Positions 1 through 64,000 of a stretch of 64,000 bases of DNA are shown piece after piece. The translations under genes were made by a program, and so were the position numbers. The notes beneath the pieces are model-generated. The model was not told the DNA's origin. It did not search any database and saw nothing but the letters and a program-made list of their open reading frames with translations. Positions within the stretch are counted from its first letter, which is position 1. The number at the start of each line of letters is the position of its first letter. Origin of the DNA: Branchiostoma floridae (lineage: Eukaryota > Chordata > Leptocardii > Amphioxiformes > Branchiostomatidae); the NCBI RefSeq assembly GCF_000003815.2, contig NC_049982.1:6741283-6805282 (forward strand), written 5' to 3'.

Positions 1-182
1 TGTCTTATAAGTTTAGTATAACATATGTAACAGCTTGATTTCAACGTTTAAATAAAAGCTATAGGGAATGCGTGTTTGCCGACTTGGTTACCTAGTCGTC
101 CCTTCTGAATGTTGATATTTTCGCGTCGACGTATATAGAATTCACATCCGTTAGTTAGAGGGCCGCAAACGGCGGTACTTAC

Positions 183-322
183 TCTTCTGACGACGGCGAG
201 CCCGGTCGGAAGGTGTCGTCTCGGCTCTTCGGCGGCACCGAGCGGATGATGTGTCTCCGGAGGGAGACGACGGGGGCCGACTGCGGCCGACTGAACGGTC
301 GGGCCGAGCGCTGCCTCGCCAT
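183..322 (-). CDS. First coding exon of an unidentified gene that runs off the left edge
   Basis: The minus strand has an ATG in good context (GTTATGGCG) followed by 46 open codons and then two bases before a strong donor, AAGA|GTAAGT, so the exon ends in phase 2. The peptide begins MARQRSARPFSRPQSAPVV and ends RPGSPSSE. It is rich in Arg, Ser and Pro, with no signal peptide or membrane segment, so an intracellular protein is likely. The exon is CpG-rich while its surroundings are AT-rich, as expected for a promoter-proximal exon. The rest of the gene must lie to the left. I do not recognise the family; RPQSAP-like stretches occur in many cytoskeletal and ciliary proteins, but that is not enough for a name. 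The exon at 8862-8983 has the same end phase and could be an alternative start. Confidence 0.6.
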
Positions 323-620
323 AACGGTACTACACAGGTCTTCTTTACTGTGCCTCACTCGCGGCTCCGCAAGCGCTCAGGTCTCTATACAGCACCTAGC
401 ACTCCAACCACGCGGTGTAATCTACATAGCCACCTGCAGGTGCCTAAACCTCTTCAGTCTTCAGGCGCAAACTTTGATCCTCCCAGGGAGTGGCACACAC
501 ACTCACAGGGGAGCTATAGAAGGGACTGACTTCACTTTCACCCAGGGAACACGTACAGGTGAGTCCGCAAACTATCTGAAGTGTAATCGCCCTGTCAGGC
601 GGCGTCCCCCGGGGTAAGGT
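323..620. promoter_or_regulatory. CpG-rich promoter-like block, possibly bidirectional
   Basis: This GC- and CpG-rich stretch lies directly upstream of the minus-strand first exon. On the plus strand it contains a good splice donor, GTACAG|GTGAGT at 559, which could end a non-coding first exon of a divergent transcript. I could not connect that donor to any downstream coding exon. No clear TATA box was seen. The overlapping plus-strand ORF (213-617) has arbitrary composition and is not called as a gene. Confidence 0.3.
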
Positions 621-1210
621 TTCACCGCCGCCCGTACAATGTGAATGCGAGCGACCGCCAGCTGTACGTTGTTACGACAGGGTGACATTTTGTGGAGAGT
701 CCCTGTGACCCCAAACCAATTCATTGGTGATAATTCCGAACAAATGACTCTTTGACGCACCTGTTTACGGTATCATCGGCGCTATTGTCTCCGGGGGTCG
801 GTCCATTACAACAACAGGCACGGGTGGGGGCAGGCTATGTCTGCCCTTGTTTTTGTTCAATTTCTTATTATTCATAGGACACTTGCACATTACAAATGTT
901 GAAATTTTCACGCTATCTATCCATCGAGTGTAGCTTGATGTATTTCTGAGAAGTGCCGTTATAGAAAAATAGCGGTAAGTGTCATTACAGCTGATGGATA
1001 AAAGTATATTAGATCTGAAAATGCCCAGAAAGGGTTATATAGGCTTAAAGCGTAAAAAAATATAAGGGTAGCATAATAGCGCCCATCCATGTATGTTCCT
1101 TCAATCATTTGATCTGAAATCACCATTACAAATGTTCTATTCTCGGACGTGAAAGGAAAAGTCTTTACTCGGAAACTTTCCCAGCAAAATGGACAGTCTA
1201 TAGCTCTCAC
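621..1210. other. Non-coding spacer or intron, nothing recognised
   Basis: This AT-rich stretch has only short ORFs with no protein-like composition and no paired splice sites. Confidence 0.4.
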
Positions 1211-1395
1211 TTACTCTCCAAGCAGAGGTCCGGCTCTGGCCTTTTTTTTTGCGAGTTTTAGGCGTTTTTGTCAGACTGTCTATTTTGTACCACTTCTTTA
1301 ATGTCCCACATCCATAGAGAAAACGGTACAAAATAGAAATCCTGACAAAAAGACGTCAAGAAACAGCCGGAGCCGAACTTTTTCTTGGAGAGTAA
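1211..1395. repeat. Palindromic MITE, CTCCAAGCAGA family, long-stem variant
   Basis: The ends read TTACTCTCCAAGCAG and TTCTTGGAGAGTAA and are inverted copies of each other. The arms are also complementary inside: a block with GGCGTTTTTGTCAGACTG and TATTTTGTACC pairs with GGTACAAAATA and CCTGACAAAAAGACG. The element would fold into an imperfect hairpin. It resembles the element at 2859-3040 and has no coding capacity. Confidence 0.7.
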
Positions 1396-1989
1396 CTCAG
1401 ACGGTGGCCGAGCGCATCCACTAATTAATGAACCAACCGTCTAGCACACGTGAGTTGACATTGGAAAGAGAACAGATATTTTAAGTACGTCTCAAGGAGC
1501 AATTACGTGGTGATTAGAAATGATTCGTCAAAGTAAGTCAACCCTTTATTTTGCCTTTGTCCGATCACTCCCTTTGGCTTTGGCACTGTGAAACCTTTGG
1601 ACCATTACATCTGCTTGGAGATCAATCGAAAGCAACGAAACAGTCGCCTTTGCCAGTAAAACACTGCCATGGCTACCGCGGCCTTTGAGTAGAAGTTGGC
1701 AACAAAGCTCATCCTGGTTACAAAGTACAACAATGTTTGATGCCGATTTTCCTTTAGATGATGTATGCGGACGCATGTTAGTCGAAGCATCCTTCCATGA
1801 TTTCATCATTTCTACGTTGTGATTCTCTCATGGCCAGTTCTTGTAGTACTTGACCCGTCAATGATGTTCCAGTAAAAACCTTTCCTACGTTCCCGTATGG
1901 TTGTCAACTGTATGATGATGGACAATTAACCAATGAGCTGGACCTTAAGCTACGACATCAACTTTCGGCTGTTAACAAAAGTTTTCATC

Positions 1990-2335
1990 CATGCTGTAAT
2001 TCGTGCAAAGAACTATAAAATGAGGAACAATGTGCCGCAGATTTATACAAAATATACATATATATCTCGGAAAACATGTAGTAATGTCATAGAATGACGG
2101 CGTCAATTTCAAGGTGAAGGAAGAAAACAAGGAGAATCTATTGTTCTTGTTCATGCTGTGTGTCTTGTCATTTGTTCAGCCTTCCTGACCACATAGATTT
2201 TGGAAACTTTTAAGGAGGTTTTTTGGTGCCAAACTTTTACCATTATTCGCTCGCTCGTATCAGGTTCGGGGTTCACATAAGATGTCATCCATATAATCAA
2301 ATCAACGTGACCTTACTAGTAGAATAGTTCTAAAA
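1990..2335. repeat. Diverged dispersed repeat, copy 1
   Basis: This stretch is similar to 6490-6830 in the same orientation. Shared landmarks are a GAAGGAAGA-like block, a TTATTCGC...CATCAG/ATCAGGTT block, and a right end with CATATAATCAAATCAAC. The identity is patchy, suggesting an old repeat family or segmental copy. No ORF is conserved between the copies. Confidence 0.5.
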
Positions 2336-2858
2336 ACACTCTTGTAGTACTTTTCACTAACAGGTGTTCTCATAACCCCCATATAGTACTACTCCTGGAC
2401 AGGTATTTTCCTAACCTCCATATAGTACTTCAAGGGAACTACGCATGCTCAGACCTTCCAGAAAAATGACTGTACAAGTCATAGAATTCTTGCAACTGCA
2501 CATTATATTACTACATTATAGTAACCTCCACCCTAAGGCGTTGCCAAAATGTGGACTGCGATTATAATTTATACCCCCTTTCCACCAGGACGGCGCTCTC
2601 GCCGCGCTCTCTCTGCGACCTCAAATTTGATATATCGCTCAACGAATGGTATGGAAAAGAATCGAATCGTTTTATACTTTGTGTGTTTTGTTGTCTTCTC
2701 AGTCACACTTTTACGTTTTGCATGATATACCCGGTGTGAATGTGAATGTTATACATATCCTACATAGGTCGCATTGACATGTCGACAGCGCATCGCGATC
2801 GCCGTCTAGTGGAAAGGGGACTTTAGAGTGGGTGGTGATGAGGTTGGAGACTACTGCA

Positions 2859-3040
2859 CTCTCCAAGCAGATTGATTTTTTTAACGTGTTTTTGCCGTTT
2901 TGTCGGACTTTCAATTCTGTACGGTTTTCTGCATGTCCGTTGGGCCAAAAAGACATGCAGAAAAGATACAAAACAGAAAGCCCGACAAAAACGCTTAAGA
3001 CACGTCAAAAACAGCAGGAGCCAAACCTCTGCTTGGATAG
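2859..3040. repeat. Palindromic MITE, CTCCAAGCAGA family, long-stem variant
   Basis: The ends read CTCTCCAAGCAG and CTGCTTGGATAG. Inside, GTTTTTGCCGTTTTGTCGG pairs with CCGACAAAAACGC, and TTCTGCATGTC pairs with GACATGCAGAA. The short ORFs seen on both strands here are a by-product of the inverted arms. Confidence 0.7.
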
Positions 3041-4621
3041 TAGTTGGAGACAATGTAGCTTCCGGTACACTATTCACACAAGTGTCGAGTAGTTTGTCTT
3101 CACCCGCCTACTAACTCCTCACATTTTAAACTCCTTGGTCAGACAGCTCTCTGTCAAAATTATTTAAGATATTTTGCAAATTTCTGCTTTTTTTCAGCCT
3201 ACTTTCCCACCATATCAGTAAACGCTTGCCAATCGATTTTGAATATTCCATTGTGTTAAGTTGTCACATCTTACGACCTTATAAGAACTACTTCGGCGGG
3301 GATTTATTTAGCGATTTTCCAATAAGTCTGCGGTATTTCCTGCCAAACAATATGAAAATTGTCGTCCTTGAGGAATTCTTGTAACAAGGCCGGCCCGGGA
3401 CAAGGCCCCCACCTGCAGTATTACTGCATCTGCAGGCCAATTATGTCGCCTTCCCCGTGTGCCCCACTGTTGTACGATCGGTCGTTTATAATTGGAATCT
3501 ATGGACACAGTGTATCGGCAAGGGTGGTGCCACAGGAAGAGGATACATCTCAGGGCGAGCGGATGGTTTTTAACGATGACAGAGGGGGATGTTATCGCGA
3601 AAATGAGCGTTCAGGGTCACTATTCATGTCTTATCAGGTCAAATATGGCGGTCGATATGACATGAAGTTTGTTCAAAACTACTTATTAATTTCTAACAAT
3701 CCTCGGGTAAAAACTTTTCCTATTCGTCAGTTTAACTCGCATGCATGTCCCGTCAAGGTTTATAAGCGGAACGAAAGGTCCTGTAGAACAAACGCCGAGG
3801 AACTGGCTGTGAGCAGTGTCTGGTCGAGTACCAGGAAGTCAAGCTCTACAGGAAAAACGTAAGTACAGACGAAGTGCTGAAATCCTTCGGGACAGTCACT
3901 AATTTCCCTCTCGTATTGGTTATCGCATTTGAAGCGGTCGTGTATTAACACGCTTGTCACTTTAAACGTTTAAGCACACTCCGTTCAAGTTGTTATATTT
4001 CGTGGTGTATTTACTAAAGCTAATGTAAGATTTTAGGTTTGAATCGTGTTCGAGCTCGTAAGTGTTGCATTTTCTTTGTACATTTTTATTCTACTAATTT
4101 TTAAACTCGGATGAAATTTCATCCACCTGACACGCGAGACGCGTTTCAAACTGCATAGAAAACCTGATCGATAACTGTTCGATTCAGGTTATGGCGTGCC
4201 GGCTGTAAACATTTTTCTGTCGACGTGCTTTTGTAATTCATTTAAAAAAATGTTTTTCCCTAAAAGTTATGATGCACTCGAACAGGGTATCTATCGGTCA
4301 TCGATCGTTTCAAAATGGCAACGACCGTGTACAAGACGGGAACGCGCACATGCGTACTACACCGGCTATCGATATCCATTCATATTATCCGGGTGCCTTA
4401 TAGCGACTGTAGTTAGAACTGCAGGTGATCTAACGTCTTGCCTTATGTTATAATAAGCAACTGTGCTTTTATCCTACTTAGTAGGTTCTATATATCAGTT
4501 TTATTTCTGATGTCGCAGCATTTGTATTGCATTCTTGTTGTTGTTGCCAGCTGGTAACATCAGACACAATGCAACAGAACCCGAGTACAATAGAAGAAGT
4601 CCTGTGTTGTCAGAAAAAAAG
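3041..4621. other. Non-coding; contains an unsupported 167-codon ORF
   Basis: The plus-strand ORF at 3359-3862 is the only long frame. It has no domain, no conserved pattern and no splice-site pairing. I do not call it a gene. Confidence 0.4.
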
Positions 4622-4760
4622 TAATCTCCAAGCAGATCCTACGGTGCCATAAGATAGTATCAAAGCTGGCCAGGGAGTATAGCCGGCTAAGGGAGCCAAA
4701 CGGGCACCTACGGGGAGTTTGATACTATACATTACGCACCGTGGATCTGGTTCGAGATTA
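4622..4760. repeat. Palindromic MITE, CTCCAAGCAGA family
   Basis: It begins TAATCTCCAAGCAGATCCTA and ends in GATCTGGTTCGAGATTA. TA at both outer ends may be the target duplication. The internal arms match the 9251-9423 copy (AAGATAGTATCAAAGCTGG, TAGCCGGCT). Confidence 0.75.
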
Positions 4761-6489
4761 AGAAAAAAGCACAACTGAAGCGCCTGGTAAGGAGCCTATT
4801 CCCATACATTTGAATTCCCGATTTACACACTTACAGTTAAAAGTTAAGGTACTTTCCGCACCAGATGGTACATATGGCGGCGCCCATCTCCTTTTTAATA
4901 GCCATTAGGCCACACAACTTTGTGCAATCACTACAGCAGGGCGCTATTCCACTGGTGTGTTCAACTACCACACTCCCAAATACTAAGTGCTAGGCGGAGA
5001 AAGCAGCAGGGTACAGACAAGTCTTTTAGAAATTATATAAAGTGTGTGTGTGGGGGGGGGGGGGGGGGCTTATTAGTTTCGCGGTAGGGATATAAGTAGT
5101 CATTATACAGAGTCATCGAGGTGAAAGGTTTTCAAAACGCAAGCTTCCTTTTTGTCTGTTGTTGTTGTTTCTTGCCAGTTCATCTAGGAAACTTATAATG
5201 GATCTTTTGTAGTTGATTATGTACGGGTGTAAATGCGGCGGCTCCCCTCTTGGACGTGTATCACACGTCCAATGGCCTTTCGGATAGATTAAAGATCATC
5301 GAAAATTTCCTGACGATAGGTTCGTGAGATCCGAGCAGTCTGATCAGTTTTGCCGATATTCAGATAGATTTATGTGTGTTGACATCGTAACTTTTCTGGA
5401 CTTCAACTTGTAATAGCACCTTCAACTTGTAATATGACCTTCAACTCGTAATAGAAAAGCTTTGGAATTCAGCTCTTTCTGCTGCAAACTAGCTCTCAAT
5501 CCATGTTGCTCTTAAATTTTCTCCTATGAAATAAAGAAGACTATTTTTACTACTACTACTGCATTATCGTCCCTCTTTCTCTGAAGCCCATGATAAGTAC
5601 CTTCCAGTAAACGACTTAAGTCGTTGCTTGCTTAATCCTCCATAACATATCTCACCGGATCTCGGCCAACGTGTCGGCAACTGAGCTCAAAATGGCCTTT
5701 TCGCCCAAAGTACTGCCGACGTCCTAGCGACTACTAGGGTTTCGTTCGATTTTAGCAGCTCAGCCGTTGGGATTTAAATCTCAGCTATGCACCAATAAGC
5801 CAGAAATGACAATAACCAAAATTTTAGGAATGAAATACCAGTCCAATATGTGGCAAGGCAGATTTTCAGCGAAAATACGGTCAACACACGGGCAATTTTG
5901 AAATTTGGTGAACTCCAGCCGATCTAAAAGAAAACCTCGGGCGGTGTTCGCCTGAATTGTGACAAAGGCTTTGGATTAGGAGTTGTCCGTCTTAATTCCG
6001 CCTTATCCTAGTTCCAGTTTTCGCCGCTGATGACACTCAAGCAGAATATAATCTCGACAGTAGTCTGTTGAAGATCGGGACATCGTGGGCGGCTATATAT
6101 GCGTACAACTTTTTTGAGATACGTGTAATACGTGAAAATGTGATCCACATGGAGATGTATTATTACACTGAAGGGTTCAGCTTCAAACAATAACATTAGG
6201 TTGGTAATTTAGGCGAAAACTTTATCAAATCACCCACCCACTTACGTACGTGCTATTACATTATATACATGTAATGAGTTACCTATGTATTCATTCACGT
6301 TTCGAAGTCAGTTGTCCCGCTGTGTAACTACATATTATTCGTTAAGATTGAGTCTCGTAGCAACCAACGCATACTGCATCAGTCAAATCATCAATTTGAT
6401 GGTATGATCATGTTGATTTCATTATGTGCCTTAAATGTGCGATTGAATCAATTTCAGCTTTTTTTAATCAAAATAAATTTTCAACCATG
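4761..6489. other. Non-coding spacer with simple repeats and a short perfect palindrome
   Basis: It holds a GT run followed by about 18 Gs (5041-5068). It also holds the short palindrome TTGGACGTGT-ATC-ACACGTCCAA at 5249-5271. No coding exon was recognised. Confidence 0.4.
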
Positions 6490-6830
6490 TTGTTAATCGT
6501 AATGTGCTGCAATATGAGCAAATGTACACCGGAGATTAACAAAAAGTACCGGTAAACGGAAACTAATGCCATAGATTGCCAAATCATTTCCAAGGTCAAA
6601 GACGATATGAAAGAACAAAAAGGAAGACTCTATTAGTTGGTACACCATACTCTTTGTGTTTAGTCGTGTCTTCAACGTTTCTGAGCACTTATATTTCAGA
6701 ATGAAGCCTTTTTTTTTACCAAAGTTTGCTTTATTCGCACGCTTCCATCAGTTTTGCGGTTCCCACAGCATATCACCCATATAATCAAATCAACATGGCT
6801 TAACGTTACCTTATAATCTTTTCTATGCCG
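6490..6830. repeat. Diverged dispersed repeat, copy 2
   Basis: This is the partner of 1990-2335, in direct orientation. The best-conserved part is the right end around CATATAATCAAATCAACATG. Confidence 0.5.
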
Positions 6831-8185
6831 TGGAAATGAAGGACAGGCAATTCTGGAAGGCCAACTTCGTTTGCATCACCTCTCAAGAGGATGACAAATG
6901 ATGATGATGATGCCGTGGTAAATACCACAGAGATACAGATTAGACATTTACAGATTTAACAGCATGATCGTAGTACTATCGCAGGAAAGATTGTTGTCGT
7001 CAATCTTTTGTTTTAAACATCGCATACACATGCGCTTATTCAAAGATCACAAATCTGATAAAGCTAGCATGCGGAGGCATGAAGAACTGCTGGTTTACAA
7101 GACAGTGGAAATGACGAATTTTATTGGTTGTATCTTATTGTTGTTTTGTCAGCTTATCTTCACTTAAACGAATAGATAGTCAACTTATCTTCGAATAGAT
7201 GACATGATTTAACATTTTTCTTGAGTGTCCGTCCGTTGCAAGTGGGAGTTTCACACGCCATATTTTGTTTCAAAACCCCCCCCTTTTCTCACGTTTTACA
7301 CGTTGATGTTTTCTCATTTCAATTTAGTTTGTCTTCTCCGTTTCCCCAAAATCTGCCCTAGGGGAAAACTCAAATTGCCTCCTCAACTGCTTCCTGATCG
7401 CCTCCCAATTGTCGCCCCGGGCGGAGAATCTTGGGACTGACGCCAAAACTGCCGGGGAAGGACTTACCGGGATTTAAGGATGTTGTCTATTGATCTATAT
7501 AGATCTGGATGGGCGGTTTCCGAGTCTTTGTCCCGAAGGAGGATCGATGTTAGGTGAACTTTTGAACGTGCGAAATGGGGACCGCGATTCGTTACGCCAT
7601 TGGAGGGATGATTCTATAGTACCTATCAAACACTTTAGGTGGCTCACGCAAAAGTCCCTTCTGCATGCGTGCCTACATGGGCACCGTATGTGTTTATCCA
7701 ATAATTTAGAGGATGGATGTAGCTTCTTTGCAGCTTGAATGCCTTCCTCATTGTAAGAAGTCCGTCTATCGTCTTTGTGACATATCGGGTTTTAAACGCA
7801 TACGCACAGCCCATCATTCTTCGAATTCCTTTGAGGCATTGTTCTCCTCCAGTTTAACAGAAGAAACGGCCGCGAACTTGAGAATGTTAAACAGACTGAT
7901 CAACGTGAAATGATCATTACACCATTAAGCAGTCCTTATCACCCGCGCTCTTCTCAACAAAGGCATGTGTTTGCCCAGTTTATCACGCGTGGAGTTTGCA
8001 GTAGACTCAGAAGTCACTTAGTTTTGTGCGAGGTTGATAAACACTTCAGGTTTTATGCCCGTGCTTACAGGGGGGGGGGGGGTGATTGTGTAAATTGTCA
8101 TAAATTTAAGCAGGAATTCAAGATATAGTTTGTATTTCTATGTCAAAGTTTGTAATTGCCCATACGAAAGTTGGTATACTTTTTG
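6831..8185. other. Non-coding, no supported gene
   Basis: Several ORFs of 60-80 codons occur on both strands but none has protein-like features or flanking splice signals that agree in phase. A short ATG/GAT run lies near 6898-6912, and a ten-G run near 8071. Confidence 0.4.
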
Positions 8186-8263
8186 ATTCTATTCTATTCC
8201 GATCTATTCGATTCTATTCCGATCTATTCGATTCTATTCCGATCTATTCGATTCTATTCTATA
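8186..8263. repeat. Minisatellite, about 20-bp unit
   Basis: Three to four near-identical copies of a unit containing TTCTATTCCGATCTATTCGA lie head to tail. Confidence 0.9.
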
Positions 8264-8861
8264 TTTGAGAGGGTGAGTGGATACTGATACTCGTATCCCT
8301 TATGCTATGACTGAACCAGTCTATATATAAAAGAAATCTTAGGATTTTGTCAAACGGTGATGACAAGTGTTCAACTGAGTAACTTTATGACTAACACCAG
8401 CTTACTCCTCTGGTAACATATTGCCCCATTTGCCCCAAATGCATCTGTTTTCTCGACAAGCAAAGCGGTCTAATAGAGAATGGCAACTTTCAGTGCTCAT
8501 GATCAGCCGATGCCAAATCCGTGTGATTTAGTACACTTTAAAGGCCTCCAAGTCACCAAAGCTTCAGTCTTTCTGCTCATCATCTTTTAAATCAGACTTG
8601 TTCACTGTCACAGTTTAGGAACGGAGAAGCGGTAGCCTGGAGTGCTTGTCCGAAATATGACATTACTTGGCTCCATCATCACCTCCATCGTCAGTCGAAG
8701 TCCGGTGTAAAAAAAAATGGATTTTCCATCTTTACAGTTGAAGAAAAAAGTTTCAAGGTACCGCAGCCACGTTACTACCTGCAGCGTACTCATTAAAACG
8801 CCACTTTATGTCTATAATTATGCTAATCACCCTGTTGGTGAAATGGCGTATTGATTCATAC

Positions 8862-8983
8862 CTTCTCGTGGCCTGTGCGCCACCAGCGGTACAACTCGCC
8901 ACCGTCAATCCCCTCCTCCTGTGCAGAACCGGGTTCCCGTTCTTCCTACCGCGCGAACGGTCCGGAGAGGTGGCAGTCGCCAT
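8862..8983 (-). CDS. Candidate first coding exon of an unidentified minus-strand gene
   Basis: The minus strand reads TAAAATGGCGACTGCC, an excellent start context that also resembles a YY1-type initiator. Forty open codons follow, then two bases before the donor AAG|GTATGA, giving an exon that ends in phase 2. The peptide begins MATATSPDRSRGRKNGNPVL and is basic, with no signal peptide. The exon is locally GC- and CpG-rich. Its end phase matches the exon at 183-322, so both could splice to the same downstream exon left of the window. No downstream exon is visible inside the window. The family is not recognised. Confidence 0.45.
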
Positions 8984-9250
8984 TTTAGACCACCGCCGCT
9001 ACGTTCTACTGTCAGACCGTACTTCCACCTTTGGGAGCTATTCTATCTTCATTAGGAGTGCTTCGTGTTTGTTTATTCATGTTTCATCAAAACATGGACC
9101 ATGGTGTCGCAGCAATGCTGTCGTCTTGTGTAGATAAAGAAGCAAAATCTGTTTGTGAATTCTTTTCCGTCGCCGCATGTTATCGACTCCAAAACACTTT
9201 GTCATATTTCTTCCGGCGTCCGTCGTTCTGTACTTTGGGCGTCTCGGGAG

Positions 9251-9423
9251 TAATCTCCAAGCAGATCCTTCAGTAGCATAAGATAGTATCAAAAGCTGGT
9301 AGTGGAGTGAAGCCGGCTTAGGAGTGTGTTTGGCTACCGGGGAAATGCACACCTCTTAGTTGACTACACTCATTGGCCAGTTAAGTACTATCTTATGCCA
9401 TCGTAGGATCTCCTTGGAGATTA
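9251..9423. repeat. Palindromic MITE, CTCCAAGCAGA family
   Basis: It begins TAATCTCCAAGCAGATCCTT and ends GATCTCCTTGGAGATTA. The arms pair through AAGATAGTATC and its complement. It lies about 270 bp upstream of the candidate first exon at 8862-8983. Confidence 0.8.
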
Positions 9424-10459
9424 TATCGGGAGGGGGTGGGGTGGTGCTGCATGGGTGGGGGCGCCATTAACACCATTTGCTAAATACAGGAAGACACAGT
9501 ACAGTTACGGCAACCTGGCATTCAAGGTTCCATTAGGCCACAACAAGTAAATTGTATTGATGACATCCTATGCAGAGCGCAAAATAATGAGATAGTGCAA
9601 AAGAAAACAAGATGGGTAAGAAAATGGATAAATTTTCAAAATAGACACCATAAACGCCGTAACAAAATTTGAAGTGACAAAACGTGGCATAACAACTAAC
9701 AAGGCATTAAGTCCTGTATCAAAGAAGTGAGCTAGTGTAGTAAACGTGATACTAGTGTAGTAAAACTGGTATCACTTGCCAAGCTGGCAACTACATTCAT
9801 GGCTTCCATATTGGTTTGGTGACACTTTTACAACTATCCAACAAGTTTCACTTCTACAATTATAGCCATGGCTACCTCCCTAGTGTCACTTCTGATTATT
9901 AGGCTACAACACAACATGTTTGCCTATTTTCAAATTGGTCCACCTAACCATCCTGGAAGAGGAAAAAAAGTGTGTGTTTTTTCTGAAATCAGGCGAAAAT
10001 TAATGATCTGATGTCATCCATAAGATTTACTTGCTGTGGCCTTACGCTATCCTTGTAATGCACCGATTACGCTCTATGTTAAATTTCGATGATTAGGCTA
10101 AAGATTACGTAGGAGGGTACGGTATGCGCGAGAGTAAAAGTTTGAATTATTAGTACTTTGTGAATCTCGAGGGGGTGAACGCACCGTTAAATTCCGGAAG
10201 ACAGTGGTTGGGTTACGTACATGTATGGCGTTAAATGGCGGCCCCCTGACCCTGCTTCCAGGCGTCCACTCCGCTATAAGTGCAATGCATCAATTACGTC
10301 CTACCTTAAATTTCAGCGTTCGGCTTCAAATTGAGTGGAAATAAAGCGTTAAAGTGTATGGCCTCCTCTTGAGTCATTGAATTATAATTACTTTGTGCGT
10401 CTCGTGGGGGTGGGGTGGGGGGCACGACGCTTTACGCTATTGCGGAAAAGAGTGGTTAC
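9424..10459. other. Non-coding spacer
   Basis: No exon was recognised. A G-rich run follows the MITE at 9430-9460. Confidence 0.4.
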
Positions 10460-10892
10460 TAGGGCTGGGTACCGGTACAGAAAATTCAGGTCCAGGTCCG
10501 GTTCAGGTCCAGAGGATCAGGTCCAGGTCCGGACCTGAACCTGGACCTGATTCAGTATGACTCATACCAATGGTCCATTTCACTACAAAGAAATCAGTTT
10601 GGTGGAGTATTAGACTTACACTGGCGTTTTAAAATCCTACAACGCTAACTGCACTTGTACGATTTGCTGTAAAACTTGGTAGAAATTACTATAAACTCTA
10701 CTCTACTTCACTTTTGTTATTTTCTTCCACCTGCGAGCGCCAAAACGGGTGAATGCCTGATAAAATAATCTGTTAATTTTCTAATCGGTCCAACATCCGG
10801 TCCACCTAATTTTTTTAGGTCCGGTTTTTCTGGACCGGTCCAATAAGAAAAACCGGTGTCGTACCGGTACGCTGTACCGATACCCAGCCCTA
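10460..10892. mobile_element. Non-autonomous hAT-type DNA transposon with 8-bp target duplication
   Basis: The element begins TAGGGCTGGGTACCGGTAC and ends GTACCGATACCCAGCCCTA, which are inverted copies. The 8 bases immediately outside, GTGGTTAC, are the same on both sides (10452-10459 and 10893-10900). An 8-bp duplication is the hallmark of hAT transposition. A tandem AGGTCCAGGTCCGG palindromic block follows the left end. At 433 bp there is no room for a transposase, so it would depend on one supplied elsewhere. Confidence 0.85.
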
Positions 10893-12670
10893 GTGGTTAC
10901 GTACATGTACAGGTATTACGCTAAAATTCATGTGCAGGCGTCCATTCGACATTTATACGCTCAATGCACCGATTGTTCCCTACGTTAAATATCAGCGGCC
11001 CCGCTACAGATCACGTGACCTTCAAGCGTATGTGCCCGTACCTTCTCTTGAGTCCAAGTCTGAATGACCAGTTGTTTCCATGGGGCGAGAAAAACGTTAA
11101 GGGAAACCCAAGTAGCCCATGGTTGTCTGGGTTTTGGTAAACGTTGTGGGAAACACGGTGGGCCGTCTTTCAGCAGGAAGCTTGGGCTAATATTGACAGA
11201 GACGATACGTGATGTTTGCGCGGACTGATGTGGTATAGACAGGGTACTGATGGATGAAGGGGAGTTTACACTAATCTACAAGCAGATGTACAGCGAATCA
11301 CTTCTTTGTCACTCGGCACTGCCGCAGTCAATGTACAGCTTAAGAAATGTCGAATGAAGATTTGTATTTTAAGTTACAACGATGGTCCTCGTCGTCTCAT
11401 CAATATTTCTTAGCCCGATGGACGAACATCATTCACCATGACCCCCCCCCCCTCCGTTGCTAATGTTAGTCAACTAAATTTTTATGTCCCATAATTGGTT
11501 TATAGACCTAACGGCCGTACGGCACTGTTGACGGCAACAGAGATTTACAACCACTTGCTGTGTCACCATAGCCTCCACCTCTCTATTCTGGCCCAAACCC
11601 TCTTGCAAATAGTTTCCCTATGACCAGCGTAGTTGGCTTGGTAGAAACTTGTGTCTCTCGTCTAAAGTAATAGATTGGTGGTTTGAGATCAGTGATGACC
11701 CAAGGGGCTCGTTGGACATCCAGAAACACCTTGGACAGTTTCTTTGCGCTGAACAAAATTTATCGGCGTAATCAATTATAGAATATTGTCTGTGTGGATG
11801 GGGAGCAAGAATAGATAGCCTGAAGGGACTCATCCGTTATACCCCACCATAAATGACATCATTTATCATTTTGCTATCATTACAAATAGCTAGTATCCAT
11901 CCAATGCGGCCTGCAGCCTAATCTCCGAGCAGATCTTCGGGTAATCTTCACGTGGGTGGCACTGCGTCATCAGATTTCGAGGCCAGTCAGAAACCGTCAC
12001 GATTTTGCCCCGAAGGTGTGCCAGGAGATCAGCTCCAACTACTACTCTGTAGCCTCTTTTAGACTTACTACGATTGCTAAAGTGAGAATACTTGTCAGGG
12101 GAGTTTGGCCACCATAAAGGTTTCATTGCCCGGCACAGAAGACACAGGGGGAAATGTTCACCATTCCATGGACTCTTCTGGCCAATTGGTCCACAAATGC
12201 TACTATACAACCCCCACAGGAAGGCCTGGAAATGGCTAACTTATCCGGTTGTTTCTCCTCAGAATATGTGGCAGAGAAACGACCAAATGAGCGAACCGAC
12301 GTTAAAATATCTTAAGAGATTAATTGGTAAAAGCCCCACAGAAGCATTGGTAACTCGTAAAACATTATGAACTAAAGCAGGCTTGCGACGCCTTGAACTA
12401 ATAATGCCTTCTTTCCATGCGCACCTTATACTACACTAGTGCGTACCAACTTCCAATATATAGAGAGCTGGTGTGTTAGGCCCTTATGGCTCTTACTCGT
12501 TACGTGTTTGTGATAAGAACAGTCTAATGATCATCACGTAGTCGACTGCCTGTCTCGGGCAATGGCAGTCCGCCAGATCGTGATCCCACACCGTCTTTTG
12601 TCAGTACACGTCTGGCAACTTTCGTTACATATTCAAATTGTTACAGTTAGTGAAGAAGGGGAGAGTTTGC
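10893..12670. other. Non-coding; isolated MITE arm near 11920
   Basis: TAATCTCCGAGCAGATCTTC at 11921-11940 matches a CTCCAAGCAGA-family arm without a clear partner. The minus-strand ORF 11890-12210 reads into this arm and is likely repeat-derived. No gene was seen. Confidence 0.4.
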
Positions 12671-12790
12671 TCACTTGGTCTTGTAGTTTAGTAGACCGCC
12701 CGCGGGAATTTCCGGAACGAGGGACAACTTTCGCGACATCCGGGCACCGTGACCAGGCTGACGGGTGACGTCCGGGGAACTGGCCGCCAT
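12671..12790 (-). other. Short CpG-rich ORF behind a YY1-like start, possible promoter or first exon
   Basis: The minus strand reads AAAAGATGGCGGCC, a perfect YY1-type initiator overlapping an ATG. The ORF is 39 codons (starts MAASSPDVTRQPGHG) and then stops. No strong splice donor lies inside it. It may be a 5' leader of a minus-strand transcript or chance. The high local CpG content is the main reason to record it. Confidence 0.2.
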
Positions 12791-14088
12791 CTTTTTTTTT
12801 TTTTTCGGGGATCTTCTGTGCGTGTCGTCTGCAGACATTAAAAAAAAAATGGCGGTTGTTTGAAATTCATTTTACCCGTTTAAAAACTTTTCAAATTTTG
12901 GTTAATTCTTCACATAAAATGACGAGCCAGGAGATGAATACCTCTCCTGACAAAGTTTTTAATTGGGAAGGTTAGATAAAACGTCTGATCCCGTGAGCTA
13001 TCGGGGGTCCTAGACTTCAGAGTCTTTAGATGTCGTAAGGAGACCCTAGGGACGGTTGCATACTAAACTTGTAGCGTACGTGTACAGCTGCAATACTTAT
13101 TCATTACGGTATGACAAGATTAATACCTTACCCTGTACATTTAGACGATATTCTTACAATATTGCAGACATATGGAAATCTATCTGCACCGCCTAAAGGC
13201 AAACAGCCGCATTCATCACCCTACCTATGAGCCTTTCAGCCTCACGCTTCCAACAGTGAGCCTGCAATAGTTCATCTGTCTTTTGTGCCCACAGGTTACG
13301 AATATGGACGACGCAGAGCTGCAGATTCACGGTTAAGAAGTATGTTACTTGTGCGCGAAAGCATAAATCATTTCCGATGTAAATCGGCCTCTCAGAGTTT
13401 AACCAAACATGCTGATTCGTTTACAATGGTCGGTTTAGTGGCCATATTTCTGCCGTTACTGAGGAAATGGTGTTTGAGTACTGTAAGAATGTCAACTAAA
13501 TCAACAGCTGAAGGAGGCGGTTGAAGTCCCCCCCCCCCACTCCAATATCGCAAAAGGCAACAACGATCCAATACAATACGCCGTTAAATGTACTACAACC
13601 CAACACCCTCACCCCCACCCCCCACACACACTAGCTAGGTCACAATTGTACTTCTGCTTTTTTTGCTTTTTCAATTTGACCCTGATGTAAATATCTATCG
13701 ATTTAAAGACGATAAAACACATAAAACCTGCAAACTTTTTTTTATCAAAGTACTTAATCTTACAGTACAGTAAATTTGAGGTCGCCGCCTCCGTGGAAAA
13801 GGGGTGGAACTGTATTGTTTGCTGCTTCTGAGTCCTTTGTAGATAGTAGGTTATCATTCTTGTAGTTTATTGCTGTTATGGTTAGCTAGTGACACTCATA
13901 TTCCAAAAAATACTATGAATAAAAAAAAAATACACCAAAAACTATAAACTGGCATTCAACCATACAGAAATGTATGCTGCCACCCCCACCCCCTTCTTCC
14001 AGGCAGCTCAACTCGAATAAAACGCCAATGATAGACATCTGAATGAAATACCAGAGTCTAAACTGGCCTTAAGGTATTCAAAGGAATA

Positions 14089-14337
14089 ATGCACTATCGT
14101 AATCGTTTTCTAAGAACACGTCGATATCAATTCAAGCGTCTTGAAGACCTCAAGAGAAGGTCAGCTTCCCCTGGAAAGTGGTTGAAGGAGCTAGCTATGA
14201 TCGATCGAAACAATGACAACAACTTGATGGTAGATATCCAGGCCAGAAGGCACTCAAGTCTAAGTCTGAAGGACGGATCCGGAGCATCTTCCGTTTCTTC
14301 TTACATTAGATTCAAGCAATTCTTCAAATCCGCTTAA
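14089..14337 (+). other. Orphan 82-codon ORF, basic, no known domain
   Basis: The translation (starts MHYRNRFLRTRRYQFKRLED) is rich in Arg, Lys and Ser and differs in composition from shadow ORFs nearby. A good acceptor tract (CCCCTTCTTCCAG) lies about 90 bp upstream. No partner exon was found and no family is recognised. It could be a terminal exon, an old retrocopy or chance. Confidence 0.2.
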
Positions 14338-16203
14338 CTCACAAACATCCCCAACATTTTTGGCGACTAAAATGACTGAACGGGGTCGAAATGTACGCGA
14401 TTATGTTTTGCTCTACATCTTCTTTTTGCATCTTTTTCGGTGATCAGTATACGCACATAGATTGCTTCATCAATATGAGAGGAATACTCAATGTCGCCTT
14501 AGCTTGCTCAGATATTTCAGATTGTCACATAGGGCCAGAACCGACTCAAACAAATATTCCTCTGCAATTTCCGCAGTACTGTATCGTACAAAATTAGGAA
14601 AGGTTATTGTAAATGTTTACTAACAAATTAAGTAGGATGAAAACTTTTATTCTATACCTTTACTGTATGTACTAATTGTTGTCATACTTGATACCGTGTA
14701 CAAATGTCTTGCAATAGATAAAAAAATCTTTTTCTTCAACATATATGCCTGGATTGGTAACCGTTTTTGAAGGACGAGGCAAATCGATATATCATATGAA
14801 AAAAAATGCAGTAGACACGGACTTGTAACGTTATTTTCAAGACAGAACATGATTTACGTCCTTATTTGGAGCAATATGTTATCACAGCTGTCTTCATTTG
14901 ATGCCACGACCAAACGAGGCACACGGGAAGTAGCAATCAGACGACATGAATATGAAATAATTTAAAAAGCAGTCTTAAGAGATTTCCTGTTCAAGAAAAG
15001 AGCTGAGGTGGTCTGTGAAAGATTGAGAGCTAAGTCATCCATCTTAAGCGCGATTTGGAAAAGCCGTCGACCTTGCCAGACATGCAAATGCCGTAATTCA
15101 AATTACTACACCCCAACTCCGATGAGTTGCATCGATACGCGCTCAGAGAAAGGAGTTTTGTAACGTGTCTATAGATTCCATCTGACGATTTTTCTTATCT
15201 GTCAAATGAGCAATATTTTAAGTGCTGCTTACTTCGGCACTGGACTGTGTATGACCAGCAGAATGACAACAGGAGATCAGATTAGTGGAACTGAAATTCA
15301 TTTGTTCCACGTTTGTCTTGAATAGGCCAAGCAAGACGATGACTCCACGTGCAAATATCTCCAAGGCAGTTTACAAAGCTTTCACCTAAACGGTCTGTAA
15401 TCTTCCAGAACCATTATTCTCATCTTACTCGTATCTATTCCTGTCGACTGTTACTATGCAAGTTTGTCCGACTCAAGTCATGGCTGATTCGATGATATTC
15501 CACATTAGTGTGTCCAGATAACGTTTTGGTGCCCTTCGTGTGACATGTTTTTACATTCATCAGGATACATTCCTTTAGGTAGCTAGTGCCAATTCAAATG
15601 TTGAAGATTAGGGACGGATTGGGACACAGGTGAAAGATCACGCCGCACTGCGACTTATTAGTATTCCTAAGTCTTAGTAATGGTCGCTTTCGGGATAGCC
15701 TCAATGGTGGGTGACTTTTGGTTGTCCTGTTTCCGCCTACCACCACAGGAGTGCATTATAATTAGAAACCAGCTAATGGATTGAACCAAGAAATGGAATT
15801 CTGAAGAAGACGAGGCGAGAGGGGGCGTCGCGGACAAGATGGTTATCATAATTGTGTTCATCACGCCGAGTATGCGCGGAATAGGAGTTCGGTGATCTAT
15901 AGTTTAGGTTCTGGAAGGTGAAATTGTTTGACAACAATCACTACGGAACGTGTCTCTGCATCGTGTACCCATTTTCTTGTGTCTAGGACCGCGTGTCGCC
16001 TTGTACTTTTCTGGTTAACTGGTGAAAACATCATCTCCGCACATGCCTTCGAGGTCTTCGTCATCAAAGTACAATGAGAAGGTGGCTCCGAAAGGCTCGC
16101 TAAGAAAAGGGGACCACTAATTTTATGTCTAGAATGTGTTGTTGATGCCTTTTTTGCAGTCGGTTCAAAAGAGCACTAAGACCTTTGCATTAGGAGAGTT
16201 AAG

Positions 16204-16746
16204 TTAAAGACAATCTGAAAAGGATACAGTCCATATCGAGTATATCGAAACAAATTTGTAAAATGGCAGTAAGAGCACCGTAGAGAATTTAATTTGTGAT
16301 TCTATTTGTGCAAAGGAAACTAGATGCCCCTTCCCTCTGACCACAAGGGTTTTGCAACAACCAAATGTCATGACCATAGATTGTGCAGAACACGAGATGT
16401 CAAAACAGGAAGTTCTGAAGCAGTGCCATAGAAAACTACTAGAGGGCAATAATCCAATAGTTTCTTCCTCCTTTTTGCCAACTATACCTACATACCAAAT
16501 ATCATCAAGATCCATCCACGACGTCTCGATGTATTCTGTTCGCAGACAGACAGCTTTCCACACAACACATGTCACGTACGTACCCGAAAACAAAATGTTT
16601 TGCGAAGGTAAAGAAACAGACAAGTTAAGACATTGTTGACTTCCAACATTCGTAAGTACAGAGAGGTATTGGAAACGTGACTTATGATCAGGAAGTTCCA
16701 ATCTTACCGCGTCACAACTGATCTTATCCGTGGTTTCTTGGAACAT
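16204..16746 (-). other. Region open on both strands (180 codons minus, 95 codons plus), no gene call
   Basis: A minus-strand frame of 180 codons overlaps a plus-strand frame (16352-16639) that is more hydrophilic and reads more like protein. Neither shows a domain or usable splice context. It may be a fragment of an old mobile element or gene copy. I cannot decide the strand. Confidence 0.15.
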
Positions 16747-17691
16747 TGCTGCTTATTAGAACTCCCGCGTTTATTGGAGAGATCGATTAGATTTTAAAGT
16801 GGCTAATCCACCCACTACAAGGCCTTTCTCCCCCATGATTTGAAAACATCTTCAGGGTCATAAGAACCTCGCTGATACGCACAGATCCTAATCTACCCTG
16901 GTCCGAGGGCATTAGGGATAATTGAATGTCCCATCGCGTAGTTAATGAGGGTAAAAGCGTCTCTGGGAAAAAACAGTAACTATGTTCCTGGAAGCTAACT
17001 CACTCACGCACTACACAATTATATGTCAAATTAGCATCGTATCCAACAGGACACCAGGACACGGAGTCTGGTGAGTGGTGACTGTGTGTTGGGGGCGGGG
17101 CTTGTGAGGCAAGGCCAATTATAACAAATGACTTGCGGGGCATTTTTCCACCATTATCCATTAGTTCATCACACGTTTACTTGACAGTAAGTCAAAGCCG
17201 CATGGTCTCAACATTCTCGGAAGATTGTTGACCGTCACAACATTTTAACATTGCAATTTCACTAATGTTGACACTTCATGATAAACTTACTTGAAGATAT
17301 AGGAGTTTTCTACTTTCTCTTTACCTATGTGTTTTAAATATTGCATTTGCGGATTGAACTCTTATACTATAGTAATATTACTACATAGAAGCTTACTACA
17401 TAGAAAGAAGCATACACAAAGAAGTACATTGGCTTTCGTATGGTCAATTGCAAACTATAAAGTAGAATGATAAACTAAATCTTTTAATTCCTCTTACTGA
17501 ATAAAGTAAGCCAACAAGCTCTCTAGTATCCACAATTAAATGGGGCTTCAGGCAAGTGTCATATTTTTGTCTTTTCTAATATAAAACATTATTTCATGTG
17601 TTTATGAGAACTGTCGAATCGAAGGATACAATAAACCTGCTTGTGATATCCTCATGTTTACAAGTACCATGAGAAGGGCACCAAAAAAACC

Positions 17692-17967
17692 TACATTTCT
17701 TTTCTACTACTAGTATGATAAACGTCAAATCGTATATCATTGCATGATCAACTCATAAGACTCAGTATTTCCTGCATGTTCATCTGTCCGGTAAGCCTGA
17801 AGTAAGCCGTCTGGAACCAGTTCCTGTCATGATCAGATCTGGGACATCATCTTTGAAGAAGCCGCGGGCTGCTCGAGTAGCTCTTACCGAATGAAAAACA
17901 AATTTGCTCACAGGTAACTTCACAGGTGCAGTAATGTCGCTGTCCTTGCCAGAAATCGGTTCCGAGC
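17692..17967. repeat. Left copy of a 280-bp inverted duplication
   Basis: This stretch is about 95 percent identical, in reverse complement, to 21003-21283. Homology starts at the TACTACTAGTATGATAAACG block and ends abruptly at GGTTCCGAGC. The two arms enclose about 3.0 kb that includes the CRE/TATA promoter-like block. Confidence 0.85.
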
Positions 17968-18492
17968 CATTGAACAAAGATTTGCTGAAGGACACGTGTG
18001 TGATAAGAAGGACGGGTGTTCCCGAAAGTTCAGGAGAGGGGCAGAGACGACTTCCTATGACGCAAAACGATAACAAAGTCCTCATCTTTATACCGAAATT
18101 GAATCCCCTTTATCCCACCATGTCGTCTTGACTTATCATTTTGCAGTACTTCATCATTAAAAGTTGACGAGAGTGGTATGCTATCAGATTCAAACTTTCT
18201 AATGATGTCGGTTCGGTAGTTTTTTTTCTTCTTTCTCGGAAGGACTCTAGTTAGAACCTCAGAGGATTGCATTAAACATTTCCTGGGAAAGAAATAATAG
18301 ATGGCGCTAGGTAGGTCACACTGGTGTCAGATTTCGTCCCAGAATTAGGGCAATAAAGCCCTCACTCATATTTCATTGTCATTCCTGATTTCCTTTTCCA
18401 TCCGACTGTGTCCCGGTGGACTCCACGGGGGTGGACACCATCAATTGTAACCTGATGCATCTTCTCATTAGCTGGATCCCAGAAAAAAGTAG

Positions 18493-18833
18493 TGACGTCA
18501 AAACGACGTCACCGCCATGACATCACCACGCCCACATTATCTCCACCACCACTTATAAGTACTTGAGAATAAACCTTACCCGGGGCAGATCGCAGTAGAC
18601 TGATCTGTTTGGGAATCACCTGGCAGCCCGGTGGGCATTAGTTCTACAAACGAAGTGAGAGGTAGCCCCGGCCTTTACCATATTGCTTTTAAGAGGCCAG
18701 TCTTGTTCCATTTACGTTTCAGTCCGACGCCTCAGTTTTGCCTAGCGGACAACCAGTTGCTTCCTGAGCGCGTCGTGTACTTGTGAGGATACTTCTCGGT
18801 ACAGCTGTGCTGACGTGCTGACATACATCACCG
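18493..18833 (+). promoter_or_regulatory. CRE/TATA promoter with possible 5' non-coding exon
   Basis: A perfect cAMP response element, TGACGTCA, is at 18493-18500. A second near-perfect one (CGACGTCA, 18504-18511) and a TGACATCA variant (18518-18525) follow. A TATA-like TTATAAG is at 18553-18559. A start site would be expected near 18580-18590. The sequence from there to 18833 ends in CACCG|GTGAGC, a good donor. This could be the untranslated first exon of the peptide-precursor gene, whose first coding exon at 24295 has a splice acceptor only five bases before its ATG. CRE-driven promoters are common for neuropeptide genes. The link is inference. Confidence 0.4.
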
Positions 18834-21002
18834 GTGAGCCTGCTCTGAACGATTGACGTGGTCCGTCGGCTCGGACAAGTTTGTGAACTGCCAAACAATC
18901 GGTAAGTCGAGTTCTTCCGGCCCAGGAAATGTTTTTTCCCGTTCCATTGATTTCTTCATCCCTTTTCCTTCATGTGTGGTCATAACTCCGTACCGCGATC
19001 TATAGTCGTCACTTTTACTGATGTGATGTATTTTCTTTGAATGTTTATCCATTTTTATATGACAGATTCTTTCAATCTGCCTGTAGAGGTCATGTGAAAA
19101 ACACTTTTGTGCATTTTGGAGTTGACGCTTTTGTCTGTTTATTCGCTTTTTATTATTTCGTAGATCAGTCTTTGTCGTGGTTTTGTTATAGGTGTGTTGT
19201 GGATAGATATCACATAGGAACTGTACCTCCGGACATTTGTTACTACATGTGTATCCGTCGAATTCATCCAGACGGATTTATAATAATATTATTCTTCATC
19301 TAATTTGATAATTCCTTTCCAAGATCTCAAACACAAAATCCAGCATCAGCGATAGATTTCGTTTGTTTCCCTGAATTGAATTTAGTTTTGATCAATCCAT
19401 GTTTAGCTTAAGCGCTCACTCGCACTGCGGACTTTAGACAGTCATTGTTTCCAGCTGTTGATAAGCTTAATTCGTGTATGCTCGCATGTTGCCTTTGTTA
19501 GCGTGTCGCACTGCGTCTGTTAGAGCATCATCAGTGGTGCGGTAGGATATAATGGGACGTAATTTACGGCAAGATTACTACATGGAAGATTACGATTGCA
19601 ATTTGCTCGTCTGATCTATTTGATGCAATTCAAATTTTCTGAACCTCTTATATTTGATCTTTTTTTCTTAACATTCATCCTTTGATATATATCCAACACA
19701 AGATCAAGCAGCAATAGGAATAGGCTTTTCTTCCTCTAAATAGGAAACCTTACTTCTTATTACGAAGTATATTATTCTGTCATCGGCTTTAGTGTTTGTA
19801 AAATCAGCTAAAGTCTGCTTGTTAGAATTGAATATGTGCCAACTACTCTTTACTTAGTCACTCCTCAAACTAATCCGGGTTATCACAAGTTAGAAGAATT
19901 GCCGACGGTAACCTACATTGAGGAGCTGTATGTCTCAAAGACGATCTTTAGCAACATTTTCTGGTTTCTTACCAGAGATTGCCATCTGATCTAATACTTT
20001 ATCAAAGCTTTAACGATTTCAGGGTACTATCAAGAGGAATATCTTTATCGTTGAGCATTTTATGTACATACATGTATAGCCCATGATTGATTGCTAAGGA
20101 TATATCCGCATGCATGTAGAGAGATAAGTATAGCTAAGCCTGCGCGCACGTTTAAATAGATAAGACTTGTTTTTTATTGGCGTTTGGAAGAACCGTATCA
20201 TACGGGTAACAAAAACCACAATAATTCAATGATTCGCAATAATTCACAAGGCTACTGACTCTCAAAACATGTCGTCTCGTATCTGTGATTGAGTAAAAAG
20301 GCACAGTTTAAGTAGTTAAGCTCATGTATTTCTTCACCACAGTTCCAAAAAACAGTGTTATGGGCAGGAAACGGTTATGGGTAGCTTTGCGCTGCCAGAG
20401 TTATCTCCAGAAAAGCCGATTATGAGATCCACTCCTACGGTAAGCACACTCTGCCAAAGATGCTCTTTATCATCAACAAAAAAAGGAATTTTGTAATACG
20501 GAATGTATTCAAGGACCATTTCTCACAGGAACAAGTTGTGATCTTTTTGTCATGTGTAGGTTTCCATTTCGATAGCGATGTTTTGAGAAACAGTTGCACT
20601 GCGATCAGAAGCGTTTTTCATAGAAAATGTCCCAGAATGTATGGCAACGCCCTTGTTCGGCAGATTCCATGGAGGATAACACAAAATGATAATGACAGCT
20701 TCTTCATTACCCATCGACCTAGATATCCCAGCTAATGAAACGTTATAAGTAAATGGTTTCTTGGATGTACACGAAGTTAATTACCTAAGCCAATGTTCCG
20801 CTAATGTACCTTCAATCTAATGCTTTGGATGCCAATCGCCAGGTAAGTGACACATCATAAGAGTACATGTATTGCAATTAGTTTAAAAAACCCTACTGAA
20901 CTAGATGTGACTGAGGTCAAGTCAATTCAAAGCTTATTGCACGACAGTTTCTGGTGCAATGTATGGCAAAGCGTTGCACACAAGACGTTTTATTTGTTTT
21001 TT
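18834..21002. other. Candidate intron 1, or intergenic; no coding exon seen
   Basis: This AT-rich stretch holds short ORFs only. It lies inside the inverted duplication arms. Confidence 0.35.
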
Positions 21003-21283
21003 GCTCGGAACCGATTTCTGGCAAGGACAGCGACATTACTGCACCTGTGAAGTTACCTGTGAGCTAATTTGTTTTTCATTCGGTAAGAGCTACTCGAGCA
21101 GCCCGCGGCTTCTTCAAAGATGATGTCCCACATCTGATCATGACAGGAACTGGTTCCAGACGGCTTACTGCAGGCTTACCGGACAGATGAACATGCAGGA
21201 ACTACTAAGTCTTATGAGTTGATCATGCAATGATATACGATTTGACGTTTATCATACTAGTAGTAGAAAAAAAGTAGGTTTTA
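21003..21283. repeat. Right copy of a 280-bp inverted duplication
   Basis: This is the reverse-complement partner of 17692-17967. The last bases diverge after GTAGGTTTT. Confidence 0.85.
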
Positions 21284-21540
21284 TCTAATACAATCTACAT
21301 GTATGAAAAAAGACACGTTGCAGTGTGTGACAAAGCGTCGTATGATACTTCATTGAAGTTCATTCAGAAAAATCTACATGTAGGTTATACAATATTCATA
21401 GAAGCGACAGTAAGGAAATATGTGTTTAAGTCCGCGTTCCATAATGGCGATTCTTTTTATCCAATTTGAAAATCATAAAGATCCAACTTGAAAATTCAGT
21501 TCTAGTTCTGATACTTTCAGTTTCTGAATATCATTTTACT

Positions 21541-22238
21541 AGAGTCCATTCCAAGACACCATGCGGATGTTTGTTGGCATTGTTTAGAATTGATTTTAAA
21601 GTTTTGTAATTATATGTCTAGGACATTCGATACTTCAGAAATATTTTTAACACTGTTTCAACTTTATAAATATTTCCCTGGTCCTGTAAAACTTTGGAAA
21701 TATTCATGGTGTGGAATTGGATACTTCTAATGGTTTCTAAAACATGATAACAGCATTCTACCATTATTTACCATTTTCTACTATTTTTTGTAAATGGTTC
21801 GGTGGGCTGGGAAGATAGCAATTCACACATCCTTGCAAAGTATAGTTGGGTGCCATGCAACAATGGCCCACCACAAAGGACCCACCAGTGCCCAGCAGTG
21901 AAATCTAAAAATATACATATGCAACAATAGGGCTTACTTTTATGGGGGCAATAAACTAATTTTATCATTTGGCCAGGTTTACCATTTTTTGTAAATATTT
22001 GTAAATGTGAAATAATCACAGAGAGGTTTCACAATTATTCTAAATAAAGATATTTTTGTACAGTTACTTTCAAAATGTTTCTAAAATATTCAAAGAAATT
22101 CAAATAAATGAGTATTTTCTTAGTCAATTTTTTGAAAATGATTTAATTATTGTGGCTCAGATATTCTTTTATTCAAAATAATTCAGACTAATTATAAATA
22201 TCGCCTAAAAACCCTCATGGTGTCTTGGAATGGACTCT
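21541..22238. mobile_element. Candidate TA-flanked non-autonomous DNA element, about 700 bp
   Basis: The ends are near-perfect inverted repeats: AGAGTCCATTCCAAGACACC on the left and GGTGTCTTGGAATGGACTCT on the right. TA lies at both junctions, as in Tc1/mariner-like insertion. The interior is very AT-rich and encodes nothing recognisable. Confidence 0.65.
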
Positions 22239-22764
22239 AAAGTCCGTTCAAATTTCTTCTTCTGATAAAAAAATTACAAAGTTCTTCATTCACGACCAAA
22301 TGATTTCTGGACGACTTTCAATGACCCTCTGTCACCTTCTTCGTGGCAAAAATGGCTGGTTCACTTTGCACTGCAGGTAGAATGTAGTCCCTTACATAAA
22401 GTACTGTCACATACATATTTATTGTTATGCAAAAATGATATAATGCGTTCGAAACTACGTTTTAGCAATGACACCTAGCCAGCAGCAGTGCAAAGTGAGC
22501 TAGTCATAGCATTGAAGAAGATATCAGCTGGTCATCGAAACGCAGGCTCTTGAAAAATACATGGCTTTGAATAAAGAACTCTGATATTCAGCCATTCACT
22601 GACCTGGTGAAGCTACTCATGAAACTTTCTTCATTCTTTTACCGATACGAGGTTTGAACAGAACTGCAAATAAAGTCGCGATGAAGTTTGTGTTTCATAA
22701 AGAAACCTTGTCCTTGCAAAAGTGCACGAATAACTAGTGATTCACCGAGTCTCGCTGCGGAATC

Positions 22765-23066
22765 CCCGAGATTTTCCTTTCCTCTTCTAAGGGACGAAGA
22801 TTTCCACTCACTGATCTTATTATGTAACCGAGGGCCTCTTAGACGTTTTCGTCTATCTTTGAATATAATTGGACCCGTTTTGCACGACATGTGGTCCTAC
22901 ATATACCAAGTTCCTTTTTCACACGATGCAGGCCTCGCATTAACTTCTCAAGGATATATCAATTTGATGCATCTCCGGTGAAATAAAATGTTTTAGTTGA
23001 TGCGTCTCGATCAATATGATAAGATAATTCACTCAGGTATGCCTGGTCATAAAATTTCAGCATTTC
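22765..23066. repeat. Direct duplication, copy 1 (partner at 25970-26275)
   Basis: Ordered matching blocks occur in the same orientation in both copies: TTTCCTTTCCTCTTC, TTGCACGACA, ACCAAGTTCCTT, GATGCAGGCC/GATTCAGGCC, ACTCAGGTAT. Identity is roughly 70 percent by eye. The plus-strand ORF in this copy is not conserved in the other. Confidence 0.6.
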
Positions 23067-24049
23067 CACTTGACCCTGAGCGTATGGATTAATGGTAAGG
23101 CTTGTAATAGTTATCCATTAGCAAGTGAAAGGATCAAGCTAGTGGTCACTACGGAGGACAGTACTCAGGCTATGCAATGGTCGGGGAGAGAACTTCTCGC
23201 ACAAATCGAGCCAAAAATCAATTATTTCAAAACCCTTTTTCCTCTGAAAACTATTGATCGTATACGACTCAATTCATGTATCATAAGTACTTTTACGTAA
23301 GTAGACGTCGGAGCAGTCTAGGTCATAAATGTTCTAGTCTCAATGACATCCCGTCATAAAAACTAACGAGAGACATCCAGCCGAGAGAATGAAGAAGGGG
23401 GATTCTGAACAAGACCTCTGAATACATTTCCCCAACCCAGACAGGTGATGCTTGTATTTTACATATTGTGTAAAAGCTGGACGAGCTGCTAAAAATCGTC
23501 CGAAGCCCGAGTAATCACAAGGACGTCGGCCGTACTTTGTCCGAAAATGCCTATTTGGAGCTCGCCGAGCTCAGTTCATGATTTGTGACGGGCACATTTT
23601 GTGGCAATCAGCCTGGATTCGAAAACCTTGAAGAAAAGTTTTATGGCGCTTTACGTCATCCCTCGTGACGGGACGCCAGATAATTGGCAGTCACGGGATT
23701 CTCCAGAAGCTAACGCTAACAAGCCTGGGTAGTACGTAATCAAGTTTTCAATTGAATAGCAATGGCTTTGTAATACGAATAAGGACATTGTCTCCCTCAT
23801 ATGTTCTTTTTGACATACGAAAGTTCTTTCTTTGTCCGTGGACTCATGTTTCCCCATAGTTATAGGGGCATGATGCCAATCTACGGTGCTTTTATGAAGA
23901 ATACAAAGATAATACCAGTATGTCTCCCACACAGAAAGATTGATGTAATTTAGTTTTGCTTTTCATTCTTTCCCTCTGACGTTTCAGTCTTACAGGACCT
24001 TATTACCACCCACGGAACCGATTTGGGCATAAATATATATATATATATA

Positions 24050-24285
24050 AAAATTTCAGAGCCTTTGAAGTATCTATAACTTTAGAAAGTTTCAGAACCT
24101 TAAGCTTGTTAGGACCTATAAGAAAACTTCAGAAACTTAGAAGGAGATATATAAGAAACTTTCAGAAGCTTCAGAAGCTTTGGTGCCTAAGCAGGACCTT
24201 TAAGAAAGTTTCAGTGCCTTAGTAGGACCTATTAGAAATTTTAGGACCGTTTTAGCACCTATTAGAAAGTGTTCAAACTTTTCCC
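24050..24285. repeat. Degenerate tandem repeat just upstream of the signal-peptide exon
   Basis: Irregular copies of a 30-40 bp motif around AGGACCTATTAGAAAGTTTC continue almost to the splice acceptor at 24294. A TATATAAAA box-like sequence at 24044-24052 could alternatively act as a local promoter for the exon that follows. Confidence 0.55.
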
Positions 24286-24294
24286 TGACTGCAG

Positions 24295-24391
24295 TGACCA
24301 TGAGGACGATATCCGTATCCGGGGTGGCTCTGCTGCTGGCCGTGGCGATCGTGGTGAGCTCGCAAGGACTGGCGCACGGGTACAACTGCAA
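24295..24391 (+). CDS. Peptide precursor, exon with signal peptide
   Basis: The acceptor CCTGACTGCAG ends five bases before ATG, so an upstream untranslated exon is needed unless transcription begins locally. The coding part is 30 codons plus two bases, ending ...GYNC, with donor AA|GTACGT. It starts [19 protein letters not shown] and small residues (SSQGLAHG) fit a signal-peptidase site. Confidence 0.7.
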
Positions 24392-27300
24392 GTACGTCTT
24401 CTCATTACATGATGGTTCATGGAAACGTAGCCTATGTTTGTTTTGCTGTTCTAATTGATACGTGGCTACAATGTCTTTTATGCTTAAGTACAAGCAATGC
24501 AATGTGATGATATACGAATGTTTTATTCTTACGCTTATCGTGAAAATATACTCATATCATCAAGAACTCCAGATTTTCTTTAAAACGTATGTGGTTCAAC
24601 GAGTCACCTACAAAATAGAATGTTCTGAACTTGTCCTGAAGTGATATCCATTTTAAGACTTGTTACAATCTTGTTCTACTGTGTTATGTCATTTTTGACC
24701 ACGTCCGTAGCTAGCGGTGGTTGACGCAGAAGGAAACACAAGACAGCAGACGTACTAAACTGTTACATTTCAGTTGTAGATCATGTCTTCTTCGAAGGCT
24801 CGAAGCAGAACATGGTCAACATTTTACACCGGACACTGTTGATTTATTAATCCAATTATTCAGCTCAGGACAACTGGGTTGCCCCTTCAACATCGAAAAG
24901 GATGAAATTCAGAGCAACACATAGAATCTTGTTCTTGTCACGGAAGCTATGGAGTGGACTGATGTGAACATTGAATTTTGCTAACATTGTATTAAATCGA
25001 ATCATTCTCTTAGATCTTGTATGCATATTGCACCTTATGATATCAATCCAGGGCCACTTGGTGAACAGAATGATGCTGGCTGGTTGGTGTTTATGGCTTT
25101 ACTTTTTTTATCGTGAACGCTCTACAAATGAGTGTTCATAGAATGATAGACAGAGGTTCCCGTCCTGATCATCATCATCATCATCATAATCATCATCATA
25201 ATCATCATCATCGGTCGGCTGCGGAGCAGTCGATCACAAGTCTTGTCCACTTCTGTCTGTCCGCAGCCAGTGCAGCAATAGCGGCAGTGCTCGGGTTGCA
25301 TTCCGCATCCCCAAGCAGGTTCTGTATGTAGGTTAGATAGTTTAAGTTGGTCCTGATACATGTACCTGCGCCGTTCCCCTGCGGTTGTTTTAACGCCAGT
25401 CCGTCTGGGTTTACCTCACACTCACAGCCCACCATGGAGCCGGAGATGTGCCGTCTCCGATTGGTGTTCAGGGTTTTATTATCGCCTCATTAAGTTGGAC
25501 TCTCACTGCGCTTGGGGCACCGTTGCGGCACTGCGGGGTTCGTTCACTGCGGCACTGTTTTCTTATTTTGGTGATTTTTTTATGATTCAGATATTGCGTA
25601 ATACGTAAAAGTATAACTTAGAAAACAACAAAATACACAAAATGGTAGAAAATTAATTTTTCATCTCTGAAATTCGTTGAGTCATCTATGAACCCCGCAG
25701 TGCCGCACCTGTGCCACAAGTGCAGTGAGAGCCCACCTTTGACCATGTACAAATGAGTGTTAATAGAATATATAGAGGTTCCTGTCCTGATACCTACGTC
25801 GTTCAGCCTGCGGTTGTTTTAACGCCAGCCCGTCTGGGTTTACCTCACACTCACAGCCCACCATGGAGCCGGAGATGTGCCGTCACTGATACCACCGGCT
25901 TCGGCAGGAGGGCGACGGACAACCAGACTCTGGAGTAAGTCATTCAGGATAGGTGCTTAGCGCTCATCGAGATTTCTCCTTCCTCTCTTCAGGAACGGAA
26001 CTCTCCACTTACTGATAGAGTTACGTAACATAGGGACCCTTAACCGTTGTCGCCTGCCTTTGAAGATAGATTGGGTCCCTCTTGCACGACACGCATGCTC
26101 ACCAAGTTCCTTCTACACATGATTCAGGCCTTACATAAATGTCTCAATGATATCTTGGTTTGATGCAGTTCCGGTAAACAAAAAGCTTGAGTTGATACTT
26201 CTCAATGTAATAACGTACTGAGATTCACTTACTCAGGTATTTTGTCATAAAGTCTCCACATATTCACATACTTCAATGATTATGAGAAAAAATACCAAAG
26301 CAGAGTCTTTGCTTGCGCAACCAACTTGAAGAATTGGTGCTATTACTCAAGCCGCCTGGAGGCGCGCGGATTTTCTTTATTCTGTAACATGAATCTTCCA
26401 CACAGATCGATAAGACAGAGTAGGTTGTAAAAGTTTATAACATAATCTCTTCAATGGAACAACGTAAAAGGGCCACGCAGATAACATAATCTCTAACATA
26501 TGAAGGATACATATAGGCATGGAATGCCGGCAAGCGTAGGCGGTTAAAAGGGTTGGACAATCTACATGTAGATAGCCACCGGTTAGTACCGCCACATTTT
26601 AACAACATTTTGAATTGAAGGATTAGCCCGAAAGTTAATATGTGTTCAACTTGGTAGAAATCATTCTTTTGCACATCTATGTGCAACGCTTGCAGATAGA
26701 TGTGCAAAAGTTAGGTGCGACGGGTCCTTCGCTGTAATGTAACCAGCTGCTGCCGCGTCGCGTGCCTGCGAAGCTGGTGTGTTACGCCGAAGGGCGGTTA
26801 TACGGGCTATATAGATACAGATACAGATACAGATGAAGCAAAGCTTTGTTGAACTGTGATTTCAACACAAAACCTTTACGCACCAAATTTCTTTACTGCT
26901 CTACTCTGTCAAGAAATGAGCAATCTACCGCTTCCGTGACGTCACATTATGCAGATACAATACGTGACATGGTAAGATGTGGATCAGAAAGTTGCAGAAA
27001 ATTCATGACAATATATACATACAAGCCAAGTTGTAAGCATCTTTCTAACGGGGAACCTTTTCGCGTGCCTGTGTTACACTAAGGTGCTTCTTTAATGTTA
27101 AACTTCACGCCATTCCCTTAGCACGTTTTACCTCAAAATATGCGCACTTTTATCGGTTTGAAAAGTTGCCTATATCTACAGCGTTCAACGGCCCTTCGGC
27201 GTAACACACGGGGCACGGGCTTCTGATGATGTGTTGCCTTGGGCACCATAATTACGCTCTGAGAAACTCACTTCTCTAACATCTAACCTTCTGTACATTT

Positions 27301-28814
27301 TTCACTTCTTGCAGGTATACTGCACCGTCTGTCTTATCTCCATCTCACCGTTTGTCTCCTTACTAACACATTGTTACGGGCCCGGGTCCATTTGTTGTAC
27401 GATATCGCAAACTTGAAGCATTTCTGGAAAGTCGTGCATGTTTAGCACAAGATTCAGCTGTCTTGTTCCCGAAAATGTGCCTTGTTAGATCTTTTTTCAA
27501 CGGCTGGTTCTGTCACAGCCTGTCCTAAGACGCCAGAACCGTGCGACATCCTATGACGTCAGACAACAGCTTCAATAATATTGTTCTCAGGTCAATGTTT
27601 GATGCCATATATGTCAATGTTTGATGCCATTAAAAGTCACCTTTCTAACATCTTTTCTTCTTTTCCAACAAGACATTCCCCACTTCTAACACCTATTCTT
27701 CTTTCCTAACATGACATTCCCCACTTCTAAATTCGTATCTCTTCTAGTCTCATCGCCATTACTAACCAGTTTCTCTGCCTTTGTTCTGCGCTGCTGTCGC
27801 TAATAACAGAACGCCGTGGAATGAAAATTGTCAAACAAGTCGCACAGCAGACTTTGGAAAGAGGGTTCCTGCCTCACAACTTTCTCTTAGAGAAGTACTA
27901 CAGTAAGTATGCGCTGTGACGTATCAAATATGATGCAAGAACGAAAAAGGATCAGACACTGAAACTCACTTGAGAAAGAGTGGGCATATTTTAAAGCCTT
28001 TTCTGACAATGACTTAATTCTTTTAGTATCAGCTATAAGTTAGACCCCACCGCAGTTGACACGCACTTTTCAAATAAAGTCTCAAAGTCTCCCTGGATGC
28101 TTTACAAATCCGTGCGTTACTTTCAGTGTGCAAAATTAACAAAAAAAATTATGTCAAAAGCACTCCAACCTGAAGCACTTATTTCACCGCACATCCGAGG
28201 CCGTTCTTTAACGGCTTACTTGGCGTTCTTCATCGCATCAGTACTACCAATTATGATACCTATGTGCTGATTGCTGTTACTATTTTTTCAGACAGAAATT
28301 TCCTAAACGAGTCATTATCTTGCAATATACTTTACTCATTATCATACAATATACTTAACTCGATAAATCTACCAAAGGAAATGACTAGTATCAAGTGACG
28401 CAAGTGACTCATTTGTAAGTATGAAGATAGATTATGTAGCTGTATCCACATTCATACATTTACAGTGGAAAAAATCCCTATATTTGAGTTTTACCCTGTT
28501 TGGGTAGGGTGTGTGTGTGTTTGTAAGTGTATGTGTGAACACTTGTGTGTGTGTTTGTGTTGGGGGCGGGGGGGGGTGATGCGTGTCTGCTTGTGTTTGT
28601 GCGCCCGTGTCTGTGTTTGTGTGCGCGTTTATGCAAGGACGAATGCGTGTGTGTGTGTGTGTGTGTGTGGCTGTGAGTGTGCGTGTCTGTGTCCCACTAT
28701 GTGTGTGTGTGCGTGCTTATGTGTGCGTGTGTGTGTGTCTCTGTGTGCGTGCGTGCGTACATGTACCTGTGTGTGTGTGCGCGTGTGTTTGTGTGTGCGT
28801 ACATGTACGCGCGC

Positions 28815-28852
<38 letters not shown>

Positions 28853-29328
28853 ATGTGCGTGCCTGCATGCGTGCGTGCCTACATGTACGTGTGTGTGCGT
28901 GTATTGATCAAACCTTCCGTTTTCGCCTCCTTACAGGAGCGGCCATCCTCCCCTCAGCGATGTCGACACAGCGTATGAAGATGACGTAAGGAACTTGTTG
29001 GTGCAGATTTTGAGGTTCGCTGACTTTTATTGTTCGGAACGAATATATGATTAAATCACTCCTTAGCAAATGTCTAAGAAATAAAAAAAGTGATTACTAG
29101 AAAAACAAAGAAAATGAAAGTGAAATGTGAGAGGAGCGAAACGTCAGGTGGATAGTTTCTCCCGCCACGCGGTCGGTAGTACCATTAATCCCTTATCATC
29201 TCATCCGTACTGACGTTATTTTGTTTGTACCCGCACCACCACAGGTCCCACATGCGCCCAAGGACGTCTCGCCGCTGGACAGTGCTGGAGGACTGACACA
29301 CCGGACATGGCGTCACAAAATCACTTAA
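24300..29328 (+). CDS. Putative secreted peptide-hormone (neuropeptide) precursor, five coding exons, 131 residues
   Basis: Coding exons are 24300-24391, 25857-25934, 27810-27902, 28937-28985 and 29245-29328. Internal phases are 2, 2, 2, 0 and the total is 396 bases with one stop. Residues 1-27 form a clear signal peptide with a hydrophobic core ([11 protein letters not shown]). Exons 2 and 3 encode two related cassettes exactly 26 residues apart: P33-W34-x3-C38-x4-T43-x2-F46-G47-R48-R49 and P59-W60-x3-C64-x4-T69-x2-F72-G73-K74-R75. Phe-Gly-basic-basic is the usual signal for dibasic cleavage and C-terminal amidation, so two peptides ending in Phe-amide are predicted (...TDTTGF and ...SRTADF). 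Cys30 and Cys38 could pair in the first, and an internal Arg-Arg at 36-37 is a further possible cleavage site. The C-terminal third is acidic, then basic, and unrecognised. I do not recognise the peptide family. The exon chain is inferred from splice sites and phase only. Confidence 0.62.
24774..24924 (+). CDS. Possible alternative terminal exon of the peptide-precursor gene
   Basis: A near-ideal branch point and acceptor (GTACTAAACTG...TTTCAG) precede a 50-codon frame that is in phase with the signal-peptide exon and ends in a stop. The product would be an 80-residue secreted protein with a Cys-rich start after the signal (NC-N-CRSC) and a final Cys before PFN. An ATTAAA signal follows at 24991. 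The frame length alone is not significant, so the call rests on the acceptor and phase. It has no amidation signal. It could be a chance exon-like sequence. Confidence 0.3.
25123..25462 (+). pseudogene. Duplicated, apparently decayed copy of the cassette exon and its 5' flank
   Basis: The blocks 25123-25169 and 25351-25462 match 25749-25891, which holds the acceptor and start of the first cassette exon. This copy keeps the acceptor (TCACTCACAG|CCCACC at 25427/25428) and reads [16 protein letters not shown] in the same phase. It then lacks the Gly-Arg-Arg signal and any good donor. It is split by a 180-bp insertion (25170-25349). It is probably a broken third cassette, or a partial duplication that did not include the exon's end. 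Confidence 0.55.
25170..25349 (-). mobile_element. Short retroelement with (ATG)n tail inside the duplicated copy, 8-bp target duplication
   Basis: GTCCTGAT occurs immediately before (25162-25169) and after (25350-25357) this segment, while the paralogous site at 25749-25891 has it once and lacks the insert. That is direct empty-site evidence. Read on the minus strand the element ends ...CTCCGCAGCCGACCG followed by an ATG repeat, a layout typical of SINE or truncated LINE 3' ends. Related tails occur near 49390-49440 and 51015-51056. Confidence 0.7.
25857..25934 (+). CDS. Peptide precursor, cassette exon 1
   Basis: The exon is 78 bases long, exactly 26 codons, with phase 2 at both ends. Its acceptor is CTCACACTCACAG and its donor CTCTGGA|GTAAGT. 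It encodes [15 protein letters not shown], the amidation/cleavage signal GRR, then ATDNQTL. A phase-symmetric exon of one cassette length is what tandem exon duplication would produce. Confidence 0.65.
25970..26275. repeat. Direct duplication, copy 2 (partner at 22765-23066)
   Basis: It lies in the intron just after the first cassette exon. The matching blocks are described for the partner. The exon itself is not included in the other copy. Confidence 0.6.
26666..26710. repeat. Perfect 15-bp stem hairpin
   Basis: CTTTTGCACATCTAT and ATAGATGTGCAAAAG are exact inverted copies separated by 15 bases. Confidence 0.8.
26779..27210. repeat. Inverted-repeat-bounded segment, GTGTTACGCCGAAGGGC ends
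   Basis: GTGTGTTACGCCGAAGGGC near 26779 and GCCCTTCGGCGTAACACAC near 27192-27210 are inverted copies about 0.4 kb apart. GATACA repeats follow the left arm. It may be one element or two oppositely oriented copies of a short repeat. It lies in the intron between the cassette exons. Confidence 0.5.
27810..27902 (+). CDS. Peptide precursor, cassette exon 2
   Basis: The exon is 93 bases long, phase 2 at both ends, with acceptor CTAATAACAG and a strong donor ACA|GTAAGT. It encodes [15 protein letters not shown], the amidation/cleavage signal GKR, then [12 protein letters not shown]. The Pro-Trp, Cys, Thr, Phe-Gly and final Arg positions line up without gaps with cassette 1. Confidence 0.65.
28508..28903. 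repeat. GT-rich compound microsatellite
   Basis: About 400 bp of (TG)n with GTGC, TACATG and GCGC interruptions. It ends about 30 bp before the next exon's acceptor. The long Cys/Val ORFs here are artefacts of the repeat. Confidence 0.95.
28937..28985 (+). CDS. Peptide precursor, exon 4 (acidic linker)
   Basis: Acceptor CCTCCTTACAG and donor GATGAC|GTAAGG bound 49 bases that enter in phase 2 and leave in phase 0. The peptide is [16 protein letters not shown]. No known motif was seen. Confidence 0.55.
29245..29328 (+). CDS. Peptide precursor, last coding exon
   Basis: Acceptor CCGCACCACCACAG leads into 27 codons beginning [16 protein letters not shown] and ending HKIT before TAA. A canonical AATAAA lies at 29843-29848, giving a 3' UTR of about 0.5 kb if used. 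Pairs such as KD and HR do not form a dibasic site, so no further amidated peptide is predicted. Confidence 0.55.
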   Translation, partial: VPHAPKDVSPLDSAGGLTHRTWRHKIT

Positions 29329-29842
29329 TCGGGACCGGAAACGGACGTGGCAAAAAGTATGGTCACGTCAAGCGTAACAGAGAAACTCCAACTTAAGCAG
29401 AATCATTGCTCAGAGTAATGAAAAAGACATTGATAAATTTATGTTAGATTTTAAGGCGTTTTGCAGGTTTGCATGATTTAAAAAAAGGAACAGAAACGGA
29501 AAGCGAAGCAATGGCACGCTACCTTTAACTATAGGTTAGTGGTCAGATTATTTATTCCTGACTGCAAGTTTGCAACATAGTAACTATTGTAGGTCAACGA
29601 CCGCAGAGCATTTCTCAATTGGGGCCAATTCCGACCTTCTGCGTCCATTAGCTTTAGTATACAAGAACGAACACGCGAGGGCTTCAGCAGTGAAGCTGTC
29701 ACTTCAGTCCTCATAAGAACCATCCACTGTGTACTTCAGGGTTTCTGTTATACACCATCTCCTGTATTGTGCATGGACGTCACGAGGTCTCACTCAATTC
29801 AGTAGATGTGCCACGATTACCTTTAACCAATTAGCTAGTACG

Positions 29843-29848
29843 AATAAA
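29843..29848 (+). terminator. Candidate poly(A) signal of the peptide-precursor gene
   Basis: AATAAA, the first canonical signal downstream of the predicted stop codon on the plus strand. Confidence 0.35.
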
Positions 29849-29869
29849 AAGGGGATAGATAGATATTAG

Positions 29870-32800
29870 ACCTATGATTTGGCATATAATTAAGTAGACC
29901 ATCTGGAAATTTGTCGATAGCTCTTAAGTAAAGTATACCTCAAATGTTTTACGGAGTGAGATACGTCAGGAATCTCACTAGGAAGTTCTCCCAGGGGTTT
30001 CATTATCGGGAGAAGTTACTCATATGCTACATTTGGAACCCTAGAATGCCTGATAGATTAGTCAATTGCATCTCTTTTAATTTCGCTTCATATGCACGTT
30101 TATAGTTTAGTAATAATGAACTCACTTGATTATTATCTTATTACCTCAATGTACGGCAGTGACATTATATAAGTTATTAAACTTACATTCAAAACAACAA
30201 TTGATGTTCTCTTTGTTGCAAAATTAATGGTTCTTAGGTTTCCTACAGGCTATAAAAAATCAACGTAATCATAGATAGTGGAAGATTAAATCGAAGCGGT
30301 TACAATCATTTTATGATATAGTAATAGGTTAATTGCCACCCGAGGCACAGACGCCTTCAGCACATAAATGACAATATTGTTGTGAAAGATAGCCTGGTAT
30401 ACACACAACCTGCGGATGCTTTGTCCTCTGGTAACCCCTTCCCTCTGAGGCAACCGATGGGCGGCCGCGAACGACCAAAAATCTTCTCGAAAAGTTTATT
30501 GATAAAGAAATGCATTTTTTCGTTTTGATGGACTTAAAGTCTAATGGATTGTATTCAGTTCACGAAGTCAAAGGTCATACCACGCTTACAAACCTTACCT
30601 GATGTGAACTCAGTAAAGTAGTGATTTTGGGTTGAAAACCCAGTAACTCCAGATTCTGGTTTAATCCTTGACGGATGATGTCGTCTATAAATCCTTCCAG
30701 TTATTTGCTTTGGAAATCATAGCTTATCACCTGGATGTACAACTTTCAACAACATCATGCAAGTCCAATTGGTCGCTAATGTCCCCGTTGTGTGGATAGT
30801 GTGCATAATCATTCAGCACATAAAATCGCTGAATATATGGGGAAAGGGAAACGCACGTATCACACATGAGCTTGAACTTGACCCTGACTATGGTACAGGA
30901 GGCTCACCATTTGACTGGAAGCCAATATTGGGTTAACCGGTTGACCTATAGGTGGGGTTGACGCGCCAACCCGCCGACGGCACCAGTTAAGTCAGTTAGG
31001 TCCCACTCGCAAGCCAAGGATTTATCTACAGGTACATTGCCCGGAACAAACGCCGAGACTCTGTGAAAGACTCCACACGATGAGGTGATGGATGGATGGA
31101 TGGATGGATGGATGGATGGATGGATGGATGGATGGATGGATGGATGGATGGATGGATGGATGGATGGATGAATGGATGGATGGATGGATGGATGGGTGGA
31201 GGGAGGGAGGGATGGATGGATGGATGGATGGATGGGTGTGTGGATGGATGGATGGATGGATGGGTGGGTAGATGGATGTATGGATGGGTGGATGGATGGA
31301 TGGATGGGTGGAGGGAGGGATGGATGGATGGATGGATGGATGGATTCAAAGTATATGTCACATACGGAATGACTTGAATCGTTTGACAAGGCGAATGAAA
31401 CAAAAAATTGTTTTTTAACCAAATTTTGTACTAGCGAAGTAGTGTACCAAATCCACGGGGTTCGGATACTGCCCTTACAAAAACGAAACACCCTAAAGTA
31501 ATCTAATCAGGTTGGTCGGATATAGGATATTTCTTTTCCCGTATTTCTCACCTGCTTACGTTTCATTGCCTATATATCAGACATCTTCCTCAGAGCTTCT
31601 TACTGGAGTCCAGCCACTCACCGGTACCGCTACACGTAGCTGATGTAGGTAGCGCTTTTGCGGCTAGAACACAATCCCAAACGTGGCAAAGTTTGTATCC
31701 TCCCCTACATTCGGCTACAAATTGCGGCTTGAAGCAGCACTCTAGTCACATGCTCTGAGAAAGATGCTGATAGGTATCAGAACGTAACTTTTCGTAAGTA
31801 GGTAATAATTACCGGTTGTGTAAAATAAATCTCCAATGTCCTGCAATATCCGAGTCTCCACTGTAATTTTCTTTTAGGTGCCTCTTGAGCACCTTCAGAC
31901 AGAGGTTGAAAGTCTATTCCTACAAGTAAGAGCCGACTCTCAGGTATCGAGTGCTGAAAATTTATTCACCTTCTTGATAACTTCTCCTTGCTTCACCATC
32001 AGTGATGACAATTTCCATAAAGCCCTCTTCATGTCTACATCGCTACAGATTTTACGTGCTGAATCAGCCCACCATATGATATACAATAACAACTATTCCA
32101 GCACAAACTTCATCAGTTAAGGTGAATATATAAATCAGAAGCTATGTGCATCCACAGAAAATCCAGGCTCTGAAGTGCGTTGCCTCATTGTAAGATGTTT
32201 TTCAAACGCTAGGTCATTCTCTTAACTTGTTGAGAAGTTGTCTGTTTTGGCTTGAAGCAGTTCTCTTATCAGATACTCGATTGCTTTTATGTAAAGTGGT
32301 GTCGGTTATGGTCAAATAACGGAGCGTTCAATTAGATATAGGTATGACGAATGTATTTCTTGGGGCGAGTGGTTTTACCTGTAAATCACATAGTCCGCAA
32401 CTTTTTAATTTACCGTAGAGATGATATGGAGAGGGAGGCCATGACTCACTCTTCTAAAAGCGGTTAACAACCATGACCTCTGATCGGCGAATTAAATGTG
32501 ATTCAAATCATACGTGTGCTATTTGTCATGAGCAGTTTGAAATGGTTTTAGAAAATGGATAGTTCTGTGTGCAAGCCACAGGCCTAGGCGGAGTGTACGT
32601 GGTGGGTTTTTGGAAAGCAATAACAGATAACGTTATGATAGTTATAGTCATGACACATTCACAAGCAAAATGTAATTGTTGGCGATTACTCATTTGTTGA
32701 TAAACACCGGTCTATCGATTTCGTCAGTCAAATTTTGTTGTGTTGAAAATTACATTTCAACTTTGCTTCAAAATGATTTCTACTAATGATCTCTCATTTC

Positions 32801-33245
32801 TACAAACATTAATGATATGTCAAGTACTTATTTGTTAATACCATGAAAATTAAATACTGCATCAACAACTACAAATCGTGAATTATTTACTTCACACACT
32901 GATCAATTTCAACAAGGATGATCTTGTGACTTTTCAGAATTGTAATTCTTTTACATATACCATATTGTACTTGCTCTACGACGTCATTTCCCTTTGAGTG
33001 TGTTCACAGGTTACACCATCTACAATTTTTTTTTCAAAAACAAATTCTAACATTCTGCATCAAGAATATAATCAAAGTCCATGAGAATCACATGGTGTAC
33101 AAATCGTCGCACTACATTTTCTATGTGACAAAGAAAAATCAAGTGCATATTTTTGGCACGATGCTCGCAAGCAAATGATTGGCTATGGTAAAACCAAGTG
33201 ATTCCTTCATTGCCCAACCGGAATCCTCGACTCCCAGAGTCCAGC
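29870..33245. other. Spacer between the peptide gene and AMN; no supported gene
   Basis: It includes the GGAT microsatellite. A 48-bp exon-like stretch at 31878-31925 (TTCTTTTAG acceptor, CAA|GTAAGA donor, open in two frames) has no partner. The part nearest 33245 is probably the AMN 3' UTR. I saw no canonical AATAAA on the minus strand there, only an ATTAAA at 32404-32409. Confidence 0.4.
31086..31345. repeat. (GGAT)n microsatellite, about 260 bp
   Basis: Nearly uninterrupted GGAT repeat with GGGT and GAGG variants in the right half. The WMDG- and IHPS-repeat ORFs on the two strands are translation artefacts. Confidence 0.97.
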
Positions 33246-33284
33246 TCACGGGTCGTCGGGTATGTCGGCGTACAGAGGGTTGTC
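33246..33284 (-). CDS. AMN: AMN last exon, second NPxY motif and stop
   Basis: A 39-base exon encoding DNPLYADIPDDP and TGA. It corresponds to the human FVNPLFAGAEAEA end. Confidence 0.93.
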   Translation of the reverse strand, partial: DNPLYADIPDDP

Positions 33285-36200
33285 CTGGAAGAACAGTGAA
33301 AAACAGTTACTATGCAGTACCTGAGTAACATGCTAAGTGTCGCACGCACACTACCATAGCACCAGTTCTTTTGTTGACGAAGAATTGCCACGTTGTGAAT
33401 GTCATCTGGTTGCCTGCATGCATGTGTAGAATTCTATCTAAGAAAATGTACAGTTGTGTTTGAAAAATATATCTATATGTGTTTGTAAACAATTATAATC
33501 CCATTTTGCCATTCGTCGTTGAACATCATCTTTTGGGTTGATGTCATAATATGTATGTACTAGTAGGTATATATAAAGATATTTTGTAGTAACTACGCAA
33601 GGACAGGACAAGGTGGCCAGCACTAGACTAAAATCAAACGTCATAAAAATTACAACGCCTTGAATTATGCGGTCCACATACATATAAACAGACGGCAATG
33701 CCAATGAAGACATAATGTTCTCGACAAAGGTAATAAAGTGAGGTTATATACTTATAATCTTGACTGACCTTGATGGGGTTGTCATACACGGGGTTCTCGA
33801 AGCCCTTGTCCGCCCCCTTGTCCCCGCCGCTGGGCCCGGCACCCCCGCCAGCCTGCCCGGCGGCTCCGGGACGCCCTGCGCCCGCCGGCATCGGCGGCTT
33901 CCTCACGCTAGCGCCGTTCTGTCCGCCCTCCGAGTCCGCGCGGCGCCTGGACAAACGACAAGTACATGTCTAAAAATGACTAAAGTCAACTATTCAAGAT
34001 ACGGAGTCACCTGGTATTGTAAGATAAACACCCATATGGAACCAAATAACTTTTTGCCTTTCACATCAACATCTACTGCAAGACACCCAACAGCATGTGC
34101 CAAAAAAGCAGTTACTTAAGCAACTTAGCTAGGGTATATAAGACCAGTTTCTTCCAGATTACTTCAGTGTCACTGACACTGACGAAAACTAGTGGATCCT
34201 AGTGGAAAAGTCTGACCGTTTCAAAAAAAATGTATCCAGTTCCTTGAGTAGCTGCTTTTTACCTGGATGCCTAACCTTCATTGACGTAACCAAAAGCATA
34301 ACTTGCTTGTTACAATATGAGTTCAGAAATTGACCATCTTGTCTTCTCATGTTGCAGTACAAGTTTTTGAGGCTTGTGTTTGACCACGCCTTCAACACCT
34401 GTCACATATGAGTACTGTCGTCAATTATTGTCAAACAAACGCCGCAAAAAGAAGTGCCCCCAAGAATCACAATGGTGCCATCATTTAGTTGATATTGTAT
34501 ATATCTTAATCCGTATTACGGATTTTGAATTATTCAGTTTCCAAGCAGATGTTGGGAGGTAAAAATTCTTTAAAAATCTCGTTTTGCAATTTTTTTTCTT
34601 TCTGACACGCATAACCTCCCGATGAGAATTGCACGAAAAGTGGTATTTACCAGTACCGGTAAATGCCAGGTAAGGCTGGTAATGCTTGCCAAAATTTAAA
34701 CATTACCAGACATACCTGGCGTTTACCGCGATTGGTAAATACCACCTTTCGTGCCACTGAAAAATGTAAAACTGAACAACGGTTTTTCCCTCCTAGCATC
34801 TGCTTGGAGACTTAAATTATTCACCAGGAGGTAAGTCTGACGGAGGCGGTTCTGGGGCGGCCGGCTGTATCGCGCGCGGGACCACTGCTGCAAGACCTGG
34901 GGAATAAAGACCAAGTTTCTGCCGTCATTTTTCTCGGGCATATGTCACCGCGCGCTCATGTATGAGCTCTGCAGCTTGGAAGTTGCATCTGTGCCGGCGG
35001 AATGCATTCTGAAGCAGGACTGTAACTTCCCGACACAACAGGGAATGGAATGGCACAGTCCCTGACCGACAGTTTATCAATTGGCCATTCTGGACAAGTT
35101 TGTTGTGCACCAACCCTTTTTACTTGGGACAAGCTCAGATTGGGCTCTTATCTGTTAATCACGACTTTCGGAGTGGACCGGTCATCTGTAACAGTCACTC
35201 GACAAAAATTCAGTGGGAAATTGTCAATTTCGATTTGTTTCACTTCGGGTCGATCCTTCTGTAGAAATGTAACATGTTTGTAATAGTTAACCATTAAGTC
35301 TTACTTCTTCATGATGATGACGAGGGACACCAGGATGGCGATGAAGAACACCGCCCCGCCGCCGGCCCCGGCCGCAATGTACAGCACGGTGTTCCCGCCG
35401 GACCCTCGTGCTGGCAACGGCAACAGTACCAAGTATTTGTTACATGTACAAAATACGGACAAGTGTACGCTTTAGTGTAGTTCATGACGAAGAAAAGTGT
35501 AAATAAGTAATTCAATATGATAGAACAATTCTTCAATCAGTGACTCTTGAAAACATGTAAAATATATACATAAATTATGATAGGGTGCATTTCTGATGAA
35601 GCATGACAAACAAATAGGAAGTCCACCCGGGGCCTGTGTAGAAAAATGTACCCTGCGGCCTTATCTATACCAGTATAGCATCTCTACTAGTGATTGTCTC
35701 TATATATGAGGACAACATTACCATCGTCCAGATAAGGTCCCATTGATAAGTAATTGACCCAAGCACCAAGAGTCATGCCTATAGTCTACCGTGATGGTTT
35801 TCTGTGCGTCTTTGTCTTGAGCTGGTCTCTATAGATAACGTTTCCGTACTTACCGACTTGGGCGACGTTGCCGATACCGGAGTTCTTGATGGTGAGACCC
35901 TTCACTCCGTAGGTCGGGTACGGTCCCATGTCTGCGGAAGAGAAAGCATCAATTAAGGAATAACGGCAACAGTTCTCAAGCTAGCGTTTGCCTATTCATA
36001 TATTTCCAGCCGTCCATGGTTGCCCTACATCCAACGTACATTTGCCCAGTTTTGTTGATAGGGGCCCGGTAGATCAAAATAAGCAACCGAAAATGGAGAG
36101 CCAGTGATAGCTAGGTTGGATGGAATCTAGGCTAGTTAGTGTAATCTCCAAGCAGATCCTACGGTATCAAAATCTGGCAAAGGAGTGTCGTCGGCCTCTG

Positions 36201-39200
36201 GTAGCCAATGAACACTCCTAGGCCGGCTACACTCGACGCGATTTTCTACGCCAAACATCTGCTTGGAGACTGTGCATGAGTTGCCTACCTCTCTCGATGA
36301 CGGAGGCGACGTGCTCCCCGACCTCCACCGCGGCCATGCCGTTCCGAGCTCCGGACACGTCATCCACCAGCACCAGCTGCACGTGCCCGTCCGCCAGTTT
36401 ACTCACACGGCCCTTCACACGGCCCGTGTACTCACGCACCTGTCATGACAAGAACAACATACAGTCAAACAAACAAACAAGCAACATCTGCACGTGACCG
36501 TCAGCCAGCTTACTCAAGCGGCCCTTGTACTCACGCACCAATGGGACAAGAACAGAATATAGTCAAACAAACAAACAAACAAACAAGCAACAGCTGCACG
36601 TGCCCGTCAGCCAGCTTACTTACTCATGCATGCAGCACGATATTGCCACTAAAACGCCAGAACATGTCCTGAAGTCTTAGATGACGTTACCTTGGGCACG
36701 AAGTCCACCACCAGACGGTCCTGGAACGCCATGATGTCGAAGGTGTCGTCATAGTTCAGCAGGAGAACTGAACCTGTGAGTGTTAGAAGGGTGGGGGGGG
36801 GGGGAATAGATGTTAGTAGCTGTCATGTAGGTTATGATTATAAAATTGGGAACCCTGGAGTGAAGGCACGAAATGTTGTTTGACTACGGTATGTAAATGG
36901 AACATAATTTCTGCTACGATATAGTTTAATATCATTTGACAATACGTTAATTTTGTACGCACGCTTGCCGTTAACGCTTTCAAAGAAAAAGTTTCCATTC
37001 AGCGTCTTTTTGCCTGTGAATATTTTAAAGTGACGTTCTCCAATGCGCGCCAAAAAAGTGCAGCGTTAAAATTTACATGTATTTACGTGTATGTCGACGT
37101 CACATTATTGTATGTAAGTAGGTGCCAAGGTGAGTTCTGCAACTGATCATGAGTGGCTCTTCTTACCAAATATGTAAGAATACACAATTTGAGGACTGTA
37201 CTGAAATGACTGAAAACATACGTGTAAAGCTACAAGCAGCTGTGAAAATAGGCTACCAGTGTCTATACTTAAGGTATCTCATAGCCGGATCCTTACATCT
37301 GCTTGGAGATTGAGACTAAGCACTTACCGCACATGGGGCAGCAGCTACCGCGGGGGGTGATGGGACTGCTGCAGGTCAGAGGAGGACAGTTGTCTCCGTA
37401 CAGGTCACAGATCAGGTCCATGTGCTGGGTGGAAGGAGTGGTCAAGATTTGCTTCCTGAGAAACAGCTTCTCAAGTCACTACAGACTACAGAAAGATAAC
37501 TAAAACCCACCAATTAGGATTGAATGTGCGCCCAAAATATAGGGTTGTCGACATTGAGCGCCATCCGACTTCCTAAATAGTACCTTGCCTGGGTGATCTC
37601 AGGTGAAAGTGTTTCGGTGTTGGCAAAGACGCCTTTGCAAACGAACTAGGCTTGCACTTAGGCTTGGGCTAGAAAGCTATACATCGCCTTTCTGTAGTGC
37701 TTTACAAAGTATTCTGGCACGGGGTTTCTATGCGAACATGTAACAAAGCTGTTAAAGTTCCCATAGTCTCAATCTTTTATCAGGAAATAGCCAAATTTGT
37801 CTTTTTATCTCTTGAACCTGAAAAAGTTCACTTACTTCCTCGTTACCGCAGTAACAGCCGGACAACTCCTTGCAGTCCTGCCCCATCACAGCGATGTCCC
37901 CTGACGGTCCCAACTTGAACTGCATCTCACCGTTCTCCGACCTCAAGAACTGGTGGAATTCAGGCTTACGCTTGTAAACCTTATTTTGAAAACAAAAGAA
38001 AAAGAAAGTTAATGAAGGTTTGCGTTAGACATCCAGGTAAACAAAATGCAAATACAACTCAATCTCTACAACTGGATAAAAACGGAGATTTACTTCCGGA
38101 CGTTTCGAGTGACATCCGCATCTTTAGCGTCACTAGTTCAGAGCTGTGTGATGGATGTCACTAGAAACGTCCGGGATTAAATCTCCGTTTCTATCCAGTT
38201 AAAGAGATTGAATTGCATTTGGAAAAAAACGAAGAGAATATGGGTTTGTCCACTGGCCCTTGATATTCCATGATTCTCTTTTGTCCACAGTTAGTTGTGA
38301 AATATAACTAATTGATTCGCAATGAACGGGATAAACCTCAATCTGACACGACGATTTGCTTGTCATTCCAAGCCCTAAATAAAGTCTAAATGTTCCTTTG
38401 GTGCTTCCAATGAGATTTTTTAGATTTCCCTTACGGGACAACACAAAAAGAGAACACAACATATCTTTTTTTCAACACATACCTTGCCGGTGAAGTCCAC
38501 GTGTTTGACCTGCTTGCTGTGGTCCAGGCGCACCAGGTACGTGGCGTTCTGGGAGACAAAGTCGAAATTAGGAAAGAAAATGTAATGTCGTTCAGAACGG
38601 TGTTATCACTAGTGCTTGTTACTTATTTCATATGATGCCATGAGCAAGTTCTATCTTTAAGTTGAAACTATCGTGTGAGAGTTCTGAATGATATGTCATC
38701 GTTTACATGAATTCTATATGTGCATTCATTAGGCCACAGCCCACTAATACATTCATTTAATATATAGAACATTCATTTAGTATATAGAAAACATGAAAGG
38801 AAAGGCTGTCGAAAGTTAGATACCTAACAAAAACTCACATTGCCAGCATAGTCTGACTTCCAAAGTGCCCATCTAATGATCTTAACAGATTGCTAACGAT
38901 AGAAAGTGTTCCTACAGCACCGAAACAAACCCTGCTGACCTTTGACCTCTCTAAACAAGAGTGCATCTAAACTGCTCTTACTCTATAGTGTACAGGACAC
39001 TCTAAACACTCTGCTAACAAAATAAATGGCCAAACCATTACAAGTAATTTCTTGCTCCAAATTGCCAACATTCTGCAAGAAAAAGACTTCTTTCACTTAT
39101 TATAGCATGGCATGAAAATGCACCCATGCGCATGGCTTTGATTGTGATCTTTTCCTAATCTCCAAACAGATCTTGCTGTGGCATCAGATAGTATCACAAG

Positions 39201-42200
39201 CTTGGGAAGGAGTTAAGCCGGCAGAGGAGCACCACCGCCCACAGCGAAACCGAGGAAACTCCTCTACCGGCTTAACTCCTTCCCAAGCTTATGATAGTAT
39301 CTTATGCCACAGCAAGATCTGCTTGGAGATTAACCTTTCCGCCTTACCTCCGGAAAGACGACGGTGTCGTGGGTACAGGGCACGACCTCGGCATGCAGCA
39401 CCGGGAACCCGTCGGTGTCATCCCCAGGGCTGGTGGGGGAAGAGTCGTCTGGGGGGAGAGGGGTCAACGGCAAAACTTAGCGTGAAGATGTTAGCTTTTC
39501 ATTGAATAATCTGTTTTTTTTTAATACATAAATAATGAGATAGATGGATGAATGAATGAATGGATGGATGGATGAAAAGCAAAACTTTGTGTGAAGATTT
39601 CAGCTTCCCATTGACTAATCTGTTTTTGTAAAATAAATAAACAGTGAGATGGATGAATGAGTAGATGAACAGCAAAACGTAGTGTGAAGATTTCAGCTTC
39701 CCATTGACTAATCTGCTTTTACAAATATACAACCATGAGATAGATGGTTGGTGAATGAAGGGACTGAAGGCAAAGCTTAACTTAGAGATTTTAGCTTTTC
39801 ATTGAGAATTACATTGATCGACTCACCTTCGGGTGACATCGGTTCCACCAGGTTCCCGTCATCCTCCACGCGCCAGTTGTGCGGGTTGAGCCAGTCTCCC
39901 GGCTCTCCGCCCACGAACCTGTTATCTGGGGGAACATGGAGAGACAATGTGATCAGAGAGAAAAATTCCAGGAATTTGGGGAATTCTTGTCAAACGGACA
40001 CACACTATACTATTAGGCTAGCCTCTGAGGCGTCGCCAAAAATCGAGGGCCCTCAGGCACGCAGACAGACAGACGCGCGCGCGCACACACACACAGCACG
40101 GACACGCGTGCACACATAGGGAGTATACAGACACAAACACACACTCACTCACTCACAAAGTATAGAGACACTCACACAGACGCACGCACACGCGCACACA
40201 CACATAGACGCACACAGAGACAGACAAATACAAACAAAAACACACAATTTTTGATACACGTGGACAGAACCTTTTTACTTCCTTTCGACCCTTACCTCCA
40301 GCCATGCAGGCGGGGTCGTCGGTGAACGATCCAAAGTTGACCTTCAGGTCATCCGCGAACACAATCTCTCCGTTCAACGGGAGGACCTGAGGTGGGGTGG
40401 GAATGAAAGATTGGGCGAACGGTAAAATGCAGCACTCAACGCACCGCAAATGTCGAACAGTTTCTTCTGAATGCCAGGAAAATGAGCTCGCGTCATTAAG
40501 AACATATTCTAAGGCTAACGTCACATTTCCAAACCGGGGCCCGGCCGGGCTGTTTGTGGAAATGAAAAATTTATACATACGTAGAAATATACACAAATAA
40601 TGCCCACGACTATTCTCTTTATGCCTTGTGTAGATTGGTTTCTTTTATATCATACTTTTCGTCCCCGAAAGCTGTCCAGCTAGGCCCCGGGTTGAAAATG
40701 TAACGTAGGCCTAACTAGTCGGCCACAGAGGTACTCACCAATTCTCCCACACTGACGTCATTCTGCACGAACACTGCGTACGGGTTGGGCTGTGGGGACA
40801 CAAGAGAGTGGGGCATGATTCAGTAGCGATCTCCAAGCACATCTTCCGGTGACAAGATCTTACCTGCTGCCACAAAGGTTCATGGAGACGGTCAATGACT
40901 GGCAGTCACAATCTTGCTACCGTAACATCTGCTTGGAGATTAGGCCTATCCAAGGAGTTGATAAAAGCCCCAATGCTTGGACAATCCTGTAACTACATTC
41001 ACGTCGCAACGAGAACTAGCAGCTAGAAGCAGCTCCGAGCATTACATGTACAGCGCTGGGCACCGAAGCGTTGGTGAGCAGGTACTAGTACATTGTAAAG
41101 AGTAATACGTATATGACTATAATGACTATGGACGTTTGTGACAATTGTCTGATCCATCGTCAGAAAAGCAGACAGGTCAAAAAAAGTTTGAAACTAAAAG
41201 GGCAACATTTTTTAATAGAAAATGTCAGATATCGATGTTTCCCTTCCAGTATTTTGCATTTTGTCAAGCAACTTGCACACAATACTATACAATTAGTCTC
41301 GCCCCTAAGGCGTCGCCAAAATGACAGAAGAAGAAAAAGGAAGAAGAACACACCAGCAAAAACTGTATGTATTTCCTTCAAGAAATATAAGTATCCACCC
41401 AAACACCTGCTTAAAGATCAGGAGTCGTGGGGGTCTCTTTTATAACACAGTCTTTAGCGTGACGCAACAGTACAGGGATTGGCTGGTACCGATGCATGAC
41501 CAGATACACAGTCCTGTACCAACAAGGCAGGCTAGGGGCGGTCCGTTTGTGCTTTTGTCACTCTTTGATCTTGAAACATTCAGTCAGTCTCACAAGTATC
41601 AACTGGAATTCTACCATCGCTTCATACTACGTACGCAAAAGGGACTGTTGTAAAAATCTATTATAAAGTTTCAAGTCTCCCGTTTGAAACATCGCACCCC
41701 CAACACCCCACAGAAAGCACAACTGATCGGTCCCCTTTAAGAGGTGTCATATTTCACTACAGCAGGTACGATGACAGCTTGAGGAAGGAAGTGCGTCTTC
41801 AGCAGAGAGCAAGTACGTCTTCGTTCCGTAATCACAGTCTGTCGAAGATGTCCGAGATATATACATGAGCCAAACTGAAGTTAGAGTGAAGCTTTTAATC
41901 GTATTTCTACAAAAGCTGGAGTTGAAGTGTGCGCACAATCTCTCTCAGGTGAGTTGGCTTCTGTTTACCTGTGAACCAGGTGGAGGTGTTACAGCGTTCA
42001 GCCCCTTTGCAGCGTGAATGTCCTTGGTATGAAACAAGTCGGATGTGTACCTCCCAGAACAATGTTGCTTTTAGAGTTAGCACAAAAATATCGATTTTAG
42101 TACTTTGCGTTTATACGACAATCAACACCTCTAAAAATCGTTCCTCTTGCCCTTGAAAGTAACGTGGAACAAACGCGCGTACTGTACTTCGTCAATAGAC

Positions 42201-45200
42201 CATTGTGGTGTTGGGGAGAAAGCGCGGGATGTTTTGTGATTTTTGTCGGCTGCTCAGAATTCTTCTGCGCTCCAACAAGAATTGTCTATGGATAAATATA
42301 ACCTACTTAGCCGTGCAAGTGCAGGTTACTGCAAAGACACGCCCGGCACTCCTTTGGTTATCTGTCATTCGTAGAATGATATCAAGTTCCCTGTAGGCTT
42401 CCTGTTCAAGCAGTCATGGGCACTGCTGGCATTGTTTTGAAAGTATGTGGATCAATATGTATTGTTTCTTGAATGTCCAGTTAATTATTGACAATTAGTT
42501 GACGCTAAACTCCTTTATATTACATCATATTATGCCCAGACTGAAACATGAAATTGTGACTACGGAAAGAAACAGCGGTCTTACGAAGAAATCACTGTTG
42601 ACAATATCAGATTCAGATTCAGCTTTATTACTCTTTGGCTTAACACCGGTTAAAATGTTTACATGTAGCAATGATAAAGAGATGTTGATACGTGAAATAT
42701 AGTAATTTCCGTGCGCGCATCGCTAAAACAAACTCAAACCTGGATTTAACGTTATAAAGCTCTTAGTATTTCTGGCATTCTATTACTTTTATGGGTTTAC
42801 TAAATCTTCGTCACTTTCACTAATTGAAGGGGATTTGCGACTTCAGAAGGGCTGTTTATAGAACAGTTCCTACCAATATGTTGTCTTTCAGTAAGGTTAC
42901 ATTGTTTCTTTAATCGTATTACAAATGACCTGTCATTTCTCGAAAGTTTAGATATCTTACATCTGGAATAAAAGTTTTGTGGAAGGGTGTTACAGTGCAT
43001 ACATTACTAGTGAGACTTTTCCCCCAGTATTCGTAACCATCTAATATTATTGCTAGCAAAAAATCCAATTAAGTAGCGAGACCAGCTGTGACAAAGTGTG
43101 TTAACGCCTCTTGTGAAATCTCAAGGGCTTTTACATGTAGGTCTACTGTAACATGTTTCTTAACCCGAACCCGCAGTGTCAAGTATGTCTCCGCTGAGTA
43201 ACCAATTGCAACTGAGATCAGAAAGCTGAGATCAGAAAGATCTGTTTCTAAGTTGTCTGTTTTGTTGTCTTTTGAATCATCATCATGAATTCAAGAGCCA
43301 CAATAATTGATTTGGGTCGCTGTACATGTAAGCTCGCTCAGGAATCACCGTATAGTGGAAAAACGCATTGGGGACTTTCTCAAACCATGGCTATAACCGA
43401 TTGCGTTTTCAAACCATAATAAACGAAGTGATGTTTGGTCGGCATGACAGGTTTACCCTCAGGAGGGATTATCAAATATTTAACCTAGTTTGTCTTGTCA
43501 CATTTGGGTCAATGTTTCCACATTGATAACAACAATGAGCGGTTCTTGGATGCAACTAGTCAATGATTTCCTGAAGGGTCGATAGGAGCAAACTATACAA
43601 ACAAATCACTTATTTTCAGTTCTCATCTAGCACGCCAATTGAAAACAAAAATCTAACAGCATTTTGCTTACAGTATGAATGATACACACTTATCTTTTTA
43701 AGCAGATGTAAGGATTCGGCGCATTGTCAGTGTTTTACGTCTTTTTATTCGGTATTTAGAACTTTTTTCCAGCATTGAACATTTTCAAAGACTCGCCTCC
43801 TTCTAAGAAAAGGTGTTCTACCAGAAAATAGTGTTAAATGTTGCAAAAACAGGCGCAAAACACACACTGAGAATTAGTTGGATCATTACATCTACTTGGA
43901 GAATAGCCATACAGACATACATGCACCTGGCGACAACCTACAGAGATGAATGTAGCCAATTCTCCAGATGAATCGTTAAACGTTTAACGATTAAATCTCC
44001 GATCCAACGTTACACAACGTCGTCATTTGCGTAAGACGTCACACAAACAGCCTTGTATAGTGCAGGCATTTACGGACAAACAGCGCCGTGAGTGACGGGT
44101 GAAAGAAAGGGTGCCATGGCCCACCTGTAACTAAGTGTGCACAGTATGACTGAGTGTTTGCTGTGGATCGACTTAAGTCCACCACAAAGCATACCTCTGT
44201 TTAAACAAAGTTTGCTGACAAATGAAATGTCATGATACAGTATACACACATCATATAGGCTTTGAACAAATTAGCCGTCTTTTGTGACAATTATAAACCC
44301 TGTATAGACATGATTAGATACGGTGTTTCTTTCCAAACTAGTCATGAAAGACGAGACCAACATGGCTGTCCGCATGTGCCTGTTCTTGCGTAGACTGTGA
44401 CGTATGTGTGTATTTGTCATCAGTACGCACACAGAGATCACAAAGGGTGATTTTAGCGTCCCCTTCAAGTGTGTGTGGCCACGGCGGCATGGTCTGCTCA
44501 TACTCAAAACAATCTTTGAAAAAACAGGCAACATTGTTTTGAAACATAATGAACCTAATCGGCCGTTAAAAAGAGGGCTTTCTCTGATATAATTGGAGGG
44601 TGGTGACCTTGTCTGCGACAGGGAGTCTTAAGAAGGTCTGTGCCGTGTCATACCAGGTTCCTTGGAAACTCCCCGTGCAAGAAAAGAATGTAAATATGGA
44701 ACATTGACATAAAACTGAGCAAGCTTTGGGAAGTCAATACGCCTCCACCCGACTCGGGAGTATAATGTCTAGGTGACAGTTCAAAGATCCAGAGGATAAG
44801 AAAGGTAAGATTACTGCTTGATTTAGGAATATTTGAGAACCCGGTCGCGGAGTCGCCCCCTCATGTTGATATTTAGTTTCGACAGTTAGAAAGAAGACTT
44901 TGTAGAAATGGAAATATGGACTCTCTCCCGTTCTCGTTGGTCAGTCAACAACTGATACCAATCTGATTGAGGCTTGCTAAATGAGGAAGTTATTGTTTCA
45001 TTGAGACTTCGCAAGGTGATTAGATTGTGGTGATCGAAAACACAACTGACTGTAGAGGCTACACTAAGTCCATTTCTGTCTTGCCACGTTGTATTCATGA
45101 GTTATTACTACGTCTTTAAACGGTTGGACATCTATGTAAGGGGATACTGTGTACGGGAATAACTTAATTTCAGCTGTGCTATTTGGCGTATGAGATATTG

Positions 45201-48200
45201 CCATTGCCAAGGAAGTATTGCTGCTGAATACGATTGATACGTACAAAAAGCAATTGCGTTTTACATAGCACCGTAAAATGTAGTAGACTTTATAAATGAT
45301 TATACATGCAACATTAAGGACTGTATCTAAATTCCAAATTGAAGGACTATTTATAAATTCAGAGTACTGAATAACCCCAAAGAACCCTCACTTCATCTGA
45401 GCCAATAGGCACAAGTGGCCTTCAAACCCCCATTGGCTTTCCCGCAATATCAAAACTGTGTCTTACTCGGTTTTTCGTCGTTGGTCCCACCAACATCACA
45501 CAGAAGACAGGTAAAATTTGAGGTAAGTCTCAATCGATTTTAGATCCTAGTGTTAGTTACTTAAAGTTTACGTTTATCCATAATTCTACAGGTAGGTTTT
45601 TAGGGTTATAAGTATTAACGTTACATATTGTTTACAAATTTGTTACACTCTTCCATGCGCGCAGGACTTGTTAACAAATTGTTTTCTGTTGATTTGACAA
45701 GACTTTAAGAATGGTGCTAGAATATGTCGATCGTTTGAAGTCAGTCTCGGTTGAACGGAGAATGTGAGGGTATACAGTGTACGGGAGTTACTTAAGCTAT
45801 GTGTGAAAAGACGTGCATCGTATTGGGACGGAAAGGAAAGGGGGTTATCTCAGAACACGTGTTTTGCTCCAAAAGAATATTAATTTGGCATGTCTCTCAA
45901 AAAGTGTCATCAGAGTACCTAGTATGATAAGAAGTAGTAACAAATAGTGCAATTCATGATTTTGTGTCTTTTTGGAAGCCTCCGTAGCAGCCTCTTTTAG
46001 CCTGGGTACCCTCCCGATAGTAGTTCGCTCCAACGTTTATTGGGCCGTTTATTGTACACTATATACAGCCGCTTCTATGCTATTTCGTCAGGGAACTTGG
46101 GCATCTCTAACGCCTGGAATAGTAAACCATTTCAAGTTTCTTGGGTGGCAGAAGAGAACATGATAACCTTTCGCGAACTACTACCCGGCTCTAGATCTGT
46201 GTCGGTCAGTTTGTTCCTGAAGGGAGGGGTATTTACTGTTTTATAATTACGTATGTTCTGATTTCGACCAGATAGGGTAGAAGCCACTTAATTGCACGGC
46301 CTATTCGCCAGTGAATTTCGTGCAATTATCCGGCTGATGCGGCAACAATGCGAAGTTATCTAGCTGGATCGCACCGGTTTGGGATTGTGGGATTTCGTGC
46401 AGTTAACGGAAGTGTGCGTTAATTCGATGTGCAATTAACTGGCTTCTACTGTATTTATAGTTTGACGTGTACGGAACGCTCTGAGTCAATAGCACAACAA
46501 GCCTAAACGCCGGCCACGGATCCTGCCTTTGATCATTCGAAAATAACATAACGTAATCATATTAGGTCATGGGCTAGAATCACGTTCCTAGGTTGGCCCT
46601 TAATTAACCAATTATCTTTCACAGCAATTCTTGGAAATCATTTTGATAGCCCCATAGAAAAGGACAAGTATACCATTGGGTATCATTGCAATACCATAGT
46701 TATATGACTTATATCAAATCCTCCGTCATGTAGCCTTGATACATGCTGCCCTTGGCTCCAAACAGAACCAGATCAGGGACCAGACACGAAACAATATACT
46801 TCTCCCAGAGAGGGGGTATGATTAGATCTGTCAAGGAGGTTCCCTTTTCAACCTCCTTGGATCTATAAAAGAAGTGGTCTCGTGTGTTTTGACAGTAATA
46901 GAATAATCAACTCTACTGTGATTGCTCTTTATGAACAGGTCATTCTTCAAAACAACACGATCGAACAATTTTATCTTCAAAGCGATAAGAGAATCATCAG
47001 ACGAAAACAAAAATCATTGTGAACTCGCGCATAAGGATGGGGAATATTCTAACTTGAAGTTCTCGCAACATCGAACTTACATGTATATTAGTCATGATGG
47101 CCCTGTCAATAACGCCTCCCGTATGTAAGTATACTCAAGGACGTTATCTTATATTGTCGATATTGTGCGTACATTTTTATGATTGAAAGGATGGTACATT
47201 CAACAACGCAAGCGTATTGACAGGACGATCCTGTCAATAGCCTCCGACTGAGAACGAATAGACCATCAACATAACATGTTCTTCAGTAGGTTGTGATTTT
47301 ACGACACCCACCTTTTCCTGGAAGGACACGACCTGTTTGCTGCAGGGCGGCGAGCCTCGGTCCCAGTTGGCGGAGTTCATCCAGTTGGTGTTCTTCAGCC
47401 AGATCTTCTTTGCACCATCGGCCGACAGGACTGGATTGGAAAAAATACAATAACATTGGTTTAATGTAGCAGAAGAGTACTACATTTCTTTTTCGGGAAC
47501 ACCGTCGAGGTCGGTCTCAGATTAAATGATCTGCAGTTGCCAGCAGTAAGTCAGCAAGAAGTACTTATTGCCCGTATATCACAAAAGATTAGATAAGACT
47601 ATTATACAATAGTCAGTCACTCAATAGCAATCACAGCCCTTCCTACTTTGCTCAATACCTAATCATTAATGTTTGCTGAAATGGATATGTCTTTCTCTGA
47701 TTAAAGATGATCGCGTTACAACGCTGTCTCTATAAAAACCCAGGGACAAAATACAATAATCATTTTCCTATATATTATATGTTTTCATTTGAAGGCTGAA
47801 AAGCTTTGGATTGTGTAACGGTGTGATGTTATGAATATGTGCATGGTTGAGTTGGAACGATTCTATTGGTCGTGACGCAACCTGTTGATTGTCTGTGAAT
47901 GACGTCACCGGAATGGTAAGGAGGCTAGCTACGGGATAAAATGGCGACTGTTGGACCCTGGGGGAATAAAGATGGCTACAAGACATTCAGCTATCCTCAG
48001 ATTTCAACTTAATGTCAAAAACCAAACAAAAAGTGGATGCTTTTCAGGGGCTTGAGAAAGTCGTCTGGCGGAAGAGAGATTTTCCTACTGTCGTCCTTAT
48101 TTTTTTAGCTAAAAATTTGTCAGACATATCTACATATATGTGCATGGCAACAATACCAATGTTGGATTTGACAAAATATACAATTTTCTTTCAAAACTTT

Positions 48201-48671
48201 GAGAGCTGCGAGTGTTTGGTGTCGAAGGCAATTTAGTAAATTAAATGTAGTTTCGACAAGAAATCTTGTTTTAACAAAATGTTTAAAAGGAAAAAAAAAA
48301 GAAGTGATATCACTCATAAAGTAAAAAAATATGTTGATGGTTTTGGGTTCGACAGCAGGTGACGTTTTTCGCCGCTGATGAAAGGGCTTCTTTTTTCAAG
48401 ATGTGACTAAACAGAGTGGCATTGGTGCGTAAAATACATCTTATGCGATAAAATGAAATAAACTGAGACAACATCAGCCATATAGTTCGCTTGCATAATA
48501 ACTTGATGAATGATACGGATTGACTGGATAATGTAGCAAAAACATGGAGGGTTGAGATGTATACGGCAATCATATAGGGGAATTGTTTCAGTGCGCAGTC
48601 TAGTCCGCAAACCCACCTGCTAACAGTAGCAGCAGTAGCGGCAGTTTGGCCCGTAGTTTAACTGTCCCCAT
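33246..48671 (-). CDS. AMN: Amnionless, endocytic receptor subunit, complete gene
   Basis: Fifteen coding exons chain in phase to a 483-residue protein (human AMN is 453): 48671-48617, 47430-47312, 40789-40739, 40386-40296, 39925-39827, 39448-39348, 38548-38483, 37979-37836, 37424-37328, 36767-36691, 36439-36289, 35931-35854, 35410-35305, 33946-33769 and 33284-33246. Domains in order are a signal peptide (MGTVKLRAKLPLLLLLLA), the AMN extracellular region starting with the conserved W-x3-T-x-W-x3-NW pattern, a Cys-rich VWFC-like part (CKELSGCYCG ... CCPMC), a juxtamembrane region, one membrane span and a cytoplasmic tail with two endocytic NPxY-type motifs, FENPVY and DNPLYADI. In vertebrates AMN carries cubilin to the apical surface and drives uptake of intrinsic factor-B12 and other ligands. 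A vertebrate-like role is inferred. Many introns hold palindromic MITEs. Confidence 0.96.
33769..33946 (-). CDS. AMN: AMN exon 14, cytoplasmic tail with first NPxY motif
   Basis: It encodes RRADSEGGQNG, a Gly/Ala/Pro-rich linker and DKGADKGFENPVYDNPIK. FENPVY is the FxNPxF/Y endocytic signal that binds Dab2/ARH-type adaptors. It is unusually GC-rich. Confidence 0.95.
34538..34811. repeat. Palindromic MITE with nested hairpin, AMN intron
   Basis: Outer ends are CCAAGCAGATGTTGGGAGG and CCTCCTAGCATCTGCTTGG. Inside, GCACGAAAAGTGGTATTTACC pairs, over about 50 bp, with a reversed block ending GGTAAATACCACCTTTCGTGC in plus reading. Confidence 0.8.
34825..34896 (-). CDS. AMN: Possible optional AMN cytoplasmic exon
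   Basis: A 72-base, GC-rich, phase-preserving stretch lies between the transmembrane exon and the tail exon. The acceptor TTTATTCCCCAG is good and the donor CTG|GTGAAT fair. It would insert 24 residues (starts SCSSSGPARDTAGRPRTASV) just after the membrane without breaking the frame. It lies 14 bp from the end of a MITE (34538-34811). It may be a real alternative exon, or intron sequence that happens to fit. Confidence 0.4.
35305..35410 (-). CDS. AMN: AMN exon 13, transmembrane segment
   Basis: It encodes a Gly/Ala-rich then hydrophobic span (VLYIAAGAGGGAVFFIAILV and SLVIIM), followed by a Lys stop-transfer. It ends in phase 2, AA|GTAAGA. Confidence 0.94.
35854..35931 (-). CDS. AMN: AMN exon 12, juxtamembrane
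   Basis: A 78-base exon encoding MGPYPTYGVKGLTIKNSGIG and NVAQV. Phase 1 at both ends. Confidence 0.88.
36142..36270. repeat. Palindromic MITE, CTCCAAGCAGA family, AMN intron
   Basis: It begins TAATCTCCAAGCAGATCCTA and ends CATCTGCTTGGAGA, with an internal GGAGTGT...ACACTCC pairing. Confidence 0.8.
36289..36439 (-). CDS. AMN: AMN exon 11
   Basis: It encodes 50 residues including ADGHVQLVLVDDVSGARNGM, the counterpart of the human EIQVVLVENGPETGGAGR segment. A MITE ends 18 bp beyond its donor. Confidence 0.92.
36691..36767 (-). CDS. AMN: AMN exon 10
   Basis: It encodes VLLLNYDDTFDIMAFQDRLV and VDFVPK, matching the human [20 protein letters not shown] segment. Confidence 0.92.
37328..37424 (-). 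CDS. AMN: AMN exon 9, Cys-rich VWFC-like part
   Basis: It encodes LICDLYGDNCPPLTC and TPRGSCCPMC. The final C-C-x2-C is the conserved end of this module in AMN. Confidence 0.93.
37836..37979 (-). CDS. AMN: AMN exon 8, start of the Cys-rich part
   Basis: It encodes 48 residues including LGPSGDIAVMGQDCKELSGC and YCGNEE, matching the human [23 protein letters not shown] region. The acceptor (TTTCAAAATAAG) has a weak pyrimidine tract. Confidence 0.93.
38048..38219. repeat. Palindromic foldback element, AMN intron
   Basis: Long imperfect inverted arms: AACTGGATAAAAACGGAGAT and ATCTCCGTTTCTATCCAGTT, with GGACGTTTCGAGTGACATCC pairing with GGATGTCACTAGAAACGTCC. The family differs from the CTCCAAGCAGA elements. 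Confidence 0.85.
38483..38548 (-). CDS. AMN: AMN exon 7
   Basis: A 66-base exon encoding NATYLVRLDHSKQVKHVDF. Phase 0 at both ends. Confidence 0.9.
39156..39332. repeat. Palindromic MITE with about 70-bp near-perfect arms, AMN intron
   Basis: The arms run from TAATCTCCAAACAGATCTTG to TAAGCCGG and back from CCGGCTTAACTCC to CAAGATCTGCTTGGAGATTA with few mismatches. It is the best-preserved copy of the family in the window, so probably the youngest. TA at both edges. Confidence 0.9.
39348..39448 (-). CDS. AMN: AMN exon 6
   Basis: It encodes an acidic stretch then HAEVVPCTHDTVVFPE, matching human AERVPCRHDDVFFP. It is bordered on one side by a MITE (39156-39332) only 15 bp from its donor, and on the other by a tandem-repeat intron. 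Confidence 0.94.
39468..39816. repeat. Tandem repeat filling an AMN intron, about 95-bp unit, four copies
   Basis: Units start near 39470, 39579, 39672 and 39770. Each has GCAAAAC..., TTTCAGCTTCCCATTGACTAATCTG-like sequence and GATGGATGAATGA spacers. Nearly the whole 378-bp intron consists of these copies. Confidence 0.85.
39827..39925 (-). CDS. AMN: AMN exon 5
   Basis: It encodes NRFVGGEPGDWLNPHNWRVE. The W-x2-PHNW pattern corresponds to the vertebrate WHDPHLW segment. Confidence 0.93.
40066..40215. repeat. (CA)n-rich microsatellite in an AMN intron
   Basis: Imperfect CA/CACG/CTCA repeats. Confidence 0.85.
40296..40386 (-). CDS. AMN: AMN exon 4
   Basis: It encodes VLPLNGEIVFADDLKVNF and a DDPACM segment. 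The LPLxGEIV pattern is typical of AMN. Phase 0 in, phase 1 out. Confidence 0.93.
40739..40789 (-). CDS. AMN: AMN exon 3
   Basis: A 51-base exon encoding PNPYAVFVQNDVSVGEL, matching the human SVLVQEGHAVSDM region. It lies after a 6.5-kb intron. Phase 0 at both ends. Confidence 0.92.
40828..40942. repeat. Palindromic MITE, CTCCAAGCAGA family, AMN intron
   Basis: It begins GATCTCCAAGCACATCTTCC and ends TAACATCTGCTTGGAGATTA. It starts 39 bp upstream of the acceptor side of AMN exon 3. Confidence 0.8.
40943..47311. other. AMN intron 2 (6.5 kb with flanks), no coding exon recognised
   Basis: It holds short dispersed repeats, including a CCCTAAGGCGTCGCCAAAAT motif at 41307-41326 related to sequences near 2533 and 40027. 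It also has a weak inverted-repeat segment near 43878-44003 and the element at 46273-46453. Exons 2 and 3 join in phase without needing an extra exon. Confidence 0.5.
46273..46453. repeat. MITE-like element with GTAGAAGCCA ends, AMN intron
   Basis: TAGGGTAGAAGCCACTTAAT and its inverted form ending TTAACTGGCTTCTACTGTA bound about 180 bp. GCAATTA / TAATTGC pairing continues inward. Confidence 0.75.
47312..47430 (-). CDS. AMN: AMN exon 2, N-terminal extracellular
   Basis: It encodes KKIWLKNTNWMNSANWDRG and PPCSKQVVSF, which align with the human AMN N-terminal Trp/Asn-rich segment and the following PC motif. Donor AAG|GTGGGT, phase 0. Confidence 0.93.
47431..48616. other. AMN intron 1, nothing else recognised
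   Basis: AT-rich, with short ORFs only. Confidence 0.5.
48617..48671 (-). CDS. AMN: AMN exon 1, signal peptide
   Basis: ATG in the context CGAGATGGGG, then a short basic stretch and six leucines, ending in phase 1 at GCAG|GTGGGT. An upstream ATG at 48720 opens a 20-codon frame that overlaps this start out of frame. It would act as an overlapping uORF only if the mRNA extends that far. Confidence 0.93.
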
Positions 48672-48720
48672 CTCGGCGGAGGTCCTGCCCTGACGCCGTC
48701 TGCACGAGTCTGCCTCTCAT

Positions 48721-50157
48721 CGTACCTTCCACCTGCCTTACCGTGTCGTGATTAGTCTGGCCAAACCTTCAGATATGTCATGAATATTACTAAAACCATA
48801 TCATTCATATGAATGAATGAAAGCAGTTGTATATGCCAATCTAAACGTACAGTGCAATTGTAAAAAAAAACACTTATTAAAACTAGCAAGGTATCTTACA
48901 ATTTACCAAAGAGAGCTCTGAAATATTATTTAGTACCTAAACGTATGTCTTCAATATGACTTAAACTATATCAATCATATGAATGAATGAATGAAAACAT
49001 CGCTTATGTATGGCAATCTAAACTTATAGTGCAATCGAAAAAAATACATTCGACCTAGCAAGGTATCAAACAATTTACCATAGATAGCTCTGAACTATTA
49101 TCTAGTACGTTGAAGTATGTCTTGAATGCGACTATAACTATATACGCAGCTTGTATTGACGAAGAACACCCACAATGCAATCCATCTTTTATCATATTGC
49201 AGCGGGAAATACATTTGAACAGGTATACTCGGTTGTCTGATAATGAGCATTATTAACTACTGGTGGGCAAGACTGATGTGGCTAAAACTATATATTCGTA
49301 TAAATGAAAGCACGTTACAGCTTCTAAATATGGTATTACACTTAGTTCTGTGTAGTCTTCCACCTGCTAATGACTTTCAACAGATAGATATCATCATCAT
49401 CATCATCATCGGTCGACTGCGGCACAGGCGACTGTAAGTTTCTTCCAAGACCTTAGATATATCAAGATCTCTACGTGGAACAGACTATCAGTCAGGGTTA
49501 TGACTGTTTATAATCTCTATAGATATCTGACTAAAGCCAGCAATATACATGTATATTCATCCAAATGTGCATGCGTTTTAAGGCCTTCATGTTTCTGGAA
49601 AGGTTGGTAATTGTAACTAAAGACAGAATCTTGGTGGTCCCGATCAATTTCGTCCGAATCAAGGCATGTATAGTTCCCCGCCCGTCTCATATGGTTACCT
49701 TGTGTGTATTACGGATTGTTGCTGTATGACAATACGCAGTAACACTCATGTATGCCTCTGCTTTATATGGGCTTGCTGTATGTCTCTGTCACTTCCGGGT
49801 AATCTGCTCAAAGGGGAATAGTGTAGTTAAATCAGTGTTTATCACATTACTTTGAGATGTTTTTGTGAGGGATTGTGTAAGCTGCATACGCAGATGACTA
49901 TGTTTATTTACATTTGATGAGGATTTTGGAGTTTCAAATATCGCCTCAGTGTATACCAAAAGGTAATTGAATTATTTTCCTCATTAATAGCTCTCAGAAT
50001 CAACATTCTCGAGACATTGGACTTTCTGAACGGTCCCTTGCCCAAGCCACCTGAGGGTTCAAACAAGTCGTGTACGCTCCCGCAGTCCTACATAAGTGGT
50101 GAGAGTGAAACTTCCTATGTTTCTGGTGTGTGTTCACAGGGCCAGACAGGAGACAGG
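48721..50157. other. Intergenic region between the divergent AMN and Ly6 genes
   Basis: It presumably holds both promoters. Two similar blocks at about 48785-48940 and 48960-49110 share (ATGAATGAA)n, GGCAATCTAAAC and CTAGCAAGGTATC. This suggests a roughly 180-bp tandem duplication. A retroelement tail (ATC repeat then GGTCGACTGCGGC) lies near 49393-49425. Confidence 0.5.
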
Positions 50158-50230
50158 ATGGCGGGTGCAGGCAGACTACAGCTGCCCGTCTTGGCACTGG
50201 GACTACTGCTGATGGCCGTACAGGGAACAG
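50158..50230 (+). CDS. Ly6 gene exon 1, signal peptide
   Basis: ATG in the context ACAGGATGGCG, 24 codons and one base, donor ACAG|GTACGA. The following intron begins with GGGA-rich repeats shared with the duplicate copies. Confidence 0.9.
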
Positions 50231-53200
50231 GTACGAGGGAGGGAGGAAAAGATAGTGATGGAGGGATACAGGGATGGAGGGATAGAGGGGAGGAGATAAG
50301 GAGGAAAGGAGGGGGGGAGGGAGGGAGGAGACAGTATGGCTGGAGCAGGCATACAGCTGCCCTTCATGGCGCTAGTACTGCTACTGATGGCCGTACTGGG
50401 AACAGGTTCTGGGCAGGGAGGGAGGGAGGGAGTGATGAAGGGATAGAGGGAGGGAAACAGGAGACAGTATGGCGGGAGCAGTCGGACTGCATACAACTAG
50501 CTACTCGTCATGGCCCTGGGACTGCTGGTGCTGATAGCTTTACTTAGATCAAGTACAGGATGGGATGGATGTAGGGAAGGAAGGAAGGAGAAAGAATGTA
50601 GGGAAGGAGGGAGAAGAAAAAGGAACAGGGAGAGGAATCCAGAAGATGGACATTCCTCCGTAGGATTAGGGTTATAAGAGGACAGAAAGGGTGAAGGATG
50701 AAAGGTAGGAGAGATGAACGGAACCAGGAAAATATGGATGGAAACTAAGATAAATGACTGAGATGGAGATGTTTAATAATAGCAGATTATTTCGTCCATG
50801 CAAAAAAAAAAAGAAATACAAGTAAAGGGTTATGGTTCAATGGTTAGATATATTGATATTTCGGAAAATTATTACGATCGTGACAAGGGAAGAAAAAAAA
50901 GATGAGAGGAGGGAGTCAGAGAGAGATGAAGATAGATAAAGACTAAGTAAGGATTCCGCGCATTCAAAAAGAGGAAATCTAAGTTTATATCATCTATAGG
51001 CGGAACTGGAGAAGGCTTGCAGTCACCTGCGCTGCAGCCGAACGATGATGATGATCATCTATTGGCTACAAACATATCATATCCGGCAACTTCTTAAGTT
51101 TGAATATCATTTTTTACTTATCACAACGTTGCAATACATCTTAAATAATATGTTGACCTCGTGGACTAGACAGCGTCGTCTGACCTTCGCTTTATCTTAC
51201 ATGTGTATGGGCTAACTCAATCAGACAGGATGGATTGGTTCTACGTCATCCATAACGGAAGTAAAATTTCCCGGAAGGCCTGTACTGTTCGGCTGGAGGT
51301 TTAGAGTCGAATCAGATCAATTCATTGCAGCGCTGAATAAACGTGCACTGTTTCTGAGAAGACTTCGCTTTTCGTTATCAGTGAAGAACACGTGTTGGTC
51401 CTCTTTATCTGTGATTTCTATACACATCGGACCCCTTCGACTTAGGTTAATGGGGGATATTCAGAACAAAAGATTGCAATCTTTAAAGAAATGTTCTATT
51501 GCACGATAAGCTTACAATCTCTGTCCTTTCTGATTTTTTACCTCGAAATCTTATTTACAGTCCTTCGATATCAGGTACAATTGCAGATCCCGTAGAGATT
51601 ACGTAGAAATGTATCTTTCTTTCTTGTATGTAAACTTTAAATGTTCTGTCTTGAATGTAAACTAGGTACAGATACCGTCTCCGTGACAGGACATGAAATT
51701 ACAAACGGAACGAAAATCTGCAACCGTTTCATTTTAGGGACAACCCCCTTTATCCTGAGTAGTTGATGTTCCCCACTGAATATATATTACGTACGGATGT
51801 TCACACGAGCCTTGTATAGCTATATTGATATTCTATACATCCTTAGTCGCATTTGGCGATCCGTGAAACAAAACGTGACAATAACCGAAATGAGATCGGA
51901 TCGCGAGAAGCTTGAATGATTTGTCAATGTTGTAGCTGCGGTAGTTTACAATGTAGGCTGTCGGAGGACACAAATCCTGACAGAGCTATCGGGTACTTAT
52001 TGAGGAAGTGCGCATACTTCGTACGTACCAATAGGAGAAGAAGATAGGGTGAATAAATGAGTGCTGTATGTTTCAGGAGGCTGACGTTGCTAGCCTCCAT
52101 AGCAGGCTCTAGAGGCTTTTTTGGCTCTTCCTTTGGCCATTTCTTATTGTAAAGGGTCGCTTGTACTGCCGGCCCGTAGCTTCCATAGCAGGCTCTCTGG
52201 GCCTTTTTCGTCTCTTTGGCTCATGATACACTTTTGCTGGCCGTTTCTTTTTGCACTGGGAGTACAAGCGACCCAGTACAAAAAGAAATGGCCAGCAAAG
52301 ACGAAAAAGGCCCAGACGGCATGCTATGGAGGCTACGGACTGGCAGCACAAGCGACCCAGTACAATAAGAACTGGCCTGCAAAAAAAAGACGAAAAAATG
52401 CACAGAGAGCCTACTATGGAGGCTATCGTACCAGACTTGACGCTCCGTGTTGTCTCCCTGCAGACGGCCTGCGGTGCTACTCGTGCTCGGCCACCACCGG
52501 CCACCCCTGCCAACACGACCCGGCAGGGCTCGGCCCGTCCTCCGTCAGGCAGTGTGACGCCTCCTCCGATAGTTGCGTGGTGAGTGTGGGGAGAAATAGG
52601 CAAGCAAGCAAACAAACAAGCAAACAAACAAACAAACAAACAAATAACAACAACTAACAACATTTACGATTTCGACACCGTCCATATCTGATTGAGATGG
52701 TAAAGTTCAAACACAGACACGATAGACGATGATTAAACTACAAGATCTAGAGGGTCTGCATATGGAGGGACCTGACAACGCTTTACATTTTACGCTGAAT
52801 TCACGAAAAAGAACCCCCTACCTATCACGATTAAATAATGTATGGCAATAGCTTAAAATTTGATCGAATTACGTGAATACGACGGCTTGCCCTAAGAATT
52901 TCAGTCGTCGAGATCAAAATAGGCTGCATACGGCTTGCGGGAACTGACACGCAGGTCCCCCTAGAAGGATACAAGCAATGGATGTTTCAGGTACTTTTAT
53001 TCAAGGTCACATGCGTGCAATGCATGTCCATGTTTTATCAAACTTTTGGTTTTAAAACTGCATCCGTGCTTTTCTTCCAAACAGACGGAATATTCTTACT
53101 CCACCACAAACAAGTCTGTGACAGAGTTCGGCAGACATTGTGGCCACAGTCTCAGCTGTATTGGTTGTCTTCCATTGCCTAATACCGGTACGTACTAAGT

Positions 53201-53842
53201 TCCTACAGTATAACATTACTAATAGTAATACTTAGCTTGGCTGTCATCCTGGTTAGTTTTACTGGGGCTCCAAGGGAGGGGGTGGGTGAATGGCGTATGG
53301 GAACCTCCGTGTCGGTTTACTTATGATAGCTACAATACAACTAATACTGGTACGTGTTCCTGCATTCTACCATCTACCATTAATTTTACGTCTCAGTACG
53401 CTATATAAATTTACATATTTGCCGTTGTGGCTGGTGTAAACCAAAGTTTGTTTCAACATTCAACATTCAACAAAATTCAACATTAGGATATGGTATATAC
53501 CCCCGGTATGTCATCCGCTCCCAGAGAACATCAGTAAATATACTAACGGCCATTGAACTCAGGAGCCATAAAAGTGACACATATTTATTTATTCGACTTC
53601 ACAGATTAGATACAATCTGATAGGAGTCGGCAACATATATATGTATATGTATGATGTTTCAGTTGAGTTAAATATTTTCTCCAACAGACAAAGCAGTCTG
53701 CACCTCCTGCTGCAAGACAGACTTATGCAACACCGACCCTGGCGTCACTTCCGGTACAGCTACCACGGCACGACGTCACATCCTGTTGTTGTTGGCATCT
53801 TCTTTGCTAGCGACAATACTACATGTAATGTTTGTAAAATAA
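50158..53842 (+). CDS. Ly6/uPAR-type three-finger protein, predicted GPI-anchored, complete
   Basis: Four exons (50158-50230, 52464-52579, 53085-53187, 53688-53842) with phases 1, 0, 1 give 447 bases and a 148-residue protein. Residues 1-24 are a signal peptide (start MAGAGRLQLPVLALGLLLMA). The mature part begins DGLRCYSC, the classic Ly6 opening. It contains 12 cysteines and ends its fold with CTSCCKTDLCN, matching the CC-x2-D-x-CN hallmark. After a Thr/Ser/Gly linker it ends in a hydrophobic tail (HILLLLASSLLATILHVMFV), as in GPI-anchor precursors. Family members sit on the outer membrane and modulate receptors, complement or adhesion, but no specific partner can be inferred. The three-exon-plus-signal layout is typical of the family. 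Its first exon is present in extra copies. Confidence 0.92.
50336..50405 (+). CDS. Duplicate copy of the Ly6 signal-peptide exon
   Basis: It encodes MAGAGIQLPFMALVLLLMAV and LGT and ends in the same phase at ACAG|GTTCTG. It is intact and could serve as an alternative first exon if transcription starts between copies. The donor is weaker than in copy 1. No acceptor is needed if it is a first exon. Confidence 0.5.
50469..50540 (+). pseudogene. Third, decayed copy of the Ly6 signal-peptide exon
   Basis: Homology is clear (ATGGCGGGAGCAG ... GCCCTGGGACTGCTG) but small insertions shift the frame, and TGA interrupts the original reading. A second ATG at 50510 restores a short hydrophobic frame, without a GTx donor at the equivalent place. 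Confidence 0.6.
50541..52090. other. Ly6 intron 1, purine-rich then AT-rich
   Basis: The GGGA/GGAA-rich first part continues from the exon duplications. A retroelement-tail-like sequence (CTGCAGCCGAACGATGATG) is at 51032-51050. No other exon was recognised. Confidence 0.5.
52091..52425. mobile_element. Foldback MITE, 335 bp, just before Ly6 exon 2
   Basis: Ends are TAGCCTCCATAGCAGGCTCT and AGAGCCTACTATGGAGGCTA. The two halves are long inverted copies through TCGCTTGTACTGCC / GGCAGCACAAGCGA and GGCCATTTCTT / AAGAACTGGCC. TA at both edges fits a TA target site. It ends 38 bp before the exon 2 start, so the branch site must lie in or next to it. Confidence 0.85.
52464..52579 (+). CDS. Ly6 gene exon 2, first finger
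   Basis: Acceptor TCTCCCTGCAG, donor GTG|GTGAGT. It encodes GLRCYSCSATTGHPCQHD and continues to QCDASSDSCV, with five cysteines. Confidence 0.92.
52601..52650. repeat. (CAAA)n microsatellite
   Basis: AAGC and AAAC repeats just inside the intron after exon 2. Confidence 0.9.
53085..53187 (+). CDS. Ly6 gene exon 3, middle part
   Basis: Acceptor TTCTTCCAAACAG, donor ACCG|GTACGT. It encodes TEYSYSTTNKSVTEFGRHC then GHSLSCIGCLPLPNT, adding three cysteines. Confidence 0.9.
53688..53842 (+). CDS. Ly6 gene exon 4, CCxxDLCN and GPI signal
   Basis: Acceptor TTTTCTCCAACAG. It encodes KAVCTSCCKTDLCNTDPG, a Ser/Thr/Gly linker and the hydrophobic C-terminus, then TAA. Likely GPI-addition sites lie in the SG/TA region after DPGV. 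Confidence 0.92.
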
Positions 53843-55352
53843 TGGCTAAGCATATTGAATACACTTACATGATACAAATTTACCGTAAATTCCTCTAAGT
53901 TCGCGGTGATGTTATTTCGCGGGAAGAAGAAAGTGGAGTGTTCGCTGTGGTTCGTAGTAATTGGCAATATCACTAACGCTAGTTCATCTTTATCCAAGGG
54001 CGCGGGTACCTAACCTATATATCCATTGTTGTTTAAAACAGGGTTCTAGGGATATGAAATCGACGGACGGTGTTTTCAAACTGTGGTATTTTAAAACATC
54101 GCAATTTGAAACCACTGCCCGTCTTGGTTACCCTTAGATATAAGCTATAGCTACCGCTCGGATAAAGGTGAACCAGTGTTCTTGACACGTATTCAGTAAC
54201 AATGGAAACCACACTTTTAAGTTCGCAGTGAGTGGCCACTACAAAAACCGCGAACAGAAGACCACCGTAAAAAAAGCAAAGGAATAAGTGTAACAAAAAT
54301 ATATGATTAAGATGGACAAGGAAGAAAACATGTTGTAAATGAAGTGCTATAGAATAAGATGATATGATAGCTATCATATTATGATGATAAATGGATATGT
54401 AGATGGATACATAGCCTAGCTTTTTTATGACGCGAAAATTTATGACGCCATTATCCCACTAACGTTACACGATTTTTTAGGTGCTGTAGTTTTCTACTAG
54501 GCCTGTTTCATGTTTACGTAATTGTCCTTCCTTGTCTGTTATACTAGTCCCCAAACCTAGGTGGCGCGTCAGCACCACAATGTCGGTATGACGCAGGCGA
54601 TGAGTAGTGTCACTAACTGTTAAATGTTTAGTAGGTGAAAGATGTCGAGACCCCAATCTGTTTTGCTGATGATACAAAGTAAACGTTAACTGAGACTTAC
54701 GATACAAATGAGGTCGTGGAAACAAATGACACAACTACATGTATAACAGCATCGTTATTTCAGTCCTGTCACTTTTAAGACACCATCTACATATTTCTTT
54801 ATAGTACTTTCAAATACATGTATAATTTGACTGATAAAAGTATAAATGAAAATGTTGATAAAGGGCATTGTTCGTACTTTATGTTACTCGGTCGTGTCAC
54901 AAGTTACTTAATGTGCTTAGTACCTTATCCACGCATGCCATGGCGTCTGTAACTGGTAAAAAAGGAAGTTGGTATAGCCCCCCTTCCCAGCTGAGGGTGG
55001 TTGGTGTGTCCTGGCACGTGACGTCCTATATCGTTGACGTCAGTAACTGGTAATAAAATGTCAGGTATATATCGCCTCCTGTCCACGATTAGTGATGGTT
55101 TCTGTGCCTTGGCACGTGGCCTCACATGCCCTTGACGTCATTAAAGGTAAAAATGTCAGGATGTCGTCTATATACCCCCGTCCCTGATGTGTCCTGATGC
55201 GAATTTCAATATAGTGATTTGTAATAAAATGATTGACAAATTACTAAGTTGTTGTTTCAAATACGCTACGAGTTTCCGCTTTGAAGTTTGTATAAGACCC
55301 AGGCATGCCAAAAGCCTGAAACGACTTAGTAACGGGTATATCACAGAATCTC
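53843..55352. other. Ly6 3' flank and convergent intergenic region
   Basis: Plus-strand AATAAA signals at 55052-55057 and 55223-55228 are candidate ends of the Ly6 transcript. Repeat-like blocks sharing a TAAGTTCGC core occur at 53900 and 54221. The block at 54995-55065 is repeated at 55095-55160 (CTTGACGTCA, TAAAATGTCAGG). No gene was seen. Confidence 0.45.
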
Positions 55353-58026
55353 TTTATTCTTATGGTACAAGAAAATACACCACACGTTTATTTAGGAAAA
55401 ACAGATTTTGTATTAAACTTAATACATTAAACAGATAGACCTCTGTTGCAAATTTCGTATCAACGTTTCTGTACAAAAGATTTAACCACACTACAAGGTT
55501 AAAACAGCCATGTTTTCATTCATTACCAAAGTTACAATCTTACATACATGTCTGCCATGGAGATTTCTCTGCGAGACGTCAACCCTCCGTGTACAACAAC
55601 GCCCCCTTGCACATAAAAATAGAACAGCAGCCTCTCATACAAGTTGACCTCGACTGTATCAGGCACTTCTGTACATAGATATAGGAGTAAGCTTGTCTCT
55701 TTGCCTACTGCAATTCTCCCCTATTCCTCCAATAGTACAGTCAAAATACTGGTTTGGATACTCACATCTGGAAGATACCATTTAAATAAAGCGGTGTTAA
55801 AACTTATACATGTACTTGTTGGAAGATAGCTTCAGACCCTACATTGTACGTCAGACATACAGCTAACTACCTCAGACTCTAAAACGGATGGTTCACAACA
55901 TTAACATGTTTCAACAGAGTATGACAGCCAGGAAATAATGATCTTCAAATACAATACAGTTACGTCCATTCAGTGACCTAATATAGAAAAACAAAATCAC
56001 ATGGACATACATGTACTACACTGACTTGCACATAACATCGCAGCTGTACTAAAAAGCGAACTCATGTCGTGACAGCACACACAACACTGGTACATGTCAC
56101 TAGAAGGAATAAAAATGATCTTATCTACACAGTATTTGGCCACTCCTTTTTGAACCAATCCACTGCTTCTTGGACAGACCAATGAGACTGCTTCTTTACA
56201 TATCAAACCATTGTTTTTAACCAATCATCTGACCTGTCATAAGAGACCAATGAAAATGCTTCTCCACGGCATTCTCAAATGTGATTGGCTGTTGGTTACA
56301 ATTAGAGGTACAGTAGGTCAATGATTATTTGGCAATTTCTTTTTTCTCACTCTTGGCAGTATATAATTAGCAATGAAAATGTGACATAATTCAGAATTAG
56401 TGATGGTGGAAAGTTTGGTGGTGGGATTGAAACTACTAAACATGAGCACTTGGAGGAAAGTGACATCAAATCAGCCAGAATTTACTAATAAAAAATTTGG
56501 ACAAAATGCTAATTTAAAAAAACAACAACACTTGTATTACTATTAGACATACATGTGTAGGTAAAGTCTTCAATGGCATTACATTATTAATGAGAAGATT
56601 GTTATGGATGCATTCTTGTATGTATCAGAAGCCATTAAAAACGTTACATGAAGGCAGTATAAACAGCACAGTCGTCAGGAACAACGCACTATATAATAAA
56701 TGGTTTTTCCTCTACACCAACCATCCTTTTAAAAAATGGCTACCATGAGCTACGAACAATCTAGGCTTCGTCGATTTGTCGTTTTACAAAAATATTCCTC
56801 ATGTACCTGCCGTAGAGCACACATTGTTCCTGAGTAAGACAAAGCACGGTACACATGGAGTTCTGAACAACTCTCCCCACTCTGGTGTAGGAAACAACCT
56901 GGCCACCCCTATATATGCAGTGCTGTGGTCCGCTGTCCTGAATTCTTCAAACATTTCATTGCTACCACTTTCCAATTGGGTGCCGTAGAATTTCAACCCA
57001 CATCAACAATTGGTACAGTCTTGTTCCTGGTTGAACTGTGTGAGTGTCTGGACCACAACACTTGGTGAAGAGGGTGGGCAGGACGTTTTGTACTGCTGAA
57101 CAGGAAGGTCTGATAGAGGGAGGCACGTATTGATTGAGACCACAAAAAAACTATCTTACAAAATGTGTGGACTGTATTGGCTGTGCTACAAACATGGAGG
57201 TAACAGTGTCAACAGCTCAAAAATATCAAATATATCTTTTATATATATTACAATAGTTCCTATACTATTATGTATAAATTACAAGATACCACAGTGACAC
57301 AAGGGCGAGAGGCGTGTACATACAGCTCTGGGACTGGAAGGTTAAAAATTTCATTCTCTTGGCAGTGTTACATTTTGGTTCCGAAGTCCTAAACTTTCTC
57401 GTATTGCTTCTCGAGGATACTATTGTACACACGAATGAACCGCTACCCCTAACAGGGCTACACTGTAGCCATATCTGCTCACTACACAACGCTCTAAGCA
57501 ACTGTCTATGTTTATAATATAGCTGCAGGTCAATGTTAGCAAGATCTGATCTTCCTTAGCTCCGTGGAGCGAGTCACCCTTGACATCACTGTGGAAAACA
57601 TCCGAGGAGTACTAAAAATGTGCCATCCCGCACGAAAACAGCAGGCTTTTCTACGACCCCCCCTATAACTCCATGGAAACTGGTTTCCCTTCTTGAAATA
57701 CAAGCATTTGTTATATACAAGTATAATTACAGGTGCTTGCTACAATTTTTCATCAACATGCCTGCCGTTTTCCTGTTGGATGGACATTTTTTTTCTTTCC
57801 CAAGAAGAAGGCTGGCACTTTAGTAGATACAGGTAGTTACAACTTTACAAAGGTAGAATTTCTCTCGTTTCCAGTCGACCCTTCCACGTTCTTGTTCCGA
57901 CACGACCCTCCGAAGGCACTTTTTTTGCTGCTCGCAATAAAACCCGTTTAAAATTCCGGCGTGTCTGTGGAAAGCTCTGCGAGAATGTACATTGTCTGTG
58001 AAGGGACTGACCATTAATAATGTACA
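55353..58026 (-). other. LRP5/6: LRP5/6 3' UTR, about 2.6 kb
   Basis: No coding frame continues after the stop. Candidate minus-strand AATAAA signals lie at 55392-55387 and 55358-55353. No nearer canonical signal was found by eye, so a long UTR is inferred. Confidence 0.45.
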
Positions 58027-58556
58027 CTAGGGAGAGTCCGTCGCGGGTGAGGGGGGAGGGACGTACGGATGGAAGTAACTTCTCGCCGTGGAAGGCGACG
58101 GTGGACAGCTGTCGCAGTTGTTGTCGGACATATAGTGACTCCTGGGCGTCGGAGGAGGAGGGTAAGGGTCCGAGTCATAGTTCATGTCGTAGTACTTCGG
58201 TCTCAACCCCCGCAACGGGTACGGTTCGCTGTCCTCACAACCGTCTGTCGTGCATGGCGTGGGCGGCGGAGGAACGTTTCTGAACTTGTAATGTTTGTAC
58301 GATCTGACAGTCGACGGGCTCTGCGAGCTGCGCGAGGAGTAGAAGAGGTCCGCAGTGTACTGAGAACGGTCGGTGGCGGGACTGGGCGGGGGGTTGAGGG
58401 TCTCGTGGGGGTAGTGCGTGCCCAGGGAACCTGTACTGCTGGAGGAGGCTCCCGTCACGTGCGTACGGTCGTACAGCGGAGGCCCGCAGCCGGATCCAGG
58501 TACAGAACTTGATGATAAACAAGTGGTAGCTGATTTTCCCCGTGACGTGGACAGGC
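58027..58556 (-). CDS. LRP5/6: LRP5/6 last exon, PPPSP-motif signalling tail
   Basis: It begins [17 protein letters not shown], then [20 protein letters not shown], a landmark shared with vertebrate LRP6, then the five PPPSP-type motifs and TAG. Compared with LRP6, the spacing of motifs A to E is kept, with a somewhat longer linker between A and B. Confidence 0.97.
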
Positions 58557-61500
58557 CTGTACAGAAAGAGGGAGATATCGTGAGTGAAGAAAGGCCACAA
58601 ATGAGCCCAACATCTGGTATCTGAAATCTACATGAAGCTAGGGCATACAGTAGTTATAGTCTTCAAGCTAATACCATGAGGCCCTTGTATATCAACATTG
58701 TCCGACTGGTTACAAAAATTGAGGAAACACATTGCTGCATAGTCAACAACTGCTTCACAAGAACCGCTTGGCCAATGTGGCCACTTTTTGTTGGTCCCCT
58801 AGATAAACCCCATAGTGGGTGTGAGTGAGAGGTTACATTTAGAATCTTGGGCAGTTTTTGACCATATAGGCAAACACTATTTAGTATCATACTAACAATT
58901 TCACATGCAAGCAAGTCTACAAAGATGTTAAAAAAACACACTGAAAGACACACGAACCTGATACAGATCTTGGAAGCGAGTTTGTTCCCGCGCTCGGCGG
59001 GAGAGCCACCATCGTTGGCACGTTGCCGTTGGTTACCATGACGATGTCGTTGGTGAATCCGTCCTCCTGTTGCCGCTTGAGTTTCCTCCACACGAAGACC
59101 ATCATGAAGATGATGAGGACAGCCATGATGGCGCTGATCACCACGGCGATGGTCAGAGAGTTGCTGTCCTCGTTCCCGTAGGTACGCAGATCGCCTTTTG
59201 GATCTGGAAACAACAGAAAATAAAAACTCTAGTGATACTAGGACAGCAGCACAATAATAGTCATGAACAAGCTGCTAGGGGGTAAAAGTCTTATTAAATT
59301 CAGGTTTCACCAATCTGCATACCAAATATCAAGAGAATTCATCTCAGTATTCTCTAGTTATCATGTTGACACACAAGAACACTCCTACTGAAAACATAAC
59401 CTCCATCTTTAAATGGAGATAATTAGGATTGTAGTCATGCAGTGTTGCCTCTGCTCAATACTTTTCCAACGCCAAATGTCCTTTATCATTATGCTACAGC
59501 TACAGTCACAGTCCAAAAATTAGTTGGAAATTGCAGTAATAAAAATGTTCGATTTTTCCTGCTGTCCAAACGAGCAAACACGTTATATTCTACATACCAC
59601 AGTCGTCCTCATCAGAGTTGTCCACACAGTCCTTTTCATTGTTACATCTCTTCTCCTGCTCAATACACAGCCCATTCCTGCACAGGAACTGGTCTGGTGC
59701 ACAGGTACCTGGGGAAGGGAACGGACAGAGTTGTCAGGAAACTATTCTTTCAGTTTGCTGAATAGACATACCTTACACTTAAAGAGGAACTGATTGTTAC
59801 GGACCCTACAGTACCATCTGACTTCACTGTCTATCTGCTACACCGAATGACAGTTTAAGTCCCCTACAATACAGTCGTATTTCTGAGAAAAGGCAGCGCT
59901 CACAGATAGAGAAGTTGTTTGGTCAAGGTTTACACAATGTTACAATTCAAAAGGCAGCTGTAGGTCACAGGATAGGTAGGGTATGTGATGAGTTTGGTTG
60001 ATATAATTTTATACAGCTTTACATAAACATTTCTAAACATACTTTCTTTTCTCCGGGTAACTTCTTACAGTCAAGTATTCTTTTACCATTTTCATAATGC
60101 AATTTCTGTAGAATTCATTGCACCCATCTTAAACAATAGTTAATTCTCATAAACAAACAAATAAACCATGTACATATTTCTGCTCAGTATATAAATCTTT
60201 CAAAATAATTGAGGAAAAGTGCTGGTCCTTACTGTGGCACTGCATCTCGTCCGACCGGTCCATACAGTCCTCCTTCCCATCACACACCTTCTGCCCATCC
60301 ACACACTGCCCACTGTCACACGTGAACTGGTCCTCTGTGCACTTGGCTGGGGGAACAACCAAACATGTTAATACTAGCCTGGCTAAATAATACTTGTAGC
60401 AACTCTTCCACTGGTATCACTGGTAAGGGCCCAGAGAAGCAGGAAGGGCTTCATATAGCCCTGTACAGTGAGAGTTTGACTACCACAGATTAGCTATTTT
60501 AACACCTTTTTTATACTATACCAAAGAGAACTGAACAAATTTCATGGAAATGCTTTCTTGCCAACCACTTATATGATAAATGTGCAAATTATTGAATCCT
60601 TAATTGCCTGATAATTTACACATGGAATGTGAAGATAGAATGACTTTAAAATGACATGATATTTGGTTTGATTATTGTACTTTTCACATACTTTATGAGT
60701 CCAAGCAATAATGTAACCAAGAACTACTGCAGAGTAGAACTCATTGTTACCAAGTACAGTAGGGGCATCCTCACTAGATAACTGTAAACAATGCCTGGAG
60801 TTAGATGTGCCAAGGTTAAGTACAACAGGTTGCTTCATGCAACATATCCAACTGGCATCTGAACAACACAGATCCAGAACTTACGACAGTCTGCCTCGTC
60901 ACTACCATCGGAACACTCGGCCACTCCGTCACATTTCCACAGCAAGGGGATACAGTCCACTTCTCCTGTCTCACAAGTGAAGTGGTCGGGGGCACAGGTT
61001 GGGGGCTCTGAAAATATTGGTGGATATACATTTTGATTAATCATCTATGAAGAGTTCTTCTGGTGCAGGTAGGAATGTACGGTTCTAATTTAGCCCCCCA
61101 CCCCCCCCCCCATTCATGTATACATTCATACATTTCTTGCATCATACATGTACATTTCTAGCAGTGCACAGTCAAGGTTTATAAATTTAAATTACTATGT
61201 TACTCTTGAGAATCCTTCATCAATTAAGTTTAGGAAATAAGAGATATCCATGCATTTCTTTTGTTTGATACAGTTGGGTCACCTCAACATTTTTGGCACT
61301 AAATATAGTATGTTCATCCAACGTTGCTGAGCTTGGCACATTTCAAACATTCTTTGGCATCTACTTAGCTTCTGACCCATATGGGTCCCCTTTGTCAGTT
61401 GAAATACAGCATAGGGGACCAAAATCACAGCATAGGGGACCAAAATCACAGCATAGGGGACCAAAATCACAGCAAAGGGGACCAAAATCACAGCATAGGG

Positions 61501-63618
61501 GACCAAAATCACAGCATAGGGGCCAAAATCACAGCATAGGAAATCCAAATCACAGAATAGGGGCCTCCTATGCTGAAAAGGCCTGGCAAGAACACTGATG
61601 CAAGCCATATACTGACCTCCACACTGCAGCTCGTTGGGAAACAGCACCAGGTGGAGCGGGCAGGAGCAGCGAGACCGGCCGTCCTTCATCGCGATGCAGA
61701 TGTGGGAACAGCCGCCGTTGTCAATGGCACAGGGATGGTGGTCTGTACACAACAAAGAACAAACACTCTCTTTAGAAACAAAGAAGATTGTCAACATTAA
61801 CAGTTTTAAACAACTGCATTTCAAACAGAATCTTAGAACATACACCACATACATACACAACCTATTTACTAATTTACATGTCTAATATTGGAAGAGTTGA
61901 ATATTTCCCACATGAATATTTATAGTGTTAGTACATTAACTAAAATATCACTATACCCAATGAAACACTGCTCTGCAATTAGGTTCTACTGCTGTGTGCA
62001 CCAAGGGTCAAAATCAACATTTTAGTTCAAGGTTGGCATGGAGAATGAAAAATTGAACTTCAGCAGAATCATCCTGATTTTGATGTTGAAGGTCTATCTT
62101 TTCAATTTTCCTCAGTGATTAGTTATATCTATCTAGGTTTCCAGCCATCTGGAATTGCCTTTCCGCTGAATCAGTGTTCTAATCCATTTTGCTGACACTA
62201 AATGCTAACATCAACTGTGGCAACCTGGCCATAAAAAGTATCTGAACCCTGCAGACACAACATAGACTTCATGTCTAACTCATTTCCGTGATGTCCTTGC
62301 TGTCCACCCCCACCATGTCGCTGAGATGGACCAGCCTGGCCTGGATCCTAGTTCTCCCACTGCCTGTCAGCTTGTCGACCGACTCAACAATCTGCTTGGC
62401 GCGGTCGATCCAGTACAGGTGGTCGCCGAAGATGGTCAGTCCAGACAGCTGGATAATCATCTGTTCCACCAGCACCTGCCGATTCGCACCTGTGGAAAGA
62501 TAACGAGTATAGAATGGTTAATACATGGGTACACTTGCCTGAATCCATCAAAAATATGCTTTTAACTACAAATTCAATATATCTTTAGATAAGTAATTGA
62601 CCATGCACAAAGATCCAGTTAAAAATTAGGCACATAGCTCCAACTTCAAGTGCACAAAAAAGCACATGCACCAAGCATTTTCAGCCTAGGTCTGTGATAA
62701 TGCACTGAAAATTGGTGCAGCACTTCAAAGAGTCAGAGTCCATTCTACCATCAGCAGCTACAATTATATTTGATATATGACTGATTTTTGGCTACGACTT
62801 TCTCCTGTGCAGTGTTGACTTTCTCCCTGGAGTGGATTCATTCTTGAACAACCAAGCTGTGCTGGCTGAAGTAAGAGGTGGAACTTTTTGCAAAGAAAAC
62901 ATTTCGTCAATTTGCTTCCCTGTACAAAAAGATTGTACAATGTTGGCATACACTAAAAGTAACTACATCCAAAAACATATCAGTTAAATCACAAATGTCT
63001 CCCTACCATCCAGCCCGGAGCTCTCTATCCTGTTCAGTTCGATGTCTGTCCAGTACAGCTTGCCGTACTTCGTGTCGATAGCGAGCGGTCCTGGCTGCTT
63101 GATGTCGCTGCTGAAGAGCGTCTGGCGCTCTGTCCCGTCCAGGGCAGCCTTCTCGATGGATGGATTGCTGACCATGTTGGTCCAGTACATGTACCTGGGG
63201 AGGGGATAGGACAATAGGATTATGAGACGTGAAATAGATATAGAAAAAGCTTGATGATTCTTATTCTGGGGGAATTCTCTTTATAGTGGCCATACTGGCC
63301 ATTTGTAAACTGTTACCAATTCCATGAAGTATTTAGGATACACAAGTTTACAGTAAAGTTTAAAATCAATTGTTTGGTTGCACTGAAGGCAGTGGACAAA
63401 GAAGTGTTTCCTTACCCCCTCTTTGGGTCCAGAACAATGGAGCGCGGCCGTTCCTTGTCCCCGGAGACCACGACTCCGACGGGCGACAGGTCGCTGATGC
63501 GCGTGACGTTGATGGTGTTGGTCTGCGAGCAGGTCCAGTAGATGTGGCGAGAGAACTCGTCGATGGCCATGTCGATCGGGTAGAACAGACTGTCCAGGTT
63601 CGCAACCACACTGGTCAC
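58027..63618 (-). CDS. LRP5/6: LRP5/6 Wnt co-receptor, C-terminal 616 residues (partial)
   Basis: Nine exons chain in phase: 63618-63416, 63194-63007, 62489-62280, 61742-61617, 61007-60885, 60346-60233, 59708-59598, 59203-58958 and 58556-58027. In order they encode most of the fourth YWTD beta-propeller, EGF-like repeat 4, three LDL-receptor class A repeats, a transmembrane helix and a Pro/Ser-rich tail. The tail has all five PPPSP-type motifs ([50 protein letters not shown]), which GSK3/CK1 phosphorylate and which bind Axin in vertebrates. That domain order and the motif set are specific to LRP5/6 and separate it from other LDLR-family receptors. Human LRP6 is 1613 residues, so roughly the last 38 percent is here. 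Invertebrates usually have one gene for the vertebrate LRP5/LRP6 pair. The 5' part lies beyond the right edge. Confidence 0.97.
58958..59203 (-). CDS. LRP5/6: LRP5/6 exon, transmembrane helix and juxtamembrane tail
   Basis: The span [20 protein letters not shown] is followed by WRKLKRQQ (stop-transfer). It then has [20 protein letters not shown] and SLPRSVS, the equivalent of the vertebrate TNDYVVHGPASVPLGYV and SLPGMSRGKS region. Confidence 0.96.
59598..59708 (-). CDS. LRP5/6: LRP5/6 exon, LDLa repeat 3
   Basis: It encodes [20 protein letters not shown] and [15 protein letters not shown]. Phase 1 at both ends. Confidence 0.97.
60233..60346 (-). CDS. LRP5/6: LRP5/6 exon, LDLa repeat 2
   Basis: It encodes [20 protein letters not shown] and [15 protein letters not shown]. 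Phase 1 at both ends. Confidence 0.97.
60885..61007 (-). CDS. LRP5/6: LRP5/6 exon, LDLa repeat 1
   Basis: It encodes [20 protein letters not shown] and [17 protein letters not shown], with the calcium-binding D-x-SDE motif. Phase 1 at both ends. Confidence 0.97.
61406..61560. repeat. Minisatellite, about 21-bp unit, in an LRP5/6 intron
   Basis: About seven copies of CAGCATAGGGGACCAAAATCA with decay toward the right end. It lies 57 bp from the EGF4 exon donor. The minus strand reads PYAVILV repeats, which is an intron artefact. Confidence 0.95.
61617..61742 (-). CDS. LRP5/6: LRP5/6 exon, EGF-like repeat 4
   Basis: It encodes [18 protein letters not shown] and [17 protein letters not shown], the last EGF-like module before the LDLa repeats. 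Phase 1 at both ends. Confidence 0.97.
62280..62489 (-). CDS. LRP5/6: LRP5/6 exon, end of propeller 4
   Basis: It encodes [20 protein letters not shown] and [17 protein letters not shown]. The donor is a non-optimal GTTAGA, needed to keep phase 1 into the EGF exon. Confidence 0.94.
63007..63194 (-). CDS. LRP5/6: LRP5/6 exon, propeller 4
   Basis: It encodes [20 protein letters not shown] and [20 protein letters not shown], two YWTD blades. Confidence 0.96.
63416..63618 (-). CDS. LRP5/6: LRP5/6 exon, propeller 4 (first part in window)
   Basis: It encodes blades with [20 protein letters not shown] and [13 protein letters not shown]. Phase 0 in, phase 2 out at GGG|GTAAGG-type donor. Confidence 0.95.
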
Positions 63619-64000
63619 CTGGGGATACATGAACAATGTAGAAACATTTCAAATTTGGCAACAGGTTAAATCTTTCACAAGCAAACACACAGACAGAACA
63701 ACTGTGGCAACAGTAGAGTTAAACCTTTGCCATACTGACAGGTAAATTATGCTTTACTGATGAGAGAAATCTAAAGTTGGATGTATAAAATCAAACCCCC
63801 TTTTACGTTAAATAGAATTCTCCAATAGTAAATGACGAAATATGATACACAGTCCTAGTGTAGATTTAGAAAATGTTAAAAAAAAGCAACAATAAATGAA
63901 GACAAAGCTATGTACATACAGTTCAAAATAATCCCATTATAAAACAACTGGCATAAGCTCTAAATTATGTTATTTGTTGACATGATAGAGAAATAAAAAG
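63619..64000. other. LRP5/6: LRP5/6 intron up to the window edge
   Basis: AT-rich with no further exon visible. Confidence 0.7.

What the first reader, a model, noticed from the sequence alone, without database searches (positions are those of the whole stretch)
24295..29328. Undescribed amidated-peptide precursor built from a repeated 26-residue cassette exon
Five phase-compatible exons give a 131-residue secreted protein. Two adjacent exons each encode Pro-Trp-x3-Cys-x4-Thr-x2-Phe-Gly-(Arg/Lys)-Arg at an exact 26-residue spacing. That spacing equals the length of the first cassette exon (78 bp, phase 2-2). Signal peptide, Phe-Gly-dibasic amidation signals and a repeated peptide unit together are the normal architecture of a neuropeptide precursor. 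I cannot match the predicted peptides ([21 protein letters not shown], [20 protein letters not shown]) to any family I know, including vasotocin, calcitonin, CCK, orexin/allatotropin and GnRH types.
Basis: partly seen in the sequence, partly recalled or inferred. Interest (0 to 1): 0.88.

Follow-up and report, generated by a model that had tools for sequence, protein, structure and literature searches.

The report
Two alternative exons, one disulfide ring
An uncharacterized amphioxus gene carries two related exons, each of which is predicted to complete the same disulfide ring, so one gene likely makes two different amidated signalling peptides by alternative splicing.

Summary
Of six database relatives (all Branchiostoma, all 'uncharacterized protein'), three join the signal-peptide exon (24300-24391) to cassette 2 (25857-25934), two join it to cassette 3 (27810-27902), and none joins it to both. 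The sixth joins cassettes 2 and 3, but behind another start and without a signal peptide. Exon 1 ends just after a Cys codon. Either cassette adds a second Cys at the same distance: [22 protein letters not shown] or [22 protein letters not shown]. The best reading is one gene making one of two ringed, amidated peptides per transcript (99- or 104-aa precursors), not a 131-aa tandem precursor. Cassette 3 is identical to B. belcheri (31 of 31 residues); cassette 2 agrees at 19 of 26. No convincing Pfam, NCBIfam or PDB match; no held paper names it. It fails defining features of elevenin, bombesin, calcitonin, orexin and vasotocin. It resembles elevenin genes in having a phase 2 intron inside the ring; elevenin-like receptors are predicted in B. 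floridae without a known precursor.

The parts
24300..24391 (+). Constant coding exon 1 (92 nt): predicted signal peptide [27 protein letters not shown] and YNC, the first ring Cys; ends in phase 2
   Evidence: Reading frame and donor CAA|gtacgt; 29 of 30 residues as in P0001/P0002 and 25 of 30 as in P0004-P0006; hydropathy maximum 3.46 over residues 9-19
25857..25934 (+). Alternative cassette exon 2 (78 nt, phase 2-2): completes ring YNC-NPPWSRR-C and tail [11 protein letters not shown] (form A)
   Evidence: Joined to the signal-peptide exon in P0002, P0005, P0006
27810..27902 (+). Alternative cassette exon 3 (93 nt, phase 2-2): completes ring YNC-KTPWNEN-C and tail [11 protein letters not shown] (form B)
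   Evidence: Joined to the signal-peptide exon in P0001, P0004; 31 of 31 residues identical to P0004
28937..29014 (+). Constant exon 4 (78 nt): shared C-terminal propeptide, ..[20 protein letters not shown]; corrected 3' end
29245..29296 (+). Constant exon 5, coding part with stop: ..[16 protein letters not shown]; corrected frame
25378..25461 (+). Truncated duplicate of the start of exon 2 with its acceptor (exon part from 25428); probable decoy or relic, not part of the product
   Evidence: 96% identical to 25807-25890; reads [14 protein letters not shown].. then diverges

Best explanation
This is an uncharacterized amphioxus gene for a small precursor, likely of a neuropeptide, in which the exon for a predicted signal peptide ends just after a Cys codon and relatives' gene models join it to one of two cassette exons, each predicted to close the same Cys-x7-Cys ring and to supply its own amidated tail. 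Shown by the sequence and calls: the exons, their phases (all introns phase 2), the equal Cys spacing, the Gly-dibasic sites, and relatives' gene models of both kinds. Inferred: splicing in this individual, signal peptide cleavage (after GLA or AHG), the disulfide bond, cleavage at GRR/GKR, amidation of the terminal Phe, and action through a receptor. The two predicted peptides share Tyr-Asn-Cys and the ring position of Pro-Trp but differ in charge and tail (-NPPWSRR- with [13 protein letters not shown]; -KTPWNEN- with [13 protein letters not shown]), so the splice choice would decide which ligand a cell releases.
For: Exon 1 leaves the first Cys plus AA|; both cassettes keep the frame and put a second Cys seven residues later. 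5 of 6 database relatives carry the signal-peptide exon with exactly one cassette: 3 with exon 2, 2 with exon 3; both kinds occur as isoforms of one locus (P0001/P0002, LOC144867639) and both occur in B. belcheri-type sequence (P0004, P0006). Ring Cys, PW, the Thr before the tail end, Gly and the second basic residue are invariant in the 7-row alignment. Cassette 3 is 31 of 31 identical to B. belcheri. The cassettes resemble each other beyond shuffles. A product with both cassettes would hold an odd number of Cys (three).
Against: P0003 joins exon 2 to exon 3, so exclusion is not absolute. Including both or neither cassette also keeps the frame (130 and 73 aa). The relatives are database gene models; I could not see read support, and I saw only one representative of each cluster. 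No transcript, peptide or receptor data were available. No relative outside Branchiostoma was found, so depth of conservation is limited. B. lanceolatum gave only the exon 2 form among the hits. The amidated residue of form A is Met in P0006 (B. belcheri type), so that tail is not fixed.
Confidence: 0.7

Rival explanations
1. One reading: both cassettes lie in one secreted precursor, which is cut at GRR and GKR into two amidated peptides.
For: The join 24391/25857, 25934/27810 keeps the frame; P0003 shows exon 2 spliced to exon 3.
Against: 0 of 6 relatives combine it with the signal-peptide exon. Three Cys would leave one unpaired.
Confidence: 0.12
2. The gene belongs, by common descent, to the elevenin/CCHamide/endothelin group of ringed peptides, and its products are ligands of the elevenin-like or related receptors of amphioxus.
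For: Ring directly behind the signal peptide and a phase 2 intron inside the ring; [quoted passage not shown]). Elevenin-like receptors are predicted in B. floridae but no precursor (PMC10175484).
Against: Seven residues in the ring instead of the eight shared by elevenins; no Arg-Gly after the second Cys; amidation, whereas elevenins are described as non-amidated. No sequence match found. The exact place of the elevenin intron relative to its Cys was not seen.
Confidence: 0.15
3. The secreted ringed peptides are not neuropeptides but epithelial, immune or other extracellular peptides.
For: No expression data; small ringed secreted peptides occur in many roles (general knowledge).
Against: Gly-dibasic amidation sites in both cassettes and a single peptide directly behind the signal peptide are typical of prohormone processing; conserved propeptide.
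Confidence: 0.15
4. Amphioxus orthologue of galanin/spexin, suggested by an LRP5/6-type gene nearby (human LRP5 lies near GAL; recalled).
For: LDL-receptor type A and B domains at 60.9-63.2 kb.
Against: No Pfam galanin or spexin match up to E 10. The gene between is Amnionless-like.
Confidence: 0.02

Closest known systems
CNMamide gene of the termite Zootermopsis (PMC4237046, passage)
   Same: One gene, alternative exons, two related ringed amidated peptides with a shared N-terminal start
   Different: Both Cys of each peptide follow the shared Gly-Asn; one exon is included or skipped and carries a stop; sequences unrelated
Beetle DH37/DH47 gene (PMC6585902, passage)
   Same: First exon spliced to either of two exons thought to come from exon duplication
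   Different: CRF-like diuretic hormones; no ring split by the junction is described
Elevenin genes of protostomes (PMC4237046, PMC6585902, PMC9963005 passages; PMC10175484 introduction and passages)
   Same: One disulfide ring; an intron inside the peptide; phase 2 introns in a cone-snail gene
   Different: Eight ring residues, Arg-Gly after Cys2, described as non-amidated; no alternative ring halves reported in what I read
CCHamide-1 and echinoderm CCHamide-like precursors (PMC5627052, PMC4772807 passages)
   Same: About 100-aa precursor (starfish Arnp25: 97 aa), one ringed amidated peptide directly behind the signal peptide
   Different: Arnp25 ring has four residues; His-amide or GGN-type ends; no cassette exons reported in what I read
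Calcitonin genes of brittle stars and sea cucumber; vertebrate CALCA (PMC5627052 section 2.4.3 read in full; PMC6586643 and PMC6283891 passages)
   Same: Alternative splicing decides which ringed amidated peptide is made
   Different: Each peptide lies within its own exon in the cases read; Pro-amide; ring Cys1-Cys7
Insect ion transport peptide (alternative splicing seen as a passage of PMC6585902; Cys layout recalled)
   Same: Shared N-terminal part with swapped C-terminal part
   Different: Much larger hormone with several disulfides (recalled)

Membership tests
Amidated secreted peptide precursor (general kind) | Signal peptide, Gly-dibasic site, conserved peptide | tested here: met
   Hydrophobic N-terminus (hydropathy only, no dedicated predictor), GRR/GKR in both cassettes, conservation; processing itself not testable
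Elevenin | Two Cys with eight residues between | tested here: not met
   Seven residues in both forms; feature from PMC10175484
Elevenin | Arg-Gly directly after the second Cys | tested here: not met
   Ala-Val / Gln-Thr here; feature
Elevenin | Phase 2 intron inside the peptide | tested here: met
   Exon 1 is 92 coding nt and ends two bases after the Cys codon; feature; exact elevenin position not seen
Elevenin | Activates elevenin-type receptors | not testable with these tools
   Receptor assay needed
CCHamide / GGNG | Ringed amidated peptide directly behind the signal peptide | tested here: met
   Predicted from sequence; feature
CCHamide / GGNG | Characteristic His-amide (CCHamide) end | tested here: not met
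   Ends in Gly-Phe or Asp-Phe before Gly-dibasic; echinoderm members also lack the His, so weak test
Bombesin type | Phase 1 intron in the peptide and phase 0 intron in the C-terminal part | tested here: not met
   All introns phase 2; feature from PMC12002301
Calcitonin type | Ring Cys1-Cys7 and Pro-amide, about 30 residues | tested here: not met
   C-x7-C, Phe end, 19-21 residues; feature from PMC6283891
Orexin type | Four Cys in amphioxus members | tested here: not met
   Two Cys per form; feature from PMC4772807
Vasopressin/oxytocin type | Four-residue ring and neurophysin domain | tested here: not met
   Seven-residue ring; no neurophysin match in Pfam; feature
Galanin/spexin | Sequence similarity of the precursor | tested here: not met
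   (recalled human sequences)

The most novel reading that the evidence does not exclude
A chordate counterpart of elevenin-type signalling in which one gene makes two competing ligands by completing a single disulfide ring with either of two exons, so that a splicing switch, not a second gene, chooses the hormone; the two peptides would be the missing ligands of the elevenin-like receptors of amphioxus.
Probability: 0.12. Interest if true: 0.88.

Novelty: new variant of a known kind. Interest (0 to 1): 0.63.

Why it matters
Amphioxus is a reference for the early chordate neuroendocrine system, and elevenin-like receptors are predicted in it without a known precursor (PMC10175484). This gene offers two defined candidate signalling peptides with predicted masses (2183.963 and 2273.958 Da for the YNC forms). 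If confirmed, it would show a splice junction that runs through a disulfide ring, so that alternative splicing swaps half of a cyclic peptide while the other half stays constant. It also shows how an odd Cys next to a splice site can reveal alternative exons that a purely additive gene model chains together.

Tried and rejected
Rejected: the 131-aa tandem precursor and its tail; galanin/spexin by neighbourhood; membership of elevenin, orexin, calcitonin, bombesin and vasotocin by defining features (membership test).

Led nowhere: AlphaFold of P0001 on a 5-row alignment (mean pLDDT 49.9, pTM 0.20; helices 8-25 and 72-90 only), so no fold search was made; NCBIfam, 0 families for 4 of 4 proteins; a protein search with residues 50-104 of P0001, the same six clusters; a loose pattern search for P0003's other start in the window, no hit; a look through the 10 inverted-repeat pairs found in 24000-29500 for elements that could enforce the splice choice, nothing that I could interpret. 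Mirabeau and Joly 2013 and Jekely 2013 are not held and supplements could not be read, so a mention of this gene there cannot be excluded.
Full report
What is in the sequence. The pattern PWx3Cx4Tx2FG[RK]R occurs at 25861 and 27814 and nowhere else in the six frames of the window; 200 Markov-1 simulated windows gave none. The pattern was written from these two hits, so that control is generous; the looser Wx3C..(4-12)..G[RK]R also gives only these two, against 0.115 expected. Aligned without gaps from the exon start, the cassettes share 8 of 26 residues, which 33 of 100,000 shuffles of cassette 3 reach, and their BLOSUM62 score is reached by none. They are likely old duplicates; in DNA only 34 of 78 positions agree.

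Exon 1 ends ..HGYNC-AA|, two bases after a Cys codon. Joined to exon 2 it reads YNC-NPPWSRR-C; joined directly to exon 3 it reads YNC-KTPWNEN-C. Both joins keep the frame: coding lengths are 92, 78, 93 and 78 nt for exons 1-4, so all introns are phase 2. In both forms seven residues lie between the Cys, Trp is the fourth of them, and Phe-Gly-dibasic follows with Phe eighth after the second Cys.

Relatives. Three protein searches (the 131-aa model, 31 candidates; a 7-row profile of the two forms, 699 candidates; residues 50-104 of P0001, 6 candidates) each returned the same six clusters, all Branchiostoma and all named 'uncharacterized protein'. Candidates must share exact five-residue words, so distant relatives can be missed. 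Representatives: P0001 (B. floridae x B. japonicum hybrid, isoform X1) and P0004 (B. belcheri, isoform X2) have exon 1 + exon 3; P0002 (same locus as P0001, isoform X2), P0005 (B. lanceolatum) and P0006 (B. floridae x B. belcheri hybrid, isoform X4) have exon 1 + exon 2; P0003 (same locus as P0006, isoform X2) has exon 2 + exon 3 behind a different start and no signal peptide. So 5 of 6 carry the signal-peptide exon with exactly one cassette, 0 of 6 with both, and 1 of 6 shows that exon 2 can be joined to exon 3. The clusters stand for one to three sequences each and I saw one of each. Read support for the models was not visible. A loose pattern for P0003's start found nothing in the window.

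Corrected tail. All six relatives read [VL][10 protein letters not shown] after YEDD and end ..RPRTSRRWT[VL]LE[DE]. In the window this needs the donor after 29014 and exon 5 from 29245 to the stop ending at 29296. The products are 99 aa (form A) and 104 aa (form B); in the alignment they differ from P0002 and P0001 only at residue 14.

Conservation. Against B. belcheri-type sequence, cassette 3 is identical at 31 of 31 residues (P0004), cassette 2 at 19 of 26 (P0006), and exon 1 at 25 of 30; the cassette difference has Fisher p 0.0025. Cassette 2 agrees with B. lanceolatum at 21 of 26. The RR inside the ring of form A is RA in P0005 and RK in P0006, so cleavage there is unlikely to be a conserved step; the residue to be amidated in form A is Met in P0006. 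DNA of relatives was not available, so no dN/dS.

Mechanism. Most likely a cell splices exon 1 to cassette 2 or cassette 3; the signal peptide is cut before HGYNC or YNC; the two Cys close a ring whose first Cys is constant and whose second Cys is cassette-specific; a convertase cuts at GRR or GKR; and the exposed Gly becomes the amide of Phe. The shared C-terminal part is likely a propeptide (helix 72-90 in a low-confidence model). Shown: exons, phases, spacing, motifs, relatives' models. Inferred: splicing in this individual, every processing step, and the receptor. What enforces the choice is unknown: joint inclusion or skipping keeps the frame (130 and 73 aa) and the intron between the cassettes is 1,875 nt. 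The odd Cys number of a two-cassette product is the structural argument against it.

What it resembles. No convincing match in Pfam, NCBIfam or PDB. From papers, as passages unless stated: amphioxus orexin-type peptides have four Cys (PMC4772807); B. floridae calcitonin-type peptides have 31-33 residues and Pro-amide (PMC6283891); bombesin-type genes have a phase 1 intron in the peptide (PMC12002301); CCHamide-1 is a ringed amidated peptide directly behind its signal peptide (PMC5627052). [quoted passage not shown] PMC10175484 states that elevenin-like receptors are predicted in B. floridae but no precursor; PMC6188537 counts elevenin receptors among those ancestral to nephrozoans. Our gene shares the split ring and intron phase with elevenin, and amidation and position with CCHamide-1, but fails elevenin's ring size and Arg-Gly. 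I do not file it in either family; 'ligand of the elevenin-like receptors' is a testable guess.

Splicing precedents. Alternative exons that exchange whole peptides are known: termite CNMamide, beetle DH37/DH47, brittle-star calcitonin (PMC5627052 section 2.4.3 read in full). In the CNMamide pair the shared start is Gly-Asn and both Cys come after it. A ring whose two Cys come from a constant and an alternative exon was not described in what I read; the one search aimed at this listed 3 papers, none on it by title or abstract. Ion transport peptide is a partial precedent (splicing; Cys layout recalled).

In print? 0 papers of the held library contain any of three locus names and three peptide strings. 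The listings (amphioxus with orexin, elevenin, galanin/spexin or amidated neuropeptides) show no paper on this gene by title or abstract start; I did not read all of them. Two key 2013 papers are not held.

Surroundings. A truncated copy of the start of exon 2 with its acceptor lies 429 nt upstream (96% over 84 nt), with a 248-nt stretch bounded by 50-nt inverted repeats between the copies. On the minus strand are an Amnionless-like gene and a gene with LDL-receptor type A and B repeats, LRP5/6-like (name recalled from its repeat set and Pro-rich tail). That neighbourhood prompted the galanin/spexin test, which was negative.

Verdict. A real, conserved, apparently undescribed precursor gene with an unusual splice design. 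New variant of a known kind.

Noticed in passing
window 25378-25461 and 25807-25890: 84-nt direct duplicate (96%) that carries exon 2's acceptor and the first part of exon 2; from exon 1 the upstream copy would read [14 protein letters not shown].. and run open for about 60 codons. A truncated extra cassette.
   Followed up: partly
window 25492-25739: 248-nt stretch with 50-nt inverted repeats (88% complementary) between the two copies of the exon 2 start; looks like a small transposable element.
   Followed up: no
P0003 (B. floridae x B. belcheri, LOC144911010 isoform X2): A gene model that joins cassettes 2 and 3 behind a different start without a signal peptide; a leak of the splice choice, a non-secreted form or a modelling artefact.
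   Followed up: partly
window about 33634-47407, minus strand: Amnionless-like gene: Pfam Amnionless at 37317-37424 (E 1.9e-12) and its N-terminal part at 47270-47407 (E 4.3e-6, below the cut-off); an ORF at 33634-33969 ends in an NPxY-type tail FENPVYDNPI.
   Followed up: partly
window about 58027-64000, minus strand: LRP5/6-like gene: LDL-receptor B repeat 63074-63196, EGF-like 61621-61731 (slightly below its cut-off), LDL-receptor A repeats with the best at 60886-60999, and a Pro/Ser-rich tail ORF at 58027-58653.
   Followed up: partly
window 50158 and 52469, plus strand: Signal-peptide-like start MAGAGRLQLPVLALGLLLMAVQG and a Cys-rich exon LRCYSCSATTGHPC.. that look by eye like a Ly6/uPAR-type gene (not tested with Pfam).
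   Followed up: no
window 27310-27902 against B. belcheri protein P0004: All 31 residues of cassette 3 are identical, including 12 residues after the GKR site, while cassette 2 differs at 7 of 26; the part behind GKR may have a role of its own or the exon may carry splice signals.
   Followed up: no
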